Source of the DNA: Spirochaetaceae bacterium
Lineage (GTDB): Bacteria > Spirochaetota > Spirochaetia > SZUA-6 > Bin103
NCBI GenBank assembly: GCA_028820215.1
Contig: JAPPKD010000050.1
Coordinates: forward strand, 1 to 64,000
Direction of reading: 5' to 3'
Length of the DNA stretch: 64,000 nt
The notes below the pieces were generated by a model, which did not search any database, was not told the DNA's origin, and saw only the letters and a list, made by a program, of their open reading frames with translations. This document shows, one piece after another, positions 1-64,000 of this stretch (its first letter is position 1; every line of letters starts with the position of its first letter). The translations under genes were made by a program, and so were the position numbers.

Positions 1-1
1 G

Positions 2-616
2 CGCATCCGCTCGCACGGCGACCGCGCCAACCGCATCGTGCACGACATGCTGATGATGGGCCGCCACTCGGCCGAGGTGCTCAAGGTCGAGATCAACGGC
101 CTGCTGGAGGAGTATGCGCGGCTCGCCTACCACAGCGCGCGTGCCAGCGACCCGGAGTTCCAGCTCGACATCACGTACGACCTGGACCCGCAGATGGGGG
201 AACTGCTGGTGATCCCGCAGGATCTGGGCCGCGTGTTCCTGAACATGGTCGCCAACGCCTGCGACGCCACGGACGAGAAACGGCGCGGCGGAGGGGCCGG
301 CGAGCAGGAGGGCAGCCCCTACGAACCGACCTTGTCGATCGCCAGCAAGCGCGAGGACGAGCGCGCCGTGATCCGCATCAAGGACAACGCCGACGGGATG
401 CCTGCGGAGGTCGTCGAGAAGATCTTCACGCCGTTCTTCACCACCAAGCCGGCCGGCAAGGGGACGGGGCTCGGCCTGGCGATGTCCGCCGACATCGTGC
501 GGGAGCACGGTGGGACGATCCAGGTCAACACCGAGCCCGGCCGGTTCACGGAGATGGTGATCGAACTGCCGCTGGAGCCGCCGGCCAGCCTGGGCGTAGC
601 CGAGGAGGAAGCGTGA
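2..616 (+). CDS. Sensor histidine kinase, C-terminal part (5' end outside window)
   Basis: The reading frame is open from the first bases, so the gene starts upstream of the window. The visible part begins with SHGDRANRIVHDMLMMGR, the end of a dimerization/phosphoacceptor region of the kind found in cyclase-linked and hybrid histidine kinases. The HATPase domain follows: N box (FLNMVANACDA), G1 box (DNADGMP), F box (IFTPFFTTKP) and G2 box (GKGTGLGLAMS). The usual first glycine of the G1 box (DNGxG) is alanine here, which is mildly atypical. The phosphorylated histidine and sensor region are not visible. It should autophosphorylate and pass phosphate to a response regulator that is not in the window. 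The next gene starts 46 bases downstream. Confidence 0.9.
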   Translation, partial: RIRSHGDRANRIVHDMLMMGRHSAEVLKVEINGLLEEYARLAYHSARASDPEFQLDITYDLDPQMGELLVIPQDLGRVFLNMVANACDATDEKRRGGGAGEQEGSPYEPTLSIASKREDERAVIRIKDNADGMPAEVVEKIFTPFFTTKPAGKGTGLGLAMSADIVREHGGTIQVNTEPGRFTEMVIELPLEPPASLGVAEEEA

Positions 617-662
617 GCCTGCACGGATGCGGTACCCTGCGCATCGCGGAGAAGGGAAGGTG

Positions 663-1037
663 ATGCGAGACGAGATCAAGCGTCAGGTGGAGGTGTGCCT
701 CGGCGAGCTGCGGCGCGGCGCGCTCAGCGAGGAGAGCCTGGGGCGCATCGCGGAGCTGGCCGACGGGGTTGCTGTTGGCCGGCAGGATCTGCTTTACCTG
801 CAGGCTGAGCAAACCTCGATGACGAGCAGGGTGATCGGCATGAGCATGTTCGTAGACGGCGAGTTCACCGACGGCCCGGACGACCCGGACGACTGGCCGT
901 ACCAGACGGTCGGAGAAGCTCTGGCCGACGGCTGGCGGATCGTCAAGTTCCCGGAGATGGCGATCATGCTCGACGACCGGCGTACCTACGGACTGGGCTG
1001 TGAGTTCATCCTGGAGAAATGGAGGGAGGCAACATGA
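663..1037 (+). CDS. Small protein of unknown function (124 aa)
   Basis: I do not recognise this family. I place the start at the ATG at 663, after a purine-rich GGAGAAGGGAAGGTG stretch, rather than at the in-frame ATG at 627. The first half is helical and charged (MRDEIKRQVEVCLGELRR). The second half carries an acidic DGPDDPDDWPYQT loop followed by a compact, probably mixed alpha/beta segment (GWRIVKFPEMAIMLDD). There is no signal peptide or membrane segment. Its TGA overlaps the ATG of the following dioxygenase gene (ATGA), so the two are probably translationally coupled. Function unknown; the coupling suggests a role linked to the dioxygenase. Confidence 0.65.
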   Translation: MRDEIKRQVEVCLGELRRGALSEESLGRIAELADGVAVGRQDLLYLQAEQTSMTSRVIGMSMFVDGEFTDGPDDPDDWPYQTVGEALADGWRIVKFPEMAIMLDDRRTYGLGCEFILEKWREAT

Positions 1038-1885
1038 GGCTGCACGACTGCGATCCGACCATGACCGACACCCAGGTCCTGGAATTCTGCAAGAAGGGGT
1101 TCCTGATGCTGGAGGGAGTCGTCGGCGACGACATCAACCGGCGCACGGTCGAGTTCGTCGAGACCAGATGCAGGGAGCCGAGCGAGATCCTGGAGCAGGA
1201 CTGGTTCATGGACAACGTCATCCTGCAGCCCGACGCGGCCGGAGCCGTCCGCTCGCTGCTCGGCCGGAACTTCGGCCTGCCGGTCCTGATGAGCAATCAC
1301 CGGGTGACCTGTCCCATGCCGCGGCAGCAGTGGCACCGGGACGGCAACTCCCCGCACGGCCCGGCGCTCAAGTACCTGCAGGTCTTCTACTACCCGCAGG
1401 AGGTCCCGCGCGAGATGGGTCCCACAGAGGTGCTGCCCGGCTCCCACTTCCTGTACACCAACGGACAGCTCCCGCAGAGCTACATGGGCCACTACGGCGG
1501 GATCCGCGGGTCGCACTACACCACCGCGCCGGCGGGAACGATCTTCCTGACGGTCTACTCGATCTGGCATCGCCGCAGCGCGTCGACCGGCTCGGGGGTC
1601 CGCAACAACCTGAAGTACAACTACTTCCGCACCGTGACGCCGGAGCGCGACTGGATCCGCGAGGAGGACTTCGACTTCGCGACCGCCGACTACGGGTTCG
1701 GCGAGCCGCTCACGTACCGCCAGCAGCACCGGGACACCATCGACAACGCGGAGATGTTCTGCTGGCTGTGCGGCAAGGCGGAAGAGTTCCGCGTCCTGGG
1801 CGGTCAGGGGTGGCCGGTGCCCAACTCCGACAACCACGCGCTCATCGCGCCGCCGTACGGGGTGCCGGAGGGACTGGACTCTTAG
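1034..1885 (+). CDS. Phytanoyl-CoA dioxygenase (PhyH)-family Fe(II)/2-oxoglutarate enzyme
   Basis: A PhyH-type dioxygenase of about 283 residues. The facial triad is visible: H101 and D103 in QQWHRDGN and the distal histidine H179 in SIWHRR. Members hydroxylate or otherwise oxidise small molecules using Fe(II), O2 and 2-oxoglutarate; the substrate is not known. The start at 1034 follows GGAGGGAGGCAAC and overlaps the upstream stop. The protein is clearly paralogous to the one encoded at 44096-44926: both begin with (H)DC(D/E)PT.TDT.VLEFCK.G and share the EMGPTE.(L/V)PGSH segment. Its stop overlaps the end of the convergent creatininase-family gene. Cytoplasmic, as no signal peptide is seen. 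Confidence 0.9.
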   Translation: MRLHDCDPTMTDTQVLEFCKKGFLMLEGVVGDDINRRTVEFVETRCREPSEILEQDWFMDNVILQPDAAGAVRSLLGRNFGLPVLMSNHRVTCPMPRQQWHRDGNSPHGPALKYLQVFYYPQEVPREMGPTEVLPGSHFLYTNGQLPQSYMGHYGGIRGSHYTTAPAGTIFLTVYSIWHRRSASTGSGVRNNLKYNYFRTVTPERDWIREEDFDFATADYGFGEPLTYRQQHRDTIDNAEMFCWLCGKAEEFRVLGGQGWPVPNSDNHALIAPPYGVPEGLDS

Positions 1886-2727
1886 GTCCAGGCCGTCGAT
1901 CGCGGCAGCGACCCTCCGTGTCCGTCGCGGCGGACCGGGATCGGGGTGGCCTTCAACTCCCGGATGAGCTCGATCAGGCCCTCGACGGCCGCTTCCAGGA
2001 ACAGCTCACCCTTCTCCTTCGTCGCCTTCGTTGCGTCCCCCATTACGCCGCTGGCGGTGAGGCTGCTCCAGTGGGGCATGAGCCGGGCGGCCGACCCCTG
2101 CGGGTGGGCGCCTTCCAGCAGGTCGATGCTGAAGCTCGGAGGCAGCGGCGTGCGCTCGTCTACGGCCTTGGACATGTCGACCAGGTCGGGCTCCAGCGCC
2201 AGGTAGAGCGACGTCTCGTATTCGCCGGCGTGCGCGGCGCCGTTGAAGTCGGAGTCGCGAAGGGTCCGCGCCACCTCCTTCACGCGCCGCAGGTCCCAGT
2301 GGCTGGCGAAGGCGCAGAGGATGCGGCTCTCGTACTCGACGTTCGCAAGGCGCGCCGCCAGGTCCAGCGGCGAGGCGTTGCTGCCGTGCCCGTTGATGAT
2401 CAGGATGCGAGCGAAGCCCTGGTGGGCAAGGCTGCAGCACACGTCCCGCACGTAGCGGATGAACGTGTCCCAGCCGATGGTGAGCGTGCCCGGATAGTCC
2501 ATGTGGTGCGGGCTGTAGCCGTGCGGCACGGCCGGCACCAGGATGGCCTCCCGCGGGATCCGGGCCACGGCCCGGTCACAGATCCGGGTCGCCAGCACGA
2601 CGTCGGTGTCGACCGGCAAGTGCGCGCCGTGGTCCTCGTAGGTTGCCACGGGCAGGACGGCCACGCGATCCTGTCGGGCCGCGTCCTTGACCTCGTGCAT
2701 GGTCATCTCGGCGAAACGGTATTTCAC
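1882..2727 (-). CDS. Creatininase-family amidohydrolase
   Basis: A 281-residue creatininase/MftE-type metal hydrolase. Metal-binding signatures are E31 and H33 in ATYEDHGAHLPVDTD, H114 in INGHGSN and E169 in HAGEYETS. The family hydrolyses cyclic amides or cleaves small peptide bonds (creatinine, pyrroloquinoline or mycofactocin precursors, formamidopyrimidines); the substrate here cannot be told. The start is a GTG at 2727 preceded by GGGGGATCTCACC. It converges on the dioxygenase gene with a 4-base overlap of stops. The ABC exporter gene begins about 40 bases away on the opposite strand, so 2728-2767 is a divergent promoter region. Confidence 0.9.
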   Translation of the reverse strand: MKYRFAEMTMHEVKDAARQDRVAVLPVATYEDHGAHLPVDTDVVLATRICDRAVARIPREAILVPAVPHGYSPHHMDYPGTLTIGWDTFIRYVRDVCCSLAHQGFARILIINGHGSNASPLDLAARLANVEYESRILCAFASHWDLRRVKEVARTLRDSDFNGAAHAGEYETSLYLALEPDLVDMSKAVDERTPLPPSFSIDLLEGAHPQGSAARLMPHWSSLTASGVMGDATKATKEKGELFLEAAVEGLIELIRELKATPIPVRRDGHGGSLPRSTAWT

Positions 2728-2767
2728 GGTGAGATCCCCCGGTCACGGATGATTCCCGGTCCGGTCC

Positions 2768-4663
2768 GTGACTCGCAATGCCCGGGATTCCCGAGCGCAC
2801 CTGATGGAGAAGATGGAGACCCAGGAACCCGCAGTTCGCCCCCGCTTCGGCGGCCGCCGCTACGGGCTCGTGAGCGGGACGTGGATCGTGTTCCAGGACG
2901 CGCCACTGGCCGCGGTGACTCGCGCCGCGGTGACGCTGGCGGCGGGAGCCGCGACGGGGCCGCTGCTGGTGCTGGCGACCGAGCGCTTCGTGGCCACCGC
3001 CCTCGACGTGGCCGGCGGGAGTCTACCGCCGGTGGCAATCGCCGCGCCGGTGATCGCGCTGGGCGCGCTGTTCGCGATGCAGATCGTCGAGTCAGTCGTG
3101 CGCGCTCTGGCCGACGCGCGCATCGAGGCGTGCCTGCGCCGTGGCTTCCGGGCGGATCTGACCCGCAAGCGGGCGCGCCTGGACTACCACCATGTCGAGA
3201 GATCGAGCACCTGGGACCTGATGCGCCGCGTGGCCGCGGGCCCGGAAGCACAGGCCCGGCAGGCGCCGGAGAACGGACCGGTCAAGCAGGCGTTCGACGA
3301 CGGGGTCGGTCTGGCGGCGTTGGCCGTGCGCGTGATCGGCCTCGCTGCCGTGCTGGCACGGCTGGGCTGGTGGATCGTCCCCGCGGCGGTCGCGATCACG
3401 GTTCCGTTCGTGCTGCTCGGGATCCGTAGCGGGCGCCGCCACTACGAGCTGGAGCGGAAGCTGTCGGGCCGGCGGCGCCGCGCCGAGTACCTGTCGGAGG
3501 AGGTGCTGCAGGGGCGGGAGGCCGCGCAGGAGCGGGCGCTGTTCGACTTCGGGGATTACGTCAGTGCGCGGTGGCGTGTCGTGTACGACGAAGTGCGCCG
3601 GCTGACCGTCCGTTGGATCGTCCGTCTCTGGGTCCGATACAAGGGAGCGGCCTTTCCAGCGATCGTGGTGGTCATCGCCGCCATGCTCGCGCTGCTTCGG
3701 CCGCTACGTACCGGCGTGATCGACATCGCGTTCTACGTCGCGGCGGTCATGGCGTTCCTGCAGGCCGAACGGGTCGTGACGCAAGAGTTGGTGCAGATCA
3801 CCTCGCGGCTCTCCCAACACCGGGAGTTCTTCGTCGACCTGACCGCACTCTCGGCGATGGCCGAAACGCCACGGGCGCTCACGCGACGCGCGCCTGAGCA
3901 GGTTTTCCGGTCGATCGAGTTCGCGGGCGTGAGCTTCACCTACCCCGGCACCAGGCAGCCGGTCCTGACGGATGTCAGCTTTGTGCTGGCAGCCGGCCGA
4001 CACTACGCGCTGGTCGGCGCAAACGGGTCCGGCAAGTCGACCATCGCCAAGTTGATGATGGGCCTGTACCGCCCCGACGGAGGGCGGATCCTGATCAACG
4101 GCACGCCGATCGCGGAGTGGCCGCAGGACGCCCTGAACGGGCTGTTCGGCGTGGTGTTCCAGGACTTCGCGCGCTATTCGCTCACGGTCCGCGACAACGT
4201 CGAAGTCGCCGCTGCCGGCCGCCTTGACGATGCGACGGTCCAGGCGAGCCTGGCGCGGGCCGGCCTCGGCGACGACTTCGTGCTGCGGCTGCCGCAGGGA
4301 TACGATACTCCTCTCGGCAAGGTGCTGCGCGGCGGCGTGGACGTGTCGGGTGGTGAGTGGCAGCGGCTCGCCATGGCGCGTTCACTGGCCGCTGACGCGC
4401 CGGTGCGCATCCTGGATGAGCCGACGGCGGCCCTGGACCCGTTGGCAGAGAGCGAGCTGTACCGGTCCTACTCGCGCGCCGCGACCGGGCTGACGACGTT
4501 GCTCATCAGCCATCGCCTGGGCTCGACCAGGATCGCGGACCGGATCCTGGTGGTCGACGGCGGTGCGATCGTCGAATCCGGCACCCACGATGGCCTGATG
4601 GGTCAGGACGGCCTGTACGCGCGGATGTTCGCGGCGCAGAGGTACTGGTATGAAACAGGATAG
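2768..4663 (+). CDS. ABC exporter half-transporter 1 (permease fused to ATPase)
   Basis: A fused membrane domain and ATPase of about 630 residues. The hydrophobic N-terminal part (to about residue 350) is followed by Walker A GANGSGKST (about 417-425), signature VSGGEWQ (about 526), Walker B RILDEP (about 547) and the switch histidine in LISHRL. It overlaps the next gene, a second half-transporter, by 14 bases, so the two very likely form a heterodimeric exporter. A GTG at 2768 gives the longest frame; an ATG at 2804 is an alternative, and neither has a convincing ribosome site. The membrane region is atypical and arginine-rich in its cytoplasmic loops. Substrate unknown. Confidence 0.9.
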   Translation: MTRNARDSRAHLMEKMETQEPAVRPRFGGRRYGLVSGTWIVFQDAPLAAVTRAAVTLAAGAATGPLLVLATERFVATALDVAGGSLPPVAIAAPVIALGALFAMQIVESVVRALADARIEACLRRGFRADLTRKRARLDYHHVERSSTWDLMRRVAAGPEAQARQAPENGPVKQAFDDGVGLAALAVRVIGLAAVLARLGWWIVPAAVAITVPFVLLGIRSGRRHYELERKLSGRRRRAEYLSEEVLQGREAAQERALFDFGDYVSARWRVVYDEVRRLTVRWIVRLWVRYKGAAFPAIVVVIAAMLALLRPLRTGVIDIAFYVAAVMAFLQAERVVTQELVQITSRLSQHREFFVDLTALSAMAETPRALTRRAPEQVFRSIEFAGVSFTYPGTRQPVLTDVSFVLAAGRHYALVGANGSGKSTIAKLMMGLYRPDGGRILINGTPIAEWPQDALNGLFGVVFQDFARYSLTVRDNVEVAAAGRLDDATVQASLARAGLGDDFVLRLPQGYDTPLGKVLRGGVDVSGGEWQRLAMARSLAADAPVRILDEPTAALDPLAESELYRSYSRAATGLTTLLISHRLGSTRIADRILVVDGGAIVESGTHDGLMGQDGLYARMFAAQRYWYETG

Positions 4664-6425
4664 CCGCCGTTCGTACTTCCGGCTTCTCGCCCGGGTGACG
4701 TGGCTGGTCGGCCGCAGGGCACCACTCCCGCTGTTGGCCATCGCGGTCGTCGACCTGGGGTTTGTCGGCACCGAAGTGCTGGTGTTTCACCTGCTGGAGA
4801 GCGTCCTGTCAGCACTGGCCGACGAACGGTGGGACGCGATCGCCGGCGCGATCGTGCTGGTCGGTTTGGTGATCCTGGCGCGGGAGTTCGTCGAGGCGGT
4901 GCATCGTCCCCTTGCCGCGTACCTCGGCGGCCGGGGCATCGGCGTGCTGACCGAGGCCCTCAGTCGGACAGCCGCGCGGCTCGAAGTCGTCGACTTCGAG
5001 ACCCTGGATGCGCACGAGCGTCTGGAGCTGGCGAAGACGGGGCCGGAGGGAGCGCTTCGGATGCTGGTGGCGTTCCTGGACCCGATCGCCATGCTGACGC
5101 TGCTTGCGGCGGCTGGCGTCTACCTCCATTGGCTCGCCCCACCGTTGGCGCTGGTCGTTCCCTTCGTCTTCGTGCCCCGCATCGCCAGTCACCTCATCCG
5201 TGGCAGCCGGTACTACCGGCTCGAGCGCAGGACGGTGCCGCTGCAGAGGGAGTTCGAGTATCTGGAGCGCTGCCTGACCGATCGGGAGTACTTCAAGGAG
5301 ACGAGGATCCTGGGCGCGGGATCCCGGCTACTGCGGCGGTATCGAGCGGTCCTGAGCCGCTTCAACGCGGCGCGCTGGCGTGAGGACCTCCGGGCGGGGC
5401 TGATCGATCTGGGACTCGGGGTCCTGATGCTGCTCGGGTACGGAGCCTCGTTCGTGCTGGCGGCGCTGCTGTTGGCGGGCGGCAGCATCGGTGTCGGCGC
5501 GTTTGCCGTGGTCGTCTACGCGATGAGCCGGTTCATGCTCATGGCCGAGGGCATCATGGAGGGGTTCGGGGTGTCGTACCGCCAGAGCATCAGGGCATCC
5601 CACCTGGTCGAGTTCCTGGATCGCGGCGAAGGCCGGCCGGCCGGTGATCGTGCGGGACGGGGGACCGGTGGGGCCGTGACGGCGCGGAACGTGTCCTTCA
5701 CCTATCCCGGGGCGGACGCGGCCGCCGTCAGCGACGTGAACGTGGACCTGGCGCCCGGCACCACGGTGGCGCTGGTCGGCGCCAACGGCGCCGGCAAGAC
5801 CACGCTGGCAAAGCTGCTCCTGGGGCTCTTCGTGCCGACCGGCGGCGACGTGATCCGCGGCACCGTCAACACCAGAGATGCGACTCGCAGCGACATCCGC
5901 GAGCGTACCTCCGCCGTGTTCCAGAACTTCCAGCGCTATCAGATGACGCTGCGGGAGAACGTCGTCCTGGCCGACGCGAACCGCGAGGAGGACGAAGAGG
6001 CGGTGATCCGGGCGCTCGAGCGGGGCGGAGTACCGACGGAGCTGTGGCAGGGAGCGGAAGGACTCGATCTCATGCTGTCGCGGGAGTTCGGGACGCGCGA
6101 CCTGTCGCTCGGTCAGTGGCAGCGGGTGGCGATCGCCCGCGGGCTGTTTCGCGAGCACGACGTGATCCTGCTCGACGAGCCGACCGCCTCGATCGATCCG
6201 CTGGAGGAGCAGGCGGTGTACCAGCGGTTCATGGAGATCGCCGCCGGCCGCACGGCGATTCTGGTCACACACCGCCTCGGCTCGGCACGGCTGGCGGACC
6301 GCATCCTGGTGATGCGGGACGGCCGCATCGTCGAGGACGGCACGCACGAGCGGCTGCTCGACCGGCGCGGGCTCTACCACGAGATGTTCACCGCTCAGTC
6401 CGCGTGGTACCGCCGAGGCCACTAA
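4650..6425 (+). CDS. ABC exporter half-transporter 2 (permease fused to ATPase)
   Basis: A 591-residue partner of the preceding gene with the same order: membrane domain, then ATPase. Walker A is GANGAGKTT (about 376-384), the signature is LSLGQWQ (about 484), Walker B is VILLDEPT (about 505) and the switch histidine is in LVTHRL. The signature departs from LSGGQ (glycine to leucine at the third position) while the partner keeps SGG. Such asymmetry is common in heterodimeric exporters with one degenerate ATP site. The ATG at 4650 lies inside the end of the upstream gene, indicating coupled translation. It ends 20 bases before the convergent gene at 6445. Substrate unknown. Confidence 0.9.
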   Translation: MKQDSRRSYFRLLARVTWLVGRRAPLPLLAIAVVDLGFVGTEVLVFHLLESVLSALADERWDAIAGAIVLVGLVILAREFVEAVHRPLAAYLGGRGIGVLTEALSRTAARLEVVDFETLDAHERLELAKTGPEGALRMLVAFLDPIAMLTLLAAAGVYLHWLAPPLALVVPFVFVPRIASHLIRGSRYYRLERRTVPLQREFEYLERCLTDREYFKETRILGAGSRLLRRYRAVLSRFNAARWREDLRAGLIDLGLGVLMLLGYGASFVLAALLLAGGSIGVGAFAVVVYAMSRFMLMAEGIMEGFGVSYRQSIRASHLVEFLDRGEGRPAGDRAGRGTGGAVTARNVSFTYPGADAAAVSDVNVDLAPGTTVALVGANGAGKTTLAKLLLGLFVPTGGDVIRGTVNTRDATRSDIRERTSAVFQNFQRYQMTLRENVVLADANREEDEEAVIRALERGGVPTELWQGAEGLDLMLSREFGTRDLSLGQWQRVAIARGLFREHDVILLDEPTASIDPLEEQAVYQRFMEIAAGRTAILVTHRLGSARLADRILVMRDGRIVEDGTHERLLDRRGLYHEMFTAQSAWYRRGH

Positions 6426-6444
6426 GCTCTTCGGGGCGCTACGG

Positions 6445-7185
6445 TCATTCCAGTCTGTTGTGAAGTGAACAGATAACCGCATCGACGCCCCGGTAGAACC
6501 AGCGCACGGGAGTCGGGGGCAAGCCGGTCCTTCGGAGGAGGTATCCGGCAGTACCGCCGAAGCGCTCCAGGACGCGACGGTGGTGCCTCGCTATCGGAGA
6601 CTCCCGGTCAGGCGCCTGCAGCCGGATCGTCACGGTTTGATCGATGCAGAACGGTGTGATCCCCGTGGCGCGCAAGAACCGTAAGCCCATCGGCTCATAC
6701 GCGCCCTGGTGGGATCTGATCGATCTCTTGAAGTGATGTGTCCATCCGCACCACACCATCATCTTCGAGTGCTTGGCGATCCCGCTGAATGCGGCGGCTA
6801 GGTTGAGGGCCTGTTGTTCGTCACGCTCGTTCAAGGAAGGCACGCGACCGGGACCGATGCGCTCCACATCGATCTCATACGCGTTCAGCGACCAGCCGTG
6901 TTCCAGCGCCGTCATCATCAGCGCTCGCAGATCGAATTGGGCCAGATAACCGCTGCCGGGCCCGAGGCGTAGCTCCCGGTTCGCTGCCGCTGCAAAGTCC
7001 GGCGTGAGAGCCTCCATCGCCAAGTGACGAACGCCTGCCGCGTGCGCGGGCGCGATCATCCGCACGCCGATGTCGCGCGTGCGCGTGCAGCGCCTCAAGT
7101 CGTCATGTCCCTCGTTCACCATGAGCACGCGACTTCCTGCGAGTCCGATCTCGACCAATTCCTCCGGGCTTCGCCATCGCGGCAT
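6445..7185 (-). CDS. Tiki/TraB/ChaN/EreA-like superfamily protein (tentative)
   Basis: A protein of about 246 residues, taking the ATG at 7185; the frame extends further upstream but there overlaps the CRTAC1 gene. The N-terminal VLMVNEGHDD followed by GVRHLAMEAL resembles the first motif pair (GE.H...gv..v..E) of the Tiki/ChaN/erythromycin-esterase-like superfamily. MVWCGWTHHFK matches the later histidine-bearing strand. This assignment is by eye. Members are metal- or heme-linked hydrolases or unknown. It is the last gene of the importer operon, starting 26 bases after the CRTAC1 stop, with a GGAGAAGGAGG stretch upstream. No signal peptide. Confidence 0.5.
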   Translation of the reverse strand: MPRWRSPEELVEIGLAGSRVLMVNEGHDDLRRCTRTRDIGVRMIAPAHAAGVRHLAMEALTPDFAAAANRELRLGPGSGYLAQFDLRALMMTALEHGWSLNAYEIDVERIGPGRVPSLNERDEQQALNLAAAFSGIAKHSKMMVWCGWTHHFKRSIRSHQGAYEPMGLRFLRATGITPFCIDQTVTIRLQAPDRESPIARHHRRVLERFGGTAGYLLRRTGLPPTPVRWFYRGVDAVICSLHNRLE

Positions 7186-7211
7186 CTCTACGCGGGGGCC
7201 TCCTTCTCCGA

Positions 7212-8921
7212 TCAGGGGCCCGGCTTTGCCGGCTCCTTGATGAGCAGCCGCTGGTTGGGCGCCACCTCGTTCAGAGTCTGGCGGGCGCCGCTCGGCCACT
7301 CGATCTCCACTGAGGCGATGTGCTCCAGGCCCGGTCCCAGGCCGAAGTGGGCGATCGCCTCGTTCTGGCCCAGGTAGTTGTTGCTGCCGCCGAGCACCTG
7401 CACCAGGCGCCGATCCGGCTCCGCCGCGCGCGGGGTGACGGTGATGCGCGCGCCGACCCCCTGCCGGTTGGACACCGTGCCCTCCAGCCGGAGTTGCAGC
7501 CAGCGGTTCGGCCCCGCGTGCCCGGGACGGTTGGTGTCGTTGCGGTAGAGCATCGGGCGGCCGCTGTTGTGCACGACCATCAGGTCCAGGTCGCCGTCAG
7601 GCTCCAGGTCGAAGGCCGCAAGCCCGGTGCCTACGCCGGTCGCCGTGAGCCCCTCCTGTTGCGCCACCTCCGTGAAGCGGCCGGTGCCGTCGTTGCGCCA
7701 CAGCCGCATCGGGTCATCTTCGAAGCCGGTCGTGTTGGCGGTGTAGGGGACCTCGTCGGCGTAGTCCACGCCGGTGGCCAGCACCAGGTCCAGGTCGCCG
7801 TCGTTGTCGTAGTCCAGGAAGGTGGTGCCCCATCCCCAGGAGCCGTCGCGCACGCCGGCGGCGTCGGTGGCGTCCTCGAAGAAGCCGCGGCCGATGTTGC
7901 GGTACAGCCGGTTGCCGTCGCGGTAGGGCACCCCCTCCTCGTAGATGGCGCTCACGAACCAGTCCATGCGGCCGTCGCCGTCGTAGTCGCCCACCGCCGA
8001 CCCCATGCCGTATTCGTCGGTGCCGACCCGCGCCCCGGTCGTGCCGTGCACGAAGCGTCCGTTGCCGCGGTTCCAGTAGAGCTGGCTGGCGTTGTGGTCG
8101 GCGACGATGATCAGCTCGGGATAGAGGTCGTCGTCGAGCAGGGCGAAGGTGGACGTCAGGCTCTGGCCCTCGGCCAGCGGGTTGACGGCGATGACGCGGT
8201 GCTGGGAGACGCCGGCGTAGCGGGTCACGTCCTCGAAACTGCCCGGCGCCTCCGCCCCGAGGTTGCGCAGCAACCGCGCATTGCTCTGCGCTCCCACGGT
8301 CATCTGGCGCAGGAATCGCCACTCGGTGGTGTGCAGGTCCAGGAAGCCGTCCAGGTCGTAGTCCCCAAAGGTGGCGCTGAATCCGAAGTGAAGGTCGTCA
8401 CCTTCCGTGGCGGCTCCACGCTCCACCGCCTCTTCGGAAAAGGAGCCCGCGCCGTCGTTCACGAACAGGTGGAAGCGGTGTGAGAAAAGGCTGGTGACGT
8501 ACAGGTCCAGGTCGCCATCGTTGTCGATGTCGCCCCAGGCGGCGCCGTTGGACTGCACCTCGGCCAGGTGGTCGGGGCCGAAGGCGGCAGCGGTGACGTC
8601 CGCGAAGGTGCCGTCGCCGCGGTTGCGGTACAGGATGTCGCTGTCGTCCAGGCGGGTCACGTACAGATCGACCAGTTCGTCGCCGTCGTAGTCGCCGGCC
8701 GCCACTCCGCCGGTCGTATAGGTCTGCATGGCCGCCGGAATGTCGTCCCCGCGCCGAAACTGCACGTAGTCGATACCGGCGGCGTCCGTCACGTCGTGGA
8801 AGGTCTGCGCCAACCCCGGCACCGCCGAGACGCAGGCCAGAATGGCGGCGAACAGGAACCCGATCACTCTGCGAGTGAGATTCGCTTCGCTCATTCTGCG
8901 AGTGAGATTCGCCGCGCTCAT
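7212..8921 (-). CDS. Secreted CRTAC1-family protein: FG-GAP/VCBS repeats plus ASPIC/UnbV domain
   Basis: A 569-residue exported protein. A signal peptide (VIGFLFAAILACVSAVPGLAQ) precedes at least six calcium-loop blades of the form DxDxDGxxD (GDYDGDELVDL, GDIDNDGDLDL, GDYDGDGRMDW, LDYDNDGDLDL and others), as in integrin-type beta-propellers. The C-terminal ASPIC/UnbV domain is seen in GVGARITV, QVLGGSNNYLGQNEAIAHFGLG and VEIEWPSG. The first 18 codons consist of two copies of a 27-bp palindromic repeat encoding S-x-A-N-L-T-R-R. Starts are possible at ATG 8921 (ATGA overlap with the permease stop), ATG 8894 or GTG 8867. Family members are surface or periplasmic and possibly bind glycans; the activity is unproven. 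Operon position suggests a job in import of the transported substrate. Confidence 0.9.
   Translation of the reverse strand: MSAANLTRRMSEANLTRRVIGFLFAAILACVSAVPGLAQTFHDVTDAAGIDYVQFRRGDDIPAAMQTYTTGGVAAGDYDGDELVDLYVTRLDDSDILYRNRGDGTFADVTAAAFGPDHLAEVQSNGAAWGDIDNDGDLDLYVTSLFSHRFHLFVNDGAGSFSEEAVERGAATEGDDLHFGFSATFGDYDLDGFLDLHTTEWRFLRQMTVGAQSNARLLRNLGAEAPGSFEDVTRYAGVSQHRVIAVNPLAEGQSLTSTFALLDDDLYPELIIVADHNASQLYWNRGNGRFVHGTTGARVGTDEYGMGSAVGDYDGDGRMDWFVSAIYEEGVPYRDGNRLYRNIGRGFFEDATDAAGVRDGSWGWGTTFLDYDNDGDLDLVLATGVDYADEVPYTANTTGFEDDPMRLWRNDGTGRFTEVAQQEGLTATGVGTGLAAFDLEPDGDLDLMVVHNSGRPMLYRNDTNRPGHAGPNRWLQLRLEGTVSNRQGVGARITVTPRAAEPDRRLVQVLGGSNNYLGQNEAIAHFGLGPGLEHIASVEIEWPSGARQTLNEVAPNQRLLIKEPAKPGP
8864..8920 (-). 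repeat. Tandem pair of 27-bp palindromic coding elements (NLTRR element)
   Basis: Two adjacent 27-bp units on the minus strand, each carrying an inverted-repeat core TCACTC-GCA-GAGTGA (the copy next to the ATG has GAATGA). They encode SAANLTRRM and SEANLTRRV in one frame. They hold the stop codon of the permease, the start codon of the CRTAC1 protein and its whole signal-peptide n-region. A third copy, 27 of 30 bases identical to the best unit, lies at 16763-16792 inside an unrelated enzyme and is read in the same frame. Confidence 0.85.
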
Positions 8922-9796
8922 TCCTTCACCGCACCCACCAGGATGCCCTTGATGAAGTAGCGCTGCAGGAACGGGTAGACCAGCACGATGGGAACGATCG
9001 TCACCATCATGGTCGCGAACTGCAGGCCGTCGGGGTGCAGGTAGTGGGAGGTGGATTCATTGACCATGGTTCGCGCCGCCTCGGTGGTGAAGTCGGCCAT
9101 GTTCGCCTGCTTGATGACCCGGACCAGCACCCCCTGCAACGTATCCAGCCAATCCGAGCGCGTAAAGTAGGCGGTGTCGAACCAGGAGCCCCACTGCGCG
9201 ACCGCGGCGAACAGCGCGATCACGGCGATCACCGGAGTCGAGATGGGCAGGTAGATCGCCCGGAAGACGCGCGCGTAGCCGGCGCCGTCCACGCGGGCCG
9301 ACTCCTCCAGGGAGACCGGGATCTGGTTGAACTGAGCCATGAAGATGATCACGTAGAAGAAGGAGAAGAGGTTCGGGAGGATGTAGACGGCGAACCGGTC
9401 GAGCAGGCTCAGAGCCCGCAGATTGAGGTAGATCGGGATCAGGCCGCCCGAGAAGAACAACGGGACCGTGAACAGGACCAGGTAGAGGTTACGGTAGGGA
9501 AGCTCCCGCTTGCGCAGCGCGAACGCGCACATGGCGCAGGTCAGCACCGTGGCCGCGGCGCCCACGACCGTCCGGCTGATCGACATCAGGAAGGCGTCCA
9601 GCAGCCGCCCGTTGCCGAAGATGATCCGGTAGTTGCGCAGGGTCAGATCCTCCGCGAGCAGCCATGCCGGACCGAAGATGAGCCCGCCGTTCAGGGAGTT
9701 GAGAGCGAAGTAATAGAGCGGATAGAGGATGCTCAGCGCCAGGATGAGGATCGGAACGTAGATGCCGAGGTACACTGCCAGTGTCGGCCGGGTCAT
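8918..9796 (-). CDS. Carbohydrate ABC importer permease, LplC type (second copy)
   Basis: A permease of about 292 residues of the LplC/CUT1 class, with six predicted membrane segments. The EAA loop is EESARVDGAGYARVFRAIYLPIS-like and the typical ending is RYFIKGILVGAVKE. I use the ATG at 9796 (MTRPTLAVYLG); the frame extends to 9838 without a ribosome site. It is a close paralog of the permease at 9908-10819 (shared LFFSGGLIP, FSFFYVII, SWFDT.YFTRSD and YPFLQRYFIKGIL). The importer thus has one LplB-type and two LplC-type subunits. Its stop overlaps the CRTAC1 start as ATGA. Inner-membrane protein pairing with LplB in sugar or oligosaccharide uptake. Confidence 0.92.
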   Translation of the reverse strand: MTRPTLAVYLGIYVPILILALSILYPLYYFALNSLNGGLIFGPAWLLAEDLTLRNYRIIFGNGRLLDAFLMSISRTVVGAAATVLTCAMCAFALRKRELPYRNLYLVLFTVPLFFSGGLIPIYLNLRALSLLDRFAVYILPNLFSFFYVIIFMAQFNQIPVSLEESARVDGAGYARVFRAIYLPISTPVIAVIALFAAVAQWGSWFDTAYFTRSDWLDTLQGVLVRVIKQANMADFTTEAARTMVNESTSHYLHPDGLQFATMMVTIVPIVLVYPFLQRYFIKGILVGAVKE

Positions 9797-9863
9797 GGAG
9801 GACCCTGGGAATCCGTCGGATTGGCGCGTCAGCGGCATATCCGGCGGACTCTCAGGGGAAGGT

Positions 9864-9906
9864 GGGGATGGGCCAAGAGCGGAGCCGCAGGCGACGGTCT
9901 TGGGGC
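9864..9906 (-). terminator. Hairpin element between the two LplC genes (terminator-like repeat)
   Basis: Starting just after the stop of the first LplC gene. Its outer arms CCAAGA and TCTTGG enclose a GC-rich interior, flanked by GGGGATGGG on one side and GGGGC on the other. The same arrangement, with a longer perfect stem, occurs at 56886-56934 directly after the stop of the dioxygenase gene. No U-tract follows, so it is more likely a 3'-end stabiliser or weak terminator than a strong terminator. Confidence 0.5.
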
Positions 9907-9907
9907 G

Positions 9908-10819
9908 CTAACCCTTGATGGAGCCGATCAGGATGCCCTTGATGAAGTAGCGCTGCAGGAACGGGTAGACCATGACGATCGGGAGGACCGTGACCAGCAT
10001 GGTCGCGAACTGCACGCCCTCCGGATTGAGATGGTTCATGATTTGTTCATCCTGCAGGGCCGCCATTTCCTGGACGAAGCTGCCCAGGCTGCTCTGCTTG
10101 ATGATGCGCAGCAGAACCGCCTGCAGGGTCTCCAGACTGTCCGAACGGGTGAAGTACAGGGTGTCGAACCAGGAGTTCCATTGCGCGACGCCGGCGAACA
10201 GGGCGATGGCGGCGATCAGGGGCATCGAAATGGGAAAGTAGATCCTCACGAAGATGCGGAAGTAGCCGGCGCCGTCGATGCGGGCCGAGTCCTCCAGCGA
10301 CACCGGCACGTCGTTGAAGCTGGTCATCATGATGATGACGTAGAAGAACGAGAAAAGCTGCGGAAAGATGTAGACCCAGAAGGTGTCCAGCAGCCCGAGA
10401 AACCGGAAGTTCAGGAACATCGGAATCAGGCCGCCGGAGAAGAACAGCGGAATGGCGAAGATTACCAGGTACAAGTTGCGGAACGGCAGGTTGGGCTTGC
10501 GCAGCGCGAATGCGCACATCGCGCAGTTGAACACCGTGAACACGGTGCCGATTACGGTCCGGAGTGTCGACGTCGTGAACGCGGTCAGCAGGCGATTGTT
10601 GGCGAAGATCACCTGGTAGTTCCTGAGCGTGAAGTCCGGGGGCAGCAGGTACGCGGGACCGGCGTGGAGCAGGGTGTTCACGGAGTTGATCAGGTAGTAA
10701 TAGAACGGGTAGATGATGGAGATGCCGAGCACCACGAGCGGCGCGTAGATCCCGGCGTACATCAGTGGCGTGACTCGCCGGTGGTGAGCGAGGATCCCGG
10801 GATGGGCTCTTGAACCCAT
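9908..10819 (-). CDS. Carbohydrate ABC importer permease, LplC type (first copy)
   Basis: A 303-residue CUT1-class permease with six membrane segments and an EAA loop of the form EDSARIDGAGYFRIFVRIYFPIS. The start ATG at 10819 overlaps the stop of the LplB gene (ATGA), showing translational coupling. The C-terminus RYFIKGILIGSIKG is diagnostic of LplC proteins. It precedes a second, similar LplC gene separated by about 110 bases holding a hairpin. It should form the channel with LplB, energised by an MsmX-type ATPase encoded elsewhere, as no dedicated ATPase is in this operon. Confidence 0.93.
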   Translation of the reverse strand: MGSRAHPGILAHHRRVTPLMYAGIYAPLVVLGISIIYPFYYYLINSVNTLLHAGPAYLLPPDFTLRNYQVIFANNRLLTAFTTSTLRTVIGTVFTVFNCAMCAFALRKPNLPFRNLYLVIFAIPLFFSGGLIPMFLNFRFLGLLDTFWVYIFPQLFSFFYVIIMMTSFNDVPVSLEDSARIDGAGYFRIFVRIYFPISMPLIAAIALFAGVAQWNSWFDTLYFTRSDSLETLQAVLLRIIKQSSLGSFVQEMAALQDEQIMNHLNPEGVQFATMLVTVLPIVMVYPFLQRYFIKGILIGSIKG

Positions 10820-11793
10820 CAGAACAGCCCCTTGCCGGTGAGCCGCTTGCTGAGGTTGTTGACGGTCAGCAGGATCGCCAGGTTGATCACCGACTTGAAC
10901 AGGCCGGCGGCGGTGGCGTACGAGTAGCGGCCGTGCTCCAGCCCAACCCGCAGAATCAGCGTGTCGAAGATGTCCGACACCCCGCGGTTGAAGGGATTGC
11001 CGAGCACGAACACCTGGTCGAAGGTGTCGCCGGTGCCCTGCATGATCTGCGAGCAGCGCAGGATCAGCAGGATCATGAAGGTGCCGAGCAGGTGCGGCCA
11101 GGTGATGTGGATGGCCTTGGTCCAGCGCCCGCCGCCGTCGATCTCGCACGCCTCGTACATCTCCTGGTCGATGCCGGCGATCACGGCCAGATAGATGATC
11201 GACCCCCAGCCCACCTCCTTCCAGAAGTCGGAAAGGACCAGCAGCGGCCAGAAAAAGGTCTTGTCGGCGATCAGGTCCACCGGCTCGCCGATCAGCCCCA
11301 GGCCGAGCAGCAAGGCGTTGAACGGCGATTCCGGGGTAGGCCGCAGAAAGTTGTACATCATGCCGCCCACTACCACCCAGGAGATGAAGTGCGGGAGATA
11401 GGAGACGGTCTGAGCCGTCTTCTTGAAGCCGCGGTGAATCACCTCGTTGAGCATCAGGGCCAGCAGCACCGGCGGCAGCGACAGCAGCCCGAGCTTGAGC
11501 GCCGAGATGACCAGGGTGTTGCGCAGCACCACGCTGAAGTTGGGCGCCTTGAAGAAGTCGATGAAGTGCTCGAAGCCGTTGTTGAATGCCCACGGGCTGG
11601 CCCAGATGCCGGTGAACACGTCGTAGCGCTTGAAGGCGATGACGATCCCGTACAGCGGCAGGTAGTTGAAGAGGATGGTGGCCAGCAGCGACGGCAGGAT
11701 CATCAGGTGCAGCATGTGGATGCCGCGGTCGGCCCACGCTCGCCGCCTGCGCGTGAGATGCCTGGTCAGGGTCCGTTCGGTGAGCTCACTCAT
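10819..11793 (-). CDS. Carbohydrate ABC importer permease, LplB type
   Basis: A 324-residue permease of the LplB family: short arginine-rich cytoplasmic N-terminus (RHLTRRRRAWADR), first membrane segment LMILPSLLATILFNYLPLYG, and the typical FKRYDVFTGIWASPW and GF.HFIDFF..PNF segments. The EAA-like loop is IDQEMYEACEIDGGGRWTKAIHITWPHL. These proteins partner with LplC in uptake of complex saccharides. It starts after a terminator-like hairpin that separates it from the substrate-binding protein gene, so it is probably expressed at a lower level than that gene. Confidence 0.94.
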   Translation of the reverse strand: MSELTERTLTRHLTRRRRAWADRGIHMLHLMILPSLLATILFNYLPLYGIVIAFKRYDVFTGIWASPWAFNNGFEHFIDFFKAPNFSVVLRNTLVISALKLGLLSLPPVLLALMLNEVIHRGFKKTAQTVSYLPHFISWVVVGGMMYNFLRPTPESPFNALLLGLGLIGEPVDLIADKTFFWPLLVLSDFWKEVGWGSIIYLAVIAGIDQEMYEACEIDGGGRWTKAIHITWPHLLGTFMILLILRCSQIMQGTGDTFDQVFVLGNPFNRGVSDIFDTLILRVGLEHGRYSYATAAGLFKSVINLAILLTVNNLSKRLTGKGLF

Positions 11794-11803
11794 CGCACCA
11801 GTC

Positions 11804-11850
11804 GCAAAAGGGGCGGCGCCACGCGTCGGCTACGCGCGGCACCACCCCTC
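11804..11850 (-). terminator. Intercistronic hairpin with U-run between binding protein and LplB
   Basis: Arms at 11810-11825 and 11833-11848 with a 7-base loop. On the minus-strand RNA all 16 pairs form, three as G-U wobbles (the plus strand has mismatches there), and the stem is followed by UUUU. This is a rho-independent-type signal placed between the binding-protein and permease genes. It would act as a partial terminator or mRNA stabiliser giving excess binding protein. Confidence 0.75.
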
Positions 11851-11874
11851 GTCAGGTCGTAGACGAGTCGACCT

Positions 11875-13593
11875 CTACAGGCCGACGCTGTACTTGGCGA
11901 CGCGCTCGGCGTGTCCGTTCAGCACCTGGGTGTACCAGGCGTTGAGCTTGTCCAGGCCGAGGTCAAGCATGGTGGCGATCATCTCGTCGTAGCCGGCCTG
12001 CACGGCATCGGCGGGTCCGGAGATGATGTCGAAGATCTGCGTGCTGTAGTAGTCCTTGATGGTCGCGGCGATCTTCTCTTCCTCGGAACCGGCCGTGTAG
12101 TTGTCCACGCCGCGGAACTTCATCAGGTCGGTATAGTTGGCGAGCGCGGTGTCATAGATTTGCTGCCCGACTTCGTCGAGATTCGGCCAGCCCCCCTGCT
12201 CGGCGGTGTACTTGTCGCGGAACAGGTACATCGATCCCACTCCGAACTTCGCGCGGTAAAGCTGAGGACCCGGATTCTCCGCCTGGAAATCTCTGAGATG
12301 CTGCTTCGTCACCGGGATGTCGTACCCTCTGAAGTCCCTGGGGTCGGAATGGACGCCTTCGATCCCGAAGATCATGCGCTTCTGGGTCGACTCTTGAGCC
12401 AGCCAGTCCAGCCACTGGATCGCCCGGTCGGGGCGTTCCGCCTGCGTGGTGACCATCACTCCCGAGCCGCCGACGCCGCCGCGCAGGTCGTCGATCTCAT
12501 ACTTCATGTGCGGCTCGATCGTGAATGCCGGCAGCATGATGAAGCGCAGGCTCTCCACGCCGAGCTTCTCTGCCAACGGCGCCCGCGCCTGTTTGAAGTC
12601 CGTGGCGTTATGAATGCCGGCCGCGTTGTCGGCGTCCTGGTTCAGCTCGGAGAAGATCTTGGTCATCATGTTGCCCCAGAGCTGCGGCTGCTTCTCCGTG
12701 AACTCCGTGCGGGCGATGAGCTGCTCGTTGTACAGGGTGTTGGCGAATTGCAGCACCTTCACGAAGTCTTCGTGCTCCCAGTACTTGTACCACACGCCGT
12801 CATCGCGCTGGAAGAAGCGCTGGTTGAGGCCGCCCAGCGGCAGCGAGCGCTCGACCAGGCGCGGATTGCCGTCCTTGTCCGGGGAGGGGCCGCGCAGCGA
12901 CTGCACGGGCGTCAGCTCCGGGAACTCCTGCTTCACGCGGCGCAGCAGATCGATGTAGTCGTCGGTATTGTTGATCTCCGGTGCGCCGAGGTGCTCGTAG
13001 ACCTCTTTGAGCACGGTCACGCCCTGCATCGCCTTGAGCACGAGCGGGCTTTCGATCTGCTCGTCGGTCACGTAATAGGACGGATGGAAGTAGAAACCCA
13101 TGTCGTCGAAGTGCATGCGGTAGTAAAGCCGGATACGTGCGTCCCAGTTGTCCATGTAGTTGGGCGCGAACTTCTGGCTGAGCGCGTCCAGGTCGTGGAC
13201 GAGCCCGCGCTGCACGAGCTGGGTGGCCTGCTGCAGGTTGTGGCTCAGCCGCATCATGTCCGGCAGGTCGCCGGAGGCGATCAGCACGTTGAGCATGGTC
13301 TGGTCGCTGTCGGGCGCGAACGTCATGTCGAAGTCGACGCCCGTCTCTTCCACGAAGATCTTGGTGAGCTCGTCGTCGCCGTAGTGCTCGTTCAGGTTGC
13401 TGTCGCTGCCCGCCATGGAGTCGAAGAAGAACGTCAGCGTGATCGGGCTGGTGTCGGTGGTCCAGCTCGGATCGGCGATGACCATGTCCTCGGCGGCCGC
13501 GGCTTCCTCCGAGGAGCCTTCGGCCCAGCCGGTCATGCTGAACGCGAGCAGCAATGCCAGTGCGATACCGGCGATGCCGGTCAACTTACCCAT
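11875..13593 (-). CDS. Extracellular solute-binding protein of the LplBC-type sugar importer
   Basis: A 572-residue exported binding protein. Its signal peptide (KLTGIAGIALALLLAFSMTGWAEG) is followed by a low-complexity SSEEAAAAE linker, then a large two-lobe family-1-type binding fold. Length and phrases such as EETGVDFDMTFAP, LIASGDLPDMM and DLDALSQKFAPNYMDNW match LplA-type proteins that travel with LplB/LplC. No lipobox cysteine is visible, so it may be periplasmic rather than lipid-anchored. A strong ribosome site (AAGGGGGATACC) precedes the ATG. First gene of the import operon; ligand probably a complex sugar. Confidence 0.92.
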   Translation of the reverse strand: MGKLTGIAGIALALLLAFSMTGWAEGSSEEAAAAEDMVIADPSWTTDTSPITLTFFFDSMAGSDSNLNEHYGDDELTKIFVEETGVDFDMTFAPDSDQTMLNVLIASGDLPDMMRLSHNLQQATQLVQRGLVHDLDALSQKFAPNYMDNWDARIRLYYRMHFDDMGFYFHPSYYVTDEQIESPLVLKAMQGVTVLKEVYEHLGAPEINNTDDYIDLLRRVKQEFPELTPVQSLRGPSPDKDGNPRLVERSLPLGGLNQRFFQRDDGVWYKYWEHEDFVKVLQFANTLYNEQLIARTEFTEKQPQLWGNMMTKIFSELNQDADNAAGIHNATDFKQARAPLAEKLGVESLRFIMLPAFTIEPHMKYEIDDLRGGVGGSGVMVTTQAERPDRAIQWLDWLAQESTQKRMIFGIEGVHSDPRDFRGYDIPVTKQHLRDFQAENPGPQLYRAKFGVGSMYLFRDKYTAEQGGWPNLDEVGQQIYDTALANYTDLMKFRGVDNYTAGSEEEKIAATIKDYYSTQIFDIISGPADAVQAGYDEMIATMLDLGLDKLNAWYTQVLNGHAERVAKYSVGL

Positions 13594-13669
13594 AGGTATC
13601 CCCCTTAAGGATAGAAAGGTGATTGGGCGGCATGCTGGGCCATGCGCGCAGCCCCGTCAAGGGGCGGAG

Positions 13670-14668
13670 TCAGCCGGAGCGCAGAAACCGGTCGCGGCCG
13701 GCGACCAGCGCCCGCAGCTTGCCGTCCGCCGCGGGGCGAGGCAGCACGCGCAGGCCGCAGTCGGGATGCAGGTAGGCGATGCGCTCGGCCCCGACGCGCT
13801 GCGCCAGCTCCTCGATGCGGCGCGCCACCTGGTCCGGCGTCTCGACCTGCAGGTCCTTGACGTCGATCACGCCCAGTCCCAGGCGGATGCCGGCGCGCAC
13901 GTCGGCCAGGCGGTCCAGCTCCTCCGGCGCGCGGCGGGTGGTCTCCAGCACCAGGTGGTCGCAGCGCAGCGCATTCATGAAGTCGATCAGCCGGCCGTAG
14001 TCGCCGCGCCGGATCATCTGCCCGCCGTAGTTGCCGAAGCACAGGTGCACGGCCCGCTCGGTGCCGGGCTCGACGCCGTCGAGCAATCGGTTGATGGCGG
14101 CGGCCGCGAGCGGGCCGTCGCCGGGCGAGCCCGGCAGGTTGGGCTCGTCGACCTGTACGACGGCGGCGTCGATGCCGGCGAGCTGGCCGGCCAGCAGCTC
14201 CGCGAACGCCATCGCCAGCGATTCCACGTCGCCGTAGTGGGCGTCCGCCACGGTCTTCGCAATGAGGTAGGGGCTGGACATCGTGAACTTGAGCGGTGAG
14301 GCGGTAAGCGCGCGGGCGCGGTCCCAGTCCCGCTTCAGGTTCAGGCGCCCGTCGCCGAGGGGCCCGACCACGACGCCGGGCGGCGCGCTGCGGAAGGCCA
14401 TCTCGTCCCGTGCCCGCCAGGCTTCGAGCTGGGCGCGGGTGAGCTCCACGCTGACGCCCGCAAGCGGGCGCACGAAGCGTTCCACCATCCCGCCGGGCGC
14501 GCGCCGCTGCAGGTCCCAGCGGCCCAGCTCGCCGTCGCAGATCACCTCGACGCCGGCGCGCCGCTGGGCGTCCATGACCACGGTCAGCGCATCGGCCAGC
14601 GCCTCTTCGTCCTGGCACTGCTTCAGCCACTCGGGGACGGGATAGCTGCCGACGACGGTGGTCTTCAC
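13670..14668 (-). CDS. Cobalamin-independent methionine synthase (MetE C-terminal domain)-like protein
   Basis: A 332-residue single-domain relative of the MetE catalytic barrel. Visible landmarks are VVGSYP at the N-terminus, ICDGELGRWD, VQVDEPNL, HLCFGNYGG (the zinc-ligand His-x-Cys, in place of the usual HxCRGN), LGVIDVKD and HPDCGL with the last cysteine ligand. Such short MetE-like proteins are methyltransferases acting on thiols or small substrates; acceptor and donor are unknown. Its ATG overlaps the stop of the DUF6807 gene upstream, so they are co-transcribed. It lies upstream of the binding-protein gene by 76 bases and could feed into that operon. Confidence 0.85.
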   Translation of the reverse strand: MKTTVVGSYPVPEWLKQCQDEEALADALTVVMDAQRRAGVEVICDGELGRWDLQRRAPGGMVERFVRPLAGVSVELTRAQLEAWRARDEMAFRSAPPGVVVGPLGDGRLNLKRDWDRARALTASPLKFTMSSPYLIAKTVADAHYGDVESLAMAFAELLAGQLAGIDAAVVQVDEPNLPGSPGDGPLAAAAINRLLDGVEPGTERAVHLCFGNYGGQMIRRGDYGRLIDFMNALRCDHLVLETTRRAPEELDRLADVRAGIRLGLGVIDVKDLQVETPDQVARRIEELAQRVGAERIAYLHPDCGLRVLPRPAADGKLRALVAGRDRFLRSG

Positions 14669-15579
14669 CGGGCGCCGCTCCGCGCCGCCGCCCAGGAGCG
14701 GACCCGCTCGGCCGACACCGCCCCGTCATACGCGGCGACGCGCAGCGCCGATTCCCAGGTGGTGCCCTCCGCCACCGTCACGTCGTCGTCCATGGTGGCG
14801 TTGAACATTGCCATCCCGTAGTCGCGGACGAACCACGGCCCGGTGCGGCGGGCGCTCGCGGTGTTGTTCAGGACCAGCAGGCAGACGCCGAAGCGTCCCA
14901 GGCCGGCCGGCTTCGCCTCGTACGCCACGAAGTCGCGCTCCTTGCCGAACGCCACCTCGTCGGCGAGGCCGCGCCGGAGCTCCGCGCCCGTGCCGGCGAC
15001 CATCTCGCCCCCGAACGGAGGGAGGAGCTGGGGCTGGACCCGCACCCCGATCGAGCCGTGCTTGTTGGCCTCGAAGCGCAGCTCGCCGTAGGTCGCGGTC
15101 TTGCGGGAGATGAGGTCACAGATCGTGGCGTCGGCAGCGGCGTACAGATCGAAGTGCCGCACCTCGTCCAGCACCGGCGCTCCGTCACAGCCCTCCCAGG
15201 TGCTGCGATACGTGAAGCGGAAGCCGGTCGCAAGCGGCGTGATGCCGGCGCGCTCGCGATAGCGGATCCGGCCCAGATGGTTGTAGACGTGCGAGTCCGG
15301 CGAGCGCCAGTCGGGATGCACCACCCAGAAGTTGGAGAGCACGCCGCCACAGACCACCCGCGCCTGGGCCACGAACACCCCGTTGTGGAACCCGTGATCG
15401 AAGGCGTACTCCTGCGTCACGCCCAGGCCGCGCGGGGTATTCAGCGGATAGCACCAGGAACGCAGGTCGTTGTGGCCGACCCCTCCGAGCAGGCGGCCGG
15501 TGGCCTGCTCCATGACCATGTTGCCGAGCGCGTCGTTGTCGCCCGCGCGCCGTATCTCGAAGCCGTTCTCCGTGCCCAT
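14665..15579 (-). CDS. DUF6807 (PmoA-like) family protein
   Basis: A protein of about 304 residues starting at ATG 15579. The pattern YPLNTPRGLGVTQEYAFDHGFHNGVFVAQ, split here as YPLNTPRG and FDHGFHNG, and the C-terminal PWFVRDYGMAMFN with DDVTVAEG match the DUF6807/PmoA-like family of beta-sandwich proteins found beside sugar-catabolic genes. No signal peptide is seen. Function is unproven; relatives often sit beside oxidoreductases and phytanoyl-CoA dioxygenases. It overlaps the MetE-like gene by 4 bases. Its upstream region carries a 17-bp tandem repeat 30-70 bases before the start. Confidence 0.75.
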   Translation of the reverse strand: MGTENGFEIRRAGDNDALGNMVMEQATGRLLGGVGHNDLRSWCYPLNTPRGLGVTQEYAFDHGFHNGVFVAQARVVCGGVLSNFWVVHPDWRSPDSHVYNHLGRIRYRERAGITPLATGFRFTYRSTWEGCDGAPVLDEVRHFDLYAAADATICDLISRKTATYGELRFEANKHGSIGVRVQPQLLPPFGGEMVAGTGAELRRGLADEVAFGKERDFVAYEAKPAGLGRFGVCLLVLNNTASARRTGPWFVRDYGMAMFNATMDDDVTVAEGTTWESALRVAAYDGAVSAERVRSWAAARSGAR

Positions 15580-15858
15580 GGCCACACCGTGGCGCAGCGA
15601 TCCGGGCTGCGTCCACCTCCCAGGTGCGTCCACCTCCCAGGTGCGTCCACCGCCTGCGCCGGCTCGTTGATTCCTGTTGTGTGCTGCGTCAGCATGCCAG
15701 CGTATGGACAAGGTCCTGTCAACCAGAGTCGACGAGCGCAAGGCGGACCCCATCGATGCGTCGTTCGGCGCCTGGCGCCGACTCGAGCCACCGGATGGAC
15801 TGCACCGGCGCATGCGGGCCGCGTTCGAAGAGGCGATGCATCGGCACCGGATGCGACC
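15580..15858. promoter_or_regulatory. Divergent intergenic region with 17-bp tandem repeat
   Basis: A 279-bp region between the DUF6807 gene (minus) and the rhamnogalacturonan-lyase-like gene (plus). It holds two perfect copies and one partial copy of GCGTCCACCTCCCAGGT at 15609-15651, close to the DUF6807 start. A small open frame (from ATG 15703) exists but has no support. No clear -35/-10 pair was found; the tandem copies look like binding sites. Confidence 0.5.
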
Positions 15859-18800
15859 ATGCAGCAACTGCCGCTGATCGACGTCGCCGAGACGGAGCGG
15901 ATCGCCGCCCTGACCACCGCGCCCGGCACCTTTGCCTTCCGCGCCGACGCTGCCGAGAACCTCGACGGCCTGGTGCCCGACATCGGGCTGACCGGCAAGT
16001 ATCCGTTCCGCAGCGTGTACCGGCCGCGCAGCTTTGCCCGCGCCGGCCTGCCGGCCACGCTCACGCACCGGTTCTGGGACACCATCGACGGCACCGCCGA
16101 CCACACCGGGCGCCGCTGGCTCGGCGTGGTGATGTACGACGAGTACGGCTGCGAGTGCCCACTGGAGGTGACCCTGGGAGCCGACGCGATCGGCCGTATC
16201 GCGCCGTTCCGGCACGACAACCGGCGCCATCTCTACGTCCTGGACCGTCCCGTGGACTTCATGGGGGAGATGGAGGTGCTGCGCATCACCGGCACCGGTG
16301 ATGCGTCGTACCGCCTGGAGCACGTGCTGCTGCTCGACGCGCGCCCGGAGCCCACCTGCTACCGGCCGCGCGTCGACCGGCTGACCGCGCGACTGGGGTT
16401 GAGCCCGGACGGCTCATTCGCCGTGGCCGTCGATGCCACGACCTGGCCGGCGTCCCGCTGCAGCGTCACGGTGATCCGCGCCGATACCGGCGAATCGGTC
16501 GCCGAGGCGGCCGAGGAGGAGTCGCTGACCCTGCACTCGATCGACGTGACCGGGTTGCCGGAGCCGCCCGCGGCCGGGTATCGGGCGCGTGTCCGCGCGA
16601 CCGAGGCGGACGGGCTCGTGCAGACGGCGGAAGCAGCCGTGACCGGCGAGTCCGGCGCCGCAGCCGGCCCGGTGAGCGTGCCCGTGGAGCTGTACAACCT
16701 CGCCGGCGTCGAGTTGGCCGACCAGCCCATCACGTTCGGGGTACCCGTCCCGCGCGGCCGGGTGAGCGGAGCGAACCTCACTCGAAGAGTGATGGGCGCC
16801 GTCGAAGGAACCTGGGAATCGGCAGGCACGGCCACGCCGGTGCAGTGCCGGCCGCACGGTTTCTGGCCGGACGGATCGGCGAGCTGGATGCTCATAGACG
16901 GGCGCCTGCCGCGGGCGCTCGCGCCGGACGCTGATCTGGCCGGCACCGTGACCATCGGTCCCGCGGCCGCCGGCGCGCAGCCGCACGGCGCTTTGCGCTG
17001 CACGTCCGGCGACGGCGCCGTGACCGTGTCCGGGGGCTCGCTGCGCGTGAGCGTGACGGCCGGCTCGGTCGCGCCGCTGCCGGTGATCGAGACGCGGTCC
17101 GGCGCCAGCCCGTGGCGCGCGGCGCATGCCGGCAGCGCCGCCACGCTCACGCTGGGCAGCGGCGTGGATCTGTGCCAGGGGCCGATCCGGGACCTCGCCC
17201 TCGAAGAGGAGGGGTGGCAGCGCTCCGTGATCCGCTATCGCTTCGATCACCTCGACGGGGACGGGGTCGCGCACCTGACGAGCACCGTCCGCGTGCACGT
17301 GTACCGCGGGCTGCAGGCGGTCCGGATCGTGCACCGCCTGGAGGTCACGTCCCCGCACCTGCCGCCGGCCGCCGGCGGGACCGCCGAGGACATCCCGGCG
17401 GGCGCCGCCACCGCGCGGGACGCCATTGCCGGCACCGACGGCGAGCAGGCGACACTGCTGACGGTTCGAGGTGCGTCCCTGTGCATCAGCTGCGCCGGCA
17501 ACCGTGCGGTCCGGTGGCCTGACGCACCGGCGGATGGCGCCGACGTCCCGCAGGGCGGCGCCGTGCGCCTGCTCCACGACCACGATCAGGCCTACCGCGT
17601 CGAGAACGGCGATGCGCCGCGCGAGGTCGCCGGCCGCGTTCCCGGCCACGTCACCGTATGCGGCGACGCCGACTCCGAAGAGGGATCCGCGGATACGCTC
17701 ACCGTGGCGCTGCGGCGGTTCTGGCAGACCTGGCCGCGGGCCGTCCGGGTGAGCGGCGACGAGATCGCCGTGGAGCTGCTGCCGGCGCCGGCCGGAGCGG
17801 ACCGTCCCGCGGACGAGGAGAGCTGGCACCGCATCTACTTCTGGCTCCGCGACGACGGCTATCTGCTCAAGGCCGGAATGGCGCTCACCAGCGAGATCCT
17901 GCTGGCCTGCGGCCCGCGGGACGAGTCGCTGCTCGCCTGGTTCGAGCAGCCGCCGGCGGTGCGTCCGTCCCTCGAGTGGCTCAACCGATGCGGCGTGCTC
18001 GGCCCGCTGGCTGCCAAGGATACGGGTGTGCTGGACGCCTACGAACGTGCGCTGGACTCCGGGTACGAGCAGTGGATGGCCGACCGCGACATCTGGCGCC
18101 AGTACGGCTGGGTGAACTTCGGCGACTGGTACGGCGAGAGCGCCTGGTCGTGGGGCAACAACGAGTACGATCCGCCCTTCGCGCACTACAGCGAGTTCCT
18201 GCGCGGCGGCGATCCTCGGTGGTCCATCCTGGGCGCCGAGGCGGCGCGCCACCTGACCGACGTGGACACCGTCAACGCCTCCACGGACGCCACTCAGGTG
18301 GGCGCTCAGTATACCCACATGCCGGGCCACGCCGGCGGCTACCTGCCGCCGTACTTCCGCAGCAAGATGGGCGGTTCCTCGAGCGTGCCGTCGCACACCT
18401 GGGTCGAGGGGCCGGTGCTGCACTACCTGTTGACCGGCGACGAGAACCTGCGGGAGTCGCTCGACCGCACCGCCGGCTGGCTGCTCGGGGCGGGGCTCAA
18501 GGACTTCGCCGGCGGCATCCAGCACTACGACTTCGCCAATTGCCGGGAGTGCGGCTGGCATCTGATCCACCTCACCGCGCTGGCGCGCATGAGCGCCTCG
18601 CCCCGCTACCTCAACGCCGCCGCGCTGATCGTCGACCGGGTGCTCGGGCGGCAGGAGCCCGAAGGCGGCTGGGAGCGCGTTCTCAAGGAGGGCCACTGCG
18701 GGTGCGAGCCGCCGCGCGAGCGCGGCGAGGCCGGCTTCATGGTCGGGGTGCTGCTGTCCGGGCTGCGCCGGTATCACGAGCTCACCGGCGACGACCGGGT

Positions 18801-19128
18801 CGCGGAGGCTATCCTGGGCGGCGTGCGCTGGCTCATCCGCCGCACCTACGACGCCGACAGCGGCCACTTCCGCTACACGCCGTGCCTGCACCGGGGCGGT
18901 GGTCCGCAGGCCGTGTTCACCCGCCAGGTGGTCGAGGGCATCGCCTACGCCCACGCGCTGAACGGCGACGGCGAGCTGCGCGAGATCGTCGAGCGTGGCC
19001 TGCGCGATCTCGGCGATCTGCCTGAACCCTCCCCGGACTCCGACCACTCCGGCTTCGGAAAGGACTGGGCCAGCCAGACCCGCTACGTACCGTCATTGCT
19101 GGCCTACCTTGCCGGCACCGGACGCTGA
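15859..19128 (+). CDS. Exo-rhamnogalacturonan-lyase-like (PcRGLX/YetA, PL26-type) protein
   Basis: A large protein of about 1089 residues. A beta-rich N-terminal part (to about 270) is followed by a RIFT-barrel-like segment (VSVPVELYNLAG, ITFGVPVPRG), a central beta-sandwich and a C-terminal alpha/alpha toroid (from about 720: NFGDWYGESAWSWGNNEYD, SHTWVEGPVLHYL, GGIQHYDFANCRECGWHL). This order matches PcRGLX/YetA exo-rhamnogalacturonan lyases, which release disaccharides from rhamnogalacturonan I. Residues about 303-311 (SGANLTRRV) come from an inserted palindromic element. No signal peptide is seen. Start chosen where homology-like sequence begins (ATG 15859); the frame stays open upstream. 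Followed after 9 bases by an Ldh2-type gene. Confidence 0.8.
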   Translation: MQQLPLIDVAETERIAALTTAPGTFAFRADAAENLDGLVPDIGLTGKYPFRSVYRPRSFARAGLPATLTHRFWDTIDGTADHTGRRWLGVVMYDEYGCECPLEVTLGADAIGRIAPFRHDNRRHLYVLDRPVDFMGEMEVLRITGTGDASYRLEHVLLLDARPEPTCYRPRVDRLTARLGLSPDGSFAVAVDATTWPASRCSVTVIRADTGESVAEAAEEESLTLHSIDVTGLPEPPAAGYRARVRATEADGLVQTAEAAVTGESGAAAGPVSVPVELYNLAGVELADQPITFGVPVPRGRVSGANLTRRVMGAVEGTWESAGTATPVQCRPHGFWPDGSASWMLIDGRLPRALAPDADLAGTVTIGPAAAGAQPHGALRCTSGDGAVTVSGGSLRVSVTAGSVAPLPVIETRSGASPWRAAHAGSAATLTLGSGVDLCQGPIRDLALEEEGWQRSVIRYRFDHLDGDGVAHLTSTVRVHVYRGLQAVRIVHRLEVTSPHLPPAAGGTAEDIPAGAATARDAIAGTDGEQATLLTVRGASLCISCAGNRAVRWPDAPADGADVPQGGAVRLLHDHDQAYRVENGDAPREVAGRVPGHVTVCGDADSEEGSADTLTVALRRFWQTWPRAVRVSGDEIAVELLPAPAGADRPADEESWHRIYFWLRDDGYLLKAGMALTSEILLACGPRDESLLAWFEQPPAVRPSLEWLNRCGVLGPLAAKDTGVLDAYERALDSGYEQWMADRDIWRQYGWVNFGDWYGESAWSWGNNEYDPPFAHYSEFLRGGDPRWSILGAEAARHLTDVDTVNASTDATQVGAQYTHMPGHAGGYLPPYFRSKMGGSSSVPSHTWVEGPVLHYLLTGDENLRESLDRTAGWLLGAGLKDFAGGIQHYDFANCRECGWHLIHLTALARMSASPRYLNAAALIVDRVLGRQEPEGGWERVLKEGHCGCEPPRERGEAGFMVGVLLSGLRRYHELTGDDRVAEAILGGVRWLIRRTYDADSGHFRYTPCLHRGGGPQAVFTRQVVEGIAYAHALNGDGELREIVERGLRDLGDLPEPSPDSDHSGFGKDWASQTRYVPSLLAYLAGTGR
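16763..16792 (+). repeat. NLTRR palindromic element inside the lyase-like gene
   Basis: A 30-base copy of the element found twice at 8864-8920, differing at three positions. The hairpin core is TCACTC-GAA-GAGTGA. It is in frame and encodes S-G-A-N-L-T-R-R-V directly after the conserved TFGVPVPRGRV strand. No stop or frameshift is created, as expected of a protein-coding repeat. Confidence 0.85.
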
Positions 19129-19137
19129 GGAGTTCGC

Positions 19138-20223
19138 ATGAACACGGACAACGGAAACGAACCGCGCGTGCCTGAAGCGGCTCTGCGCGATCTGGGGGCC
19201 CGGGCGCTGCGTGCGGCCGGCGTCACCGGCGAGGACGCTGCCATCGTCGCGCGGGTGATGGTCGCCAACGAGATGCGCGGCATCAGCCACGGCGTCGCGC
19301 TGCTCGCGCCGTACATCCGCCACATCAAGGCCGGCGGCATGACCGCTGCGCCGCGCATCACAATCGAGCGCGACGTGGGCGCAACGCTGGTGCTGAACGG
19401 GGACGGGGGGCTCGGCCCTCTCATCTCCTGCCGCGCCATGGAACTCGCGATCGAGCGGGCCCGCCGGCACGGCGTGGCGTTCGTCGTCGCCCGCGACGGC
19501 AACAATTTCGCCGCCGCCGGGTACTACGCCAAGATGGCTGCCGACGCCGGCATGGTGGGCGTGGCGATGACCAACGCCGATCCGTACATGGCGGTCGCCG
19601 GTGGAGCCGGGCGCACGGTCGGTAACAACCCGTTGGGATGCGCCGTTCCGGGCGCCGACGGTCAGGCGGTCTACCTGGACATCGCCATGAGCGCGGTGGC
19701 CGGCACCAAGCTGGCGATCGCCGCGCGCGAGGGGCGCTCGATCCCCGAGGGCTGGGCGCTCGACGCAGACGGAGAGCCCGCGACCGATCCGGGTGCGGTC
19801 CGGCAGGGCGGGTCAATGGTCCCGGTCGGCGGCTACAAGGGCTCCGGCCTGGCGGTGCTGATCGAGTGCCTGACCGGGGTGCTGGGCGGGGCGGCGATCA
19901 TGGCGGAGATGCGCGACTGGGTGGGCGACCCGGAAGGGCGCAGCAACCAGGCGCACAGCTTCATCGCCATCGACATCGAGCCGTTGCTGCCGCTGGCGGA
20001 GTTCAAGGAACGCATGGCGCGCCTGGCCGGGCAGGTGCATGGGGCCCGTCGGGCGCCCGGCGCCGAGCGCATCTATCTGCCGGGAGAGATCGAGCACGGG
20101 CGGGAGCGCGACGCACGGCAGAACGGCGTGCCGCTGCGCGGCGCGACCGTAGCCGGACTGCGGGACCTGGGCGAGCTGGCCGGGCTTGCCGATGAGGTGG
20201 AGGCGCTCCTGGCGGGCGGTTGA
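19138..20223 (+). CDS. Ldh2-type (malate/lactate/ureidoglycolate) NAD(P)-dependent dehydrogenase
   Basis: A 361-residue member of the Ldh2/MDH2 family. The N-terminal RGISHGV motif (H51) and the later GGAGRTVGNNPLGCAVP, YLDIAMSAVA and GGYKGSGLAVLIECLTG segments are clear. The normally conserved histidine in the S-N-H-F motif is replaced: GNNF at 121-124. Family enzymes reduce 2-oxo acids or oxidise 2-hydroxy acids (malate, sulfolactate, ureidoglycolate, 2,3-diketogulonate); the substitution may alter or abolish activity. It follows the lyase-like gene by 9 bases with GAGGAGTTCGC before the ATG, so both are likely one operon for sugar-acid breakdown. Confidence 0.88.
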   Translation: MNTDNGNEPRVPEAALRDLGARALRAAGVTGEDAAIVARVMVANEMRGISHGVALLAPYIRHIKAGGMTAAPRITIERDVGATLVLNGDGGLGPLISCRAMELAIERARRHGVAFVVARDGNNFAAAGYYAKMAADAGMVGVAMTNADPYMAVAGGAGRTVGNNPLGCAVPGADGQAVYLDIAMSAVAGTKLAIAAREGRSIPEGWALDADGEPATDPGAVRQGGSMVPVGGYKGSGLAVLIECLTGVLGGAAIMAEMRDWVGDPEGRSNQAHSFIAIDIEPLLPLAEFKERMARLAGQVHGARRAPGAERIYLPGEIEHGRERDARQNGVPLRGATVAGLRDLGELAGLADEVEALLAGG

Positions 20224-20245
20224 AGTGAGCTCGCGGATGGCTCCG

Positions 20246-21205
20246 TCACCCGCTCGCCGTCGGATGCCGTCCCTCGGGAGTCAGTGCGCGCACCGCTGAC
20301 AGGTGACTCCTGCTCACCGGCACCTCGTGGCCTCCCGTCACGCGCACGAACGTCCGCTCGTCACGCCGATAGACCGCCGTGATGTGGTCGTGGGCCACCC
20401 AGTACGAGCGGTGCACCTGCATCCCCATGCCTCCGAGCTCGGCGACGGCGTCCGCGAATCGCATCAGGATCACCCCTGACCCTTGGCTCGTAACGGCGTT
20501 CACGTAATGGCCACTGACGCTGAGGTAGACGACGTCCTGCCCCAGCTTCGCGGGGAGGCGGTCCAGAAACCGGACGTGCTGCTCGGTGGTGAGGCGGGCC
20601 GCTCCTGTTCGCGGCTCGCGCGGGTCGACGTCCGGGGGGGCGGCACGGTGGTCAGCGCCGGACACGGTCGGCGGAGGGCTCCCCACGGGGCCCTCCGAGG
20701 CCGGGCGCTCGGACGGCACCACCACGGCCCTGCGTCGGAGCTTGGCACGCACACAGACCGTGTACAGGAGGATGGAGTTGCATGCGGCGCCCCACGCGAC
20801 GGCGTTGAGGTAGATGTCCGGTAAGGCGGTGGGCCCCAGGCCGAACAGCTCGACCGCTGCGTAGCCGAGCGCCACGAGCGGAATGGCGACGAACAGCACC
20901 GACACGGCATACAGACCAAGGATCAAGGCCGGCGCCAGGTGCCGGGCGACATACAGCAGCATGGCGGTGGTCGAGTACCAGAGCGGCCATGCGATCGCTG
21001 CGCACAATCCCGTGAGCAGGAGACGCTGGCCGACGCGGTACATGGCGTCCGAGAACAAGGGACCCGTGGCGGAATAGACCAGGACTGCAGCGAGCGTGGT
21101 GCTGAGCGAGACCGCGACCACCGGCCACTCCAGCGTCTCCCTGTAGGCCGTTTGCAGGCAGCCGGCGCGCTTCCGGGTCCGGACGGTCTCCATCGCCCGG
21201 ATCAT
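20246..21205 (-). CDS. Membrane-anchored LytTR DNA-binding protein 1
   Basis: A 319-residue protein with four predicted membrane helices (about 27-46, 61-87, 92-121, 131-153), a charged linker and a C-terminal LytTR DNA-binding domain (about 212-308: DVVYLSVSGHYVNAVTSQG, MQVHRSYWV, VRVTGGHEVPVSR). There is no receiver domain, so it is not a classic response regulator; the membrane part probably senses the signal. The ATG overlaps the stop of paralog 2 (ATGA). It converges on the Ldh2 gene with 22 bases between stops. Last of four tandem paralogs transcribed on the minus strand. Confidence 0.92.
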   Translation of the reverse strand: MIRAMETVRTRKRAGCLQTAYRETLEWPVVAVSLSTTLAAVLVYSATGPLFSDAMYRVGQRLLLTGLCAAIAWPLWYSTTAMLLYVARHLAPALILGLYAVSVLFVAIPLVALGYAAVELFGLGPTALPDIYLNAVAWGAACNSILLYTVCVRAKLRRRAVVVPSERPASEGPVGSPPPTVSGADHRAAPPDVDPREPRTGAARLTTEQHVRFLDRLPAKLGQDVVYLSVSGHYVNAVTSQGSGVILMRFADAVAELGGMGMQVHRSYWVAHDHITAVYRRDERTFVRVTGGHEVPVSRSHLSAVRALTPEGRHPTASG

Positions 21206-22071
21206 CGCTGGGCGAGCGCACGGACGGCGGCAAGGTGGGTGCGACTCACCGGCAGCTCATGTCCCCCGGTGACGCGTATCAGGGTCCGTTCGTCGCGTCG
21301 GAAGACTCCGGTAATGTGGCGATGCGCCACCCAATAGGAGCGGTGCACCTGCATCCCGGTGTCCCCGAGGTCGGCGACGGCGTCGGCGAACCTCATCAGG
21401 ATGACACCGGCCCCCTCGGTGGTGACGGCGTTTACGTAATGGCCGCTGACGTTCAGGTAGATCACGTCCCGCCCGAGCTTGTCGGGGAGGCGATTCATGA
21501 ACCGGGTGGGCTGCCCTTGAGACCACTCGGCCCCCGTATCGCCGTCGCGGTGGGACTCAGCGTCGGCAGCCGTGACCGCCACCGGCTTCCCCGGGGGACG
21601 GTCGTCTTCGGGCGCGGAGTCTTCGGCAATGATGCGGTCCTCGGGGAGGACGGCTTCAGCGGTGTGGCGGAGCCTGGCGCGCAGGCAAGCCGTGTACATC
21701 AGGATCGCGCTGCACGCTGTCAACCCTACTCCGAAGTGAAGGTAGACCCTGAGGAATGGGACGTCGCTCAGGCCGAACAGCCCGATGACGGCATAGCCGA
21801 TTGCCGCGCCCGGCATGGCGATGTAGAGAATCGATGCAGCCCACGTAGCCAGGATCAGGTACGGCTGCAGGCGGCGCATCAGGTAGAGAACCGTGGCGAT
21901 CGTCGAATGGAAAACGGGCCAGCACACCACGGCACACATTCCTCCGAACAGCAGGCGGCGAACCGGGCCGCTGAGCGTCTCGTCGATGCCGAGCGCACCG
22001 GTGAGGGAATAGACCAGTGTTGCGCCGACGACCGTGCTCATCGAAACCCCGATCGCCGGCATCCGGAGCAT
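21202..22071 (-). CDS. Membrane-anchored LytTR DNA-binding protein 2
   Basis: Same architecture as its neighbours: four membrane helices, linker, LytTR domain (DVIYLNVSGHYVNAVTTEG, MQVHRSYWVAHRHI, IRVTGGHELPVSR). The first ATG (22071) falls inside the region that aligns with the amphipathic N-terminus of the paralogs. In-frame codons upstream still match (SCLHEAHKEML, compare GCLQTAYRETL), but no ATG, GTG or TTG occurs before a stop at about 22138. Translation may start at a CTG (22092) or the protein may be shortened by about ten residues. It overlaps the start of paralog 1. Confidence 0.88.
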   Translation of the reverse strand: MLRMPAIGVSMSTVVGATLVYSLTGALGIDETLSGPVRRLLFGGMCAVVCWPVFHSTIATVLYLMRRLQPYLILATWAASILYIAMPGAAIGYAVIGLFGLSDVPFLRVYLHFGVGLTACSAILMYTACLRARLRHTAEAVLPEDRIIAEDSAPEDDRPPGKPVAVTAADAESHRDGDTGAEWSQGQPTRFMNRLPDKLGRDVIYLNVSGHYVNAVTTEGAGVILMRFADAVADLGDTGMQVHRSYWVAHRHITGVFRRDERTLIRVTGGHELPVSRTHLAAVRALAQR

Positions 22072-22165
22072 CTCCTTGTGAGCCTCGTGCAGGCAGGAGC
22101 CGCCGGGGGAAGGGGGCGCGGCGCTTCGCCGTGGCTTTTATACTGCATCGTCAGCCCACTCGTGG

Positions 22166-23050
22166 TCAGGTACCCGGATGCTCGTCGTCGCCCTGCGCGA
22201 TCCGCGGAATCAAACCACGCACGGTGGTGAGATAGGTCCGGCTTACCGGCACCTCGTGTCCGCCGGTGACGCGCACGAGGGTTCGCTCGTCGCGACGGAA
22301 GATCTCCGTAATGTGTCGGTGCGCTACCCAGTAGGACCGGTGCACCTGCGTGCCCGACTCTCCAAGCTCGGCCACGGCGTCGGCGAATCTCATGAGAATC
22401 ACGCCCGAACCTTCGGTGGTGACGGCGTTTACGTAGTGGCCGCTGACGTTGAGATAGATCACGTCACGCCCCAGTTTCTCGGGCAGGCGATCCACGAATC
22501 TGGCAGGCCTTCGCGCGCCGCCGGAGCCGGCCGGCGCCCGCGGTTCGGAGGTCGCGCGGACGTCGTCAGCGGCAGCCTCCTCGGTATACCTGAGTTTGGC
22601 GCGCTGCCATGCCGTGTAGTGGATGACCGCGCAGCACGCGGCCAGCCATACGGTTGCGTTGAAGTAGATGTCCCAAAACCTGCCAGCAGCGTTGCGGCCA
22701 AACAGATCGAAGACGGAGTAGGCAATCGCCGTGTAGGGCATCGCCATGAACGGAACCTTGGCGACACACAGCAGAGCGATCACGTACGGTTTCCTGCGCC
22801 GGGAACAATAGAGCACGACGGCGCTGAGGGAGTGGCAGAACGGCCAAGCGATCAGGGTGCAGATGCAGACAAGGAAGAGGCGCTGCGCCGTGCTGAAGGA
22901 ATCGTCCCGGCCCAAGGGGCCGGTGACCGAATAGACCAGCGTCGCACCGACTGCCGTCGCGAGGGAGACGGCGATCACCGGTGGGTCGAGCACCTCGCCG
23001 TATGCCCGCTGCAGAAACCGACCCACATTGACTGTCCGGCCGCGAAGCAT
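22166..23050 (-). CDS. Membrane-anchored LytTR DNA-binding protein 3
   Basis: A protein of about 294 residues from ATG 23050 (MLRGRTVNVGRFLQRAYGEVLD), chosen because paralog alignment begins there; the frame runs 50 codons further up. Four membrane helices precede the LytTR domain (DVIYLNVSGHYVNAVTTEG, TQVHRSYWVAHRHI, VRVTGGHEVPVSR). The linker is shorter than in the others. It is separated from paralog 2 by 94 bases and from paralog 4 by 318 bases, so it could have its own promoter. Confidence 0.9.
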   Translation of the reverse strand: MLRGRTVNVGRFLQRAYGEVLDPPVIAVSLATAVGATLVYSVTGPLGRDDSFSTAQRLFLVCICTLIAWPFCHSLSAVVLYCSRRRKPYVIALLCVAKVPFMAMPYTAIAYSVFDLFGRNAAGRFWDIYFNATVWLAACCAVIHYTAWQRAKLRYTEEAAADDVRATSEPRAPAGSGGARRPARFVDRLPEKLGRDVIYLNVSGHYVNAVTTEGSGVILMRFADAVAELGESGTQVHRSYWVAHRHITEIFRRDERTLVRVTGGHEVPVSRTYLTTVRGLIPRIAQGDDEHPGT

Positions 23051-23368
23051 ATGCAAGAACGGATAGTGCCGAACGCAACGCGACGGGGGAAGTAGCGAAG
23101 CCGGGGCGGATGGCTCGGCGTCGCCATGCCATGCGACAGAACGGTGGTTCCAGCCGCGCATGCACAACAGGCCCCTTCCATTCGCCGCCCCTGGCTGCAT
23201 GAGTGACCTTCGCTCTGCGCGGACGCAAGCGGACGACGGCGTTTCTCGATCTCTGATACACGAATGCGATTCAAGAATAATCCCGTCGTTCGCGTAACAA
23301 CCGGCGATAGCGGCGTCTTGACGCGCGAGAATCGGTGTGCCACCGACAGACGGCCCGTCGCCGGGTTG
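23051..23368. other. 318-bp gap between LytTR paralogs 3 and 4
   Basis: No gene is supported here. The stretch at about 23250-23320 is noticeably AT-richer than its surroundings and includes a short inverted repeat GAAT-GCG-ATTC (23262-23272). This is a likely promoter/operator for paralog 3, but I could not fix -35 and -10 boxes. Confidence 0.4.
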
Positions 23369-24451
23369 TCAGACTCGGGGAGGAGGCTCGCTCGTCGGCG
23401 CCCCGGGAGGCGGCTCGATCTGTTGCCTCGTTCCGGGGTCACGGATGCGAGGGATGAGGGCGCGGACGGCCGTCAGGTAGGTGCGGCTCACCGGCAGTTC
23501 GTGCCCGCCGGTCACCCGCACCAGCGTTCGCTCGTCGCGCCTCAGGATCGCCGTGATGTGGCGATGCGCCACCCAGTACGAGCGATGCACCTGTGTTCCC
23601 ATGTCATCGAGCTCGGCGATGGCGTCGGCGAGTCGCATGAGCATGACCGCCGACCCCTGGGTGGTGACCGCATTGACGTAGTGGCCGTTCACGCTGAGAT
23701 AGATCAGGTCGTGTCCGATGTTCCCGGGCAACCGGTCCAGGAACCGGGAGCGTCCGGCGTTCGCGGGCCCGGTCTCGGCGCCGGATTGGTGTTGCCCGAG
23801 GGCCGTGGGACTCGGCTCGACGCCGGAAGGCGCTTCCGCCACATCACGATCTCCCGGTTCCGGGAGAGGCGTGCGGTCAGCTTCGGTCGCGGCTGTTGCG
23901 TGGGAGAGTGCCTCCGGCTCTCCGGCATGGAATGCTTCGGTGGCGGATCTGAGTCTGGCGCGCAGGCAGGCCGTGTAGTGAACGACGGCGCTGCAGGCTG
24001 CCACCGCCAGGGATACGCTGAGGTAGATGTCCGCAAGACCGCCTACATAGCTCTTGCCGGCAATCCCGAATATCGTATAGGCGACGGCGGAGCAGGCAAG
24101 CGCCACGAAGGCCGCTCCGGCGGCGGCCGCCACCACGATCTGATGCGGCTTTCGTCGACGTGCCACGTACAGGATCGTCGTGCTCAGGGAGTGGCAGAGC
24201 GGCCAGCAGATCAGGCCGCACAGCCCGACGTACAGAAGGCGAGTGCCCACCGCAACCGTGTCCTCGATACTCAGGGGTCCGGTGATGGAGTAGATCAACG
24301 TCGCGCCGACGACCGTGCAGAAGGAAACCAGAAGCACGGTCCCTTCCAGCATCTCCCGGTGCGCTCTCTGCAGGCAGCAGCCCCATTTCACGGGGAGGAG
24401 ATCGCCGTGCGCCGCACCTTGACGCGTGGCGTCGTCCCGGTTGCCGGTCAT
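23369..24451 (-). CDS. Membrane-anchored LytTR DNA-binding protein 4
   Basis: The first and longest of the array, about 360 residues from ATG 24451, which has a GGAG five bases upstream; the frame continues up to 24589. Four membrane helices are followed by a long linker rich in Glu, Ala and Pro (about 95 residues) and a LytTR domain (DLIYLSVNGHYVNAVTTQG, TQVHRSYWVAHRHI, VRVTGGHELPVSR), then a proline-rich tail. The conserved N-terminal CCLQRAHREMLEG segment is shared with the paralogs. No sensor kinase or receiver is nearby, so signal input is probably through the membrane domain. Confidence 0.9.
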   Translation of the reverse strand: MTGNRDDATRQGAAHGDLLPVKWGCCLQRAHREMLEGTVLLVSFCTVVGATLIYSITGPLSIEDTVAVGTRLLYVGLCGLICWPLCHSLSTTILYVARRRKPHQIVVAAAAGAAFVALACSAVAYTIFGIAGKSYVGGLADIYLSVSLAVAACSAVVHYTACLRARLRSATEAFHAGEPEALSHATAATEADRTPLPEPGDRDVAEAPSGVEPSPTALGQHQSGAETGPANAGRSRFLDRLPGNIGHDLIYLSVNGHYVNAVTTQGSAVMLMRLADAIAELDDMGTQVHRSYWVAHRHITAILRRDERTLVRVTGGHELPVSRTYLTAVRALIPRIRDPGTRQQIEPPPGAPTSEPPPRV

Positions 24452-24914
24452 GACGACTCCGCGCCGGCGCCGGGATCGCCGTCGATGACGCGCTGTCGAG
24501 ATTCCATGTGCGAAAGCTACCGTCCGATGGCTGGTCCGGCCACTGCGTTTTCGCGAATCGATGAGCGATGAAACGTGCGCATATTGCACGTAATAGAGAG
24601 GCGATGCCTGTCGATCACTCAGGTAAAATGACGCTCCTTCCGGATCGAGTTTCGTGCGCGAATGTCAGTCGCCATGCGTGAGATCGGCGTGGAACGGTCA
24701 TTCGCGGAGCGCGATTCGCCAAGTGGATTCGCGAAAAACTGGTGATTTACGTCAGGATCATGTCCGAGGGCGCGGCTGCGGCGCTCCGCCACGGTGGACA
24801 AGGCGGCTCAGCCCGTAGCAGGGTCGGTACATCGGCCGGTTCCACTCGGAGCGGGATGATCGGATCGTCTCGGCGCGCCGAGCCCGCGCGGTGAGGTCCG
24901 GAGGTCTGTGTGCA
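24452..24914. promoter_or_regulatory. 463-bp divergent control region of the LytTR array
   Basis: A non-coding region between the LytTR array (minus) and the ABC-class ATPase (plus), relatively AT-rich around 24540-24750. It contains GTTTTCGCGAATC at 24547-24559 and its near reverse complement GATTCGCGAAAAAC at 24726-24739, plus further ATTCGC copies at about 24700-24718. These are candidate operators. The GGAGGT before the ATPase start (ATG 24915) is the only clear translation signal. Confidence 0.5.
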
Positions 24915-26618
24915 ATGACCGATGCCCTTGAGCGGGATCTGATCAGAATCGACGGCCGGCCGTACGGCCACTACCGGGACCTCCGTGGGCGCCGCTATCC
25001 GCTGGGTGGCTGCACCCTGCAGGTAGACCATGTACAGGGCGATCCGTTCGCTGCGCCGAGTCGACTGCGCGTCGACGTACCCTGCGCCACTCTGAGGCTG
25101 CCGGATTGGGCGCGCAGCGGCAGGGAAGCGCGCCGCGCGACGGCCGACTTTCTGCAGCGGGCGCTCGGTCCCGCACTGTCCCGGTCTGCGGGCGGGGCAG
25201 GCAGCGGCAAGAGCGGGCTGCTGGAGATCACGCGTGCCGGTCAGGAGGTGCTGGACCGAACCGGTGTCGTGGTGGACGCGGACGGCAGCGCGCGGCTGCG
25301 TCTGTGCGCGGGGCTGCCTGCGGCGGGGCGGCGCATTCTCGGTCGCGCTGCCGCCGACCTGCTGGCACGGCGTCTGCGCTTCGCGATCGAAGCCGTCGCA
25401 GACGGGCTCGACCGCAGCGCACTGCGGTTGCACGTGCATGCGGTGGAGGACCAGGTCGCGCTGCGCTCGCAGCTCACGGGGCACGGCCTGATCGCGTTTC
25501 TTGCCGAAGAAAGCGTGCTGCCGCGCCGCAGTGGCGTGGATGCGCGTCCGCTGCCGGAAGCGCTGCCGTTGACGGTGCCCGACGCCCTCGCGGTCACGCT
25601 TCGGGCCCCGCACGCCGGCGTGCTCCGAGGGCTGGGGATTCGTGCGGGCGTCACCCTGGTCGTCGGCGGCGGCTACCACGGCAAGTCCACGCTGCTGCAG
25701 GCGCTTGCCCTCGGGATGTACGACCATGTGCCCGGCGACGGCCGCGAGCGGTGCGTCTCCGCCGAAGAGCTGGTGACCGTGCGCGCGGAGGATGGCCGCT
25801 CCGTGCGGGGTGTGTGCCTCAGCCCGTTCATCCGCGATCTGCCGCTCGGGCGGGAGACCCGCAGCTTCGACAGCGACGACGCCTCGGGCAGCACCTCGCA
25901 GGCGGCGGCGATCGTCGAGGCCCTGGAGGTCGGGGCGTCCGGCCTGCTGATCGACGAGGACACGGCCGCTACCAATTTCATGATCCGTGATGCGCGCATG
26001 CGCCGACTGGTTCCCGGTGCCCGTGAGCCGATCACTCCCTATATCGACCGCGTGCGCCAGCTCTGGGAGAGCCGCGGAGTGTCGTCGGTGGTGGTGGTCG
26101 GCGGGGCGGGCGACTACCTGGACGTCGCCGATTGCGTCATCCAACTGGACGGCTACCAGCCCCGAGATGTCACGGCACGGGCGCGCGAGGTCGCGGCCGC
26201 ACATCCGCTGGGCGAGGCGCGGCCGCGCGCTCCCGATGCATGGCCGCCAGCCGCGCCGCGAGTTCCCTTGCCGGACGGGCTGGATCCCCGTCGAGGCCGC
26301 CGGCCGGAAAGGGTGCGCGCCGTAAGAACGCGGGCGATCGAGTTCGGGCGCGAGGAGATCGACGTCAGCCTGCTGTACCAGATCGTGGATCCGGCGCAGT
26401 GCCGGATGATCGGCGACGTGCTGCTGTGGCTCACGCGCGGACTGTGCGACGGCCGCCGCGATCTTCCCGCAGTCATGGCGGAGCTCGACGCAAGGATGCG
26501 TGCCGGCGGTGTCGAGGAACTGGCCGAGCCGGGGTTCGGCGACCGGGCGCAGGTCCGCCGTTTCGAGATCGCTTCCGCCATTAACCGTCTGCGCAGCCTG
26601 CGCGTGGCGACGAGCTGA
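24915..26618 (+). CDS. Predicted ATPase of the ABC class (COG3044-type)
   Basis: A 567-residue soluble protein of the family annotated as 'predicted ATPase of the ABC class'. The P-loop is unusual (VGGGYHGKSTLLQAL, about residues 248-262). The SGSTSQAAAIVEALEVGASGLLIDEDTAATNFM region holds the signature-like and Walker B elements (LLIDEDTAAT). Further conserved pieces are ERCVSAEELVTVRAEDGR and VVVVGGAGDYLDVAD. There is no membrane domain, and the role of the family is unknown. The ATG at 24915 follows GGAGGT by nine bases. It is divergent from the LytTR array and about 50 bases upstream of a methyltransferase gene. Confidence 0.9.
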   Translation: MTDALERDLIRIDGRPYGHYRDLRGRRYPLGGCTLQVDHVQGDPFAAPSRLRVDVPCATLRLPDWARSGREARRATADFLQRALGPALSRSAGGAGSGKSGLLEITRAGQEVLDRTGVVVDADGSARLRLCAGLPAAGRRILGRAAADLLARRLRFAIEAVADGLDRSALRLHVHAVEDQVALRSQLTGHGLIAFLAEESVLPRRSGVDARPLPEALPLTVPDALAVTLRAPHAGVLRGLGIRAGVTLVVGGGYHGKSTLLQALALGMYDHVPGDGRERCVSAEELVTVRAEDGRSVRGVCLSPFIRDLPLGRETRSFDSDDASGSTSQAAAIVEALEVGASGLLIDEDTAATNFMIRDARMRRLVPGAREPITPYIDRVRQLWESRGVSSVVVVGGAGDYLDVADCVIQLDGYQPRDVTARAREVAAAHPLGEARPRAPDAWPPAAPRVPLPDGLDPRRGRRPERVRAVRTRAIEFGREEIDVSLLYQIVDPAQCRMIGDVLLWLTRGLCDGRRDLPAVMAELDARMRAGGVEELAEPGFGDRAQVRRFEIASAINRLRSLRVATS

Positions 26619-26666
26619 CGGGATCAGGCCGCGGCATGTCTCGCCGCTCCTTGGTACGATATCTCG

Positions 26667-27413
26667 GTGGTCGAGCGCCAATTTGCCGAGCCGCGTCTGG
26701 CCGCTCTCTACGATCCCCTCTGCGGGCGTGAGCGCCGCACCGACTTTCGCTTCTACCTGCCGTTGGTGATGGCGGCGAAGGCCGTTCTCGACGTCGGCTG
26801 CGGGACGGGTGCGCTGCTGCATTGGGCGCGCGAGACCGGGCACGCCGGGAGGTTGGTCGGACTCGACCCGGCCCGCGGGATGCTCGACATGGCTCGGACA
26901 CGCGCGGACATCGAGTGGGTCTTCGGCGACCTGAGGACGGTCGCATGGGAGCGGGAGTTCGACCTGGCCGTGATGACCGGTCATGCGTTTCAGCAATTGG
27001 TCGAGGATGACGAGATTCGTGCCTCGCTCGCCTCGATTCACTCCTCGCTCGCCGACGATGGCGTCTTCGCGTTCGAGACCCGCAACCCGCTCGCTCGGGA
27101 GTGGGAGCGTTGGACTCCCGACCGCGGAGTCGATTTCGTAGGCCCCGATGGCGTCATGGTGCGTTTCGAGGCCAGGGTGGATGCACCGGTGTCAGGCGAT
27201 GTCGTTCGATTCACCTGCACCTACACGAGCGCTGGTTGGAACCAACCGGAGCCGAGCCGCGCCATCTTGCGGTTCCTCGATGCTGAGACGTTGGCGGCGT
27301 TCCTTGCCGATGCGGGCTTCGCGATCGAGGACCAGTTTGGCGACTGGGATCGGAGCACGCTCGTGGATACGAGCCCGGAGATCATCACGATCGCCCGGCG
27401 GGCTCAGTTGTAG
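26667..27413 (+). CDS. Class I SAM-dependent methyltransferase
   Basis: A 248-residue cytoplasmic methyltransferase. Motif I is VLDVGCGTGALLHWA; motif II is LVGLDPARGMLDMA; motif IV lies around FDLAVMTGHAFQQL. The substrate is unknown. The GTG start at 26667 lies six bases after TACGAT (26655-26660) with no ribosome site, consistent with a leaderless transcript. The last bases overlap the end of the convergent enolase-superfamily gene. Confidence 0.88.
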   Translation: MVERQFAEPRLAALYDPLCGRERRTDFRFYLPLVMAAKAVLDVGCGTGALLHWARETGHAGRLVGLDPARGMLDMARTRADIEWVFGDLRTVAWEREFDLAVMTGHAFQQLVEDDEIRASLASIHSSLADDGVFAFETRNPLAREWERWTPDRGVDFVGPDGVMVRFEARVDAPVSGDVVRFTCTYTSAGWNQPEPSRAILRFLDAETLAAFLADAGFAIEDQFGDWDRSTLVDTSPEIITIARRAQL

Positions 27414-28543
27414 CCGGTCGAGCCGTCCGGACGGGTCGGTGCGTGGCGCTCCCAGTGGCGGTACGGGTCGCCCCGGATCGCGTCCTCGTCCACTTCGATG
27501 CCGAACCCGGGCCGGTCGCTCACCTGCAGGTACCCGCCGGCCGGCAGCAGCACCCCGTCGAACCTGCGGCGGGTCTCTTCGCTGGGCAGGACGTACTCCA
27601 GGATCTTGAAGTTGGGAGTCGCCAGCGCGAAGTGCGCGTTCACCGCGGTTGCCAGCGGTCCCATCGGATTGTGCGGGGCGACGGGCACGTAGTGCGCCTC
27701 GGCGATGGCGGCGATCTTGCGCATCTCCAGCAGCCCGCCACAGACGCACACGTCCGGCTGGATGATGTCGGCGCCCTGCGCGGCCAGCAGGCTCAGGAAC
27801 TCGAAGCGGCCGTAGAGGCACTCGCCGGTGGCCAGCGGTACCTGCATCTGCGCGCGCAGCCGCGCCCAGGCGGGGATGTGCTCCGGGCGCAGCGGCTCTT
27901 CGTAGAAGTACGGATCGAAGGGCGCCAGCGCGTTTGCCAACTGCAGCGCCCGGATCGGCTCCAGGATGCGCGCGTGCGGGTCGAACGCGTACTCCCAGTC
28001 CTCGGGCGTGTGGGCGCGCAGGTCCTGGAAGTAGCGTGCGGCCGCCGCGCACACGCGGCCCCACCGGTCCGCGTCCGGGTCGAGCAGGTAGGGGCTGGTC
28101 TTGAAGGCCGTGAAACCCCACTGGTCGTGGAGCCGGCGCGCACGTTCGGCGGCCCCGGCCCCGTCTCGTCCCTTGATCGCGTGGTACACGCGGACGCGGT
28201 CGCGCGCGGCGCCGCCGAGCAGGCGGTATACCGGCAACCCGGCCTCCTTTCCGGCGATGTCCCACAGCGCCTGGTCGAAGGCGGAGATCGCCGCCAGCCC
28301 GACTCCCCCCGGCGGGAACCTGAACTGCTGGTGAATCTTGATCATCAGGTACTCGATCCGCCGCGGGTCCTCGCCGCCGACCAGCTCGAACAGGTAGTCG
28401 GAGATCGGCGCCACGCTCAGGTCCGGTCCGGTGGAATACGCCTCGCCCCAGCCGTGAATACCCTGGTCCGTGTGCACCTTTACGAGCGCGCGCGAGCGTG
28501 CTTCAAGAGCCGTCATGTGGGTGGAGATGCCGGTGATCTTCAT
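27404..28543 (-). CDS. Enolase-superfamily (mandelate racemase/muconate lactonizing) dehydratase, galactonate-dehydratase-like
   Basis: A 379-residue enzyme of the mandelate-racemase group. Expected acid/base and metal residues are present and spaced as in D-galactonate dehydratase: D188 and H190 (AFDPHARI), E215 (YEEPLRPEH), E241 (ATGECLYGR) and H291 (APHNPMGP), with the pNF.I.EY C-terminal motif. Likely reaction: dehydration of an acid sugar to a 2-keto-3-deoxy acid. The ATG at 28543 is preceded by GAGGAAGCG. It converges on the methyltransferase gene (10-base overlap). A second enolase-superfamily gene begins at 63848. Confidence 0.88.
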   Translation of the reverse strand: MKITGISTHMTALEARSRALVKVHTDQGIHGWGEAYSTGPDLSVAPISDYLFELVGGEDPRRIEYLMIKIHQQFRFPPGGVGLAAISAFDQALWDIAGKEAGLPVYRLLGGAARDRVRVYHAIKGRDGAGAAERARRLHDQWGFTAFKTSPYLLDPDADRWGRVCAAAARYFQDLRAHTPEDWEYAFDPHARILEPIRALQLANALAPFDPYFYEEPLRPEHIPAWARLRAQMQVPLATGECLYGRFEFLSLLAAQGADIIQPDVCVCGGLLEMRKIAAIAEAHYVPVAPHNPMGPLATAVNAHFALATPNFKILEYVLPSEETRRRFDGVLLPAGGYLQVSDRPGFGIEVDEDAIRGDPYRHWERHAPTRPDGSTGYN

Positions 28544-28646
28544 CGCTTCCTCGTCGCATAGCATCGTCGGCGCGCGAAGGCGCCGCAAGCGGTCCGCGGC
28601 GCCCGCGCGGTGGTTACGGTCCCGGCCCGCGGCATACACTGCCGTG

Positions 28647-29153
28647 GTGGAGATTCCGCGCCCGCGCGCCCCCGCGACGCGTAACGAGCGCATCGCGGGA
28701 CGCATCCTGTCGTCGCTTGTCGCGCTGACCACCACCTATTTTTTCGTGCTGCTGTACGACATGGTGAGCCCGGTGGTATTCGCGGCGGTCGACACCGGCG
28801 GCGAGCCGGCGACGCGGTCGACGACGCGGCGGTCGGCGGCCGGATCGCTGATCATGATCGTGCTGGCCGGTGGCTGGGCCTACGCGGTGTGGGTCTCGTT
28901 CCGCTACGTGTGGTCGCACCGGTACGGCACCGTCTACTCCCGCGCGGCGATGGCCATCGGGGTGGCCCTCGGAGGCGGCAGCGTCGTGCAGGCGGTGTTC
29001 GCCCTGCTGGTCGCCCTGGAGGTGGAGCAGGGCAGTCTGACGCCGGCGCTGATCACGGTGCCCGTGCTGGTGGTGGTGGCAACCGCCGCGTTCGTGCTCG
29101 CGCGCTTCCTGCGCGGGCGCACTCAGCAGTCAAACGAATCGCGCAACGCCTGA
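28647..29153 (+). CDS. Small four-helix membrane protein of unknown function
   Basis: About 168 residues with four predicted membrane helices (SSLVALTTTYFFVLLYDMV, SLIMIVLAGGWAYAVWVSF, AAMAIGVALGGGSVVQAVF, ALITVPVLVVVATAAFVLA). Family not recognised. Two adjacent GTG codons could start it; I prefer 28647 because it lies exactly six bases after TACACT (28635-28640), the same layout as other apparently leaderless starts here. Its 3' end overlaps that of the toxin gene on the other strand by about 30 bases. Confidence 0.65.
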   Translation: MEIPRPRAPATRNERIAGRILSSLVALTTTYFFVLLYDMVSPVVFAAVDTGGEPATRSTTRRSAAGSLIMIVLAGGWAYAVWVSFRYVWSHRYGTVYSRAAMAIGVALGGGSVVQAVFALLVALEVEQGSLTPALITVPVLVVVATAAFVLARFLRGRTQQSNESRNA

Positions 29154-29431
29154 CACGCGTCCGCCAGCCGCGCCCTGGAAAGCGTGGTGACCCGGCGCCG
29201 GAAGGAGTGCCGGGGCAGTGTATGCACATTGTCGAAGTTGACGACGCAGTCGGTCGGCACGCCGTCGTGACCGGGCGTCAGGGCGAGCTCCGATACCAGC
29301 CCGCGGCGGGTTCGCGTCAGCGCGGCGACCACCACCGCGCCGATCCGCGCCGCGACCGGATCGCGGGTAAGGACCAGCACCGGGCGGTTGCCACCCGGCG
29401 TCGCGGCGAACCAGATGTCACCGCGCCGCAT
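29123..29431 (-). CDS. PemK/MazF-family toxin
   Basis: A 102-residue MazF-like mRNA interferase: MRRGDIWFAATPGGNRPVLVLTRD is the diagnostic N-terminus, followed by VVVAALTRTRRGLVSELALTPGHDGVPTDCVVNFDNVHTL, in which the family's first three strands and conserved Asn-Phe-Asp are seen. It cleaves RNA at short sequence sites in relatives. Start ATG 29431 lies inside the end of the antitoxin gene (14-base overlap), the usual coupling. It overlaps tail-to-tail with the small membrane protein gene. Confidence 0.88.
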   Translation of the reverse strand: MRRGDIWFAATPGGNRPVLVLTRDPVAARIGAVVVAALTRTRRGLVSELALTPGHDGVPTDCVVNFDNVHTLPRHSFRRRVTTLSRARLADACQALRDSFDC

Positions 29432-29669
29432 CGTCCCAGTCGCGCCAGTCCTCGGCCGGTCCCCAGTCGGCGACCTTGGAGAGCGACGATTCGTCCTTGT
29501 CAGGCGGGTGCTCGAGCCACCGCCTGGCATCCTCTTCGGCCCGCAGTCGGAGCAGGTAGCTGTGGAGCGCTTCACGGAGAAGCCGCGAGCGCTTCATCCC
29601 CAGCCGGACGGCCCATTCGCCGGCCGCCGCCGCATCCTGGTCGGGCACGCGAAAACTGAGCATCGTCAT
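29418..29669 (-). CDS. Ribbon-helix-helix antitoxin (MazE-like partner)
   Basis: About 83 residues from ATG 29669 (an ATG at 29663 is also possible). The N-terminal MLSFRVPDQDAAAAGEWAVRLGMKRSRLLREALHSYLLRL is a ribbon-helix-helix DNA-binding fold. The acidic, tryptophan-rich tail (DWGPAEDWRDWDDAAR) is the likely toxin-binding segment. Upstream on the same strand lies TTGACA followed by an imperfect palindrome around GTATTAC...GTAC, a plausible autoregulated promoter. It precedes and overlaps the toxin gene. Confidence 0.82.
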   Translation of the reverse strand: MTMLSFRVPDQDAAAAGEWAVRLGMKRSRLLREALHSYLLRLRAEEDARRWLEHPPDKDESSLSKVADWGPAEDWRDWDDAAR

Positions 29670-29815
29670 ACCAAGACGGGTACAAAGTAATACATTCCCT
29701 GTCAACGCCGCCGCGTGCAGTTTGACTCCCGTACCGCGGTTTTCTACGATCGTGGCCCTGATGGGAGCGTTCACCGGGTTGTCCGTCGTGCCGCTCACCG
29801 GCCGGAGCACGAGCG

Positions 29816-31996
29816 GTGGCTGAGACCCTCCTCGAGATCAACGACCTCCGCACCTACTTCCGCACCAAGGCGGGCGTGGTCCGCGCCGTGGACGGGGTGT
29901 CCCTGTCGATCGACAAGGGCAAGACCGTCGGCCTGGTGGGGGAGAGCGGCTGCGGCAAGAGCGTCCTTGCGCAGTCGATTCTTCAGATCCAGACGTGGCC
30001 GGGCGAGATCGAGGGCGGGCAGGTCATCCTGCACGGCGACAACGGCGGCGAGCCGGAAATCCTGACCGATCACCTGCCCAAGGCGGAGCGGCTGCGGCAG
30101 ATCCGCGGCAACCAGATCGCCTACATCCACCAGGAGCCGATGGCGGCGCTGAGCCTGCTGCACACGGTCGGCAACCAGCTCCGCGAGGCGGTGCTGGTCC
30201 ACAACCCGGAGATGTCCAAGGATCAGGCGAACGAGATCGCCGTCAAGATGCTCGGCGACGTCGGCATCCCGCGCGCCGAGACGCGCCTGGACTCCTACAT
30301 CTTCAACTTCTCGGGAGGCATGCGGCAGCGGGTGATGATCGCCATGTCGCTCATCAACCATCCCCGCCTGCTGATCGCCGACGAGCCCACGACCGCCATC
30401 GACGTCACCATCCAGGCGCAGGTGCTGGAGCTGATGCGCGACATCCAGCAGCGCTTCGACATGTCGGTGCTGTTCATCACCCACGACCTGGCGGTCATCG
30501 CCGAGATCGCCGAGGAGGTGGTGGTCATGTACCTGGGGCGGGTGGTCGAGCGCACGACCGTCACCCGCCTGTTCGAGAACCCCAGGCATCCCTATACGCA
30601 GGCGCTGATCGGATCGCTGCCCAGCGCCGAGCACGAGCGGGGAGCGCTGGCCAGCATCCGCGGCACCGTCCCCGATCCGTACTCGCGGCCGACCGGCTGC
30701 GCCTTCCGCAACCGCTGCGACCACTTCATCGAAGGGGTGTGCGACCGCAACGTGCCGGCCCTGGTGGAGCTGGAGGAAAACCACGACGCCCGCTGCTTCC
30801 TGCACTCCGAGGAGATCGAGCTGGGTGCGGAGCCGGACACGGGCGTGGCCGACGAGCCCGCGGCGTCGAGTGCGGCCACTGGCCGCCACCGGCGCCCCGG
30901 CGCACAGCCGCCCGGTACGCCGGAAGGGGAGGACGGTGACGGGACCGCCGGCGCGCGAACCGCCGTGCAGCGCGGCACCACCGGGGCCGCGGTCCTTTCC
31001 CTGGACGACCTGCGCACCTACTTCCCGATCCGCAAGGGGTTCTTCCGCCGGCACGTCGGGTGGATCAAGGCCGTCGACGGCATCAGCTTCGAGATCGGCG
31101 AGCGGGAGACGGTCAGCCTGGTGGGCGAGAGCGGCTGCGGCAAGTCGACGACGGCGCGCAGCATCGTGCGCGCGGTCGATCCGACCGGCGGCGAGGTGCG
31201 GTTCCACGCGCGCGACGGCTCCGTCCTGGAGGTCACGGACGTGGACCGGGACCAGTTGAACCTGCTGCGCCAGCAGGTGCGGATGCTGTTCCAGGACCCG
31301 TTCCAGTCGCTGAACCCCCGCTTCACGGTGGTCGACATCGTCGGTGAGCCGCTGCGCAACTTCGGCGTCGCCGACGGCGAGGGGCTCCGCGAGCGGGTCG
31401 GGGAGCTGCTGGAGGACGTCGGGCTCGACGCCCGGCACATGGGCCGCTACCCGCACGCGTTCTCCGGCGGCCAGCGCCAGCGCATCGGCTTGGCGCGCGC
31501 GCTGACGATGAACCCCCGGCTGCTCCTGGCGGACGAGCCCACCTCGGCGCTCGACGTCTCGGTCAAGGCGCAGATCCTCAACCTCATGCAGAAGCTGCAG
31601 GACGAGCACGGGCTGTCCTACCTGTTCATCACCCACGAGCTCGGCATCGTCCGCCACTTCTCGGATCGCTGCGGCGTGATGTACCTGGGCCGCATCGTGG
31701 AGATGGGCACGACGGAAACGATATTCCGGGATCCGCTGCACCCCTACACCGAGGCGCTGCTGTCGGCCGCGCCGGTGCCCAATCCGCGCGCCAAGATGGA
31801 GCGCATCATCCTGGAAGGGGACGTGCCCGACCCCGCGGACGCACCGCCGGGATGCCCCTTCCACACCCGCTGTCCGTACGCGGAGGAGCGCTGCAAGACC
31901 GAGGTGCCGGCCCTGCAGGCGCTCGAGGAGGGCTCGGACCACACCGTCGCCTGCCTGCGCGCCGAGGAGCTGGAGCTTCGCGGCGTGCGCTGGTAG
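29816..31996 (+). CDS. Fused peptide/nickel-type ABC ATPase (DppD-DppF-like double ATPase)
   Basis: A 726-residue protein with two complete ATPase units of the oligopeptide-transporter type. Unit 1 (about 1-335): [37 protein letters not shown]. Unit 2 (about 385-726): [37 protein letters not shown]. Each ends with the cysteine-rich C-terminal motif ([15 protein letters not shown] and [15 protein letters not shown]), which can hold an iron-sulfur cluster in relatives. A Gly/Pro-rich linker joins the halves. No permease or binding-protein gene adjoins it, which is unusual. The GTG start at 29816 has only a weak ribosome site. Energises uptake of peptides or similar solutes. Confidence 0.9.
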
Positions 31997-32021
31997 CGCC
32001 CACCGTCACGCCAGCCGCCCG

Positions 32022-33176
32022 ATGACCGCCGACCGCGTCGCCGACGGCTCCACGCCGCTCGCCCCCGACTTCGGCGTCAGCCTGACGCCCGCCGAGTTCG
32101 AGGAACGCTTTCTCACGCTGCACAAGGAGCTCTTCGCGTCCGACACGCAAGGGTTCGACGAGGTCACCGTGCACGCCTACGCGCCGCCGTCCGGAAGCTA
32201 CCAGGTCGATCACTGCTTCTTTCACGATGGGCGGAATCTGCACCTGTACTACGTGACCGGCGACATGCGGAACACCGAGGCGTGGATCGCCGCCTATCGC
32301 GCGGGCGACTACGAGAAGGCGAACGAGGTCTGCCTGGAGCCGGGATGCGGCCACGCCGTGGGTCCCGACCTGTTCAACCTGCAGTACCGCGACACGCTGC
32401 TGTTCGAGCCGGAGGGCCGCTTCGACCTTGCCAGCCGCTCCAACGCGCAGGTGTTCGACTTCGACGCCGGCGGCCCGCGCCGTTACGGGCTGCTCTACGG
32501 GGTGCGCGGCGGCGGGGCGGACGGCACGCCCTTCGTGGGCTTCAACCTCACGTGGTCGCCGGACCTGGAGACCTGGGCCGCCGGCGACGTCAATCCCGTG
32601 TGGGGGCCGCCGGCGTGGTGCAAGGAGGGCTCGACCTGCAAGGACGCTCACGTCATGCGATTCGGGGACCGCTACCTTCTCTATTACATCGCCATGGACC
32701 GGCATGGGTACGCCTGCATCGCACTGGCGAGCACCGGCGACTGGCGGACGATCGACGATCACGGCGTGGTGCTGGCCCTGCCGCCGTCGCTGCGCGGCAC
32801 CATGGGGATCGAGTCGCCGTTCGTGCTGCACCGGGACGGCATGTGGCACCTGTTCTACACCTACGGCGAGGGGCTCCATCACGCCGTCAGCCCGTCGCCG
32901 GGTGGGTTCGTCGCCGCGCGCGGCAACACCTGGGACGTGGGCACCGGCGCCTACCTGATGGGGCCGTACCATGCGACCGAGATCGTCGAGCAGGACGGCC
33001 GCACCTACCTGACCACCGACCGCAAGGAGTACACGCGCAAGCTCAACCGCGTCGCCGGAGTGCTGCGCTACCGCGGCTCGTACGAGGACGAGAAGACTCT
33101 GGAAGAGGGTATCTACGTCGCCGAGATCGAGTGGCACGGCGACCGGCCCGTGCTGCGCAAGCCGCGGCGGCCATAG
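32022..33176 (+). CDS. Five-bladed beta-propeller protein (GH43/GH32-like)
   Basis: A 384-residue soluble protein with the repeated blade pattern of clan F/J glycosidases: VDHCFFHDGRNLHLYYVTG, GFNLTWSPDLETW, AHVMRFGDRYLLYYIAMD, IESPFVLHRDGMWHLFYTYG and ATEIVEQDGRTYLTT. Catalytic acids cannot be assigned with confidence, so it may be a glycoside hydrolase or a related sugar-binding protein. It begins 25 bases after the ABC ATPase stop and is followed by two deacetylase-like genes and a sulfatase, suggesting a modified-glycan locus. Confidence 0.75.
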   Translation: MTADRVADGSTPLAPDFGVSLTPAEFEERFLTLHKELFASDTQGFDEVTVHAYAPPSGSYQVDHCFFHDGRNLHLYYVTGDMRNTEAWIAAYRAGDYEKANEVCLEPGCGHAVGPDLFNLQYRDTLLFEPEGRFDLASRSNAQVFDFDAGGPRRYGLLYGVRGGGADGTPFVGFNLTWSPDLETWAAGDVNPVWGPPAWCKEGSTCKDAHVMRFGDRYLLYYIAMDRHGYACIALASTGDWRTIDDHGVVLALPPSLRGTMGIESPFVLHRDGMWHLFYTYGEGLHHAVSPSPGGFVAARGNTWDVGTGAYLMGPYHATEIVEQDGRTYLTTDRKEYTRKLNRVAGVLRYRGSYEDEKTLEEGIYVAEIEWHGDRPVLRKPRRP

Positions 33177-33203
33177 CCCCCTGTCCTCTGGAGACTCATC
33201 CGG

Positions 33204-34115
33204 ATGGAGCTGGTCCTCAGCTATACCGCCGGCACGGCCGCGGCGGCCGGCAAGCTCGCGGCCATCCTGAACGTGCACCGGGTCCGGTGTGCGCCGGCCA
33301 CCGTCTTCGTGGCCGGCCGGATCGCGGAGACCGAGCGCGAGGATTTGCTGCCGGCGATCGATGCGGCCGGCGACCTGGCCGACGTGAACACCGCCACCTA
33401 CCGTCATGCGCGCGTGTTGCGCAAGCCGCCGTGGTCGGTGCCGCAGCCCTCCGACCGGCTGATCGCGGAGGAGATCACGCGCGGCGCCCTGGCGGTGCGC
33501 GAAGCCCTCGACCGACCCTGCCGCGGCGTGCGGCCCGCCGAAGGGGCGGGCGCCGGCTTCAGGGGCTTGGCCGCGAACCTCTCGGCGATGCGAGATGCCG
33601 GGCTGCGATGGTCGTCCGCCTACGTGCGCTCGACCTACGGGGACACCGCGCCCGGAGATCTGTGCGGCCCGTTCCGCTATGCCGACGACGGGTACCCCGA
33701 CCTGCTGGAGCTCCCCGCGCACGGCTGGCCGGATGCGGCGCTCAAGGCGAACGGCGGCGCCGGCGCCCAGCAGCGCATCGTGCGCTGGCCGAGCCCCTTC
33801 GCCTATCCGGATGGACTGGTCGAGACGCCAGAGGAGGAGCTCGCCGTGCACGGCGCCACGATCGCCGCCGCACGCAGCGCTGGCGTGCCGTACTGCTGCC
33901 TGGCCTTCGACGCCGACTCCACGGTCCGGCCCCAGGACCCGGAAGCGCGCGTGATCGACCTGCTGATCGACCACGCCGCCGCCGAGGGCCTGGCGCTCAC
34001 CACCCTCGACGAGCTGGCGGGGCGCTTCGCGGTCGCCGACCCGGCAGCCCTCGCCACCCCCGAACTGCCTCCGAGCCGCGCGGCCGACTTCGACCCGGGC
34101 ACCCTGTTCGCCTGA
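33204..34115 (+). CDS. Polysaccharide-deacetylase-like protein, probably inactive copy
   Basis: A 303-residue NodB-type barrel paralogous to the next gene (shared LDRPCRG.RP, GAG.GFRG, LRWSSAYVRS, GPF.YADDGY, WPSPFAYP). The metal-binding residues are missing. The motif-1 aspartate of the twin (TYDTEE) is replaced by SYTAGT, and the first histidine of the twin's SHTWSH motif is alanine (TATYRH). It is therefore likely a pseudoenzyme or binding partner. ATG at 33204 follows GGAGACTCATCCGG. The stop overlaps the twin's start (TGATG). Confidence 0.8.
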   Translation: MELVLSYTAGTAAAAGKLAAILNVHRVRCAPATVFVAGRIAETEREDLLPAIDAAGDLADVNTATYRHARVLRKPPWSVPQPSDRLIAEEITRGALAVREALDRPCRGVRPAEGAGAGFRGLAANLSAMRDAGLRWSSAYVRSTYGDTAPGDLCGPFRYADDGYPDLLELPAHGWPDAALKANGGAGAQQRIVRWPSPFAYPDGLVETPEEELAVHGATIAAARSAGVPYCCLAFDADSTVRPQDPEARVIDLLIDHAAAEGLALTTLDELAGRFAVADPAALATPELPPSRAADFDPGTLFA

Positions 34116-35026
34116 TGCGCGTCGTCTTCACCTACGACACCGAGGAGCCGGGCCTGTGCATCCCGGCGCTGCGGGTGATCACCCGCGTGCACCGGCGGTT
34201 CGACGCGCCGATGACGCTGTTCGTGGTGGGCGAGCTGGCCGCCGGCGCGGAGGGGCCGGCGCTCAGGCGCCTGCTCGACGAGACGCCGGACCTGCACGAC
34301 GTGAACAGCCACACCTGGAGCCACTCGCGGCTGATCTGCAAGAACCCGTGGTCGCTGCCGGTTCCCACGCCGGAGTTCATCCATGACGAGACCGCGCGCG
34401 GCGTGGCGGCGATCCGCGACCGGTTCGACCGGCCCTGCCGGGGCTTTCGCCCCCGCTCCGGAGCCGGCTGCGGCTTTCGCGGCTGCCCGGAGAACCTCTT
34501 CGCGCTGCGCGCCGCCGGTTGCGAGTGGAGCTCCGCCTACCTCAAGTCGGCCTTCGAGGACTCGCTGCCCGGCGACCTGCACGGGCCGTTCAGCTACGCC
34601 GACGACGGCTACGACGACCTGTTGGAGCTCCCCGGGCACGGCTGGCAGGATGCGCTGGTCAAGGACTACGGGCGCGGCCTGCAGTACGCGGTGCGCTGGC
34701 CGTCGCCGTTCGCCTACCCGCAGCGCCTGGTGGAGACCCCAGCCGAGGAGTTCGCCGTGCACCGGCGGACGCTGGATGCCGCGGAGGAGGCCGGCCTGCC
34801 GTTCTGCTGCTTCGTGTTCCACCCGTGGACGATGATCCGCCGCCAGGACCCCGACGGCGAGTGCATCGACCTGCTGCTGCGGCTTGCGCGCGAGCGGGGC
34901 CACGAGGTCACGACCCTGGACGCCGAGGCGCGCCGCTGCCGGGAGCGGCCGGACCTGCTTTCGCCGGCGCCGCCGATTCCGCCGCAGCGCACGCGCGGCT
35001 ACGATGTCGCCCGACACTTCGCCTGA
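34115..35026 (+). CDS. Polysaccharide deacetylase-family protein, active-type copy
   Basis: A 303-residue NodB-homology protein. Motif 1 is FTYDTEEP (first aspartate kept). Motif 2 is NSHTWSH with both metal histidines. Later motifs include RPRSGAGCGFRG and the C-terminal FVFHPW, which supplies the catalytic histidine region. Family members remove acetyl or formyl groups from sugars or cleave related C-N bonds; the substrate is unknown. No signal peptide, so it acts in the cytoplasm. Translationally coupled to the degenerate twin and 16 bases upstream of the sulfatase. Confidence 0.85.
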   Translation: MRVVFTYDTEEPGLCIPALRVITRVHRRFDAPMTLFVVGELAAGAEGPALRRLLDETPDLHDVNSHTWSHSRLICKNPWSLPVPTPEFIHDETARGVAAIRDRFDRPCRGFRPRSGAGCGFRGCPENLFALRAAGCEWSSAYLKSAFEDSLPGDLHGPFSYADDGYDDLLELPGHGWQDALVKDYGRGLQYAVRWPSPFAYPQRLVETPAEEFAVHRRTLDAAEEAGLPFCCFVFHPWTMIRRQDPDGECIDLLLRLARERGHEVTTLDAEARRCRERPDLLSPAPPIPPQRTRGYDVARHFA

Positions 35027-35042
35027 GGCCGAGGCCCCGACC

Positions 35043-36434
35043 ATGAGCGACCGCCCCAATGTCATCGTCTTCTTCACCGATCAGCAGCGCTGGGACACCA
35101 CCGGCATCCACGGCAACCCTGCCGGCCTGACCCCCAACTTCGACCGCTTCGCCGCGCGCGGCACGCACCTCGCCCACACGTTCACCTGCCAGCCGGTGTG
35201 CGGGCCGGCCCGCTCCTGCCTGCAGACCGGCCTCTACGCCACCGAGACCGGCGTGTTCCGCAACGCGATCACCCTCGACCCGGCCCTGCCCACGCTGCCG
35301 GATCACTTCCACGGCGCCGGCTACGACACCGCCTACATCGGCAAGTGGCACCTGGCGCCGCGCGGCTGCATCGGCCCGGTGGCGGCCGAGCACCGCGGCC
35401 GGTACGACTACTGGCTTGCCTCCAACGTGCTGGAGTACACCTCGGACGCGTACCGAACGACTCTGTACGACGGGGACGAGCGGCCCGTGGAGCTGCCCGG
35501 CTACCGGGTGGATGCGCTGGCCGACGCCGCCATCCGGTACCTGGACGGCTGCGACGGCGGGCCGCGCGACCGGCCGTTCCTGCTGTTCCTCTCCTTCATC
35601 GAGCCGCACCACCAGAACCACCGCGACGACTATCCCGCCCCCGACGGCTACGAGGAGCGATACACCGGCGCCTGGGTGCCACCCGACCTGGCGGCGCTCG
35701 GCGGCAGCACGCAGCAGCACCTGCCCGGCTACTACGGCATGGTCAAGCGGCTGGACGAGGCGTTCGGCCGTGTGCTCGATGCGCTCGGCAGCCTCGGGCT
35801 CGCCGACGACACGGTGGTGCTTTTCACCTCCGACCACGGCAACCACTTCAAGACGCGCAACGGCGAGTACAAGCGCGCCTGCCACGAGTCGTCGATCCGC
35901 GTGCCGACCGCCATCGGCGGCCCCGGCTTCGACGGCGGCGGCCGTGTCGAGGAGCTGGTCAGCCTGATCGACCTGGCGCCGACGCTGCTGGACGCCGCCG
36001 GCATCGAGGTGCCGGCGGCGATGCAGGGCCGCTCGGTGCTGCCGCTGGCCGGCGCCGGCCCGGTCGATCCCGCGTGGCCGGATCAGGTCTTCGTGCAGAT
36101 CTCGGAGTCCCAGGTCGGCCGCGCGCTGCGGACGAAGCGCTGGAAGTACTCGGTGAGCGCTCCCGGCGTGAGCGGCGGCCAGGTGCCGGCGGCGGACCGC
36201 TACGTCGAGGAGTTCCTCTACGACCTGCGCGCCGACCGCTACGAGCTGTGCAACCTGGCCGGCAACCCCAGGCACGCCGAGGTGGCGTCCCTGCTCCGGC
36301 AGCGGCTGCTCGGCTGCATCCGCGACGTAGAGGGCAGGGAGCCGGCCATTGAGCCGGCGGCAGCCGAGCGCCGGCTCTCCGGGCAGATCAACCCGGAGCC
36401 CGCCGACCTGGAGAAGCTGCGCCTGCCGGACTGA
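35043..36434 (+). CDS. Sulfatase (formylglycine type)
   Basis: A 463-residue alkaline-phosphatase-superfamily sulfatase. The N-terminal metal site is NVIVFFTDQQRWD. The modification motif is C53 in CGPARSCLQTG (C-x-P-x-R), the cysteine type that needs a formylglycine-generating enzyme, which is not in this window. Further motifs are YIGKWHL and TSDHGNHF with the C-terminal RALRTKRWKYS. No signal peptide is visible, so it probably desulfates an imported substrate in the cytoplasm. It belongs to the same operon as the propeller and deacetylase-like genes. Confidence 0.93.
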   Translation: MSDRPNVIVFFTDQQRWDTTGIHGNPAGLTPNFDRFAARGTHLAHTFTCQPVCGPARSCLQTGLYATETGVFRNAITLDPALPTLPDHFHGAGYDTAYIGKWHLAPRGCIGPVAAEHRGRYDYWLASNVLEYTSDAYRTTLYDGDERPVELPGYRVDALADAAIRYLDGCDGGPRDRPFLLFLSFIEPHHQNHRDDYPAPDGYEERYTGAWVPPDLAALGGSTQQHLPGYYGMVKRLDEAFGRVLDALGSLGLADDTVVLFTSDHGNHFKTRNGEYKRACHESSIRVPTAIGGPGFDGGGRVEELVSLIDLAPTLLDAAGIEVPAAMQGRSVLPLAGAGPVDPAWPDQVFVQISESQVGRALRTKRWKYSVSAPGVSGGQVPAADRYVEEFLYDLRADRYELCNLAGNPRHAEVASLLRQRLLGCIRDVEGREPAIEPAAAERRLSGQINPEPADLEKLRLPD

Positions 36435-36440
36435 GTGCGC

Positions 36441-36492
36441 GGCTCGGATGAACGAGCCCGTTGTTGACAGAGGAATCGGGCGCGCCGACACT
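36441..36492 (+). promoter_or_regulatory. Small hairpin then promoter ahead of the Uma2 pseudogene
   Basis: GGCTCG (36441-36446) and CGAGCC (36453-36458) form a 6-bp stem right after the sulfatase stop. TTGACA (36464-36469), 17 bases and GACACT (36487-36492) follow, a fair housekeeping-type promoter 18 bases before the ATG at 36510. The promoter could also serve the RNA-repair genes downstream. Confidence 0.5.
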
Positions 36493-36509
36493 TCCGAACG
36501 GAAGCTGAC

Positions 36510-37167
36510 ATGGCCATCGCGGTTGCCTCTGAACAGTCCGACGGACTGCGCGTCGTCACGCGCGACGACTGCACGCTCGCCGACTTGTCCGCGTTGCAGG
36601 GGTACTGGACCCAGGCGCAGTACCTCAAGCTGACAAATGACGGCAATCGCCTGATCGAGTTCACCGACGGACGCATCGAGTTCCTGCCCATGCCCACGCA
36701 ACGACATCAAGCGATCCTGCGGTTCCTGTTTCGGGCGCTGGATTCTCTGGTTCGCAACCGTGGCGGGGAGGTGTTCTTTCGCTCCCTTGCGCCTTCGTGT
36801 CCGCGACGGCAAGTTCCGCGAGCCCGACCTGCTGTTGGTCCACGACGCCCAGGACCCTCGCTGTCGGGACGACTATTGGCTCGGTGCAGACGTGGTCATG
36901 GAGGTGATCAGTCCCGACAACCCGGACCGGGACATCGTCGACAAGCGCATGGACTACGCCGAGGCGGGGATCCCCGAGTACTGGATCGTCAACCCCATGG
37001 ACGAGACCGTGACCGTGCTCGTCCTTGCGGGCGGAGAATACCGGGAACACGGCGTATTCCGACCGGGAGAGCACGCCGCTTCGTCGGGGTTGCCCGGCTT
37101 CTCGGTCGACGTGCGGGAGACGTTCGACGCGGCATCACCGCGAACCGGTGGACGGGAGCATCGCTGA
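36510..37167 (+). pseudogene. Uma2-family (DUF820) restriction-like endonuclease gene, frameshifted
   Basis: The first 90 codons encode a Uma2 N-terminus (QYLKLTNDGNRLIEFTDGRIEFLPMPTQRHQ, ..LRFLFRALDSLVRNRGGEVFF). The rest continues one frame over (APLRLRVRDGKFREPDLLLVHD, EVISPDNPDRDIVDKRMDYAEAGIPEYWIVNP, the PD-(D/E)xK-like core). Deleting one C at about 36780 restores a single frame through GGEVFFAPLRLRV. Either a recent inactivating insertion or a sequencing error; everything else is intact. Uma2 proteins are a widespread nuclease-fold family of uncertain role. It lies upstream of Hen1-Pnkp by 46 bases. Confidence 0.88.
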
Positions 37168-37213
37168 CCGACCGAACAGCTCGTAAGGATCGCGAGTCTG
37201 ATGGCGGCTCGCC

Positions 37214-38611
37214 ATGCTGCTGACGATCTCCACCACGCACCGGCCGGCGACCGACCTGGGGTACCTGCTGCACAAGCACCCGGACCGGGTGCAGGCGTTC
37301 GAGCTGCCCTTCGGGGCCGCGCACGTGTTCTATCCGGAAGCCGGCGAGGACTGCTGCACGGCGGCGTTGCTGCTCGACGTGGATCCCATCGCTCTCGTGC
37401 GCAGGCGCGGCGGCGGGCTGCTTCGGCACTACATCAACGACCGTCCCTACGTGGCCTCGTCGCTGCTGAGCGTCGCGATCGCGCAGGTGTTCGGGAGCGC
37501 GCTCGGCGGGCGCAGCAAGGAGCGGCCGGAGCTGGCGGCGCAGGCGCTGCCACTCACGGCCACCGTCGCCGCACTGCCGTGTCGCGGAGGCGAGGCGGCG
37601 GTGCGCCGCCTGTTCGAGCCGCTGGGCTACCGGGTCGACCTGGAGGATCCCGAGGCGGACCGGCCGCCCGACGACTGGGAGCGCGGCCCGTACCGCAACC
37701 TCACGCTCTCGGGGCAGCAGCCGCTGGCCGCGCTGCTGGCGCACCTGTACGTCCTGATCCCGGTGCTCGACGACGACAAGCACTACTACGTCGGTGAGGA
37801 CGAGCTGGAGAAGCTGCTGCGGCGCGGCGAAGGCTGGCTGGCCGACCATCCCGAGCGCGGGTTCATCACCGGGCGATACCTGCGTCATCAGCGCCGGTTG
37901 ACGCGCGAGGCGATCGCGAGGCTTACCGAAGGCGAGGGGGAGGGCGACGCCGATCCCGGCGCCACGCCGTGGCGGGACCCCGGCGAGGATTCCATCGAGA
38001 TGCCGATCCGGCTGCATGACCTGCGGCTGGAGGCGGTGAAGACCGTCCTCCGCGAGCACGGCGCGGCGCGCGTGCTGGATCTGGGCTGCGGCGAGGGCCG
38101 GCTGCTGCAGAAGCTCCTGGGCGTCGGCCAGATCCGGGAGATCGTCGGCATGGACGTGTCGGCGCGCTCGCTCGAGATCGCCGCGCAGCGCCTGAAGCTG
38201 GCGGCGCTCCCCGAGCGGCAACGGGAACGGATCCGGCTCCTGCACGGCGCGCTGACCTACCGCGACGCCCGCTTGGCAGGCTACGACGCGGCGGCGGCGG
38301 TCGAGGTGGTCGAGCACCTCGACCCGGATCGGCTTGCCGCGTTCGAGCGCGTGCTGTTCGAGTTCGCGCAGCCGGCGACCGCGGTCGTCACCACTCCCAA
38401 CCGGGAGTACAACGTCAACTTCCCGGGCCTGGCCTCCGGAGCGCTGCGGCACCCCGACCATCGCTTCGAGTGGACGCGAGCCGAGTTCGCCGCCTGGGCC
38501 GAGCGGGTCGCCGGCGCGCACGGCTACCGGGTCACGTTCGAGCCGATAGGCGGCACCGACCCCGAGCACGGCGCTCCCACGCAGATGGGGATCTTCCGGC
38601 GATGCAAGTAG
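37214..38611 (+). CDS. hen1: Bacterial Hen1: RNA 3'-terminal ribose 2'-O-methyltransferase
   Basis: A 465-residue protein matching bacterial Hen1. An N-terminal domain (about 1-240; MLLTISTTHRPATDLGYLLHKHPDR) in relatives supports the Pnkp ligase. A C-terminal methyltransferase (from about 275) has motif I VLDLGCGEGRLLQKLL. The metal-binding set is present: E363, E366 and H367 in EVVEHLD and the histidines of HPDHRFEWTR (413-416). It methylates the 2'-OH at the cleaved end before ligation, protecting repaired RNA against re-cleavage by ribotoxins. Its end overlaps the Pnkp start by 10 bases. Cytoplasmic. Confidence 0.96.
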   Translation: MLLTISTTHRPATDLGYLLHKHPDRVQAFELPFGAAHVFYPEAGEDCCTAALLLDVDPIALVRRRGGGLLRHYINDRPYVASSLLSVAIAQVFGSALGGRSKERPELAAQALPLTATVAALPCRGGEAAVRRLFEPLGYRVDLEDPEADRPPDDWERGPYRNLTLSGQQPLAALLAHLYVLIPVLDDDKHYYVGEDELEKLLRRGEGWLADHPERGFITGRYLRHQRRLTREAIARLTEGEGEGDADPGATPWRDPGEDSIEMPIRLHDLRLEAVKTVLREHGAARVLDLGCGEGRLLQKLLGVGQIREIVGMDVSARSLEIAAQRLKLAALPERQRERIRLLHGALTYRDARLAGYDAAAAVEVVEHLDPDRLAAFERVLFEFAQPATAVVTTPNREYNVNFPGLASGALRHPDHRFEWTRAEFAAWAERVAGAHGYRVTFEPIGGTDPEHGAPTQMGIFRRCK

Positions 38612-41163
38612 CCATCCCCGAGTTCTGCCTGGTGGTACTGATGGGCGCCAGCGGGTCGGGCAAATCGACGTTCGCCCGTGCGCACTTCGCGCCCACCGAG
38701 GTCCTGTCCTCCGACGCCTGCCGCGCCCTGGTGCGCGACGACGAGACGGCCCAGGAAGCCACCGCCGATGCCTTCGACGTGCTCCACTTCATCGCCCGCA
38801 AGCGGCTGGCCGCCCGCCGCCTCACGGTCGTGGACGCCACCAACGTCCGCCCCGAGGACCGCCGGCAGCTCGTCGCGATCGCCCGCGAGTACCACGCGAT
38901 GCCGGTGGCGCTGGCCTTCGACATCCCGGAACCGGTCTGCCAGGAGCGCAACCTGGCGCGCGGCGACCGCGCGATCGGCCGGCGCGTGATCCGCAACCAG
39001 TGCCAGTTGCTGCGCCATTCGCTGCGCCGGCTGCGCCGCGAGGGGTTCCGCGAGCACCGCTTCCGGTCGCCCGCGGAGGTCGACGCGGCCGTCGTCGAAC
39101 GCCAGCCGTTGCAGACCGACCGCCGCGCGGACCGCGGGCCGTTCGACATCGTCGGCGATCTGCACGGCTGCTTCGACGAGCTCCGCGCGCTGCTGGGCGA
39201 GCTGGGCTATGCCGTGGAGCGTGGGGAGGAGACGACGGAAGGCCGCTGGCGGATGACCCATCCCGACGGCAGGCGGCTGATCTTTCTGGGCGACCTGGTG
39301 GACCGCGGACCGGCAAGCGCCGCCTGCCTGCGGCTGGTGATGGACGCGGTCGCTGCCGGAACCGCGCTCTGTCTGCCAGGAAACCACGACGACAAGCTGG
39401 GGCGCAAGCTGCGCGGCCGCGACGTGAAGCTGAACCGGTGGCTGGAAGAGACGCTGGAGCAGCTTGCCGCCGAGCCCCCGGAGTGGCGCGACCGGGTGGC
39501 GGAGTTCATCGACTCCCTGGCCAGCCACCACGAGCTGGACGGCGGGCGCCTGGTGGTCGCGCACGCGGGCATGAAGGAGGAGATGCAGGGGCGCGCCTCG
39601 CGGGCGGTGCGCGAGTTCGCCCTGTATGGCGAGACCACCGGCGAGACCGACGAGTTCGGCCTGCCGGTGCGCCACGAGTGGGCCGCCGACTATCGCGGCC
39701 GGGCACAGGTGGTTTACGGCCATACGCCGGTCCCGGCCGCCGAGTGGCTGAACCGGACCATCTGCCTGGACACCGGCTGCGTGTTCGGCGGCCGTCTGAC
39801 GGCGCTTCGCTACCCGGAGAACGAGCTGGTCTCCGTACCCGCGGCCCGCGTCTACTCCGAGCCCGCCGGCCGGCAGGTGGCGGCAGACACGGCCGACCTC
39901 AGCGCGCAGCAGGCGCACGACGACCTGCTGGACATCGCCGACGTGCAGGGCAAGCGGCACGTCACCACGCGGCTGCACGGCGGGGTGACCATCCGCGCAG
40001 AACAGGCGTCCGCGGCCTTGGAGGTGGTGAGCCGCTTCGCGGTCGACCCGCGCTGGCTCGTCTACCTGCCGCCCACCATGGCGCCCGGCAATACCACGAA
40101 CGCCGCCGGCCTGCTGGAGCATCCGGCGGAGGCGTTCGAATTCTATGCCGAGCGCGGCGTCCGCACGGTGGTGTGCGAGCAGAAGCACATGGGATCGCGT
40201 GCCGTCGTCATCGCGTGCCGGGACGAGCGGGCGGCGGTGCGGCGCTTCGGCATCCCGGACGCCGGGATCGGCATCGTCTACACCCGCACCGGCCGCCGCT
40301 TCTTCGCCGACGCCGCCGTCGAACGGGCGGTCCTGGAGCGCGTGAACGCGGCGCTCGGCGAGCGCGGCTTCTGGGAGCGGTTCGACACCGACTGGATCTG
40401 CCTGGACTGCGAGGTGATGCCATGGTCGGCGAAGGCCGCGGCGCTGCTGCGCGCGCAGTACGGCCCGGTGGCCAGCGCGTCACGCATCGGCTTGGGCGCC
40501 GCGCTGGAGGCGCTGCAGCGGGCCGGCGCGCGCGGCGACGCGACCCGCGAGCTGCTGGAGCGGTATCGCGCACGGGCCGGCATGGCGGACGCCTACGCGC
40601 GGGCATACCGCCGCTACTGCTGGCCGGTCGCCTCGGTCGACGACCTGCGCATCGCGCCGTTTCACCTGCTGGCGACCGAGGGCGCCGTCTTCGCCGAACG
40701 GGACCACGGCTGGCACATGCAGACCCTCGCCGACCTGTGCGCGGGCCAAGACCAGCTCCTCGAAGCCACGCCGTTCCGGGTGGTCGACCTCCACGACGAA
40801 GCCGCGCGCGACGCAGCGACCGCGTGGTGGGACCAACTCACCGGGGCTGGAGGCGAGGGGATGGTCGTGAAGCCGTGGGACTTCGCCGCCGTGCACCGGG
40901 GGCGCCTGTTGCAGCCGGCGCTGAAGTGCCGCGGCCGCGAGTACCTGCGGATCATCTACGGCCCGGAGTACACGGCCGAGGAGCACCTGCAGCGACTGCG
41001 CGAGCGCGGCGTCGGGACCAAGCGGTCGCTTGCCGTGCGTCAGTTCGCCCTGGGCATCGAGGGTCTGGAGCGGTTCGTCGCGCGGGAGCCGCTCCGACGC
41101 GTGCACGAGTGCGCGTTCGCCGTGCTCGCCCTGGAATCGGAACCGGTCGACCCGCGCCTGTGA
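38602..41163 (+). CDS. pnkp: Polynucleotide kinase-phosphatase-ligase Pnkp (RNA repair)
   Basis: An 853-residue three-domain RNA-repair enzyme, close to the 870 residues of the Clostridium thermocellum protein. Kinase: GASGSGKST with K21, S22 and D38. Metallophosphatase: DIVGDLHGCFDE (D182, H188), GDLVDRGP, LPGNHDD, VVAHAG and VYGHTP. Ligase/adenylyltransferase: lysine K528 in CEQKHMGSR, with WICLDCEVMPWS and GEGMVVKPW as later nucleotidyltransferase motifs. It heals 5'-OH and 2',3'-cyclic phosphate ends and, with Hen1, seals broken RNA. The overlap with hen1 implies coordinate synthesis. All catalytic motifs appear intact. Confidence 0.97.
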   Translation: MQVAIPEFCLVVLMGASGSGKSTFARAHFAPTEVLSSDACRALVRDDETAQEATADAFDVLHFIARKRLAARRLTVVDATNVRPEDRRQLVAIAREYHAMPVALAFDIPEPVCQERNLARGDRAIGRRVIRNQCQLLRHSLRRLRREGFREHRFRSPAEVDAAVVERQPLQTDRRADRGPFDIVGDLHGCFDELRALLGELGYAVERGEETTEGRWRMTHPDGRRLIFLGDLVDRGPASAACLRLVMDAVAAGTALCLPGNHDDKLGRKLRGRDVKLNRWLEETLEQLAAEPPEWRDRVAEFIDSLASHHELDGGRLVVAHAGMKEEMQGRASRAVREFALYGETTGETDEFGLPVRHEWAADYRGRAQVVYGHTPVPAAEWLNRTICLDTGCVFGGRLTALRYPENELVSVPAARVYSEPAGRQVAADTADLSAQQAHDDLLDIADVQGKRHVTTRLHGGVTIRAEQASAALEVVSRFAVDPRWLVYLPPTMAPGNTTNAAGLLEHPAEAFEFYAERGVRTVVCEQKHMGSRAVVIACRDERAAVRRFGIPDAGIGIVYTRTGRRFFADAAVERAVLERVNAALGERGFWERFDTDWICLDCEVMPWSAKAAALLRAQYGPVASASRIGLGAALEALQRAGARGDATRELLERYRARAGMADAYARAYRRYCWPVASVDDLRIAPFHLLATEGAVFAERDHGWHMQTLADLCAGQDQLLEATPFRVVDLHDEAARDAATAWWDQLTGAGGEGMVVKPWDFAAVHRGRLLQPALKCRGREYLRIIYGPEYTAEEHLQRLRERGVGTKRSLAVRQFALGIEGLERFVAREPLRRVHECAFAVLALESEPVDPRL

Positions 41164-41354
41164 CGTCTGCTGGAACGGACATCGCGCAGTTGACGATCGT
41201 CGGGTGTTGAACGGAGTCGGTGCCCCATGACACGGGATCCACACGACGTCGATTGGTCTCCGGTCGTCCACAGCGATCCCGGAATCTCCGGCGGCGGTTC
41301 CGGCCCCGGCAGGTCGTTGGACTGCCTGGACCAAGTCGACCTCCGTGAAATCGC

Positions 41355-42539
41355 TCATGCGCTGTCTCCTCCGGGTCCATGCGCAGCCCTCTCGATGAGG
41401 TCGCTATTCCACAGCGTGTGCAGGAACTCGTTGATCGGCAGGATTTCGATGCCGTCGACGATGCGCGCGGCCGACTCGGTGCAGACGACGATTCGCCTCC
41501 GCAGTGCCGTCTCGTCGGCGATCCTTCGCAGGCCGGTGAGGTCGCGGCGGGTGACCGCGCCGGTACCCTTCACCTCGACCGCCACCGCGTCGCCGATGAC
41601 GAAGTCGACCTCTGAGCCGTCCGTGGTACGCCAGAAGGTCAGGGCGGCCGGGGACCGGTTGTAGGCGAGGCAGGCGCGCAGCTCGCAGAAGACGAGCTGT
41701 TCCAGGGCGCGGCCGAATGCCGGGCTGCCGGCTTCGATGCGTGTCGTGTCCGACAGAACGTTGGCGACGCCGACGTCGAACAGGTAGAGCTTGGCGTGCG
41801 ATGCCGGCTTGCGGCGGGGACGGCGGGGACGATACGGCTGCACCAGCGTGCCCAGCAGCGTGTCCTCCAGCACCTGGAAGTACTCGCGGACGGTGCGCGG
41901 CGGCACGGCCGCGTCGGCGGCCACGCGGTCGAACACGACCTGCTCGCCGCAGCTCAGGGCCGCGGCGGTGAGGAATCGGGAGAACCGGTCCACGCCACGT
42001 ACCAGTCCCTCGGCCTGGACCTCTATCTGAAGATAGGTGCCGCAGTAGGCGCGCAGATCCTCGATCGGGTCGTCCGAGTAGTAGATCGAGGGGATGCCGC
42101 CGATGTTGATCGCGCGCATCAGGTCCCAGTCCGGCACTTCGGCGGCCACGAACGGGAACAGGCTCCGGATGCGCGCGCGCCCGCCGAGCAGGTTGACGCC
42201 GCCGCGCCGGAGCTTCGCGGGGCTGCTGGCGGCCAGCACGAACCGGAATCCGCGGCTCTCGATCAGGTCGTGCACTTCATCGAGCAGGCCGGGCAGCTTT
42301 TGAATCTCGTCGATGATCACCGGGCCGGACTCGGGATCGATGGCCGCCAGCTCCTGACGCAACCGGCCGGGGTCGCGCGAGAGGCGCAGGAACACCTCGC
42401 CTCGCAGCAGGTTGAACCGCGGCGACTCCGGGAATTGCTGTCCCAGGTAGGTGGTCTTGCCCGTCTGGCGCGGTCCGAACAGAAACACGGAGCGCGTACG
42501 CAGATCACGTCCGAGGTCGAGCCGGCGTGCGAGTGTCAC
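41355..42539 (-). CDS. AAA+ ATPase with DUF4143 domain
   Basis: A 394-residue AAA_14/DUF4143 protein. Walker A is FGPRQTGKTT (K28), Walker B is VIIDEIQK, and the sensor-1 region is VLAASSPAKLRRGG. The C-terminal DUF4143 part has a nuclease-fold-like core (ALTFWRTTDGSEVDFVIGDAVAVEVK). Such genes are abundant in many bacteria and archaea; their biological role is unclear, with mobile or defence-related links suggested. The GTG start at 42539 lies six bases after TACGTT with no ribosome site. Immediately upstream is a triple operator-like repeat. It is convergent with Pnkp; 41164-41354 holds no supported gene. Confidence 0.9.
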   Translation of the reverse strand: MTLARRLDLGRDLRTRSVFLFGPRQTGKTTYLGQQFPESPRFNLLRGEVFLRLSRDPGRLRQELAAIDPESGPVIIDEIQKLPGLLDEVHDLIESRGFRFVLAASSPAKLRRGGVNLLGGRARIRSLFPFVAAEVPDWDLMRAINIGGIPSIYYSDDPIEDLRAYCGTYLQIEVQAEGLVRGVDRFSRFLTAAALSCGEQVVFDRVAADAAVPPRTVREYFQVLEDTLLGTLVQPYRPRRPRRKPASHAKLYLFDVGVANVLSDTTRIEAGSPAFGRALEQLVFCELRACLAYNRSPAALTFWRTTDGSEVDFVIGDAVAVEVKGTGAVTRRDLTGLRRIADETALRRRIVVCTESAARIVDGIEILPINEFLHTLWNSDLIERAAHGPGGDSA

Positions 42540-42606
42540 GCGCGCAACGTATCAGCAGATGCCGTTTTCCGCAACTATGATGCGGGAAAATGGTGTTTTT
42601 CCGCAA
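42540..42606 (-). promoter_or_regulatory. Promoter with three evenly spaced TTTTCCGCAA boxes
   Basis: On the plus strand TTTTCCGCAA occurs at 42565-42574 and 42597-42606, and an inverted near-copy TGCGGGAAAA at 42581-42590. The three boxes start exactly 16 bases apart. The -10-like TACGTT (minus strand, 42551-42546) lies six bases before the GTG start, so the first box overlaps the expected -35. The middle box can pair with either neighbour as DNA cruciform or RNA hairpin. Probably autoregulation of the DUF4143 ATPase. Confidence 0.65.
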
Positions 42607-42637
42607 GTGACCTGCGGATTTATCGGATGCCGGCTCC

Positions 42638-44083
42638 TCAGGCGTCGCGGACGTAGACGGCGAACAGGCGGGCGTCCTCGGCGCGGATGCCGCGGAAGTC
42701 CAGCTTGACCCGGTACGGGCCGAGCCGTGACGGCACGGTCGCGCCGGGCGGCCACCGCACCGGCACGTCCAGCCCGTCGGAGCCGATGACGGCGGCGTCG
42801 CTGCCCGAATAGCCGGCGATCGGCCGGAAGCGCTCGTCGACCAGCTCGACGGCGATCTGCGCGTGCGGCCCCAGGCCGCTCACGTTGAGGCTCACCGACG
42901 TGTCGCCGGTCGGCTCCAGCGCGCAGCTCAGGGCGTGCGGGGCCGGCAGCGGCAGCAGCGTCTTCTCGCGGAAGACCGACAGCGAGCCGAGCCGGTCGCG
43001 CTCCCAGGTCGCCAGCCGCACGTCGCTGCCCGCCCACAGCTCGTACCAGAACAGGGTGCGGTCGCCGCGGTTGAGCATCCCCTGGCCCTGCATCAGCGCC
43101 GGCGCGCTGCCGGGTGCCAGGCCGGGCTCCTCCAGGGCCGGTATGAACAGGAAGTCCGGGACCGGCTCGCGGAAGTCCAGCGCGTCCTGGCTGACCAGCA
43201 GCCCCAGGTCCATGGTGATGAAGCGGCGGTTGCCGCTCGGCGTGCCGTGCCACATGCCGTACACGCCCACGATCACATTGCCGCGGTCCCAGCAGCAGGT
43301 GCCCAGGTGCACCTCCTCGGCCGTGTTCCAGTTGTGCATCACCTGCCGCGGCGGCAGGTTGTCGCGCCGGAAGCCGAGCGCCGACGCCTGCGTCCAGTGC
43401 TCGAAGTCGTAGGACGCGAAGGTCACCAGCTTGCGCGCCCGGCCCCACTGCGAGCCGTGCCAGCCGAACTCGTCCTGGCCGTTGACGTAGTAGCAGCCGC
43501 CCCACCTGATCAGGCCGGCCATCTCCATCGGCGGGCCGACCGGGTTGAAGTCGGGCACCTCCCAGCGCAGCCCGTCGGCGCTGAAGGCGACCGCCAGCCC
43601 GTTTCCGTAGAGCCCCGACTCGATGCACATCTTGAAGCGCCGCGACGGGTCCGGATCGTCCGGGTCGTGGATGACCGGCGCGGCGCTGATGACCGGATCG
43701 CCGCCCAACAGGTCGACGATGTTGTTGTCGCGGCTGCCGCCGTACTCGACCAGGCCCAGCGACGGCTTCTCCCAGTGCTCGCCGTCCCGGCTGACGGCGT
43801 AGCAGATGCGCCGGCCGCCTTCGTCGAGCGATCCGCTGCTCTCGTACCACATGCGCAGCTCGCCATCGACCTCCGCGACCGCGCCGTAGTAGCGCACCCC
43901 GGCGTCGTCCGGAGCGCCCCGCGGGCCGCGGCCCACCACGATCGGGTTCGCCTCGCCCGGCTCCTTGCCGGGCACCAGGTCCAGCTTCAGGCCGGTGGTG
44001 TAGCGGAGGCTGTACTCGTCGAAGGCGAACAGGACCGCCTCGGCGACCGGTCCGTTGGTGCTGCCGTTGCGTACCTCGATCAC
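42638..44083 (-). CDS. Propeller protein A (GH32-like, with C-terminal beta-sandwich)
   Basis: A 481-residue protein of a family present four times in this window (also 44948, 59623, 62427). A five-bladed propeller carries YGAVAEVDGELRMWYESSG, ICYAVSRDGEHWEKPSLGLVEYGGSRDNNIV and DPSRRFKMCIES. The C-terminal beta-sandwich ends in the shared motif RVKLDFRGIRAEDARLFAVYV. It resembles clan-J glycosidases but without assignable catalytic acids. No signal peptide, so cytoplasmic. Followed upstream (13 bases) by a dioxygenase gene on the same strand, a pairing that suggests they act on the same sugar-derived substrate. Confidence 0.75.
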   Translation of the reverse strand: MIEVRNGSTNGPVAEAVLFAFDEYSLRYTTGLKLDLVPGKEPGEANPIVVGRGPRGAPDDAGVRYYGAVAEVDGELRMWYESSGSLDEGGRRICYAVSRDGEHWEKPSLGLVEYGGSRDNNIVDLLGGDPVISAAPVIHDPDDPDPSRRFKMCIESGLYGNGLAVAFSADGLRWEVPDFNPVGPPMEMAGLIRWGGCYYVNGQDEFGWHGSQWGRARKLVTFASYDFEHWTQASALGFRRDNLPPRQVMHNWNTAEEVHLGTCCWDRGNVIVGVYGMWHGTPSGNRRFITMDLGLLVSQDALDFREPVPDFLFIPALEEPGLAPGSAPALMQGQGMLNRGDRTLFWYELWAGSDVRLATWERDRLGSLSVFREKTLLPLPAPHALSCALEPTGDTSVSLNVSGLGPHAQIAVELVDERFRPIAGYSGSDAAVIGSDGLDVPVRWPPGATVPSRLGPYRVKLDFRGIRAEDARLFAVYVRDA

Positions 44084-44095
44084 GGGCGAGCCTGC

Positions 44096-44926
44096 CTACA
44101 CGCCGGCCGGAACGCCGAACGGCCGTCCCGAGATCACCGCCGGCATCGGCCAGACCGGGCCCTCGCGCACGGCGAACTTGTCGCCCAGACCGCACAGCCA
44201 CATGAACTGGCGGGCGGCGTCGCGCGAGCTGCGGTATTGCTCGCCGAAGCGGGGCTCCTCCAGCCAGTAGTTCGCGGTGGCGAAGTCGAATTCCGGCTCG
44301 CGGATCCAGTCGCGGGTGGGCGCCGCGGTGCGGTGATAGGTGGCGGTGAGCATGTGGCGCATGCCGGTGGCGGTCGCGTGGGCGCGCCGATGCCACGTGG
44401 CGTAGGCGGTGAAGTAGATGGTGCCGGCCGGCGCGGTCGACTTCCAGGTGCCGCGGATCGAGTCGTAGTGGGCCATGAAGCGGACCTGGTTGGTGACGTG
44501 GTGGGAGCCGGGGACGAACTCGGTCGGCCCCATCTCCTCCGGGCAGGCGGTCGGGTAGTAGAACCACTTCAGCGTGTTGAGCTGCCCGTCGAACATGGAG
44601 CCGCCGTCGATGTGCCACTGGTTGGCCGCCACCGGGCTGGCCTCCCGGAACCACGTGGACCAGTTGGGCAGCGCGAAGTTGGCGCCCAGCAGCGAGCGCG
44701 CGGCGCCCGCCGCCGCCGGGTTGCACAGCACCGACTCCACGAACCAGTCCTGCTCGGTGAAGGAGTGCATCTGGCGTCCGCCCCGGTCCCACTGCTCGTC
44801 CATGGCGGCCACCACCCGCTCGTTCACCTCGGGCGGCACGGCGGCTTCGATCATGTGGTAGCCGTTCTTGCAGAATTCGAGGACCTCCGTGTCGGTCAGC
44901 GTCGGTTCGCAATCATGGGTCTGCAT
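44096..44926 (-). CDS. Phytanoyl-CoA dioxygenase (PhyH)-family enzyme, second copy
   Basis: A 276-residue paralog of the enzyme at 1034-1885. Fe(II) ligands are H105 and D107 (NQWHIDGG) and H179 (YATWHRRAH). EEMGPTEFVPGSHH and DWIREPEFDFATANYW are conserved in both copies. Substrate unknown. Its start codon is seven bases after TATACT on the minus strand, inside a palindrome shared with the divergent propeller gene; no ribosome site is present. The downstream partner is propeller protein A. Confidence 0.9.
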   Translation of the reverse strand: MQTHDCEPTLTDTEVLEFCKNGYHMIEAAVPPEVNERVVAAMDEQWDRGGRQMHSFTEQDWFVESVLCNPAAAGAARSLLGANFALPNWSTWFREASPVAANQWHIDGGSMFDGQLNTLKWFYYPTACPEEMGPTEFVPGSHHVTNQVRFMAHYDSIRGTWKSTAPAGTIYFTAYATWHRRAHATATGMRHMLTATYHRTAAPTRDWIREPEFDFATANYWLEEPRFGEQYRSSRDAARQFMWLCGLGDKFAVREGPVWPMPAVISGRPFGVPAGV

Positions 44927-44947
44927 GGAGCCGAGTATACTCGCTGC
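44927..44947. promoter_or_regulatory. 21-bp divergent leaderless promoter with shared palindromic -10
   Basis: Only 21 bases separate two divergent start codons. CGAGTATACTCG (44932-44943) is a perfect 12-bp palindrome giving TATACT on both strands, six bases before the plus ATG (44948) and seven before the minus ATG (44926). There is no room for untranslated leaders. CTGCATGG flanks it as a direct repeat covering both starts. Confidence 0.7.
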
Positions 44948-46471
44948 ATGGCAGTCATCTCGCACGACATGGACAACTTCAACCTGGCGGTGAACACGCA
45001 CGTGGACCCGCGCCGCGCGGAGGCGGTGCCGGTCGGCGACGACCGCCAGCTCCTGGTGGACGACTTCTTCCTGGCCATGGGCCGCGGCCACGAGCAGTAC
45101 CCGCGCAACATCGCCTGGACCCTGGGCAGCGTGGACAAGCACGGCGCGCCGCTGTTCGAGGGCGGGCAGCCGTGGGAGGACAGCTCCGCCTGGCTGACCG
45201 TGCTGAAGGACGAGGGGCGCTACCGCATGTGGTACAACACCTACCACCCGGAGGCGCGCCGCGGCCTGTTTCTGAGCTACGCGGAGTCCGACGACGGCGT
45301 GGAGTTCACGCGCCGCGAGCTGGGCCTGGTCGAGGTGGCCGGCTCCACGCGCAACAACGTCGTCTTCGACGGCGGCCTGGCGGGCATCTCGCCCGAGTCG
45401 GGCAACGTCTTCATCGACCCCAACGCGCTCGACGGCGAGCGCTACAAGCTGATCTACACCGACTGGTGGGGGCCGGAGGTCCACGAGCTGCCGTTCACGC
45501 ACAACGTGGGCATGCTGCGCGGCGCCGCTTCGCCCGACGGCCTCTCCTGGACCCGCTACTACGACAACTTCCTGGGCAAGTACTGCGACTCCCAGAACAG
45601 CGCCTGCTGGGACCGGACCATAGGCCGCTACGTCGCCTATCACCGCGCCATCGCCGAGCACGCGTCGCTGTCCGCCGGCGGCGTGAGCATCCGCGGCGAG
45701 GGGCGCGGGCGCGCGGTCGGCCGGCTGGAGTCGGTCGACTACCGCACCTGGGAGAGCACCGGCATCGCGCTGCAGGCCGATTTCCACGACACCATGGACA
45801 CCGACATCTACAACAGCGCCTACGCGCACTACCCGTACTCGCCCAACCTGCACTTCATGTTCCCGTCCTTCTACCGTCACTACGAGGGGACCTTCGAGGT
45901 GCAGGTCTGCACCAGCCGCGACAACCGGCACTGGTTCCGCGCCAACCGCGACACCTTCGTCCCGTTGGGCGCGCCCGGCGAGTACGACTGCTTCATCGTG
46001 TCGGTCGCCCCCGGCTTCGTGGCCATCGACGACGACACGCTGGCGCTCTACTACCGCTCGGGCGACGGCCCGCACGGCGGCTCCAAGCCGATCGAGCTGG
46101 GCTACCAGTCCCGCAGCCGCGTGAGCCGCGTCACCTTCAAGCGCGACCGCATCATCGGCATCGAGGCAGGCTCGGATCGGGGCCAGTTCATCACCCGGCC
46201 GCTGACGTTCACCGGGTCGCAGTTGCAGATGAACCTGGAGACGCTGGGGCCGGAGGCGGAGCTGACCGCGCAGCTCGTGTCCGTGGAATCGGGCGAGCCG
46301 GTCGAAGGGTTCGGCTTCGACGACTGCCGGCCGCTGCGCGCCGACGCGCTCGACGGCGTGATCGGCTGGGGCGGCCGCGACCGGCTGCCGGCAGAGCTTG
46401 CGGGCCGGCCGGTGCGGCTCCACGTGCGGCTGCGCTCCGCCCGGCTGTACGCGTTCCAGTTCGCCGCCTGA
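44948..46471 (+). CDS. Propeller protein B (GH32-like, with C-terminal beta-sandwich)
   Basis: A 507-residue member of the same family as propeller A. The N-terminal LLVDDFFLAMGRGHEQYPRN and blades LKDEGRYRMWYNTYH, SYAESDDGVEFTRRELGLVEVAGSTRNNVV and DPNALDGERYKLIYTDWW are typical of propeller proteins formerly grouped with GH32. The C-terminal domain has LQMNLETLGPEAEL, PVEGFGFDDCRPLRAD and ends ARLYAFQFAA. Catalytic acids not assignable. Divergent from the PhyH gene and followed after 37 bases by an amidohydrolase. No signal peptide. Confidence 0.78.
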   Translation: MAVISHDMDNFNLAVNTHVDPRRAEAVPVGDDRQLLVDDFFLAMGRGHEQYPRNIAWTLGSVDKHGAPLFEGGQPWEDSSAWLTVLKDEGRYRMWYNTYHPEARRGLFLSYAESDDGVEFTRRELGLVEVAGSTRNNVVFDGGLAGISPESGNVFIDPNALDGERYKLIYTDWWGPEVHELPFTHNVGMLRGAASPDGLSWTRYYDNFLGKYCDSQNSACWDRTIGRYVAYHRAIAEHASLSAGGVSIRGEGRGRAVGRLESVDYRTWESTGIALQADFHDTMDTDIYNSAYAHYPYSPNLHFMFPSFYRHYEGTFEVQVCTSRDNRHWFRANRDTFVPLGAPGEYDCFIVSVAPGFVAIDDDTLALYYRSGDGPHGGSKPIELGYQSRSRVSRVTFKRDRIIGIEAGSDRGQFITRPLTFTGSQLQMNLETLGPEAELTAQLVSVESGEPVEGFGFDDCRPLRADALDGVIGWGGRDRLPAELAGRPVRLHVRLRSARLYAFQFAA

Positions 46472-46508
46472 GCGCCGGCCGGGCTGCGGAATCTGCTATC
46501 GTGACCCT

Positions 46509-47366
46509 ATGGACCGCATAGTCGATACGCACTGCCACTTCTGGTGGCGGGAAACGAACAGTTGGCTCGACTCCGGCTGGGAGATCCTCTACCAGGACTA
46601 CACGCCGGTCGAGCACCAGGCCGCCTCCCGGCCGGTGGGGGTGACCCGCTGCGTGATCGTCGAGGCCGGCGACACCGACGTCGACAACCAGACCATCATC
46701 GACTTCGCCGCGGAGTTCGACTTCGTGGGCGGCCTGATCCTGCGCGCCGACCTCGACGACCCCGGCCTGGGACACAGGCTCGACGAGTGGCAGAAGCTGC
46801 CCAAGTTCCGCGGCATGCGCATGAACTTCGAAGCGCATCCCGATCCCGGCATCGCCACCAAGCCGGCGGTGATCTCCGGGCTCCGGGAGCTGGCGCGGCG
46901 CGGACTCATCCACGACTTCCTGCCGCTGGTGCGTCACCTGGACGGCATCGCCACCGCGATCGAGCAGGTGCCGGACCTCAAGTGCATCATCGAGCACTAC
47001 GGCAAGCCGGACTTCGACGGCACGCTGGAGCCCGCGTGGGAGCAGGCGATGCGCCGCATCGCGCGCGACACGGGCGCGTTCTGCAAGCTGTCACTGTCGC
47101 CGCAGGTGACCCGCATCCAGGAGTACCTGGACCACCCGAAGCAGGGCTGGCCGATCGAGGCGATGCGCCAGTACACCGCCCTCTACCTGGAAGAGCTGGG
47201 GCCGGACCGGCTGATCTGGGGCAGCGACTGGCCGGTGGCGCTCTTGACCACCGACTACGCGGGCATGCTCGCCACCCACCGCGAGCTGCTCGGCCCCCTG
47301 GATCCGGAGGTGGAGTTCAAGCTGTTCCGCACCAACGCGGAGGCGTTCTACAACGTAACCGCGTAG
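46509..47366 (+). CDS. Amidohydrolase 2-family metal hydrolase
   Basis: A 285-residue amidohydrolase-superfamily barrel. The N-terminal metal motif is DTHCHFWW (normally D-x-H-x-H), followed by MRMNFEA, IIEHYGKPDF and WGSDWPVA with the final aspartate. Relatives hydrolyse lactones (for example L-rhamnono- or L-fucono-lactone) or decarboxylate; a sugar-lactonase role would suit the neighbourhood. The ATG at 46509 lies six bases after TATCGT with no ribosome site, again a leaderless layout. Confidence 0.88.
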   Translation: MDRIVDTHCHFWWRETNSWLDSGWEILYQDYTPVEHQAASRPVGVTRCVIVEAGDTDVDNQTIIDFAAEFDFVGGLILRADLDDPGLGHRLDEWQKLPKFRGMRMNFEAHPDPGIATKPAVISGLRELARRGLIHDFLPLVRHLDGIATAIEQVPDLKCIIEHYGKPDFDGTLEPAWEQAMRRIARDTGAFCKLSLSPQVTRIQEYLDHPKQGWPIEAMRQYTALYLEELGPDRLIWGSDWPVALLTTDYAGMLATHRELLGPLDPEVEFKLFRTNAEAFYNVTA

Positions 47367-47404
47367 CCGATAATCGAGGCTGACCGTCTTGATGAGCCGG
47401 ATTT

Positions 47405-47443
47405 ACCATGAAAAATGCATAGTCAACTGTGGATTTTCATGGT
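47405..47443. repeat. 10-bp inverted repeat downstream of the amidohydrolase
   Basis: ACCATGAAAA (47405-47414) and TTTTCATGGT (47434-47443) are perfect reverse complements separated by 19 bases, in an AT-rich patch. It may be a terminator for the amidohydrolase. More interestingly, it resembles the TTTTC-box operator pattern upstream of the DUF4143 ATPase, since an ATPase-like remnant follows. Confidence 0.6.
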
Positions 47444-47454
47444 GTAGTCCCTCG

Positions 47455-47613
47455 ATGACGATCGCCTGCCGGGACCTGTCGCTGGACGCTCTCGACGTGG
47501 TGTATCCGGGACCAATGCGCTACGCGATAGGCGACCGCATCACCGCCGTCCCCGCACGCGAGCGGTATCAGCTCCCTGCGACTCCTGCTGCTCCTGCACC
47601 TGCCAGAGGCTGA
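47455..47613 (+). pseudogene. Possible 3' remnant of a DUF4143/AAA ATPase gene
   Basis: The frame encodes a fragment DLSLDALDVVYPGPMRYAIG followed by DRITAVP. In my judgement this resembles the end of a DUF4143-type ATPase (a final 'vvyPG...y.l...i.avP' strand-loop). No ATPase core precedes it, so an internal deletion joined a promoter-like repeat to the gene's end. The tail overlaps the 3' end of the oxidoreductase gene on the other strand. Tentative. Confidence 0.4.
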
Positions 47614-48907
47614 GGCTCAGGGAGGGGGGAACCTCGACGTTGTCGAAGGAGATCATCTCGTCCTCGGCGATGTCGGCCGTGGCGACCGCGCCGTGGGTGA
47701 GCGCCATCGGCACCAGGTTCTCCGCGCGCGCGGCGTCGTGCCGTTCGGCCATGCCGTAGACGGTGTAACCGCCTTCGCCGTCGAGCGTCTCCCCGGCCCG
47801 TAGCGGGCGCTTGGCGGCGGCCACCACCTCCGCGGCGCGGCAGGTGGGGGCGCCCACGTCGTCGCCCAGCACCGCCATGCGCGCCAGCCCGAGCGGCATC
47901 TCGTGTCCGACGAAGTGCTGCGGCCGGTAGATCATCGCGTAGCCTGAGCGCTTGCCGATGATCATGCCGGTGATGTCACCGTAGGAGGCGAGCGATTCGT
48001 TGACCTCGCGCGTCGGTCCGTCGATCACGGCGAACAGGCCTCCGCGGATGGAGCGCTCCACGAAGGTGTCGTCCGGATGGATCGCGCTGACCGCCTCGAC
48101 CACGCCCTCCCGGTTCAGGATGCCGCCTTTCTCCTTCGAGGCGAGCACGTCCGGGATCTCGCGCAGGTCGGCGGTCGGGAAGTGCAGCCCGCGCACGTCG
48201 GGCTGCAGCCCGGTCATGTTGGCCAGCGCCACCACCTCGATCGAGTGCTTGGTGCCGTCCAGGAACGACCCGAACATCTGCGCGTTGTAGTCCTTGCCGG
48301 TGAAGCCGTAGACGCCCGGCACGTCATCCGGGTTCATCTTGCGGAAACTCTGCGTGAAGCGCGTGCCCTTGCCGGCCGCCACCAGGCGGAAGCCGAGCGT
48401 GCGCGCCCAGTCGCAGAGCTCGGCGGCGAGCGCCGGCTCGTCGCCGTAGGCCAGGCTGTAGATCACCCCGGCGGCCTGGGCGAGCCTGCGCAGGTGGTAG
48501 CCTACCAGCACGTCGGCCTCGACCGTTACCATGGCCAGGTGCTTGCGGGCCAGAATCGCTCGGTAGGCGTGGCGCACTCCCACCTCCACCAGTCCGGTCG
48601 CCTCGATGACGATGTCGACGGGGCTGTCGATCAGCGCCCCGGCATCGGCGGTGACTACCGGCGTGCCGGCGGCCACGGCATCGGCGACCTGATCGGCCGA
48701 GGAGGCCCGCAGCGGTTCGTCGTCAGCTCCCGCACCCAGCACCGCGGCGGCCGCCTCCACGCGCAGGTCGGCGATCACCGCCAGCCGCATGCCGGGCATG
48801 TGCCGGATCTGGCCGGCGATCTGGGAGCCGAAGGTGCCGATGCCGATCAGCCCGATCCTGACCGGCGTTCCGTGTCGCTCGCGCGCGACCATTCGCTCGT
48901 ACAGCAT
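47540..48907 (-). CDS. NAD(P)-dependent oxidoreductase with C-terminal SAF domain (homoserine-dehydrogenase-like)
   Basis: A 455-residue protein with an N-terminal Rossmann fold (VRIGLIGIGTFGSQIAGQI) and a homoserine-dehydrogenase-like middle part (VDIVIEATGLVEVGVRHAYRAI, MVTVEADVLVGYHL, YGDEPALAAELCDWARTLG). It ends with an SAF-type domain (AKRPLRAGETLDGEGGYTVYG). Relatives act in catabolism of sugar acids and branched sugars. The start at 48907 lies seven bases after TACCCT on the minus strand, with no ribosome site. It is divergent from an aldo/keto reductase gene with 47 bases between. Confidence 0.85.
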   Translation of the reverse strand: MLYERMVARERHGTPVRIGLIGIGTFGSQIAGQIRHMPGMRLAVIADLRVEAAAAVLGAGADDEPLRASSADQVADAVAAGTPVVTADAGALIDSPVDIVIEATGLVEVGVRHAYRAILARKHLAMVTVEADVLVGYHLRRLAQAAGVIYSLAYGDEPALAAELCDWARTLGFRLVAAGKGTRFTQSFRKMNPDDVPGVYGFTGKDYNAQMFGSFLDGTKHSIEVVALANMTGLQPDVRGLHFPTADLREIPDVLASKEKGGILNREGVVEAVSAIHPDDTFVERSIRGGLFAVIDGPTREVNESLASYGDITGMIIGKRSGYAMIYRPQHFVGHEMPLGLARMAVLGDDVGAPTCRAAEVVAAAKRPLRAGETLDGEGGYTVYGMAERHDAARAENLVPMALTHGAVATADIAEDEMISFDNVEVPPSLSLSLWQVQEQQESQGADTARVRGRR

Positions 48908-48954
48908 GCGGGCGAGGGTAGTGGCACCGCCGCGCCGCCCACAAGCGGACCGTC

Positions 48955-49938
48955 ATGACGCGGCGCCCGTTCGGAGCCCTGGGCGAGGTGAGCGCGCTCA
49001 CGCTGGGCGGCGCGGGCCTGATGGGCGGCTGGGGGCACGCCCCCGACCTGGACGAGGCGGTCGCAACGATCCGCGCTGCCGTCGATGCCGGCGTCGACCA
49101 CATCGACGTGGCCCCGGGCTACGGCGACGGCGGCGCCGAACGGGCGGTGGGCGCCGCGTTCGGCGGCGCGCTGCCGGCCGGGGTGCAGATCTCGACCAAG
49201 GTGCCGCTGGACCGGCCTTCGCCGGGAGCCGCGCCTGGCCTGATCGAGCGCAGCCTGAACGCCAGCCTGGAGCGCCTGCGGCTGCCGCGTGTCGATCTGC
49301 TGCTCACCCACTGCTGGCTTCTGCCTGACGGAGAGGAAGGTGCCGGCCGTTCGGGAGTGCCGTTCCGGGACTACGTGCAGGAGGTGCGACCGGCGCTCGA
49401 AAGGCTCGTGGCGGACGGCCGCATCGGCGCATGGGGCATCAGCGGCATCGGCGCACCCGTGACCGTGCAGCAGGCGCTGCTGGCGCGTCCCCGGCCCGCG
49501 GCCGTGCAGGCGATCGCCAACGTGCTGAGCTCGGCCGGCGAGGAGGTGCCGTTCCGCGGACCCTCGACCGGATCGGTCGCGGTCGCGGCCGCCGCAGCCG
49601 GCGTTCCCGTGATCGGCATCCGCGCGGTCGGCCGCGGTGCGCTGGCCGACGTGCTCGACAAGCAGGTCGACGACGATCATCCCATCGCCGTCGACTACCG
49701 GCGCGCGGCCGGTCTCCGAAGTCTGGCACGGGCGCGTGGCGTACCGGCGGCCCGCTTGGCCTACCGGTACGCCCTGTCGCTCCCGGAGGTGGCAACGGTC
49801 GCGATCGGCGTGCGCAACCGCGCCGAGCTGGCGGACGCGCTCGCCGCCGAACGTGACGGCGTGCTGGACGCCGCGGACACGCTGTCATTGCGCGACGCAT
49901 GTCGCCACCATGGCGGCGGTGAGGTGACTTCGGAATGA
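48955..49938 (+). CDS. Aldo/keto reductase
   Basis: A 327-residue NADPH-dependent aldo/keto reductase barrel. The catalytic tetrad is visible: aspartate and tyrosine in DHIDVAPGYGDGG, lysine in ISTKVPL and histidine in DLLLTHCW. The family includes L-fucose and D-threo-aldose dehydrogenases. The ATG overlaps no upstream gene; its 3' end overlaps the GH4 gene by 4 bases (ATGA), so the two are translated together. Probably oxidises a sugar released or modified by the GH4 partner. Confidence 0.9.
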   Translation: MTRRPFGALGEVSALTLGGAGLMGGWGHAPDLDEAVATIRAAVDAGVDHIDVAPGYGDGGAERAVGAAFGGALPAGVQISTKVPLDRPSPGAAPGLIERSLNASLERLRLPRVDLLLTHCWLLPDGEEGAGRSGVPFRDYVQEVRPALERLVADGRIGAWGISGIGAPVTVQQALLARPRPAAVQAIANVLSSAGEEVPFRGPSTGSVAVAAAAAGVPVIGIRAVGRGALADVLDKQVDDDHPIAVDYRRAAGLRSLARARGVPAARLAYRYALSLPEVATVAIGVRNRAELADALAAERDGVLDAADTLSLRDACRHHGGGEVTSE

Positions 49939-51320
49939 GCAAGACGATGGTGCTGGCGGTCATCGGCGGGGGCAGCTCGCAGTGGATGATCTCGCTGATG
50001 AAGGACGTCTACCTGCTGGACGCGGTGGACGGTGGCGAGATCCGGCTGGTGGATCCGGACCGCGGCGGGGCAGCGGCGGTCGCGTCCATGCTGGCCCGCT
50101 TCAACGCGGAGCGCGGCAAGGACTACCGCATCTCCGTGTGTGACGACCGGGCGGAGGCGCTCGGCGGCGCCGACTTCGTGATGACCACCTTCAGCCCGGG
50201 CAGCATGGACGCCTTCGAGTACGACCTGGAGATCCCCATCCGCTACGGCATCCGCCAGCCGGTCTCCATGACGGTGGGTCCCGCCGGCATCTCGGCGGCG
50301 CTGCGCACCGTGCCGGTCGCCGCAGAGGTCGTGGAGGACATGGAGCGGCACTGCCCGGGCGCTTGGCTGCTGAACGTCACCAATCCCATGAGCGCCGTGA
50401 CGCGGGCCATGAACCTGGCCGCCGACAGCGTGCACGTGGTGGGACTCTGCCACGAGTTCCATGCGTTCCCGGCCCTGGCCGCCGCCATCCTGGACCTGCA
50501 CCCGCCGGCGGAGCTCAACGTGGTCGAGCAACTCTACCGGTGGCTGCCGGAGCAGGGGCTGCGCTATGCGGTGGCCGGCATCAACCACTTCATCTGGATC
50601 GTGGCCGCCGAGCTGAACGGCCGCGACGTGCTGCCGGACATCCGCCGCTTCGCGCGCGAGCACCGCGACCTGGCGCCGGCCGGTGCGCCGTACAGCATGA
50701 GCAACCGCCACGCCGCCAAGCTGGCGCTGTGCCGGACCTTCGGCTACCTGCCGCTGGCCGGCGACCGCCACCTGGTGGAGTTCTGGCCTCACCTGTGCAA
50801 CGTGCGCAACGGCTATGCCATGCGCTACGCGGTGGAGAAGACGACGGTCGACTCGCGCCGCCACCGCCGCGAGCAGAACCGCGCGCGCGTGCAGCGCATC
50901 GCCGCCGGCACGGAGGAGATGGACTGGACCCGCAGCGGCGAGGAGATGACCGAGGTCATGCACGCCATCCTCACCGGCGGCAGCACCACGGCCATCCTCA
51001 ACCTGCCCAACCAGGGACAGGTCGGAAACCTTCCGCGCGACGCCATCGTGGAGACCCTGGCGACGGTCACCGGCGAGCAGCCGGTCGAACCTCAGTCGTG
51101 CGGCGAGCTCCCCGGCGCCGTGGGTTCGCTCTGCCGGCTGCACGTCGACGTGCAGGAGATGACCGTGCAGGCGGCCCTGCGGGGCGACCGCGAGCTGCTG
51201 GTGGAGGCGCTGTCGCTGGACCCGATGTGCGCGGGCGCCGACTTCGCGGAGATCGGCGATCTGGCCGACGAGCTGTTGGCCGCCAATCGCCGTTGGTTGC
51301 CGCGCTTCTTCGCCTTCTGA
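49935..51320 (+). CDS. Glycoside hydrolase family 4 (NAD- and metal-dependent) enzyme
   Basis: A 461-residue GH4 protein. The dinucleotide-binding loop is AVIGGGSSQWMISLM, the asparagine motif is LLNVTNPMSAVTRAM, the metal-binding pair is C172-H173 in VGLCHEFH, and H218 lies in AGINHFIW. GH4 enzymes cleave alpha- or beta-glycosides, including glucuronides, by an oxidation-elimination mechanism needing NAD+ and Mn2+. Which sugar is not clear. Cytoplasmic; coupled to the upstream aldo/keto reductase. Confidence 0.92.
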   Translation: MSKTMVLAVIGGGSSQWMISLMKDVYLLDAVDGGEIRLVDPDRGGAAAVASMLARFNAERGKDYRISVCDDRAEALGGADFVMTTFSPGSMDAFEYDLEIPIRYGIRQPVSMTVGPAGISAALRTVPVAAEVVEDMERHCPGAWLLNVTNPMSAVTRAMNLAADSVHVVGLCHEFHAFPALAAAILDLHPPAELNVVEQLYRWLPEQGLRYAVAGINHFIWIVAAELNGRDVLPDIRRFAREHRDLAPAGAPYSMSNRHAAKLALCRTFGYLPLAGDRHLVEFWPHLCNVRNGYAMRYAVEKTTVDSRRHRREQNRARVQRIAAGTEEMDWTRSGEEMTEVMHAILTGGSTTAILNLPNQGQVGNLPRDAIVETLATVTGEQPVEPQSCGELPGAVGSLCRLHVDVQEMTVQAALRGDRELLVEALSLDPMCAGADFAEIGDLADELLAANRRWLPRFFAF

Positions 51321-51336
51321 CCACGCCGTCGCGGTA

Positions 51337-51365
51337 TTGCCGCTCAAGAAAAGAACTATTATTCT
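51337..51365 (+). promoter_or_regulatory. Promoter of the repeat lipoprotein gene
   Basis: TTGCCG (51337-51342), 17 bases, TATTCT (51360-51365), in an AT-rich patch unlike the surrounding DNA. A leader of about 35 bases and TTGGAGAGG precede the ATG at 51408. This gene, unlike several neighbours, has a conventional leader and ribosome site. Confidence 0.65.
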
Positions 51366-51407
51366 GTCCTCGCCAGATTGGCAATTCTTTTTTTGGAGAG
51401 GATTTCG

Positions 51408-52307
51408 ATGACAAGGAAGATTTCGCTGTGCGTGGCAGCGGTCGCTGCTTTCGTGCTGGTGCTGAGTGGCTGCACCAGGGCGGTACCGACGCCCGATGTC
51501 GGGTACGCGATGTACTGGTGGAACTCGCTGAACGGTGACCAGATGGTGGCGGCGCTCTACGGCAATACGGCTACCGAGGGGCAGGACGCAGCGGCGCGGA
51601 AGATGTACGCCGACCTGGATCAGAGTACCAAGGCCAGGGTGGATCTGGCGGCGACCGAGATCAACGGCCACCGCAGCTTCCGCACGGTCGGCGAGTGGTG
51701 GGAGTCGCTGAACTGCCGGGAGATGAACATCGCGGCGGGCTACGGCAATACGCGCAATCCGATGAGCCCGTACTGCGCGCACTATCCGAATACGGGAGCT
51801 GCGAGGATTCTTGGCTACGACGCGCTGAAGCACGTCAACCACGTGGGCGGGGCGTTGCTGGGCAAGGGCACGCACATGGTGCCCATGGTGCACCCGGCCG
51901 CCGCCGAACGGTGGTGGAACGCCTTGGACGGTCCGCAGATGGTCGCGGCGCTGTACGGCGACATGGCCACGATGGAGCAGGCAATGGCGGCGAAGCGGAT
52001 GTTCAAGGACCTGGATGCCGCCACCGTGGTGAAGGTGCTCATGGCGGCGGACGAGATCAACGGCTACATGAGCTTCTCCAGCGTTGGCGCGTGGTGGGAG
52101 TCGCTGAACTGCCAGAAGATGAACATCGCGGCGGGTTACGGCAATACGCACAATCCCATGAGCCCGTACTGCGCGCACTATCCGGGCTCGGACTTCCCGC
52201 CGGAGAAGATCCTCGGCGACGACGCGCTGTACCACGTCAACATGGTCGGCATGGCATTGCTGGGTCGTGACGACCCCGGCACGTACCCGCCCGAAGACGA
52301 GGGCTGA
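51408..52307 (+). CDS. Repeat lipoprotein with WW..L / A.YGNT units
   Basis: A 299-residue predicted lipoprotein: signal ISLCVAAVAAFVLVLSGC with lipobox LSGC and lipidated C22. The mature part is two tandem repeats of about 120 residues (about 36-147 and 152-285) that are very similar: WWN.L.G.QMVAALYG, then WWESLNC..MNIAAGYGNT and NPMSPYCAHYP. Within each repeat the two halves are also alike (WW..L....M..A.YG), giving four related units and two cysteines per repeat that could form disulfides. Function unknown; I recognise no catalytic motif. It has its own promoter and stands alone between GH4 and the convergent export operon. Confidence 0.85.
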   Translation: MTRKISLCVAAVAAFVLVLSGCTRAVPTPDVGYAMYWWNSLNGDQMVAALYGNTATEGQDAAARKMYADLDQSTKARVDLAATEINGHRSFRTVGEWWESLNCREMNIAAGYGNTRNPMSPYCAHYPNTGAARILGYDALKHVNHVGGALLGKGTHMVPMVHPAAAERWWNALDGPQMVAALYGDMATMEQAMAAKRMFKDLDAATVVKVLMAADEINGYMSFSSVGAWWESLNCQKMNIAAGYGNTHNPMSPYCAHYPGSDFPPEKILGDDALYHVNMVGMALLGRDDPGTYPPEDEG

Positions 52308-53741
52308 TCAGTAGCGCACGACGAGTTGCGCGAACACGTTGTCCTTGACGTCGTCCCGGCCCAGCAGGCCGGAGGCGACGCCGGGGCTCCACTCGAACCA
52401 CAGGTTGGCGCCGGCCGCGGCCGAGACGTGGTCGCTCAGCCGCAGCCCGGCGCGCGGCGCCAGGTGGAGCGCCTGCTCGGTGATCCCCCACGCGCCGATC
52501 ACGCCGACGCTCAACGTCTCCCGGAACAGACTGGTGTCCGCCCGCGCTACCACGTACACCGTCGACGGGTCCTCCTGGAGCATGTAGAAGTCGCGGAGAG
52601 CGGCGACGACGTTCTCCACGAGCGGGCTGTACTCCGACCTGAACTCCGCGTCCGGGTGCAGGATCAGGCGGTGATACAGACCGGCCGACACGTTGAACGG
52701 CTGTTGGCCGATCGACACCGCGCGGTCTGCCTGCACGGCGTAGAGGATCTCCGGCCGCTTGACGTCGATGCGGGTGCCGTCCGCGTTCTCGGTCAGCTTG
52801 AGACCCGCGTCGGCGGACAGCACGAATCCGGCCAGTGCCGCGCTGGCGCCGACGCCGAAGTTGTGGGCGCGGTTGTAGCCGGGCACGACGACGCCCCTGA
52901 TGACATAATGGGTCTCGCCGTCCACCGTGCGCCTCGTCTCCCGAACCCCGCTCAGGTCGAAGTCCGGCGTCTGATCGCGGAAGAACGAATAGGTGACCTG
53001 CGCGTCCACGTCGAACGACGTGTAGGACAGGGCCGCGTGCACGGAGTGCGCCCACTCCGAGAACAGGGCCACCCGCGGGTTCTCGAATCGGGCGTCGATG
53101 TCGTAATTGATGAAGGTCAGGTCGAAGTCCAGCTCGGCGATGCCGATCAGGTCGGGGGCCAGGAACGGCACGTAGACCAGCTCCAGGCTCAGCGCGTCGT
53201 CCAGGTACGCGGTGACGTGGACCATGGGGTCGGCCAGCGGGCTCTCGAACGCGTCGCCCAGGCCCAAGGTGGCGGTGTTGGTGTGGTTGACCACGTCCAG
53301 GGGGCTCAGCAGGTCGATCTTCCCCCAGTGCACGAACTTCTGACCGACGTCGACATCGAAGGCGTCGGTGCACAGCGTGACGTACGCTTGGCGGACGATG
53401 AACTCGGGGTCGATCACGGTCACCTCGCCGATGCGCCGCTCGACGGCGGTCTCCGGCACCGCGACGTGCTCGCCGATCTGGGCGAATGCATGGAGCTCCG
53501 CGAACGCGGCCAGGTCGCCGGTGGCGTTGACCGCCTCCACCTGCGCAGCGGCGGTCAGGCGGATCCGCTCGTTGGTGTAGAGCCGCTCCTCGGCCACCAG
53601 GCCGTAGTGGTCGAGCTGCACGAAGCCGCCCAGCGACAGGTCGATGCCGTCCGCCAAGGCGTGCGGCGCCGACAGGGCCAGCCCCGCAGCCAGCGCGATC
53701 GGGCGAAGCACGCCCCGGATCGATCCCCGTGTCGCTCTCAT
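52308..53741 (-). CDS. Outer-membrane beta-barrel-like protein of an RND export operon (DUF1302-like)
   Basis: A 477-residue exported protein with signal peptide GVLRPIALAAGLALSAPHALA and alternating amphipathic strands throughout. QKFVHWGKIDLLSPLDVVNHTN and LELVYVPFLAPDL resemble DUF1302-type barrels that accompany RND transporters. It ends in a C-terminal tyrosine strand (NVFAQLVVRY), typical of outer-membrane proteins. The start at 53741 overlaps the stop of the LolA-like gene. With the RND pump and the LolA-like carrier it likely moves a lipid or hydrophobic product to the outer membrane. Confidence 0.75.
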   Translation of the reverse strand: MRATRGSIRGVLRPIALAAGLALSAPHALADGIDLSLGGFVQLDHYGLVAEERLYTNERIRLTAAAQVEAVNATGDLAAFAELHAFAQIGEHVAVPETAVERRIGEVTVIDPEFIVRQAYVTLCTDAFDVDVGQKFVHWGKIDLLSPLDVVNHTNTATLGLGDAFESPLADPMVHVTAYLDDALSLELVYVPFLAPDLIGIAELDFDLTFINYDIDARFENPRVALFSEWAHSVHAALSYTSFDVDAQVTYSFFRDQTPDFDLSGVRETRRTVDGETHYVIRGVVVPGYNRAHNFGVGASAALAGFVLSADAGLKLTENADGTRIDVKRPEILYAVQADRAVSIGQQPFNVSAGLYHRLILHPDAEFRSEYSPLVENVVAALRDFYMLQEDPSTVYVVARADTSLFRETLSVGVIGAWGITEQALHLAPRAGLRLSDHVSAAAGANLWFEWSPGVASGLLGRDDVKDNVFAQLVVRY

Positions 53742-54538
53742 TGCCGTTGCAGGTAGCGGTGCGTGAAGTAGCGGTCGGGGATGTCGTCCGTGAACGACAG
53801 CCGTTCGGCGACGATCTCCGAGACGTGACCGGTCTGGTGGTTGATCATGTGCACCCGTGACGGGTAGGCCAGTCCGTCCTCCCGGTACAGCTCCAGCACC
53901 GTGAGTTCCTTGAGCAGGTCGCCGGCCAGGTCGTAGAAGAGGATCCGTTCCGCGACGAAGTCGTCCTTGCGGATGTAGTGCTCCTCGCGCGAGTAGCCGA
54001 ACTCGCGCTGCAGCTCCGGCGTCCTGCCGCGCACGTCCAGGACGTGGTGCCCGTCGCTGCCGGGCGCGTCGTCCAGCAGGGTGTGGACGTATTCCGCGTC
54101 GTCGCGGCTGATCAGGTCGCGGAAGGTGAAGTCGCTGCCCATGAAGTAGCCGCCCCCGGCCGTGCTCAGATCGACCCGCTTGACCCTGCCCACGGCCGGC
54201 AGGTAGAGCCACATGCTGTCCTCTCCCCGGTTGATGTTGGAGTGCACCAGCAGCGCCGTGCCGCGCACGTTGGGCGGGAAGGTGAACACGAACAGCCGGT
54301 CCTCACGCTCCGGAGAGCGCCGTTTCTGGTACGCGGTGACGCGCGTCACCCGCCGGTCTCCGCCGGGGGAGACGACCGTCAGAGTCAGCTCGCCGCTCAG
54401 GTTCTCGATCCGGGTCAGGGCGCCGGACCGTTCGAGGATCTGTTCGACGTCCTGGGCGGACAGCGGCCCCGGTATCGCCAGCAACGCGGCGAGCGCCAGC
54501 GTCAGCGGGATCGACGCAAGCAGGCGGCGGGTGTTCAG
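53738..54538 (-). CDS. Outer-membrane lipoprotein-sorting (LolA-like) protein with apparent CTG start
   Basis: About 266 residues, with signal peptide NTRRLLASIPLTLALAALLAIPGPLSAQ and a LolA/LolB-like fold (LYLPAVGRVKRVDLSTAGGGYFMGSDFTF, FYDLAGDLLKELTVLELY). The complete signal peptide can only be made if translation starts at CTG 54538, which overlaps the TGA of the RND gene (CTGA) and follows GGGAGGAA by four bases. No ATG, GTG or TTG is available before the hydrophobic core. A periplasmic carrier partner of the RND pump in a known three-gene arrangement. Confidence 0.8.
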   Translation of the reverse strand: MNTRRLLASIPLTLALAALLAIPGPLSAQDVEQILERSGALTRIENLSGELTLTVVSPGGDRRVTRVTAYQKRRSPEREDRLFVFTFPPNVRGTALLVHSNINRGEDSMWLYLPAVGRVKRVDLSTAGGGYFMGSDFTFRDLISRDDAEYVHTLLDDAPGSDGHHVLDVRGRTPELQREFGYSREEHYIRKDDFVAERILFYDLAGDLLKELTVLELYREDGLAYPSRVHMINHQTGHVSEIVAERLSFTDDIPDRYFTHRYLQRQ

Positions 54539-56790
54539 CGGTTCCTCCCTTGGCGTGCGGGCAGCTCCCACGTCGCGATGAACAGGCTCAGGACGAAGGC
54601 GCCCGCGATGGCGGCCGCGATCATCATACCGAAGTGGACGGCGCCCGCGAACGAGGAGAGCGCCAGACTCAGGAAGGCAACCACGGAGGTCAGGAAGCTC
54701 ATGAACACCGGCACGCCGCTGCCGCGCGCGACGGCGATCGCCAGCCGGATCCCGGCGATGGTGCCCGCCCCGCGGCGCCAGGCCGCGACGGGCGAGCGGC
54801 GCAGCGCGTTGATCACGTGGATGGTGTAGTCGACGGTGAGTCCGAGCGTGACCGCGATCGCGATCACGGTGTAGTCGTCGAGATGCACGCCGAACAGGGG
54901 CGCGGCCCCGGCCACGGCAAGCAGGATCACGCAGGGCGGCAGCAGGCTGAGCGCCGCGAGCTTCAGGTCCCGGAACGCCGCCAGCACCGTGAGGAAGATG
55001 AGCAGCGCGCCGCTGCCGAAGGTGCGCAGCCAGCCGTTGCGCAGCCGGGCGGCGTGACCGAGCAAGTCCTGCACCGGCCCCGTGACGCGCAGGGTCCATC
55101 CGTCGGGCAGCTCGGCGCGGAGCGCGCCAACCAGGTCCCGGAATCCGAGCAGCGTATCGAAGTCGCGGTAACGGAGGATGCCGTGCACGCGTGCCACGCT
55201 GAAGTCCGCGTCGGTGAGCGCGTCGTAGGCGGCCGGGTTGGCCGAGGCGGCGAAGAACAGCAGGTACTGCGAGACGAGCCGCTCGAAGGCGGCGGGGTCG
55301 GCCTCGTCCGGCAGCCGCCGGGACTCCGGCTCGCCGTCGGTGAAGTACGAGTTGATGCGCTCGATCACGGTCAGCAGCGACTGGTGATGGCCGATCTGGC
55401 CGCTCCCGGCCAGCGACCGGTGGACGCCCGCGAGCCGTTCCAGCGCTGCGCGCCGCACGAACGCGTTCGGCTCCCCGGCGTCCAGCTCGATCGCGAACGG
55501 CACGGTGCCGGCGAACTTCCCGTTGAAGATACGCTCCGCCTGCACGATCGTCGATGCTTCCGGAAGCTGGTGGAGCGGGTACGGTTCCGGGCGGAGCCGG
55601 GGCAGATTCAGCGCCGCCAGTGCCGCGATCACGGCCAGGACCAGCGCAGCCGCGACCCGATGGCGCGCGAGCGCCAGCACCAGGGTCACCAGCAGCCGGC
55701 GGATGTGCCGGATGATCAGGCGCGGCACGCGGAGCGCGCGTCGGCGAACAGGCCCGAACGCCGGCACCCACCAGAGCGCCAGCAGCAGCGCCGCCAGCGC
55801 CCCGGCGCTGACCGTCACGCCGACGAACAGGTGGGCGCCGCTGCCCAGCCCGATCAGGCTGAGGAAGCCGATGACGGTGGTGGCCGCCGTCAGCGCCAGC
55901 GGCAGTGCCAGGTAGGCGCGGGTGGCGGGCGCCGAACCGTCTCCGAAGGAGCCCAGGTGGTAGCCGGAGTGAATGGCGTAGTCGCTGAGCAGTCCTCCGG
56001 CGAACACAGGCAGCAGGACCAGGAGAGGGGTGGCGGCCGCGCCCAGGAGCGTGAACACCACGTAGCCCATGCCGGCCGCCGAGGCGGTCGCGGCCAGGGC
56101 CAGCAGCACGCCGCGCGCCGTGCCGAACGTCAGCAGGAAGACCGTGGCGATCAGGACGCCCGCGAACGGCAGCAGGGCGCGCACATCGCGGGTCATCAGC
56201 CGGGCGACCACGACGGCGATCGGGCGCAGCCCGGTGAAGTGGACGGCGACGTCTTCCCCGGCGAGGGTGCGCTGCAGCTCCTCCAGCCGCGCCACCAGCT
56301 CCTCCGGCGGCAGGCGGGAACCGAGTTCCAGGTAGAACGCCACGGTGCGGAGGTCGGCGCTCCAGTACGGATGGATCTCCGGAAACAGGGGGTAGGCGAG
56401 GCGGAGCTCCTCCGCCGCCGCGGGGTCGTAGGCGTCCACCAGGTCCGGCGGCACGAACGGCCGCGCCGAGATGTCGTCGGCCGTGGCGCTGACCACGGTG
56501 GCGCGCAGCGGCGACGAGTAGCCGCGGACTCCTTCCAGGGCGCGGATGAACGCGTCCACGCGGGCGATCACGCTCAGGTTCGCGTGGTCCAGCCCGTCGC
56601 CGCCGCGCGCGGACAGGTCCACGGCCACGGCGACGACGTTCTCGCCCTGGGACGGCAGGCGGACCTCGCTGTCGGGGGCCGACAGCGCTTCCGTGCCGCC
56701 GCCGGCCGGCCGCAAGAGGACGACCGCTGCCACGAGCGCCGCGGCGCCCAGCGGAACGGCTATCCGTCTACCGTGCTCGAGGTTACACAC
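54535..56790 (-). CDS. RND/MMPL-family transporter
   Basis: A 751-residue inner-membrane transporter with the duplicated RND layout: one membrane helix, a periplasmic domain, five helices with a sterol-sensing-like segment (LLSDYAIHSGYHLG), then the repeat (helix, periplasmic domain, GLTVDYTIHVINALR). It is of the hopanoid/lipid-exporter class rather than the drug-efflux class. The GTG start at 56790 heads the operon with the LolA-like protein and the barrel. The upstream leader (56791-56934) carries overlapping hairpins. Confidence 0.9.
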   Translation of the reverse strand: MCNLEHGRRIAVPLGAAALVAAVVLLRPAGGGTEALSAPDSEVRLPSQGENVVAVAVDLSARGGDGLDHANLSVIARVDAFIRALEGVRGYSSPLRATVVSATADDISARPFVPPDLVDAYDPAAAEELRLAYPLFPEIHPYWSADLRTVAFYLELGSRLPPEELVARLEELQRTLAGEDVAVHFTGLRPIAVVVARLMTRDVRALLPFAGVLIATVFLLTFGTARGVLLALAATASAAGMGYVVFTLLGAAATPLLVLLPVFAGGLLSDYAIHSGYHLGSFGDGSAPATRAYLALPLALTAATTVIGFLSLIGLGSGAHLFVGVTVSAGALAALLLALWWVPAFGPVRRRALRVPRLIIRHIRRLLVTLVLALARHRVAAALVLAVIAALAALNLPRLRPEPYPLHQLPEASTIVQAERIFNGKFAGTVPFAIELDAGEPNAFVRRAALERLAGVHRSLAGSGQIGHHQSLLTVIERINSYFTDGEPESRRLPDEADPAAFERLVSQYLLFFAASANPAAYDALTDADFSVARVHGILRYRDFDTLLGFRDLVGALRAELPDGWTLRVTGPVQDLLGHAARLRNGWLRTFGSGALLIFLTVLAAFRDLKLAALSLLPPCVILLAVAGAAPLFGVHLDDYTVIAIAVTLGLTVDYTIHVINALRRSPVAAWRRGAGTIAGIRLAIAVARGSGVPVFMSFLTSVVAFLSLALSSFAGAVHFGMMIAAAIAGAFVLSLFIATWELPARQGRNR

Positions 56791-56840
56791 GAAGTGATGA
56801 TGGTCCCGCCACGTTCAAGCGTCCTCGCGTCGGAGGTTGC

Positions 56841-56883
56841 CGGATTGGCGCCGGAGCGGCAATCCGACAGCCTCCGGCGCCAA
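56841..56883 (-). promoter_or_regulatory. Two mutually exclusive hairpins upstream of the RND operon
   Basis: CGGATTG (56841-56847) pairs with CAATCCG (56860-56866). TTGGCGCCGGAG (56845-56856) pairs with CTCCGGCGCCAA (56872-56883). The two stems share bases 56845-56847 and interleave, so only one can form at a time. It lies about 50-90 bases before the RND start and could act as an attenuator-like switch. Confidence 0.5.
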
Positions 56884-56885
56884 AG

Positions 56886-56934
56886 GCGGGGATGGGCCAA
56901 GAAGCCGGAGCCCGAGGCTCCGGCTTCTTGGGGC
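56886..56934 (-). terminator. 16-bp perfect hairpin after the dioxygenase gene
   Basis: CCAAGAAGCCGGAGCC (56897-56912) and its exact reverse complement (56916-56931) with a 3-base loop, starting three bases after the dioxygenase stop. Flanks GGGGATGGG and GGGGC are shared with the shorter element at 9864-9906. No clear U-run follows. Probably a terminator or mRNA end-stabilising element. Confidence 0.7.
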
Positions 56935-57867
56935 TCAGCAGATCAGGCCGCGTTTCGCCCCCGGGCCGTGCGCGATCGGGTGCTCGCCGATCCAGCGTTC
57001 GTCCACCGGCTCGCCGGCGCGCTGGTAGCGCGTGTCGGAGGAGACGCGCACGCGGTCGGTGAGGTTGTCGCCGGCGGAGTGCATGGTGTGCATGGTGAAG
57101 ATCAGCAGATCGCCCGCGCGGTAGTCGCTCATCAGCCAGCGGCCGCCCAGCCGGCCGGGCAGCGAGGTGGCGTCCTTGGTGAAGTGGCCGCCGTTGTGGC
57201 GGTCCACCCAGCGCGACGCGCCGGACAGGACCGGGTCCGCCTCCGGCGTGCCGGAGCAGTAGGTGTCGACGTCCATCCGGCCGTAGGTCTCCTGCACCTC
57301 GGTCATGCGGTGCGAGCCTTCCAGGATCATCAGGCCGCCCATCTCCAGCGGCACGTCGCACAGCGGCGTCCAGCCGGTCAGCAGCTTCTGCGTGCCGCGC
57401 CCCATGAAGACGATGTCGTAGTGGGGCGGGGTGGGGGTGTCGACCCCCGGCGACTTGGCGCGCACCCAGATGTAGTCGAAGTGCCGGACCGGCGTGTCGA
57501 AGATGCGCTCGAACACGGCCAGCATCGGTGCGCCGAACACCACCCGTTCCAGCGGCGGGTTGTGCCTGCCCTCGTCGTGCGCGGCGAGGACCGAGAGACC
57601 GGGCTTCGCGATCCCCTCCTCGGGCGGATAGTCGGGATGGAGCTGGCCGGCCGCGGCGATGCGGCGGTAGAGCTCATGCCCGGCTTCCAGCACCTCGTCC
57701 CTCGGCAGCGCATCGCGCAGCAGAACGTAGCCGTCGGCGTCGAGCCGCTCGCGCAGCTCGGAGCCGGCGGCATCGGTCGCGGTGACGGCGAGCCTGCCCG
57801 GCGCGTGTGACTCGTCACGCAGCGGTCGGCCCTGATAGGTGAGCTCGGCGGTCGCGGCGGTGTCCAT
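56935..57867 (-). CDS. Phytanoyl-CoA dioxygenase (PhyH)-family enzyme, third and divergent copy
   Basis: A 310-residue Fe(II)/2-oxoglutarate dioxygenase, distinct from the two paralogs at 1034 and 44096. Iron ligands are H149 and D151 (TPPHYDIVFMG) and the distal histidine H263 (FTMHTMHSAGDN). The 2-oxoglutarate-binding arginine follows in DRVRVSSDTRY. EMGGLMILEGSH is characteristic. Substrate unknown. ATG at 57867; the start of the CRTAC1 gene lies only 28 bases away on the other strand, so this is another tight divergent promoter (a TATTAT/ATAATA box at about 57876-57883). Confidence 0.9.
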   Translation of the reverse strand: MDTAATAELTYQGRPLRDESHAPGRLAVTATDAAGSELRERLDADGYVLLRDALPRDEVLEAGHELYRRIAAAGQLHPDYPPEEGIAKPGLSVLAAHDEGRHNPPLERVVFGAPMLAVFERIFDTPVRHFDYIWVRAKSPGVDTPTPPHYDIVFMGRGTQKLLTGWTPLCDVPLEMGGLMILEGSHRMTEVQETYGRMDVDTYCSGTPEADPVLSGASRWVDRHNGGHFTKDATSLPGRLGGRWLMSDYRAGDLLIFTMHTMHSAGDNLTDRVRVSSDTRYQRAGEPVDERWIGEHPIAHGPGAKRGLIC

Positions 57868-57895
57868 GGCGCGGCTATTATGACATGGCCAGCGT

Positions 57896-59608
57896 ATGAG
57901 AGGGATGGCGAGGGGGCGCGTCCGGTCGGCCGTCCTGGCGTGTCTGGGCGCTGTCTCGATGGCGGCGGGCGCCGACGTTCGGCTTGCCACGTGCGACGCC
58001 GACCCGGCCCTGTGCCCGGAGGCTACGGGGCTGATCCACCCGCACGCCCCGGCGATCGACAGCTTCTTCACCTTCTCCGGCGGCGGCTCGGTCGGAGACT
58101 TCAACCGCGACGGCCGGCAGGACCTGTTCCTGGTGACCGGTGGCGAGGCGCCGGACCGGCTCTACCTGAACCAGGGCGACGGCACCTTCCGGGAGGCGGC
58201 CGAGGCGGCCGGCGTGGCCGAGCTGCACCGCGGCCACGGCTCGGTGGTCGGCGACATCGACAAGGACGGGTGGCTGGACATCTTCGTCACCAGCCTGGGT
58301 CCGATGGCCGACGAGTGGAGCATGCCGGGCAACCACCTCCTGTGGCTGAACCAGGGTGGGCAGCCGGACGGGCTGCTGGCCGACGGGACACCGACGTTCC
58401 GGAACATCGCGCGGGAGGCGCGCGCCGACATGACGTCCTTCGAGCAGCCGTCCGGCATGGGGGCGGCGCTGGGCGACTACGACCGCGACGGCGACCTGGA
58501 CCTGCTCGTGGTCTCCTGGCTGACCTGGGCCGAGGGCAGCCTGCTGCTGCGCAACGAAGGGATCCACGAGCGCACCGGCCTGCCACGCTTCTCCAACGCG
58601 ACCCCGCGCGCGCGCCTGTTCAAGACGGAGATGCACGGCCTGACCGCGCACATCGTCGACGTCGACGGCGACCGGTGGCCGGAGGTGCTGGTGGCGGCCG
58701 ACTACCGCACCAGCCGGCTGTATCACAACAACGGCGACGGCACCTTCGCCGACGTCACGCGCGAGGCGCAGGTGGGGCTGGACGGCAACGGCATGGGCAG
58801 CGTGCTGGCCGACGTGGACAACGACGGCCTGCTCGACTGGTACGTGACCTCGATCTGGACCAACACGCCGTTCGAGGACGCGACCGGGCACGTGCCAGGA
58901 ACCGGGAACTACCTGTACCGCAACCAGGGCGGCGGCGCCTTCGACCCCGGACCGCGCACCCGCGGACCGCTCGCGCGCGGCGGCTGGGGATGGGGCGTGG
59001 TGGCGGTCGACCTGGACCACGACGGCCTGCTGGATCTGGTGACCACGAACGGCTGGCAAGCGGAGAACGCCGACGGCCATCAGGAGTGGCTGGAGGACCG
59101 GACGAGCGTCTTCCACAACCTCGGCGATGCGAGGTTCCGGGACGTCGCCGTCGAGGCCGGACTGGACCACCGCGCGGAAGGGCGCGGCATGGTCCGCTTC
59201 GACTACGACGACGACGGCGACCAGGACCTGCTGATCATCAACAGCCGCGGCGTGCCGACGCTGGTCGCCAACACGGGGGGCACCGCCTCGGGCAACTGGC
59301 TGCGCGTCGAGCTGCGCCCAGCGCTGGACCTGCCGGTGCCGGCCGACGGGGTCGGCGCGGTGGTCCGCGTGCGTACCGGAGACACGACGCAGACCCGCCA
59401 CATCGAGACCGGCGGCGGCTACCTGGGGTCCTCCGAGCTGAGCGCGCACTTCGGCCTGGGGGACGCGGCGGTCGCCGACGAGCTGCGCGTCGAGTGGCCT
59501 GACGGGTGCGACACGGCCGCGCACGACGTCGCGGTCAACCGCCGCCTGCGCCTGGAGCGCCCCGCCGGCTGCACGATGGACGTGGTCGTGCCCGACGGGC
59601 ATCACTGA
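57896..59608 (+). CDS. Secreted CRTAC1-family protein, second copy
   Basis: A 570-residue exported protein with signal peptide VRSAVLACLGAVSMAAGA. Propeller blades carry calcium loops (GDFNRDGRQDLF, GDIDKDGWLDIF, GDYDRDGDLDLL, VDVDGDRWPEVL, ADVDNDGLLDWY, VDLDHDGLLDLV, FDYDDDGDQDLL). A C-terminal ASPIC/UnbV domain follows (DGVGAVVRVRTG, HIETGGGYLGSSELSAHFGLG, LRVEWPDG). Its architecture equals that of the protein at 7212-8921, but without the palindromic-repeat leader. It is followed after 14 bases by propeller protein C. Confidence 0.9.
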   Translation: MRGMARGRVRSAVLACLGAVSMAAGADVRLATCDADPALCPEATGLIHPHAPAIDSFFTFSGGGSVGDFNRDGRQDLFLVTGGEAPDRLYLNQGDGTFREAAEAAGVAELHRGHGSVVGDIDKDGWLDIFVTSLGPMADEWSMPGNHLLWLNQGGQPDGLLADGTPTFRNIAREARADMTSFEQPSGMGAALGDYDRDGDLDLLVVSWLTWAEGSLLLRNEGIHERTGLPRFSNATPRARLFKTEMHGLTAHIVDVDGDRWPEVLVAADYRTSRLYHNNGDGTFADVTREAQVGLDGNGMGSVLADVDNDGLLDWYVTSIWTNTPFEDATGHVPGTGNYLYRNQGGGAFDPGPRTRGPLARGGWGWGVVAVDLDHDGLLDLVTTNGWQAENADGHQEWLEDRTSVFHNLGDARFRDVAVEAGLDHRAEGRGMVRFDYDDDGDQDLLIINSRGVPTLVANTGGTASGNWLRVELRPALDLPVPADGVGAVVRVRTGDTTQTRHIETGGGYLGSSELSAHFGLGDAAVADELRVEWPDGCDTAAHDVAVNRRLRLERPAGCTMDVVVPDGHH

Positions 59609-59622
59609 GCGAGGAGAAAACC

Positions 59623-61059
59623 ATGGCAGTGGAGATCGACGCGCGCGAAGCGCAGCTCTTCCTGGACGACGAGGTCATCGAGCAGAGCGTGCGCGTGCAG
59701 CGCGTCGTCCACCAGCCGTTCCGCTACTGGGGCAATCCCGTGTATGCGCCGGACGCGCCCTGGGAGGGCTCCGGCGTCGTCTACCTGGCCGGCGTCTACA
59801 TCGACCCTGCCGACGGGCTCTGGAAGCTCTGGTACGCCACGCTCAACCCGCCCGCCTATCCGGGGATCACCTACGCGGTCTGCATGCTCACCTCCACCGA
59901 CGGCTTCCACTGGGAGCGGCCGGAGCTGGACGTGGTGCGCGCGCACGACGGCGGCTGGACCAACATCGTGCTGGACATGGGCGACGTGGGCGGCACCGGC
60001 GCCGCAACGATCCTGCACGAGCCCGAGCACGGCGACGAGCCGTGGACGCTGGTGATCAGCTCGTGCGAGGCCGGCACCTGGAACTACAAGGGCTACATCC
60101 TGCGCTCCGCCGACGGCGTGCACTGGCGCTGGGAGCGGCCCATGCCGCACGGCGTCGACCACGGCATGCACGACCGCTGCACGGCCTTGCGCGGACCGGA
60201 CCCGGAGTTCCCGTACGTGCTGCTCAGCCGCGGCAGCGAGGACGCCAGGCGCTGGGGGCTCGTGCGCAGCGCCCACCGGGTGGCGATCAACCCCGCTGGC
60301 GCGGACGGCCCGCCGCGCCGCGTGCTGACGCCGGACCTGGAGGACGACCCGGCCGGACAGATCTACCACGCCTACGGCTTCCGCTACGAAAGCACCTACG
60401 TCGGGCTGTTCCAGTGGTACTGGGAGCACGACCAGCCGTGGGCGGAGATGGAGCTGTTGACCAGCCGCGACAGCGTCACCTGGCGGCGCCTGCGGCCACG
60501 CAGGCCCTTCTTCTCGCCGACTCCCGGCGGCGGCCGGGTAGGAGCGTACGACGCGGCGCGCACCGACACCGCGCTGTCGCCGCCGGTGCGCACCGCGGAG
60601 CAGAACGAGGCGAACTCGCCCGCGCCGAACATGGAGACGCTCTGGTTCTACTCGTGGGGAGGCCCGGCCATGCACGGCGACCGCCACCTCACCTTCGGCG
60701 CCACCATCGGCGTCGCGCAGCTCCGCGGCGACGGCTTCTGCTCCCTGCGCGCCCGCCGCTTTCCCGGCACCGTGGTCACCCGGCCGTTCACGTGGCCGGG
60801 CGGCCGGCTGCTGATCAACGCGGTCGGCCTGGGCGGCGGCGGCAACGCCAGCCTGCGCACGGCCGTGCTGCGCGAGGACCTGTCGGAAATCGACGGGCTG
60901 GGAGCGGGGGACGCGGACCCGCTGTCGCGCGACGGCGTCCGCCAGGAACAGACGTGGTGCGGCGACGGCGCCGGCATCGAGCGGCTGGCCGGCAAGACCA
61001 TCCGCCTGCGTTTCCTGCTGGACAACACCGACCTGTACGCGTTCCGGGCGTCAGGATGA
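59623..61059 (+). CDS. Propeller protein C (GH32-like, with C-terminal beta-sandwich)
   Basis: A 478-residue member of the four-gene family. AQLFLDDEVIEQS at the N-terminus, blades VYIDPADGLWKLWYATLN, VCMLTSTDGFHWERPELD and GYILRSADGVHWRWERP, then a beta-sandwich ending IRLRFLLDNTDLYAFRASG. No signal peptide; catalytic acids not assignable. GAGGAGAAAACC precedes the ATG at 59623. It appears co-transcribed with the secreted CRTAC1 protein. The stop is followed by three tandem palindromes and a P450 gene. Confidence 0.78.
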   Translation: MAVEIDAREAQLFLDDEVIEQSVRVQRVVHQPFRYWGNPVYAPDAPWEGSGVVYLAGVYIDPADGLWKLWYATLNPPAYPGITYAVCMLTSTDGFHWERPELDVVRAHDGGWTNIVLDMGDVGGTGAATILHEPEHGDEPWTLVISSCEAGTWNYKGYILRSADGVHWRWERPMPHGVDHGMHDRCTALRGPDPEFPYVLLSRGSEDARRWGLVRSAHRVAINPAGADGPPRRVLTPDLEDDPAGQIYHAYGFRYESTYVGLFQWYWEHDQPWAEMELLTSRDSVTWRRLRPRRPFFSPTPGGGRVGAYDAARTDTALSPPVRTAEQNEANSPAPNMETLWFYSWGGPAMHGDRHLTFGATIGVAQLRGDGFCSLRARRFPGTVVTRPFTWPGGRLLINAVGLGGGGNASLRTAVLREDLSEIDGLGAGDADPLSRDGVRQEQTWCGDGAGIERLAGKTIRLRFLLDNTDLYAFRASG

Positions 61060-61094
61060 CGCGGCGTCAGGTTGACGCGGCGTCCGGCTGACGC
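61048..61094. repeat. Three tandem 15-bp palindromes, 16-bp period
   Basis: GCGTCAGGATGACGC (61048-61062), GCGTCAGGTTGACGC (61064-61078) and GCGTCCGGCTGACGC (61080-61094). Each is an inverted repeat GCGTCA-N3-TGACGC (third copy with one change). The first overlaps the stop of propeller C; the P450 start is 69 bases further on. Looks like an operator array. Confidence 0.75.
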
Positions 61095-61163
61095 AGAGGA
61101 TTGATCAGTGTTTCATGGACGCGCTGTTTGGCAATCCGATAGCCTTCGTCGCGGGGGCATTCG

Positions 61164-62408
61164 GTGGGGTTGATCAGCGGCGTCGTCGAGCGCCTGGTCC
61201 AGCCGCTTGCGGTGCGCGTCCTGCTGGCTCGCGAGCGGAGGGAATCGGGCGTCGCCTACGACCTGACCTCCGCGGAAGTCAGGGAAGACCCGTACCCGAC
61301 CTATCACGAGCTGCGGCGGATCGATCCCGTCCATCGCCTGCGGCTGGTCGACGCGTGGGTCCTGACCCGCTACCGGGATGTCGAGGCGGTGCTGCGCGAC
61401 CACAGGCGCTTCGGCAACGCCGGCCGCATCCTGGTCGAGACCGTCCCGATGAGCCTGCTCGGCCTCGATCCGCCGGAGCATACGCGCCTGCGCGCCCTGG
61501 TCTCCAAGGCGTTCACGCCGAGGGCCGTGGCCATGCTCCGTACGCACATTGAGGAGACGACCGCCCATCTGCTGGACGCTGTCGCCGGCACGAACCGGTT
61601 CGATCTCATGGCGGCGCTGGCCTATCCGCTGCCGGTCACGATCATCGCCGAGATGCTCGGCGTCCGGCCCGGCGACCGGGACCGGTTCGAGGAGTGGTCC
61701 GACTCGCTGGCGCTTTCCGTCGACCCGCTCGTCAGCCGCGGTCAGGTGCATCGCATCAAGAACGCTGCCGAGGAAGCGTACGCATACTTCGAGACCATCA
61801 TCGACGAGCGGCGCCGGCGGCCGCGCGAGGACCTGGTCAGCGCCCTGCTGGCCGCCGAGGAGGAAGGTGACCGCCTGACGCACGAGGAGCTGCTGTCGAC
61901 CATGCTGCTCATCCTGATGGCCGGCCACGAGACGACCCGCAACCTGATCGGCAACGGCATGCTGGCTCTCCTCAGGAACCCGCACCAGATGCAGCGGCTC
62001 AGGAGCGATCCGGAGCTCCTGGACTCGGCCATCGACGAGCTGCTCCGCTACGACAGCCCGGGCCAGCTCAACGGCAGATGCGCGCGCGAGGACGTGGAGC
62101 TTGGCGGCAAACGCATCCCGGCAGGTGACGTGGTGATCTCCGTGATCGGCGCCGCCAACCGGGATCCCGAGGTGTTCGACGATCCGGACACGCTGGACAT
62201 CGGGCGCCGGGAGGAGAGCCACCTGTCATTCGGCCGCGGCATTCACTACTGCCTGGGCGCCCCCCTGGCGGTGCTGGAGGCACGTATCGTCTTCGCCGCC
62301 GTGCTCGACCGTTTCGCTTCGATCCGGCTGGCAGCCGAGCCCCGGCATCGCAAGACGGTCGTCCTGCGCGGCGTCGAGCACCTGTGGATCGAGGTCGAGC
62401 GAGCCTAG
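61164..62408 (+). CDS. Cytochrome P450
   Basis: A 414-residue soluble bacterial P450. The I-helix is LMAGHETT, the ExxR motif lies in AIDELLRYDSP, and the heme-binding loop is FGRGIHYCLGAPLA with axial C363. The proline-rich N-terminal EDPYPTYHELR and GLDPPEHTRLRALVSKAF are typical of CYP102-like/Actinobacterial-type class I enzymes. Substrate unknown; redox partners are not in the window. A GTG at 61164 is the most likely start; the site before it is weak. It sits between two propeller genes. Confidence 0.93.
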   Translation: MGLISGVVERLVQPLAVRVLLARERRESGVAYDLTSAEVREDPYPTYHELRRIDPVHRLRLVDAWVLTRYRDVEAVLRDHRRFGNAGRILVETVPMSLLGLDPPEHTRLRALVSKAFTPRAVAMLRTHIEETTAHLLDAVAGTNRFDLMAALAYPLPVTIIAEMLGVRPGDRDRFEEWSDSLALSVDPLVSRGQVHRIKNAAEEAYAYFETIIDERRRRPREDLVSALLAAEEEGDRLTHEELLSTMLLILMAGHETTRNLIGNGMLALLRNPHQMQRLRSDPELLDSAIDELLRYDSPGQLNGRCAREDVELGGKRIPAGDVVISVIGAANRDPEVFDDPDTLDIGRREESHLSFGRGIHYCLGAPLAVLEARIVFAAVLDRFASIRLAAEPRHRKTVVLRGVEHLWIEVERA

Positions 62409-62426
62409 CCGGCCAAGGAGACAGAC

Positions 62427-63851
62427 ATGACCGCAACGCCCGGCACCACGGTGCCGTTCCTGGACCTCGGCGAGCTTGAGGATCGAGACAACGTGGACCT
62501 GCGGCCCACGGAGGCCGTCAAGCACCCGGCCAACCCGGTGCTGCAGCCCGGCCACGCCCGCGAATGGGACTGCAAGCGCGTCGGCAACTGGGCGGGCGAC
62601 ATCCACTGGGACGCCGACGAGTCCGTCTTCAAGTGCTGGTACTACGGCTCCTACCTGGAGGGCATCTCCTCGATCGGCTACGCGCTGAGCGCCGACGGCG
62701 TGCTCTGGGAGAAGCCGCGCCTGGGGCTCTACGACTACGGCGGCTCCACCGACAACAACATCTGCTTCCGGCCCGTGACGGGCGCCACCAGCCACTTCTG
62801 CCTGAGGATCGACGACGACGCTCCCGCCGGGCGGCGCTACCAGGCGCTGACCTGGTCCGACGCGCACGGCATCGACGGCAAGCGCAACTTCCCGTACTAT
62901 TCGCCCGACGGCATCCATTGGACGCTGACGCCGACCCCGGAACGCGCCTGCGCCATCGGCGACACCGCCGACGTGATCGACGATCCCGCCGACCCCGACC
63001 CGGAGCGGCGGATCAAGGTCTATACCCAGCACGGCGCCTGGTACGGCCCCGACCTGGAGCACCTGCGGCAGGGGCCGCGCACGGTCATCGACCCGGCCAA
63101 CGGGCGCGAGCAGGAGATCCATTTCATCTACGCGCTGCCCTACCGCGGCGCGTACGTGATGCTGTACGACTTCGACGCCGTGATCCCGTGGCCGCACCAT
63201 GCCGAGCCCTTGGGCACCCGCAAGCGGCGCAAGCTGGCGGCCGGCGCCTACGCCGGCGACTGCCGGCTGGCGGTGAGCCGCGACGGCCTGGGCCCATTCC
63301 GGCGCATCCGGCCCGACCTGCCGGTGATCCCGATGGGCGACTGGGGAACGTGGGACGACGAGCTGCTGGTGCTGGGTGGCGGCAGCATGATCCCGTTCGA
63401 CGACCGGGTCGTGCTGTTCTACACCGCGCTCTCGCACTTCGGAACCGGCTTCCTGTCCTATCCCTACTTCAAGTGCGAGATGGGGATGGCGACGCTGCGC
63501 CGCGACGGCTTCACCCACCTCTGCAACCGCGACGGCCTCACGCAGGCGACGGCGACGACCGCGCCGATCGAGGCCGGCGCCGCGCCCGCGGCCGTGCACC
63601 TGAACGTCTCCGATCTGCGCCCGTACCGCGACTGGATCGAGGTCGAGGTCCTGGACGCCGACTCTGGACAGGTCGTGCCGGGGTACGGCCGCGAGGACTG
63701 CCGGCACGTGATCACCGAGGGGCTGTCGGTGCCGGTGCGCTGGGACGCTCATGCCGACCTTGGCGCCACGCCGTCGCGCTTCAGGTTGCGCTTCTACCTG
63801 TGGGGGCGGGCCCGCCTCTATTCGTTCGCATTCGAGGAGGTCGATCGATGA
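62427..63851 (+). CDS. Propeller protein D (GH32-like, with C-terminal beta-sandwich)
   Basis: A 474-residue member of the same family, most like propeller A: IHWDADESVFKCWYYGSYL, IGYALSADGVLWEKPRLGLYDYGGSTDNNI and the C-terminal YRDWIEVEVLDADSGQVVPGYGREDCRHV with ending ARLYSFAFEEVDR. AAGGAGACAGAC gives a good ribosome site. Its stop overlaps the start of the enolase-superfamily gene (ATGA), tying this propeller to sugar-acid metabolism. Catalytic residues not assigned. Confidence 0.78.
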   Translation: MTATPGTTVPFLDLGELEDRDNVDLRPTEAVKHPANPVLQPGHAREWDCKRVGNWAGDIHWDADESVFKCWYYGSYLEGISSIGYALSADGVLWEKPRLGLYDYGGSTDNNICFRPVTGATSHFCLRIDDDAPAGRRYQALTWSDAHGIDGKRNFPYYSPDGIHWTLTPTPERACAIGDTADVIDDPADPDPERRIKVYTQHGAWYGPDLEHLRQGPRTVIDPANGREQEIHFIYALPYRGAYVMLYDFDAVIPWPHHAEPLGTRKRRKLAAGAYAGDCRLAVSRDGLGPFRRIRPDLPVIPMGDWGTWDDELLVLGGGSMIPFDDRVVLFYTALSHFGTGFLSYPYFKCEMGMATLRRDGFTHLCNRDGLTQATATTAPIEAGAAPAAVHLNVSDLRPYRDWIEVEVLDADSGQVVPGYGREDCRHVITEGLSVPVRWDAHADLGATPSRFRLRFYLWGRARLYSFAFEEVDR

Positions 63852-64000
63852 AGAAGACCAGAATCGAGCGGGTCGAGCCCATCCTCTGGGACCGATGGCT
63901 GCTGCTGAAGATCCACTGCGAGGACGGCACCGTCGGCATCGGCGAGGGCGGCGTGCACGGCTGGCAGCGTCCCACCGCGACTATGATCGAGGTGATGGCG
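63848..64000 (+). CDS. Enolase-superfamily (mandelate racemase/muconate lactonizing) enzyme, 5' end only
   Basis: The first 51 codons are visible: MKKTRIERVEPILWDRWLLL then VKIHCEDGTVGIGEGGVHG-type sequence (KIHCEDGTVGIGEGGVHGW), the N-terminal capping-domain start of mandelate-racemase-group enzymes. The catalytic barrel lies beyond the window, so subgroup cannot be told. Start ATG at 63848 overlaps the propeller D stop, implying translational coupling. Probably a sugar-acid dehydratase like the complete gene at 27404-28543. Confidence 0.8.
   Translation, partial: MKKTRIERVEPILWDRWLLLKIHCEDGTVGIGEGGVHGWQRPTATMIEVMA

Follow-up and report, generated by a model that had tools for sequence, protein, structure and literature searches.

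How a secreted protein can come to begin with repeated DNA is the question raised by a gene at positions 7212 to 8921 (minus strand) of the window, the 64,000-nucleotide stretch of Spirochaetaceae DNA that was analysed here. The gene encodes an FG-GAP/UnbV_ASPIC protein of the CRTAC1 type (PF13517, PF07593). An earlier note on this DNA had proposed that two 27-bp units form the first 18 codons of this ORF, and both coordinates and translation bear this out, including the claimed peptide, which is MSAANLTRR from unit A (ATGAGCGCGGCGAATCTCACTCGCAGA, 8895-8921, minus strand) followed by MSEANLTRR from unit B (ATGAGCGAAGCGAATCTCACTCGCAGA, 8868-8894, minus strand). The two units are identical at 25 of 27 positions on the minus strand. 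Unit A is overlapped by the ATGA at 8918-8921 (minus strand), which combines the CRTAC1-type start with the stop of an upstream ABC permease gene (8918-9838, minus strand; BPD_transp_1 at 24.8 bits against a cut-off of 26.4, with its tandem paralogue at 9908-10828 scoring 31.8) and holds the left-hand TGA of the insertion. Unit B is closed by the GTGA at 8864-8867 (minus strand), which holds the right-hand TGA and the GTG of which is the start position in most unit-less orthologues. At its other end the ORF overlaps the one called at 6445-7299 (minus strand) by 88 bp (7212-7299), both being longest-frame calls, and we guess that the true start of this downstream gene lies later than called.

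The core of the unit, TCACTC-GCA-GAGTGA, forms six of six Watson-Crick pairs in unit B and five of six in unit A, where one pair is broken. With up to two mismatches allowed, this core gives five strand-matches at three places in the 64-kb window, and as 100 shuffles gave a mean of 0.27 and a maximum of 3, the copies are not due to chance. When the window is scanned with a 31-mer consensus, three places stand out at 31, 31 and 30 of 31, compared to 21 at the next-best place and to maxima of 20-24 in 30 order-3 Markov simulations, these high scores being partly by construction because the consensus was derived from the copies themselves.

The third copy, which is absent from the earlier note, is unit C (GTGAGCGGAGCGAACCTCACTCGAAGA, 16762-16788, plus strand), which encodes V S G A N L T R R, reads in frame as VSGANLTRRVM and is directly followed by a GTGA at 16789-16792. 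It lies within the first (RIFT-barrel) domain of a PcRGLX-like protein (15859-19128, plus strand; the start codon was picked by orthologue alignment). A search of 5.8 billion proteins, with 7991 candidates scored, returned 48 relatives of this protein, 28 of which were aligned with the window protein (29 rows). The window protein reads GVPVPRGRV-SGANLTRRV-MGAVEGTW and the 95% identical P0001 carries the identical insert, while the other 27 of the 29 rows, including the 90% identical P0002, have a nine-column gap at this site. In a tree of 19 rows, window protein and P0001 form one clade (100/100) with P0002 outside. An empty site can also be read in DNA from L001, a metagenome-assembled genome of an uncultured Spirochaetia bacterium (also designated G001), which is collinear with the window and 81-87% identical to it at the DNA level over the six longest blocks: where the window has CGG GTG, 27 extra bases and ATG, the syntenic DNA of L001 (79% protein identity) has CGC TTG ACG without an insert. 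The paralogue P0038 is 81% identical to another PcRGLX-type protein from G001 and carries GVVSEANLTRRVTAGN where that protein has DGAVTAGN. These are nine extra residues in the same frame at a different site, so that VSEANLTRRV stands where the relative has V alone.

Because relatives lack the units at the same sites, the alignments identify the copies in PcRGLX-like genes as nine-residue insertions relative to close relatives. Overall there are three insertion sites in two gene families with whole codons at each, and, in the aligned sequences, the frame is identical at each site and the flanking protein unchanged. In a structure predicted for the PcRGLX-like protein of the window (pLDDT 82.7 on average), residues 303-311, which form the insert, fall into a region between the strands 290-296 and 315-321 where pLDDT drops below 50 (305-313). 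This fits a harmless loop, although the low pLDDT may also reflect the small number of aligned carriers.

For the CRTAC1-type protein, 7953 relatives were returned, and the N-termini of 26 among the 120 matches listed were inspected. Two units are present in the window protein and in P0049, where the pair is decayed (MSGATLTRRMSAANLARRVIRF), and one decayed unit is present in P0050 (MNGAYLIRRMIRAWL). P0049 is 90% identical to the window protein overall and has exchanges at 4 of the 18 leader residues; the P0050 unit differs from unit B at 4 of 8 residues. Most other orthologues begin right before the hydrophobic core with MIRSWL, MIGSWL or MRWAWL (M-I-R, M-I-G, M-R), those designated P0060 and that of G001 have different, longer leaders, and the sequences of P0052, P0059 and P0069 begin too far in to judge the leader, P0069 being without its N-terminus. 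In this comparison 21 orthologue rows show no unit, among them P0052 and P0059, which start too far in to tell. The comparison with unit-less orthologues that the earlier note had suggested thus yields relatives without the unit at the same positions for both the PcRGLX and the CRTAC1 proteins, and judged by these alignments the two units in the CRTAC1-type gene are 18 codons that stand ahead of the start position of most relatives.

The CRTAC1 tree (28 of the 31 rows aligned, with the fragments P0070, P0071 and P0078 omitted) unites P0050, P0049, the window protein and P0069 in one group (93/89), the last three of which are together (97/97). The leader-unit label needs two changes on this tree when P0069, the N-terminus of which is missing, is scored as unit-less. 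This topology suggests that the leader unit probably entered once, before P0050 split off. In P0050 the second unit may never have been present, may have been lost or may be hidden upstream of the predicted start. Among the four genomes of G001's family, a CRTAC1 orthologue was found in one, G001 itself. At the start of this orthologue (L001 3881-4260, minus strand) the leader is lengthened by three tandem copies, the last one incomplete, of a different 18-bp unit, ACGATCGGATCGTGGCRG (TIGSWQ/R), and it perhaps grew from an ancestral MIGSW start. The same CRTAC1 n-region has been lengthened in two relatives, the window and L001/G001, by different repeats.

Since the L001 leader demonstrates that tandem growth occurs at this position, and since the CRTAC1 pair in the window is arranged head-to-tail, it has to be considered that each gene duplicated coding DNA of its own, in tandem or by slippage, with no mobile element involved. 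As regards the initial insertion at each site, this view conflicts with the fact that the same 27-bp sequence stands in unrelated genes whose relatives have nothing similar there, and as a general account we regard it as very improbable; for the second CRTAC1 unit it may apply. An artefact of assembly or binning could be suspected in a single window that is probably metagenomic, but the peptide recurs, with substitutions, in the separate clusters P0001 (13 member sequences), P0049 (85) and P0038 (3), which makes this extremely improbable.

The earlier note had also described the units as carrying both the permease stop and the start codon. The ATGA does overlap unit A, but both positions are old, and that the element supplied them is not supported. 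The permease and its tandem paralogue stop at the same codon position after RYFIKGIL (GILVGAVKE-stop and GILIGSIKG-stop), with TGA in the permease and TAG in the paralogue, and because of this shared position the permease stop position is old. Likewise the start beside the hydrophobic core is old, because most unit-less orthologues start directly there. Thus, the ATGA was probably the site that was entered and not a gift of the repeat, and the overlap would have pre-existed. The junction upstream of the CRTAC1 orthologue in L001 differs and consists of TAG and a short gap. The permease genes of the window are tandem duplicates (8918-9838 and 9908-10828, minus strand), and L001 shows one, which adjoins its CRTAC1 orthologue.

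The proposal that the positively charged n-region is made of repeat DNA held up, and in the window the repeat provides the only positive charges of the signal peptide. The predicted net charge of the signal peptide is 0 when counted from GTG 8867 and +3 from ATG 8921, and it is +1 or +2 in the eight unit-less orthologues counted. None of the possible starts ATG 8921, ATG 8894 and GTG 8867 has a well-spaced ribosome-binding site as judged by eye. An AAGGA abuts ATG 8921, which would fit a coupling to the permease. TRR-VIGFLF was also considered as a twin-arginine export signal, but it fits that motif weakly and this reading was rejected.

At both sites that can be read in DNA, the insert has TGA on both sides, GTGA/GTGA for unit C and ATGA/GTGA for the CRTAC1-type gene. 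The idea that GTGA is the target at every one of the three sites had to be abandoned, since the G001 relative of P0038 reads GTC ACC, i.e. TCA and no TGA (this is the DNA of the relative, the carrier being known as protein). A TGA target can thus be inferred from two sites, with the relative of P0038 reading TCA instead. Four of the unit's six reading frames are open, and the open TGA and TCA classes in the 38 window ORFs taken as genes number 436 (NTG|A), 89, 438 and 100. That three of three sites fall in NTG|A has P = 0.069 under window codon usage, if all three had a TGA target, and because target and codon usage already give this value, selection on the peptide is not required to explain the shared frame. 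The earlier note had named copies in all frames that usually disrupt their genes as counter-evidence; what was found in the CRTAC1-type gene, the PcRGLX-like gene and P0038 are copies in unrelated genes that are in frame and non-disrupting, although at this P value the uniform frame is weak evidence. Palindromic is a weak designation for the unit: the core is perfect in two of three copies, but the hairpin is no stabler than shuffles of the same bases (z with DNA parameters: unit B -0.07, copy C -0.45, A+B pair +1.07, surrounding 91 nt -0.05). The dyad symmetry is real but weak.

These data also bear on the view that the ANLTRR peptide itself is under selection, so that units are kept and copied between genes for a function, for example as basic export leader. 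One frame is used at all three sites, RR is retained in eight of eight units compared, decayed ones included, and the sole positive charge of the window signal peptide comes from the repeat. However, two of the three sites are internal to PcRGLX-type proteins and are not leaders, the shared frame is obtained at the above probability from target and codon usage alone, the leader of P0049 and the unit of P0050 have diverged as described, and 21 orthologue rows (with the reservation made for P0052 and P0059) do without the unit. We therefore think that selection on the peptide is quite unlikely to account for the distribution of the unit.

The unit is not found only at the CRTAC1-type gene, as the third window copy at 16762-16788 and the inserts in P0001 and P0038 demonstrate. 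The exact 31-base pattern had no match in a genome collection of 84,980 species, and the three unit patterns had none each in viral contigs. Plasmids gave three records with 19-bp stretches (E = 4) and phages two records of one phage (E = 5), none of which spans 80% of the query. Approximate matches were found neither in five genomes including G001 (up to three mismatches) nor in 26 genomes of G001's order (up to two mismatches). Among 392 Spirochaetota genomes, an even draw from a larger group, one match with up to three mismatches appeared, in G192 with three mismatches, which was called chance, as about 3 to 4 are expected for uniform bases by our own arithmetic. In 400 kb of G001 the consensus reached a maximum of 21 of 31. 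A peptide search with residues 1-40 gave ten candidates, none at E <= 10, and its sensitivity was poor, given that it also missed P0049. Rfam had no match for the unit at gathering scores, and a literature search gave no match to its peptide or DNA strings. None of the papers listed for protein-coding palindromes in spirochaetes reports the unit in its title or abstract opening. As far as these searches reach, the unit would be confined to one lineage outside the genomes searched. All three window copies lie inside genes, the 64 kb with its two insertion loci being the whole DNA sample, and if two loci per 64 kb were typical, one may guess from this one window at about 156 loci per 5 Mb (an assumed size; 95% range 19-564).

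Some further repeats and genes were observed along the way. The region C1:1-400000 of G001 (L082-L101) holds about 62 copies of overlapping 14-mers, for example CGGCCCCATTGAAA and GCGCGGCTTGTGAC among the top repeated 14-mers, which looks like a large CRISPR array. In the window, four consecutive LytTR-domain genes with 75-80% identical 293-bp stretches occupy 20246-24589 (minus strand), a region with no DNA match in the collinear L001, the flanking blocks of which nearly touch. A bacterial Hen1-Pnkp RNA repair pair (TIGR04074, TIGR04075) is located at 37214-41163 (plus strand).

Taken together, we think it likely that the 27-bp unit is a short repeat of a mobile-like kind, spreading into the coding sequences of a single uncultured lineage of Spirochaetia. 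The unit would enter TGA-containing sites and leave a direct repeat of 3-4 bp, for a net gain of 27 bp that preserves the reading frame. A copy ending in RTGA would re-create its own target, from which a head-to-tail pair could arise, slippage being equally able to produce it. At the permease/CRTAC1 junction, the unit would have entered the pre-existing ATGA overlap, and an entry there would let stop, start and translational coupling survive while the protein gains an arginine-bearing n-region. Inside genes, the unit would survive where it lands in a loop. With 27 bp and without visible machinery, the element is short for a transposable element, a Pfam scan of 36 window proteins found no transposase domain, and the moving machinery would have to come in trans.

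A sharper form, which is compatible with such a mobile-like repeat, would be a REP-like element that is moved by a RAYT or IS200-IS605-type tyrosine transposase via a single-stranded hairpin. In its favour are the 27-bp length, the terminal stem-loop (6-bp stem, 3-nt loop) and the presence of copies within genes, which PMC3733652 also describes for REPs. However, GTAG and CGTC are absent from both strands of the A+B block and of copy C, no transposase domain occurs in the 36 window proteins scanned, and the stem, which has a broken pair in unit A, is weak as a whole, so that we regard this form as possible but doubtful. Going further, one may picture a minimal transposing element of 27 bp, or nine codons, for gene-dense DNA, which targets RTGA and re-creates it, keeps stop, start and coupling at ATGA, and within GC-rich genes, where most TGA lies in the NTG|A frame, would be read in a frame in which it is open and encodes a bland, soluble peptide. 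This idea is speculative and in our opinion rather unlikely; if true, such a minimal element could fill coding DNA with nine-residue inserts and provide new basic secretion leaders.

That repeats inserted in frame can give rise to new protein sequence is already known from Rickettsia, from Wolbachia and from REPs inside genes. The present case offers filled and empty sites in closely related proteins, and one of its insertions gave a signal peptide a new charged start. The question at stake is whether elements choose frame-sparing sites or whether selection leaves only those.

Mycobacterial interspersed repetitive units (MIRUs) have DTGA as target and are longer than the 27-bp unit. According to PMC12548453, they insert at start codons with a -4 nt overlap, by which coupling is kept, and carry an ORF that is coupled to the downstream gene. 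The unit may resemble them in its position at an ATGA stop-start overlap, which applies to one of three sites (8918-8921), the other two being inside genes. It differs in having no ORF of its own, in being fused in frame to the CRTAC1-type gene and in occurring also inside genes. PARCELs are, according to PMC2996958, dyad-symmetric DNA that encodes a repeated peptide and is thought to be mobilised. Dyad symmetry and an encoded repeat peptide are shared by the 27-bp unit, but in PARCELs the tandem motif has 25 residues and lies in ORFs of unassigned function, whereas the unit encodes nine residues in PcRGLX-like and ASPIC-type proteins.

The earlier note had been reminded of the palindromic elements of Rickettsia (RPEs), which, according to PMC10969869, are short in-frame repeats of about 150 bp in unrelated protein genes, the flanking protein being kept. 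The way of working is indeed the same, with in-frame insertion in unrelated protein genes also here (three sites, two gene families), but a kinship is unsupported, as the unit is without CGTC and its host belongs to the Spirochaetia and not to Rickettsia. R. conorii RPEs end in CGTC, RPE-4 and RPE-6 have been equated with short CGTC REPs, and Wolbachia counterparts are cited as well (PMC3733652). The size of 27 bp versus about 150 bp is therefore no separator on its own, given these short REPs. For the GTAG and CGTC super-families of REPs, the same article describes stem-loops of 20-40 bp, some of them inside ORFs, and its authors deemed N-terminal and modular positions likely harmless. REPs are numerous and mostly extragenic, and the GTAG type comes with a RAYT transposase in the genome. 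The unit cannot be called the smallest of its kind, since intragenic REPs of equal shortness are described there. With its 27 bp it is similarly short and, in the copies found, intragenic; its 6-bp stem is perfect in two of three copies, though no stabler than shuffles. It differs from REPs in lacking both tags on either strand, in its TGA at both ends and in its head-to-tail pair, compared to the head-to-head dimers that predominate in the table of PMC3733652. It falls outside the families that bear a GTAG or CGTC tag, and short intragenic palindromic repeats as such are already known.
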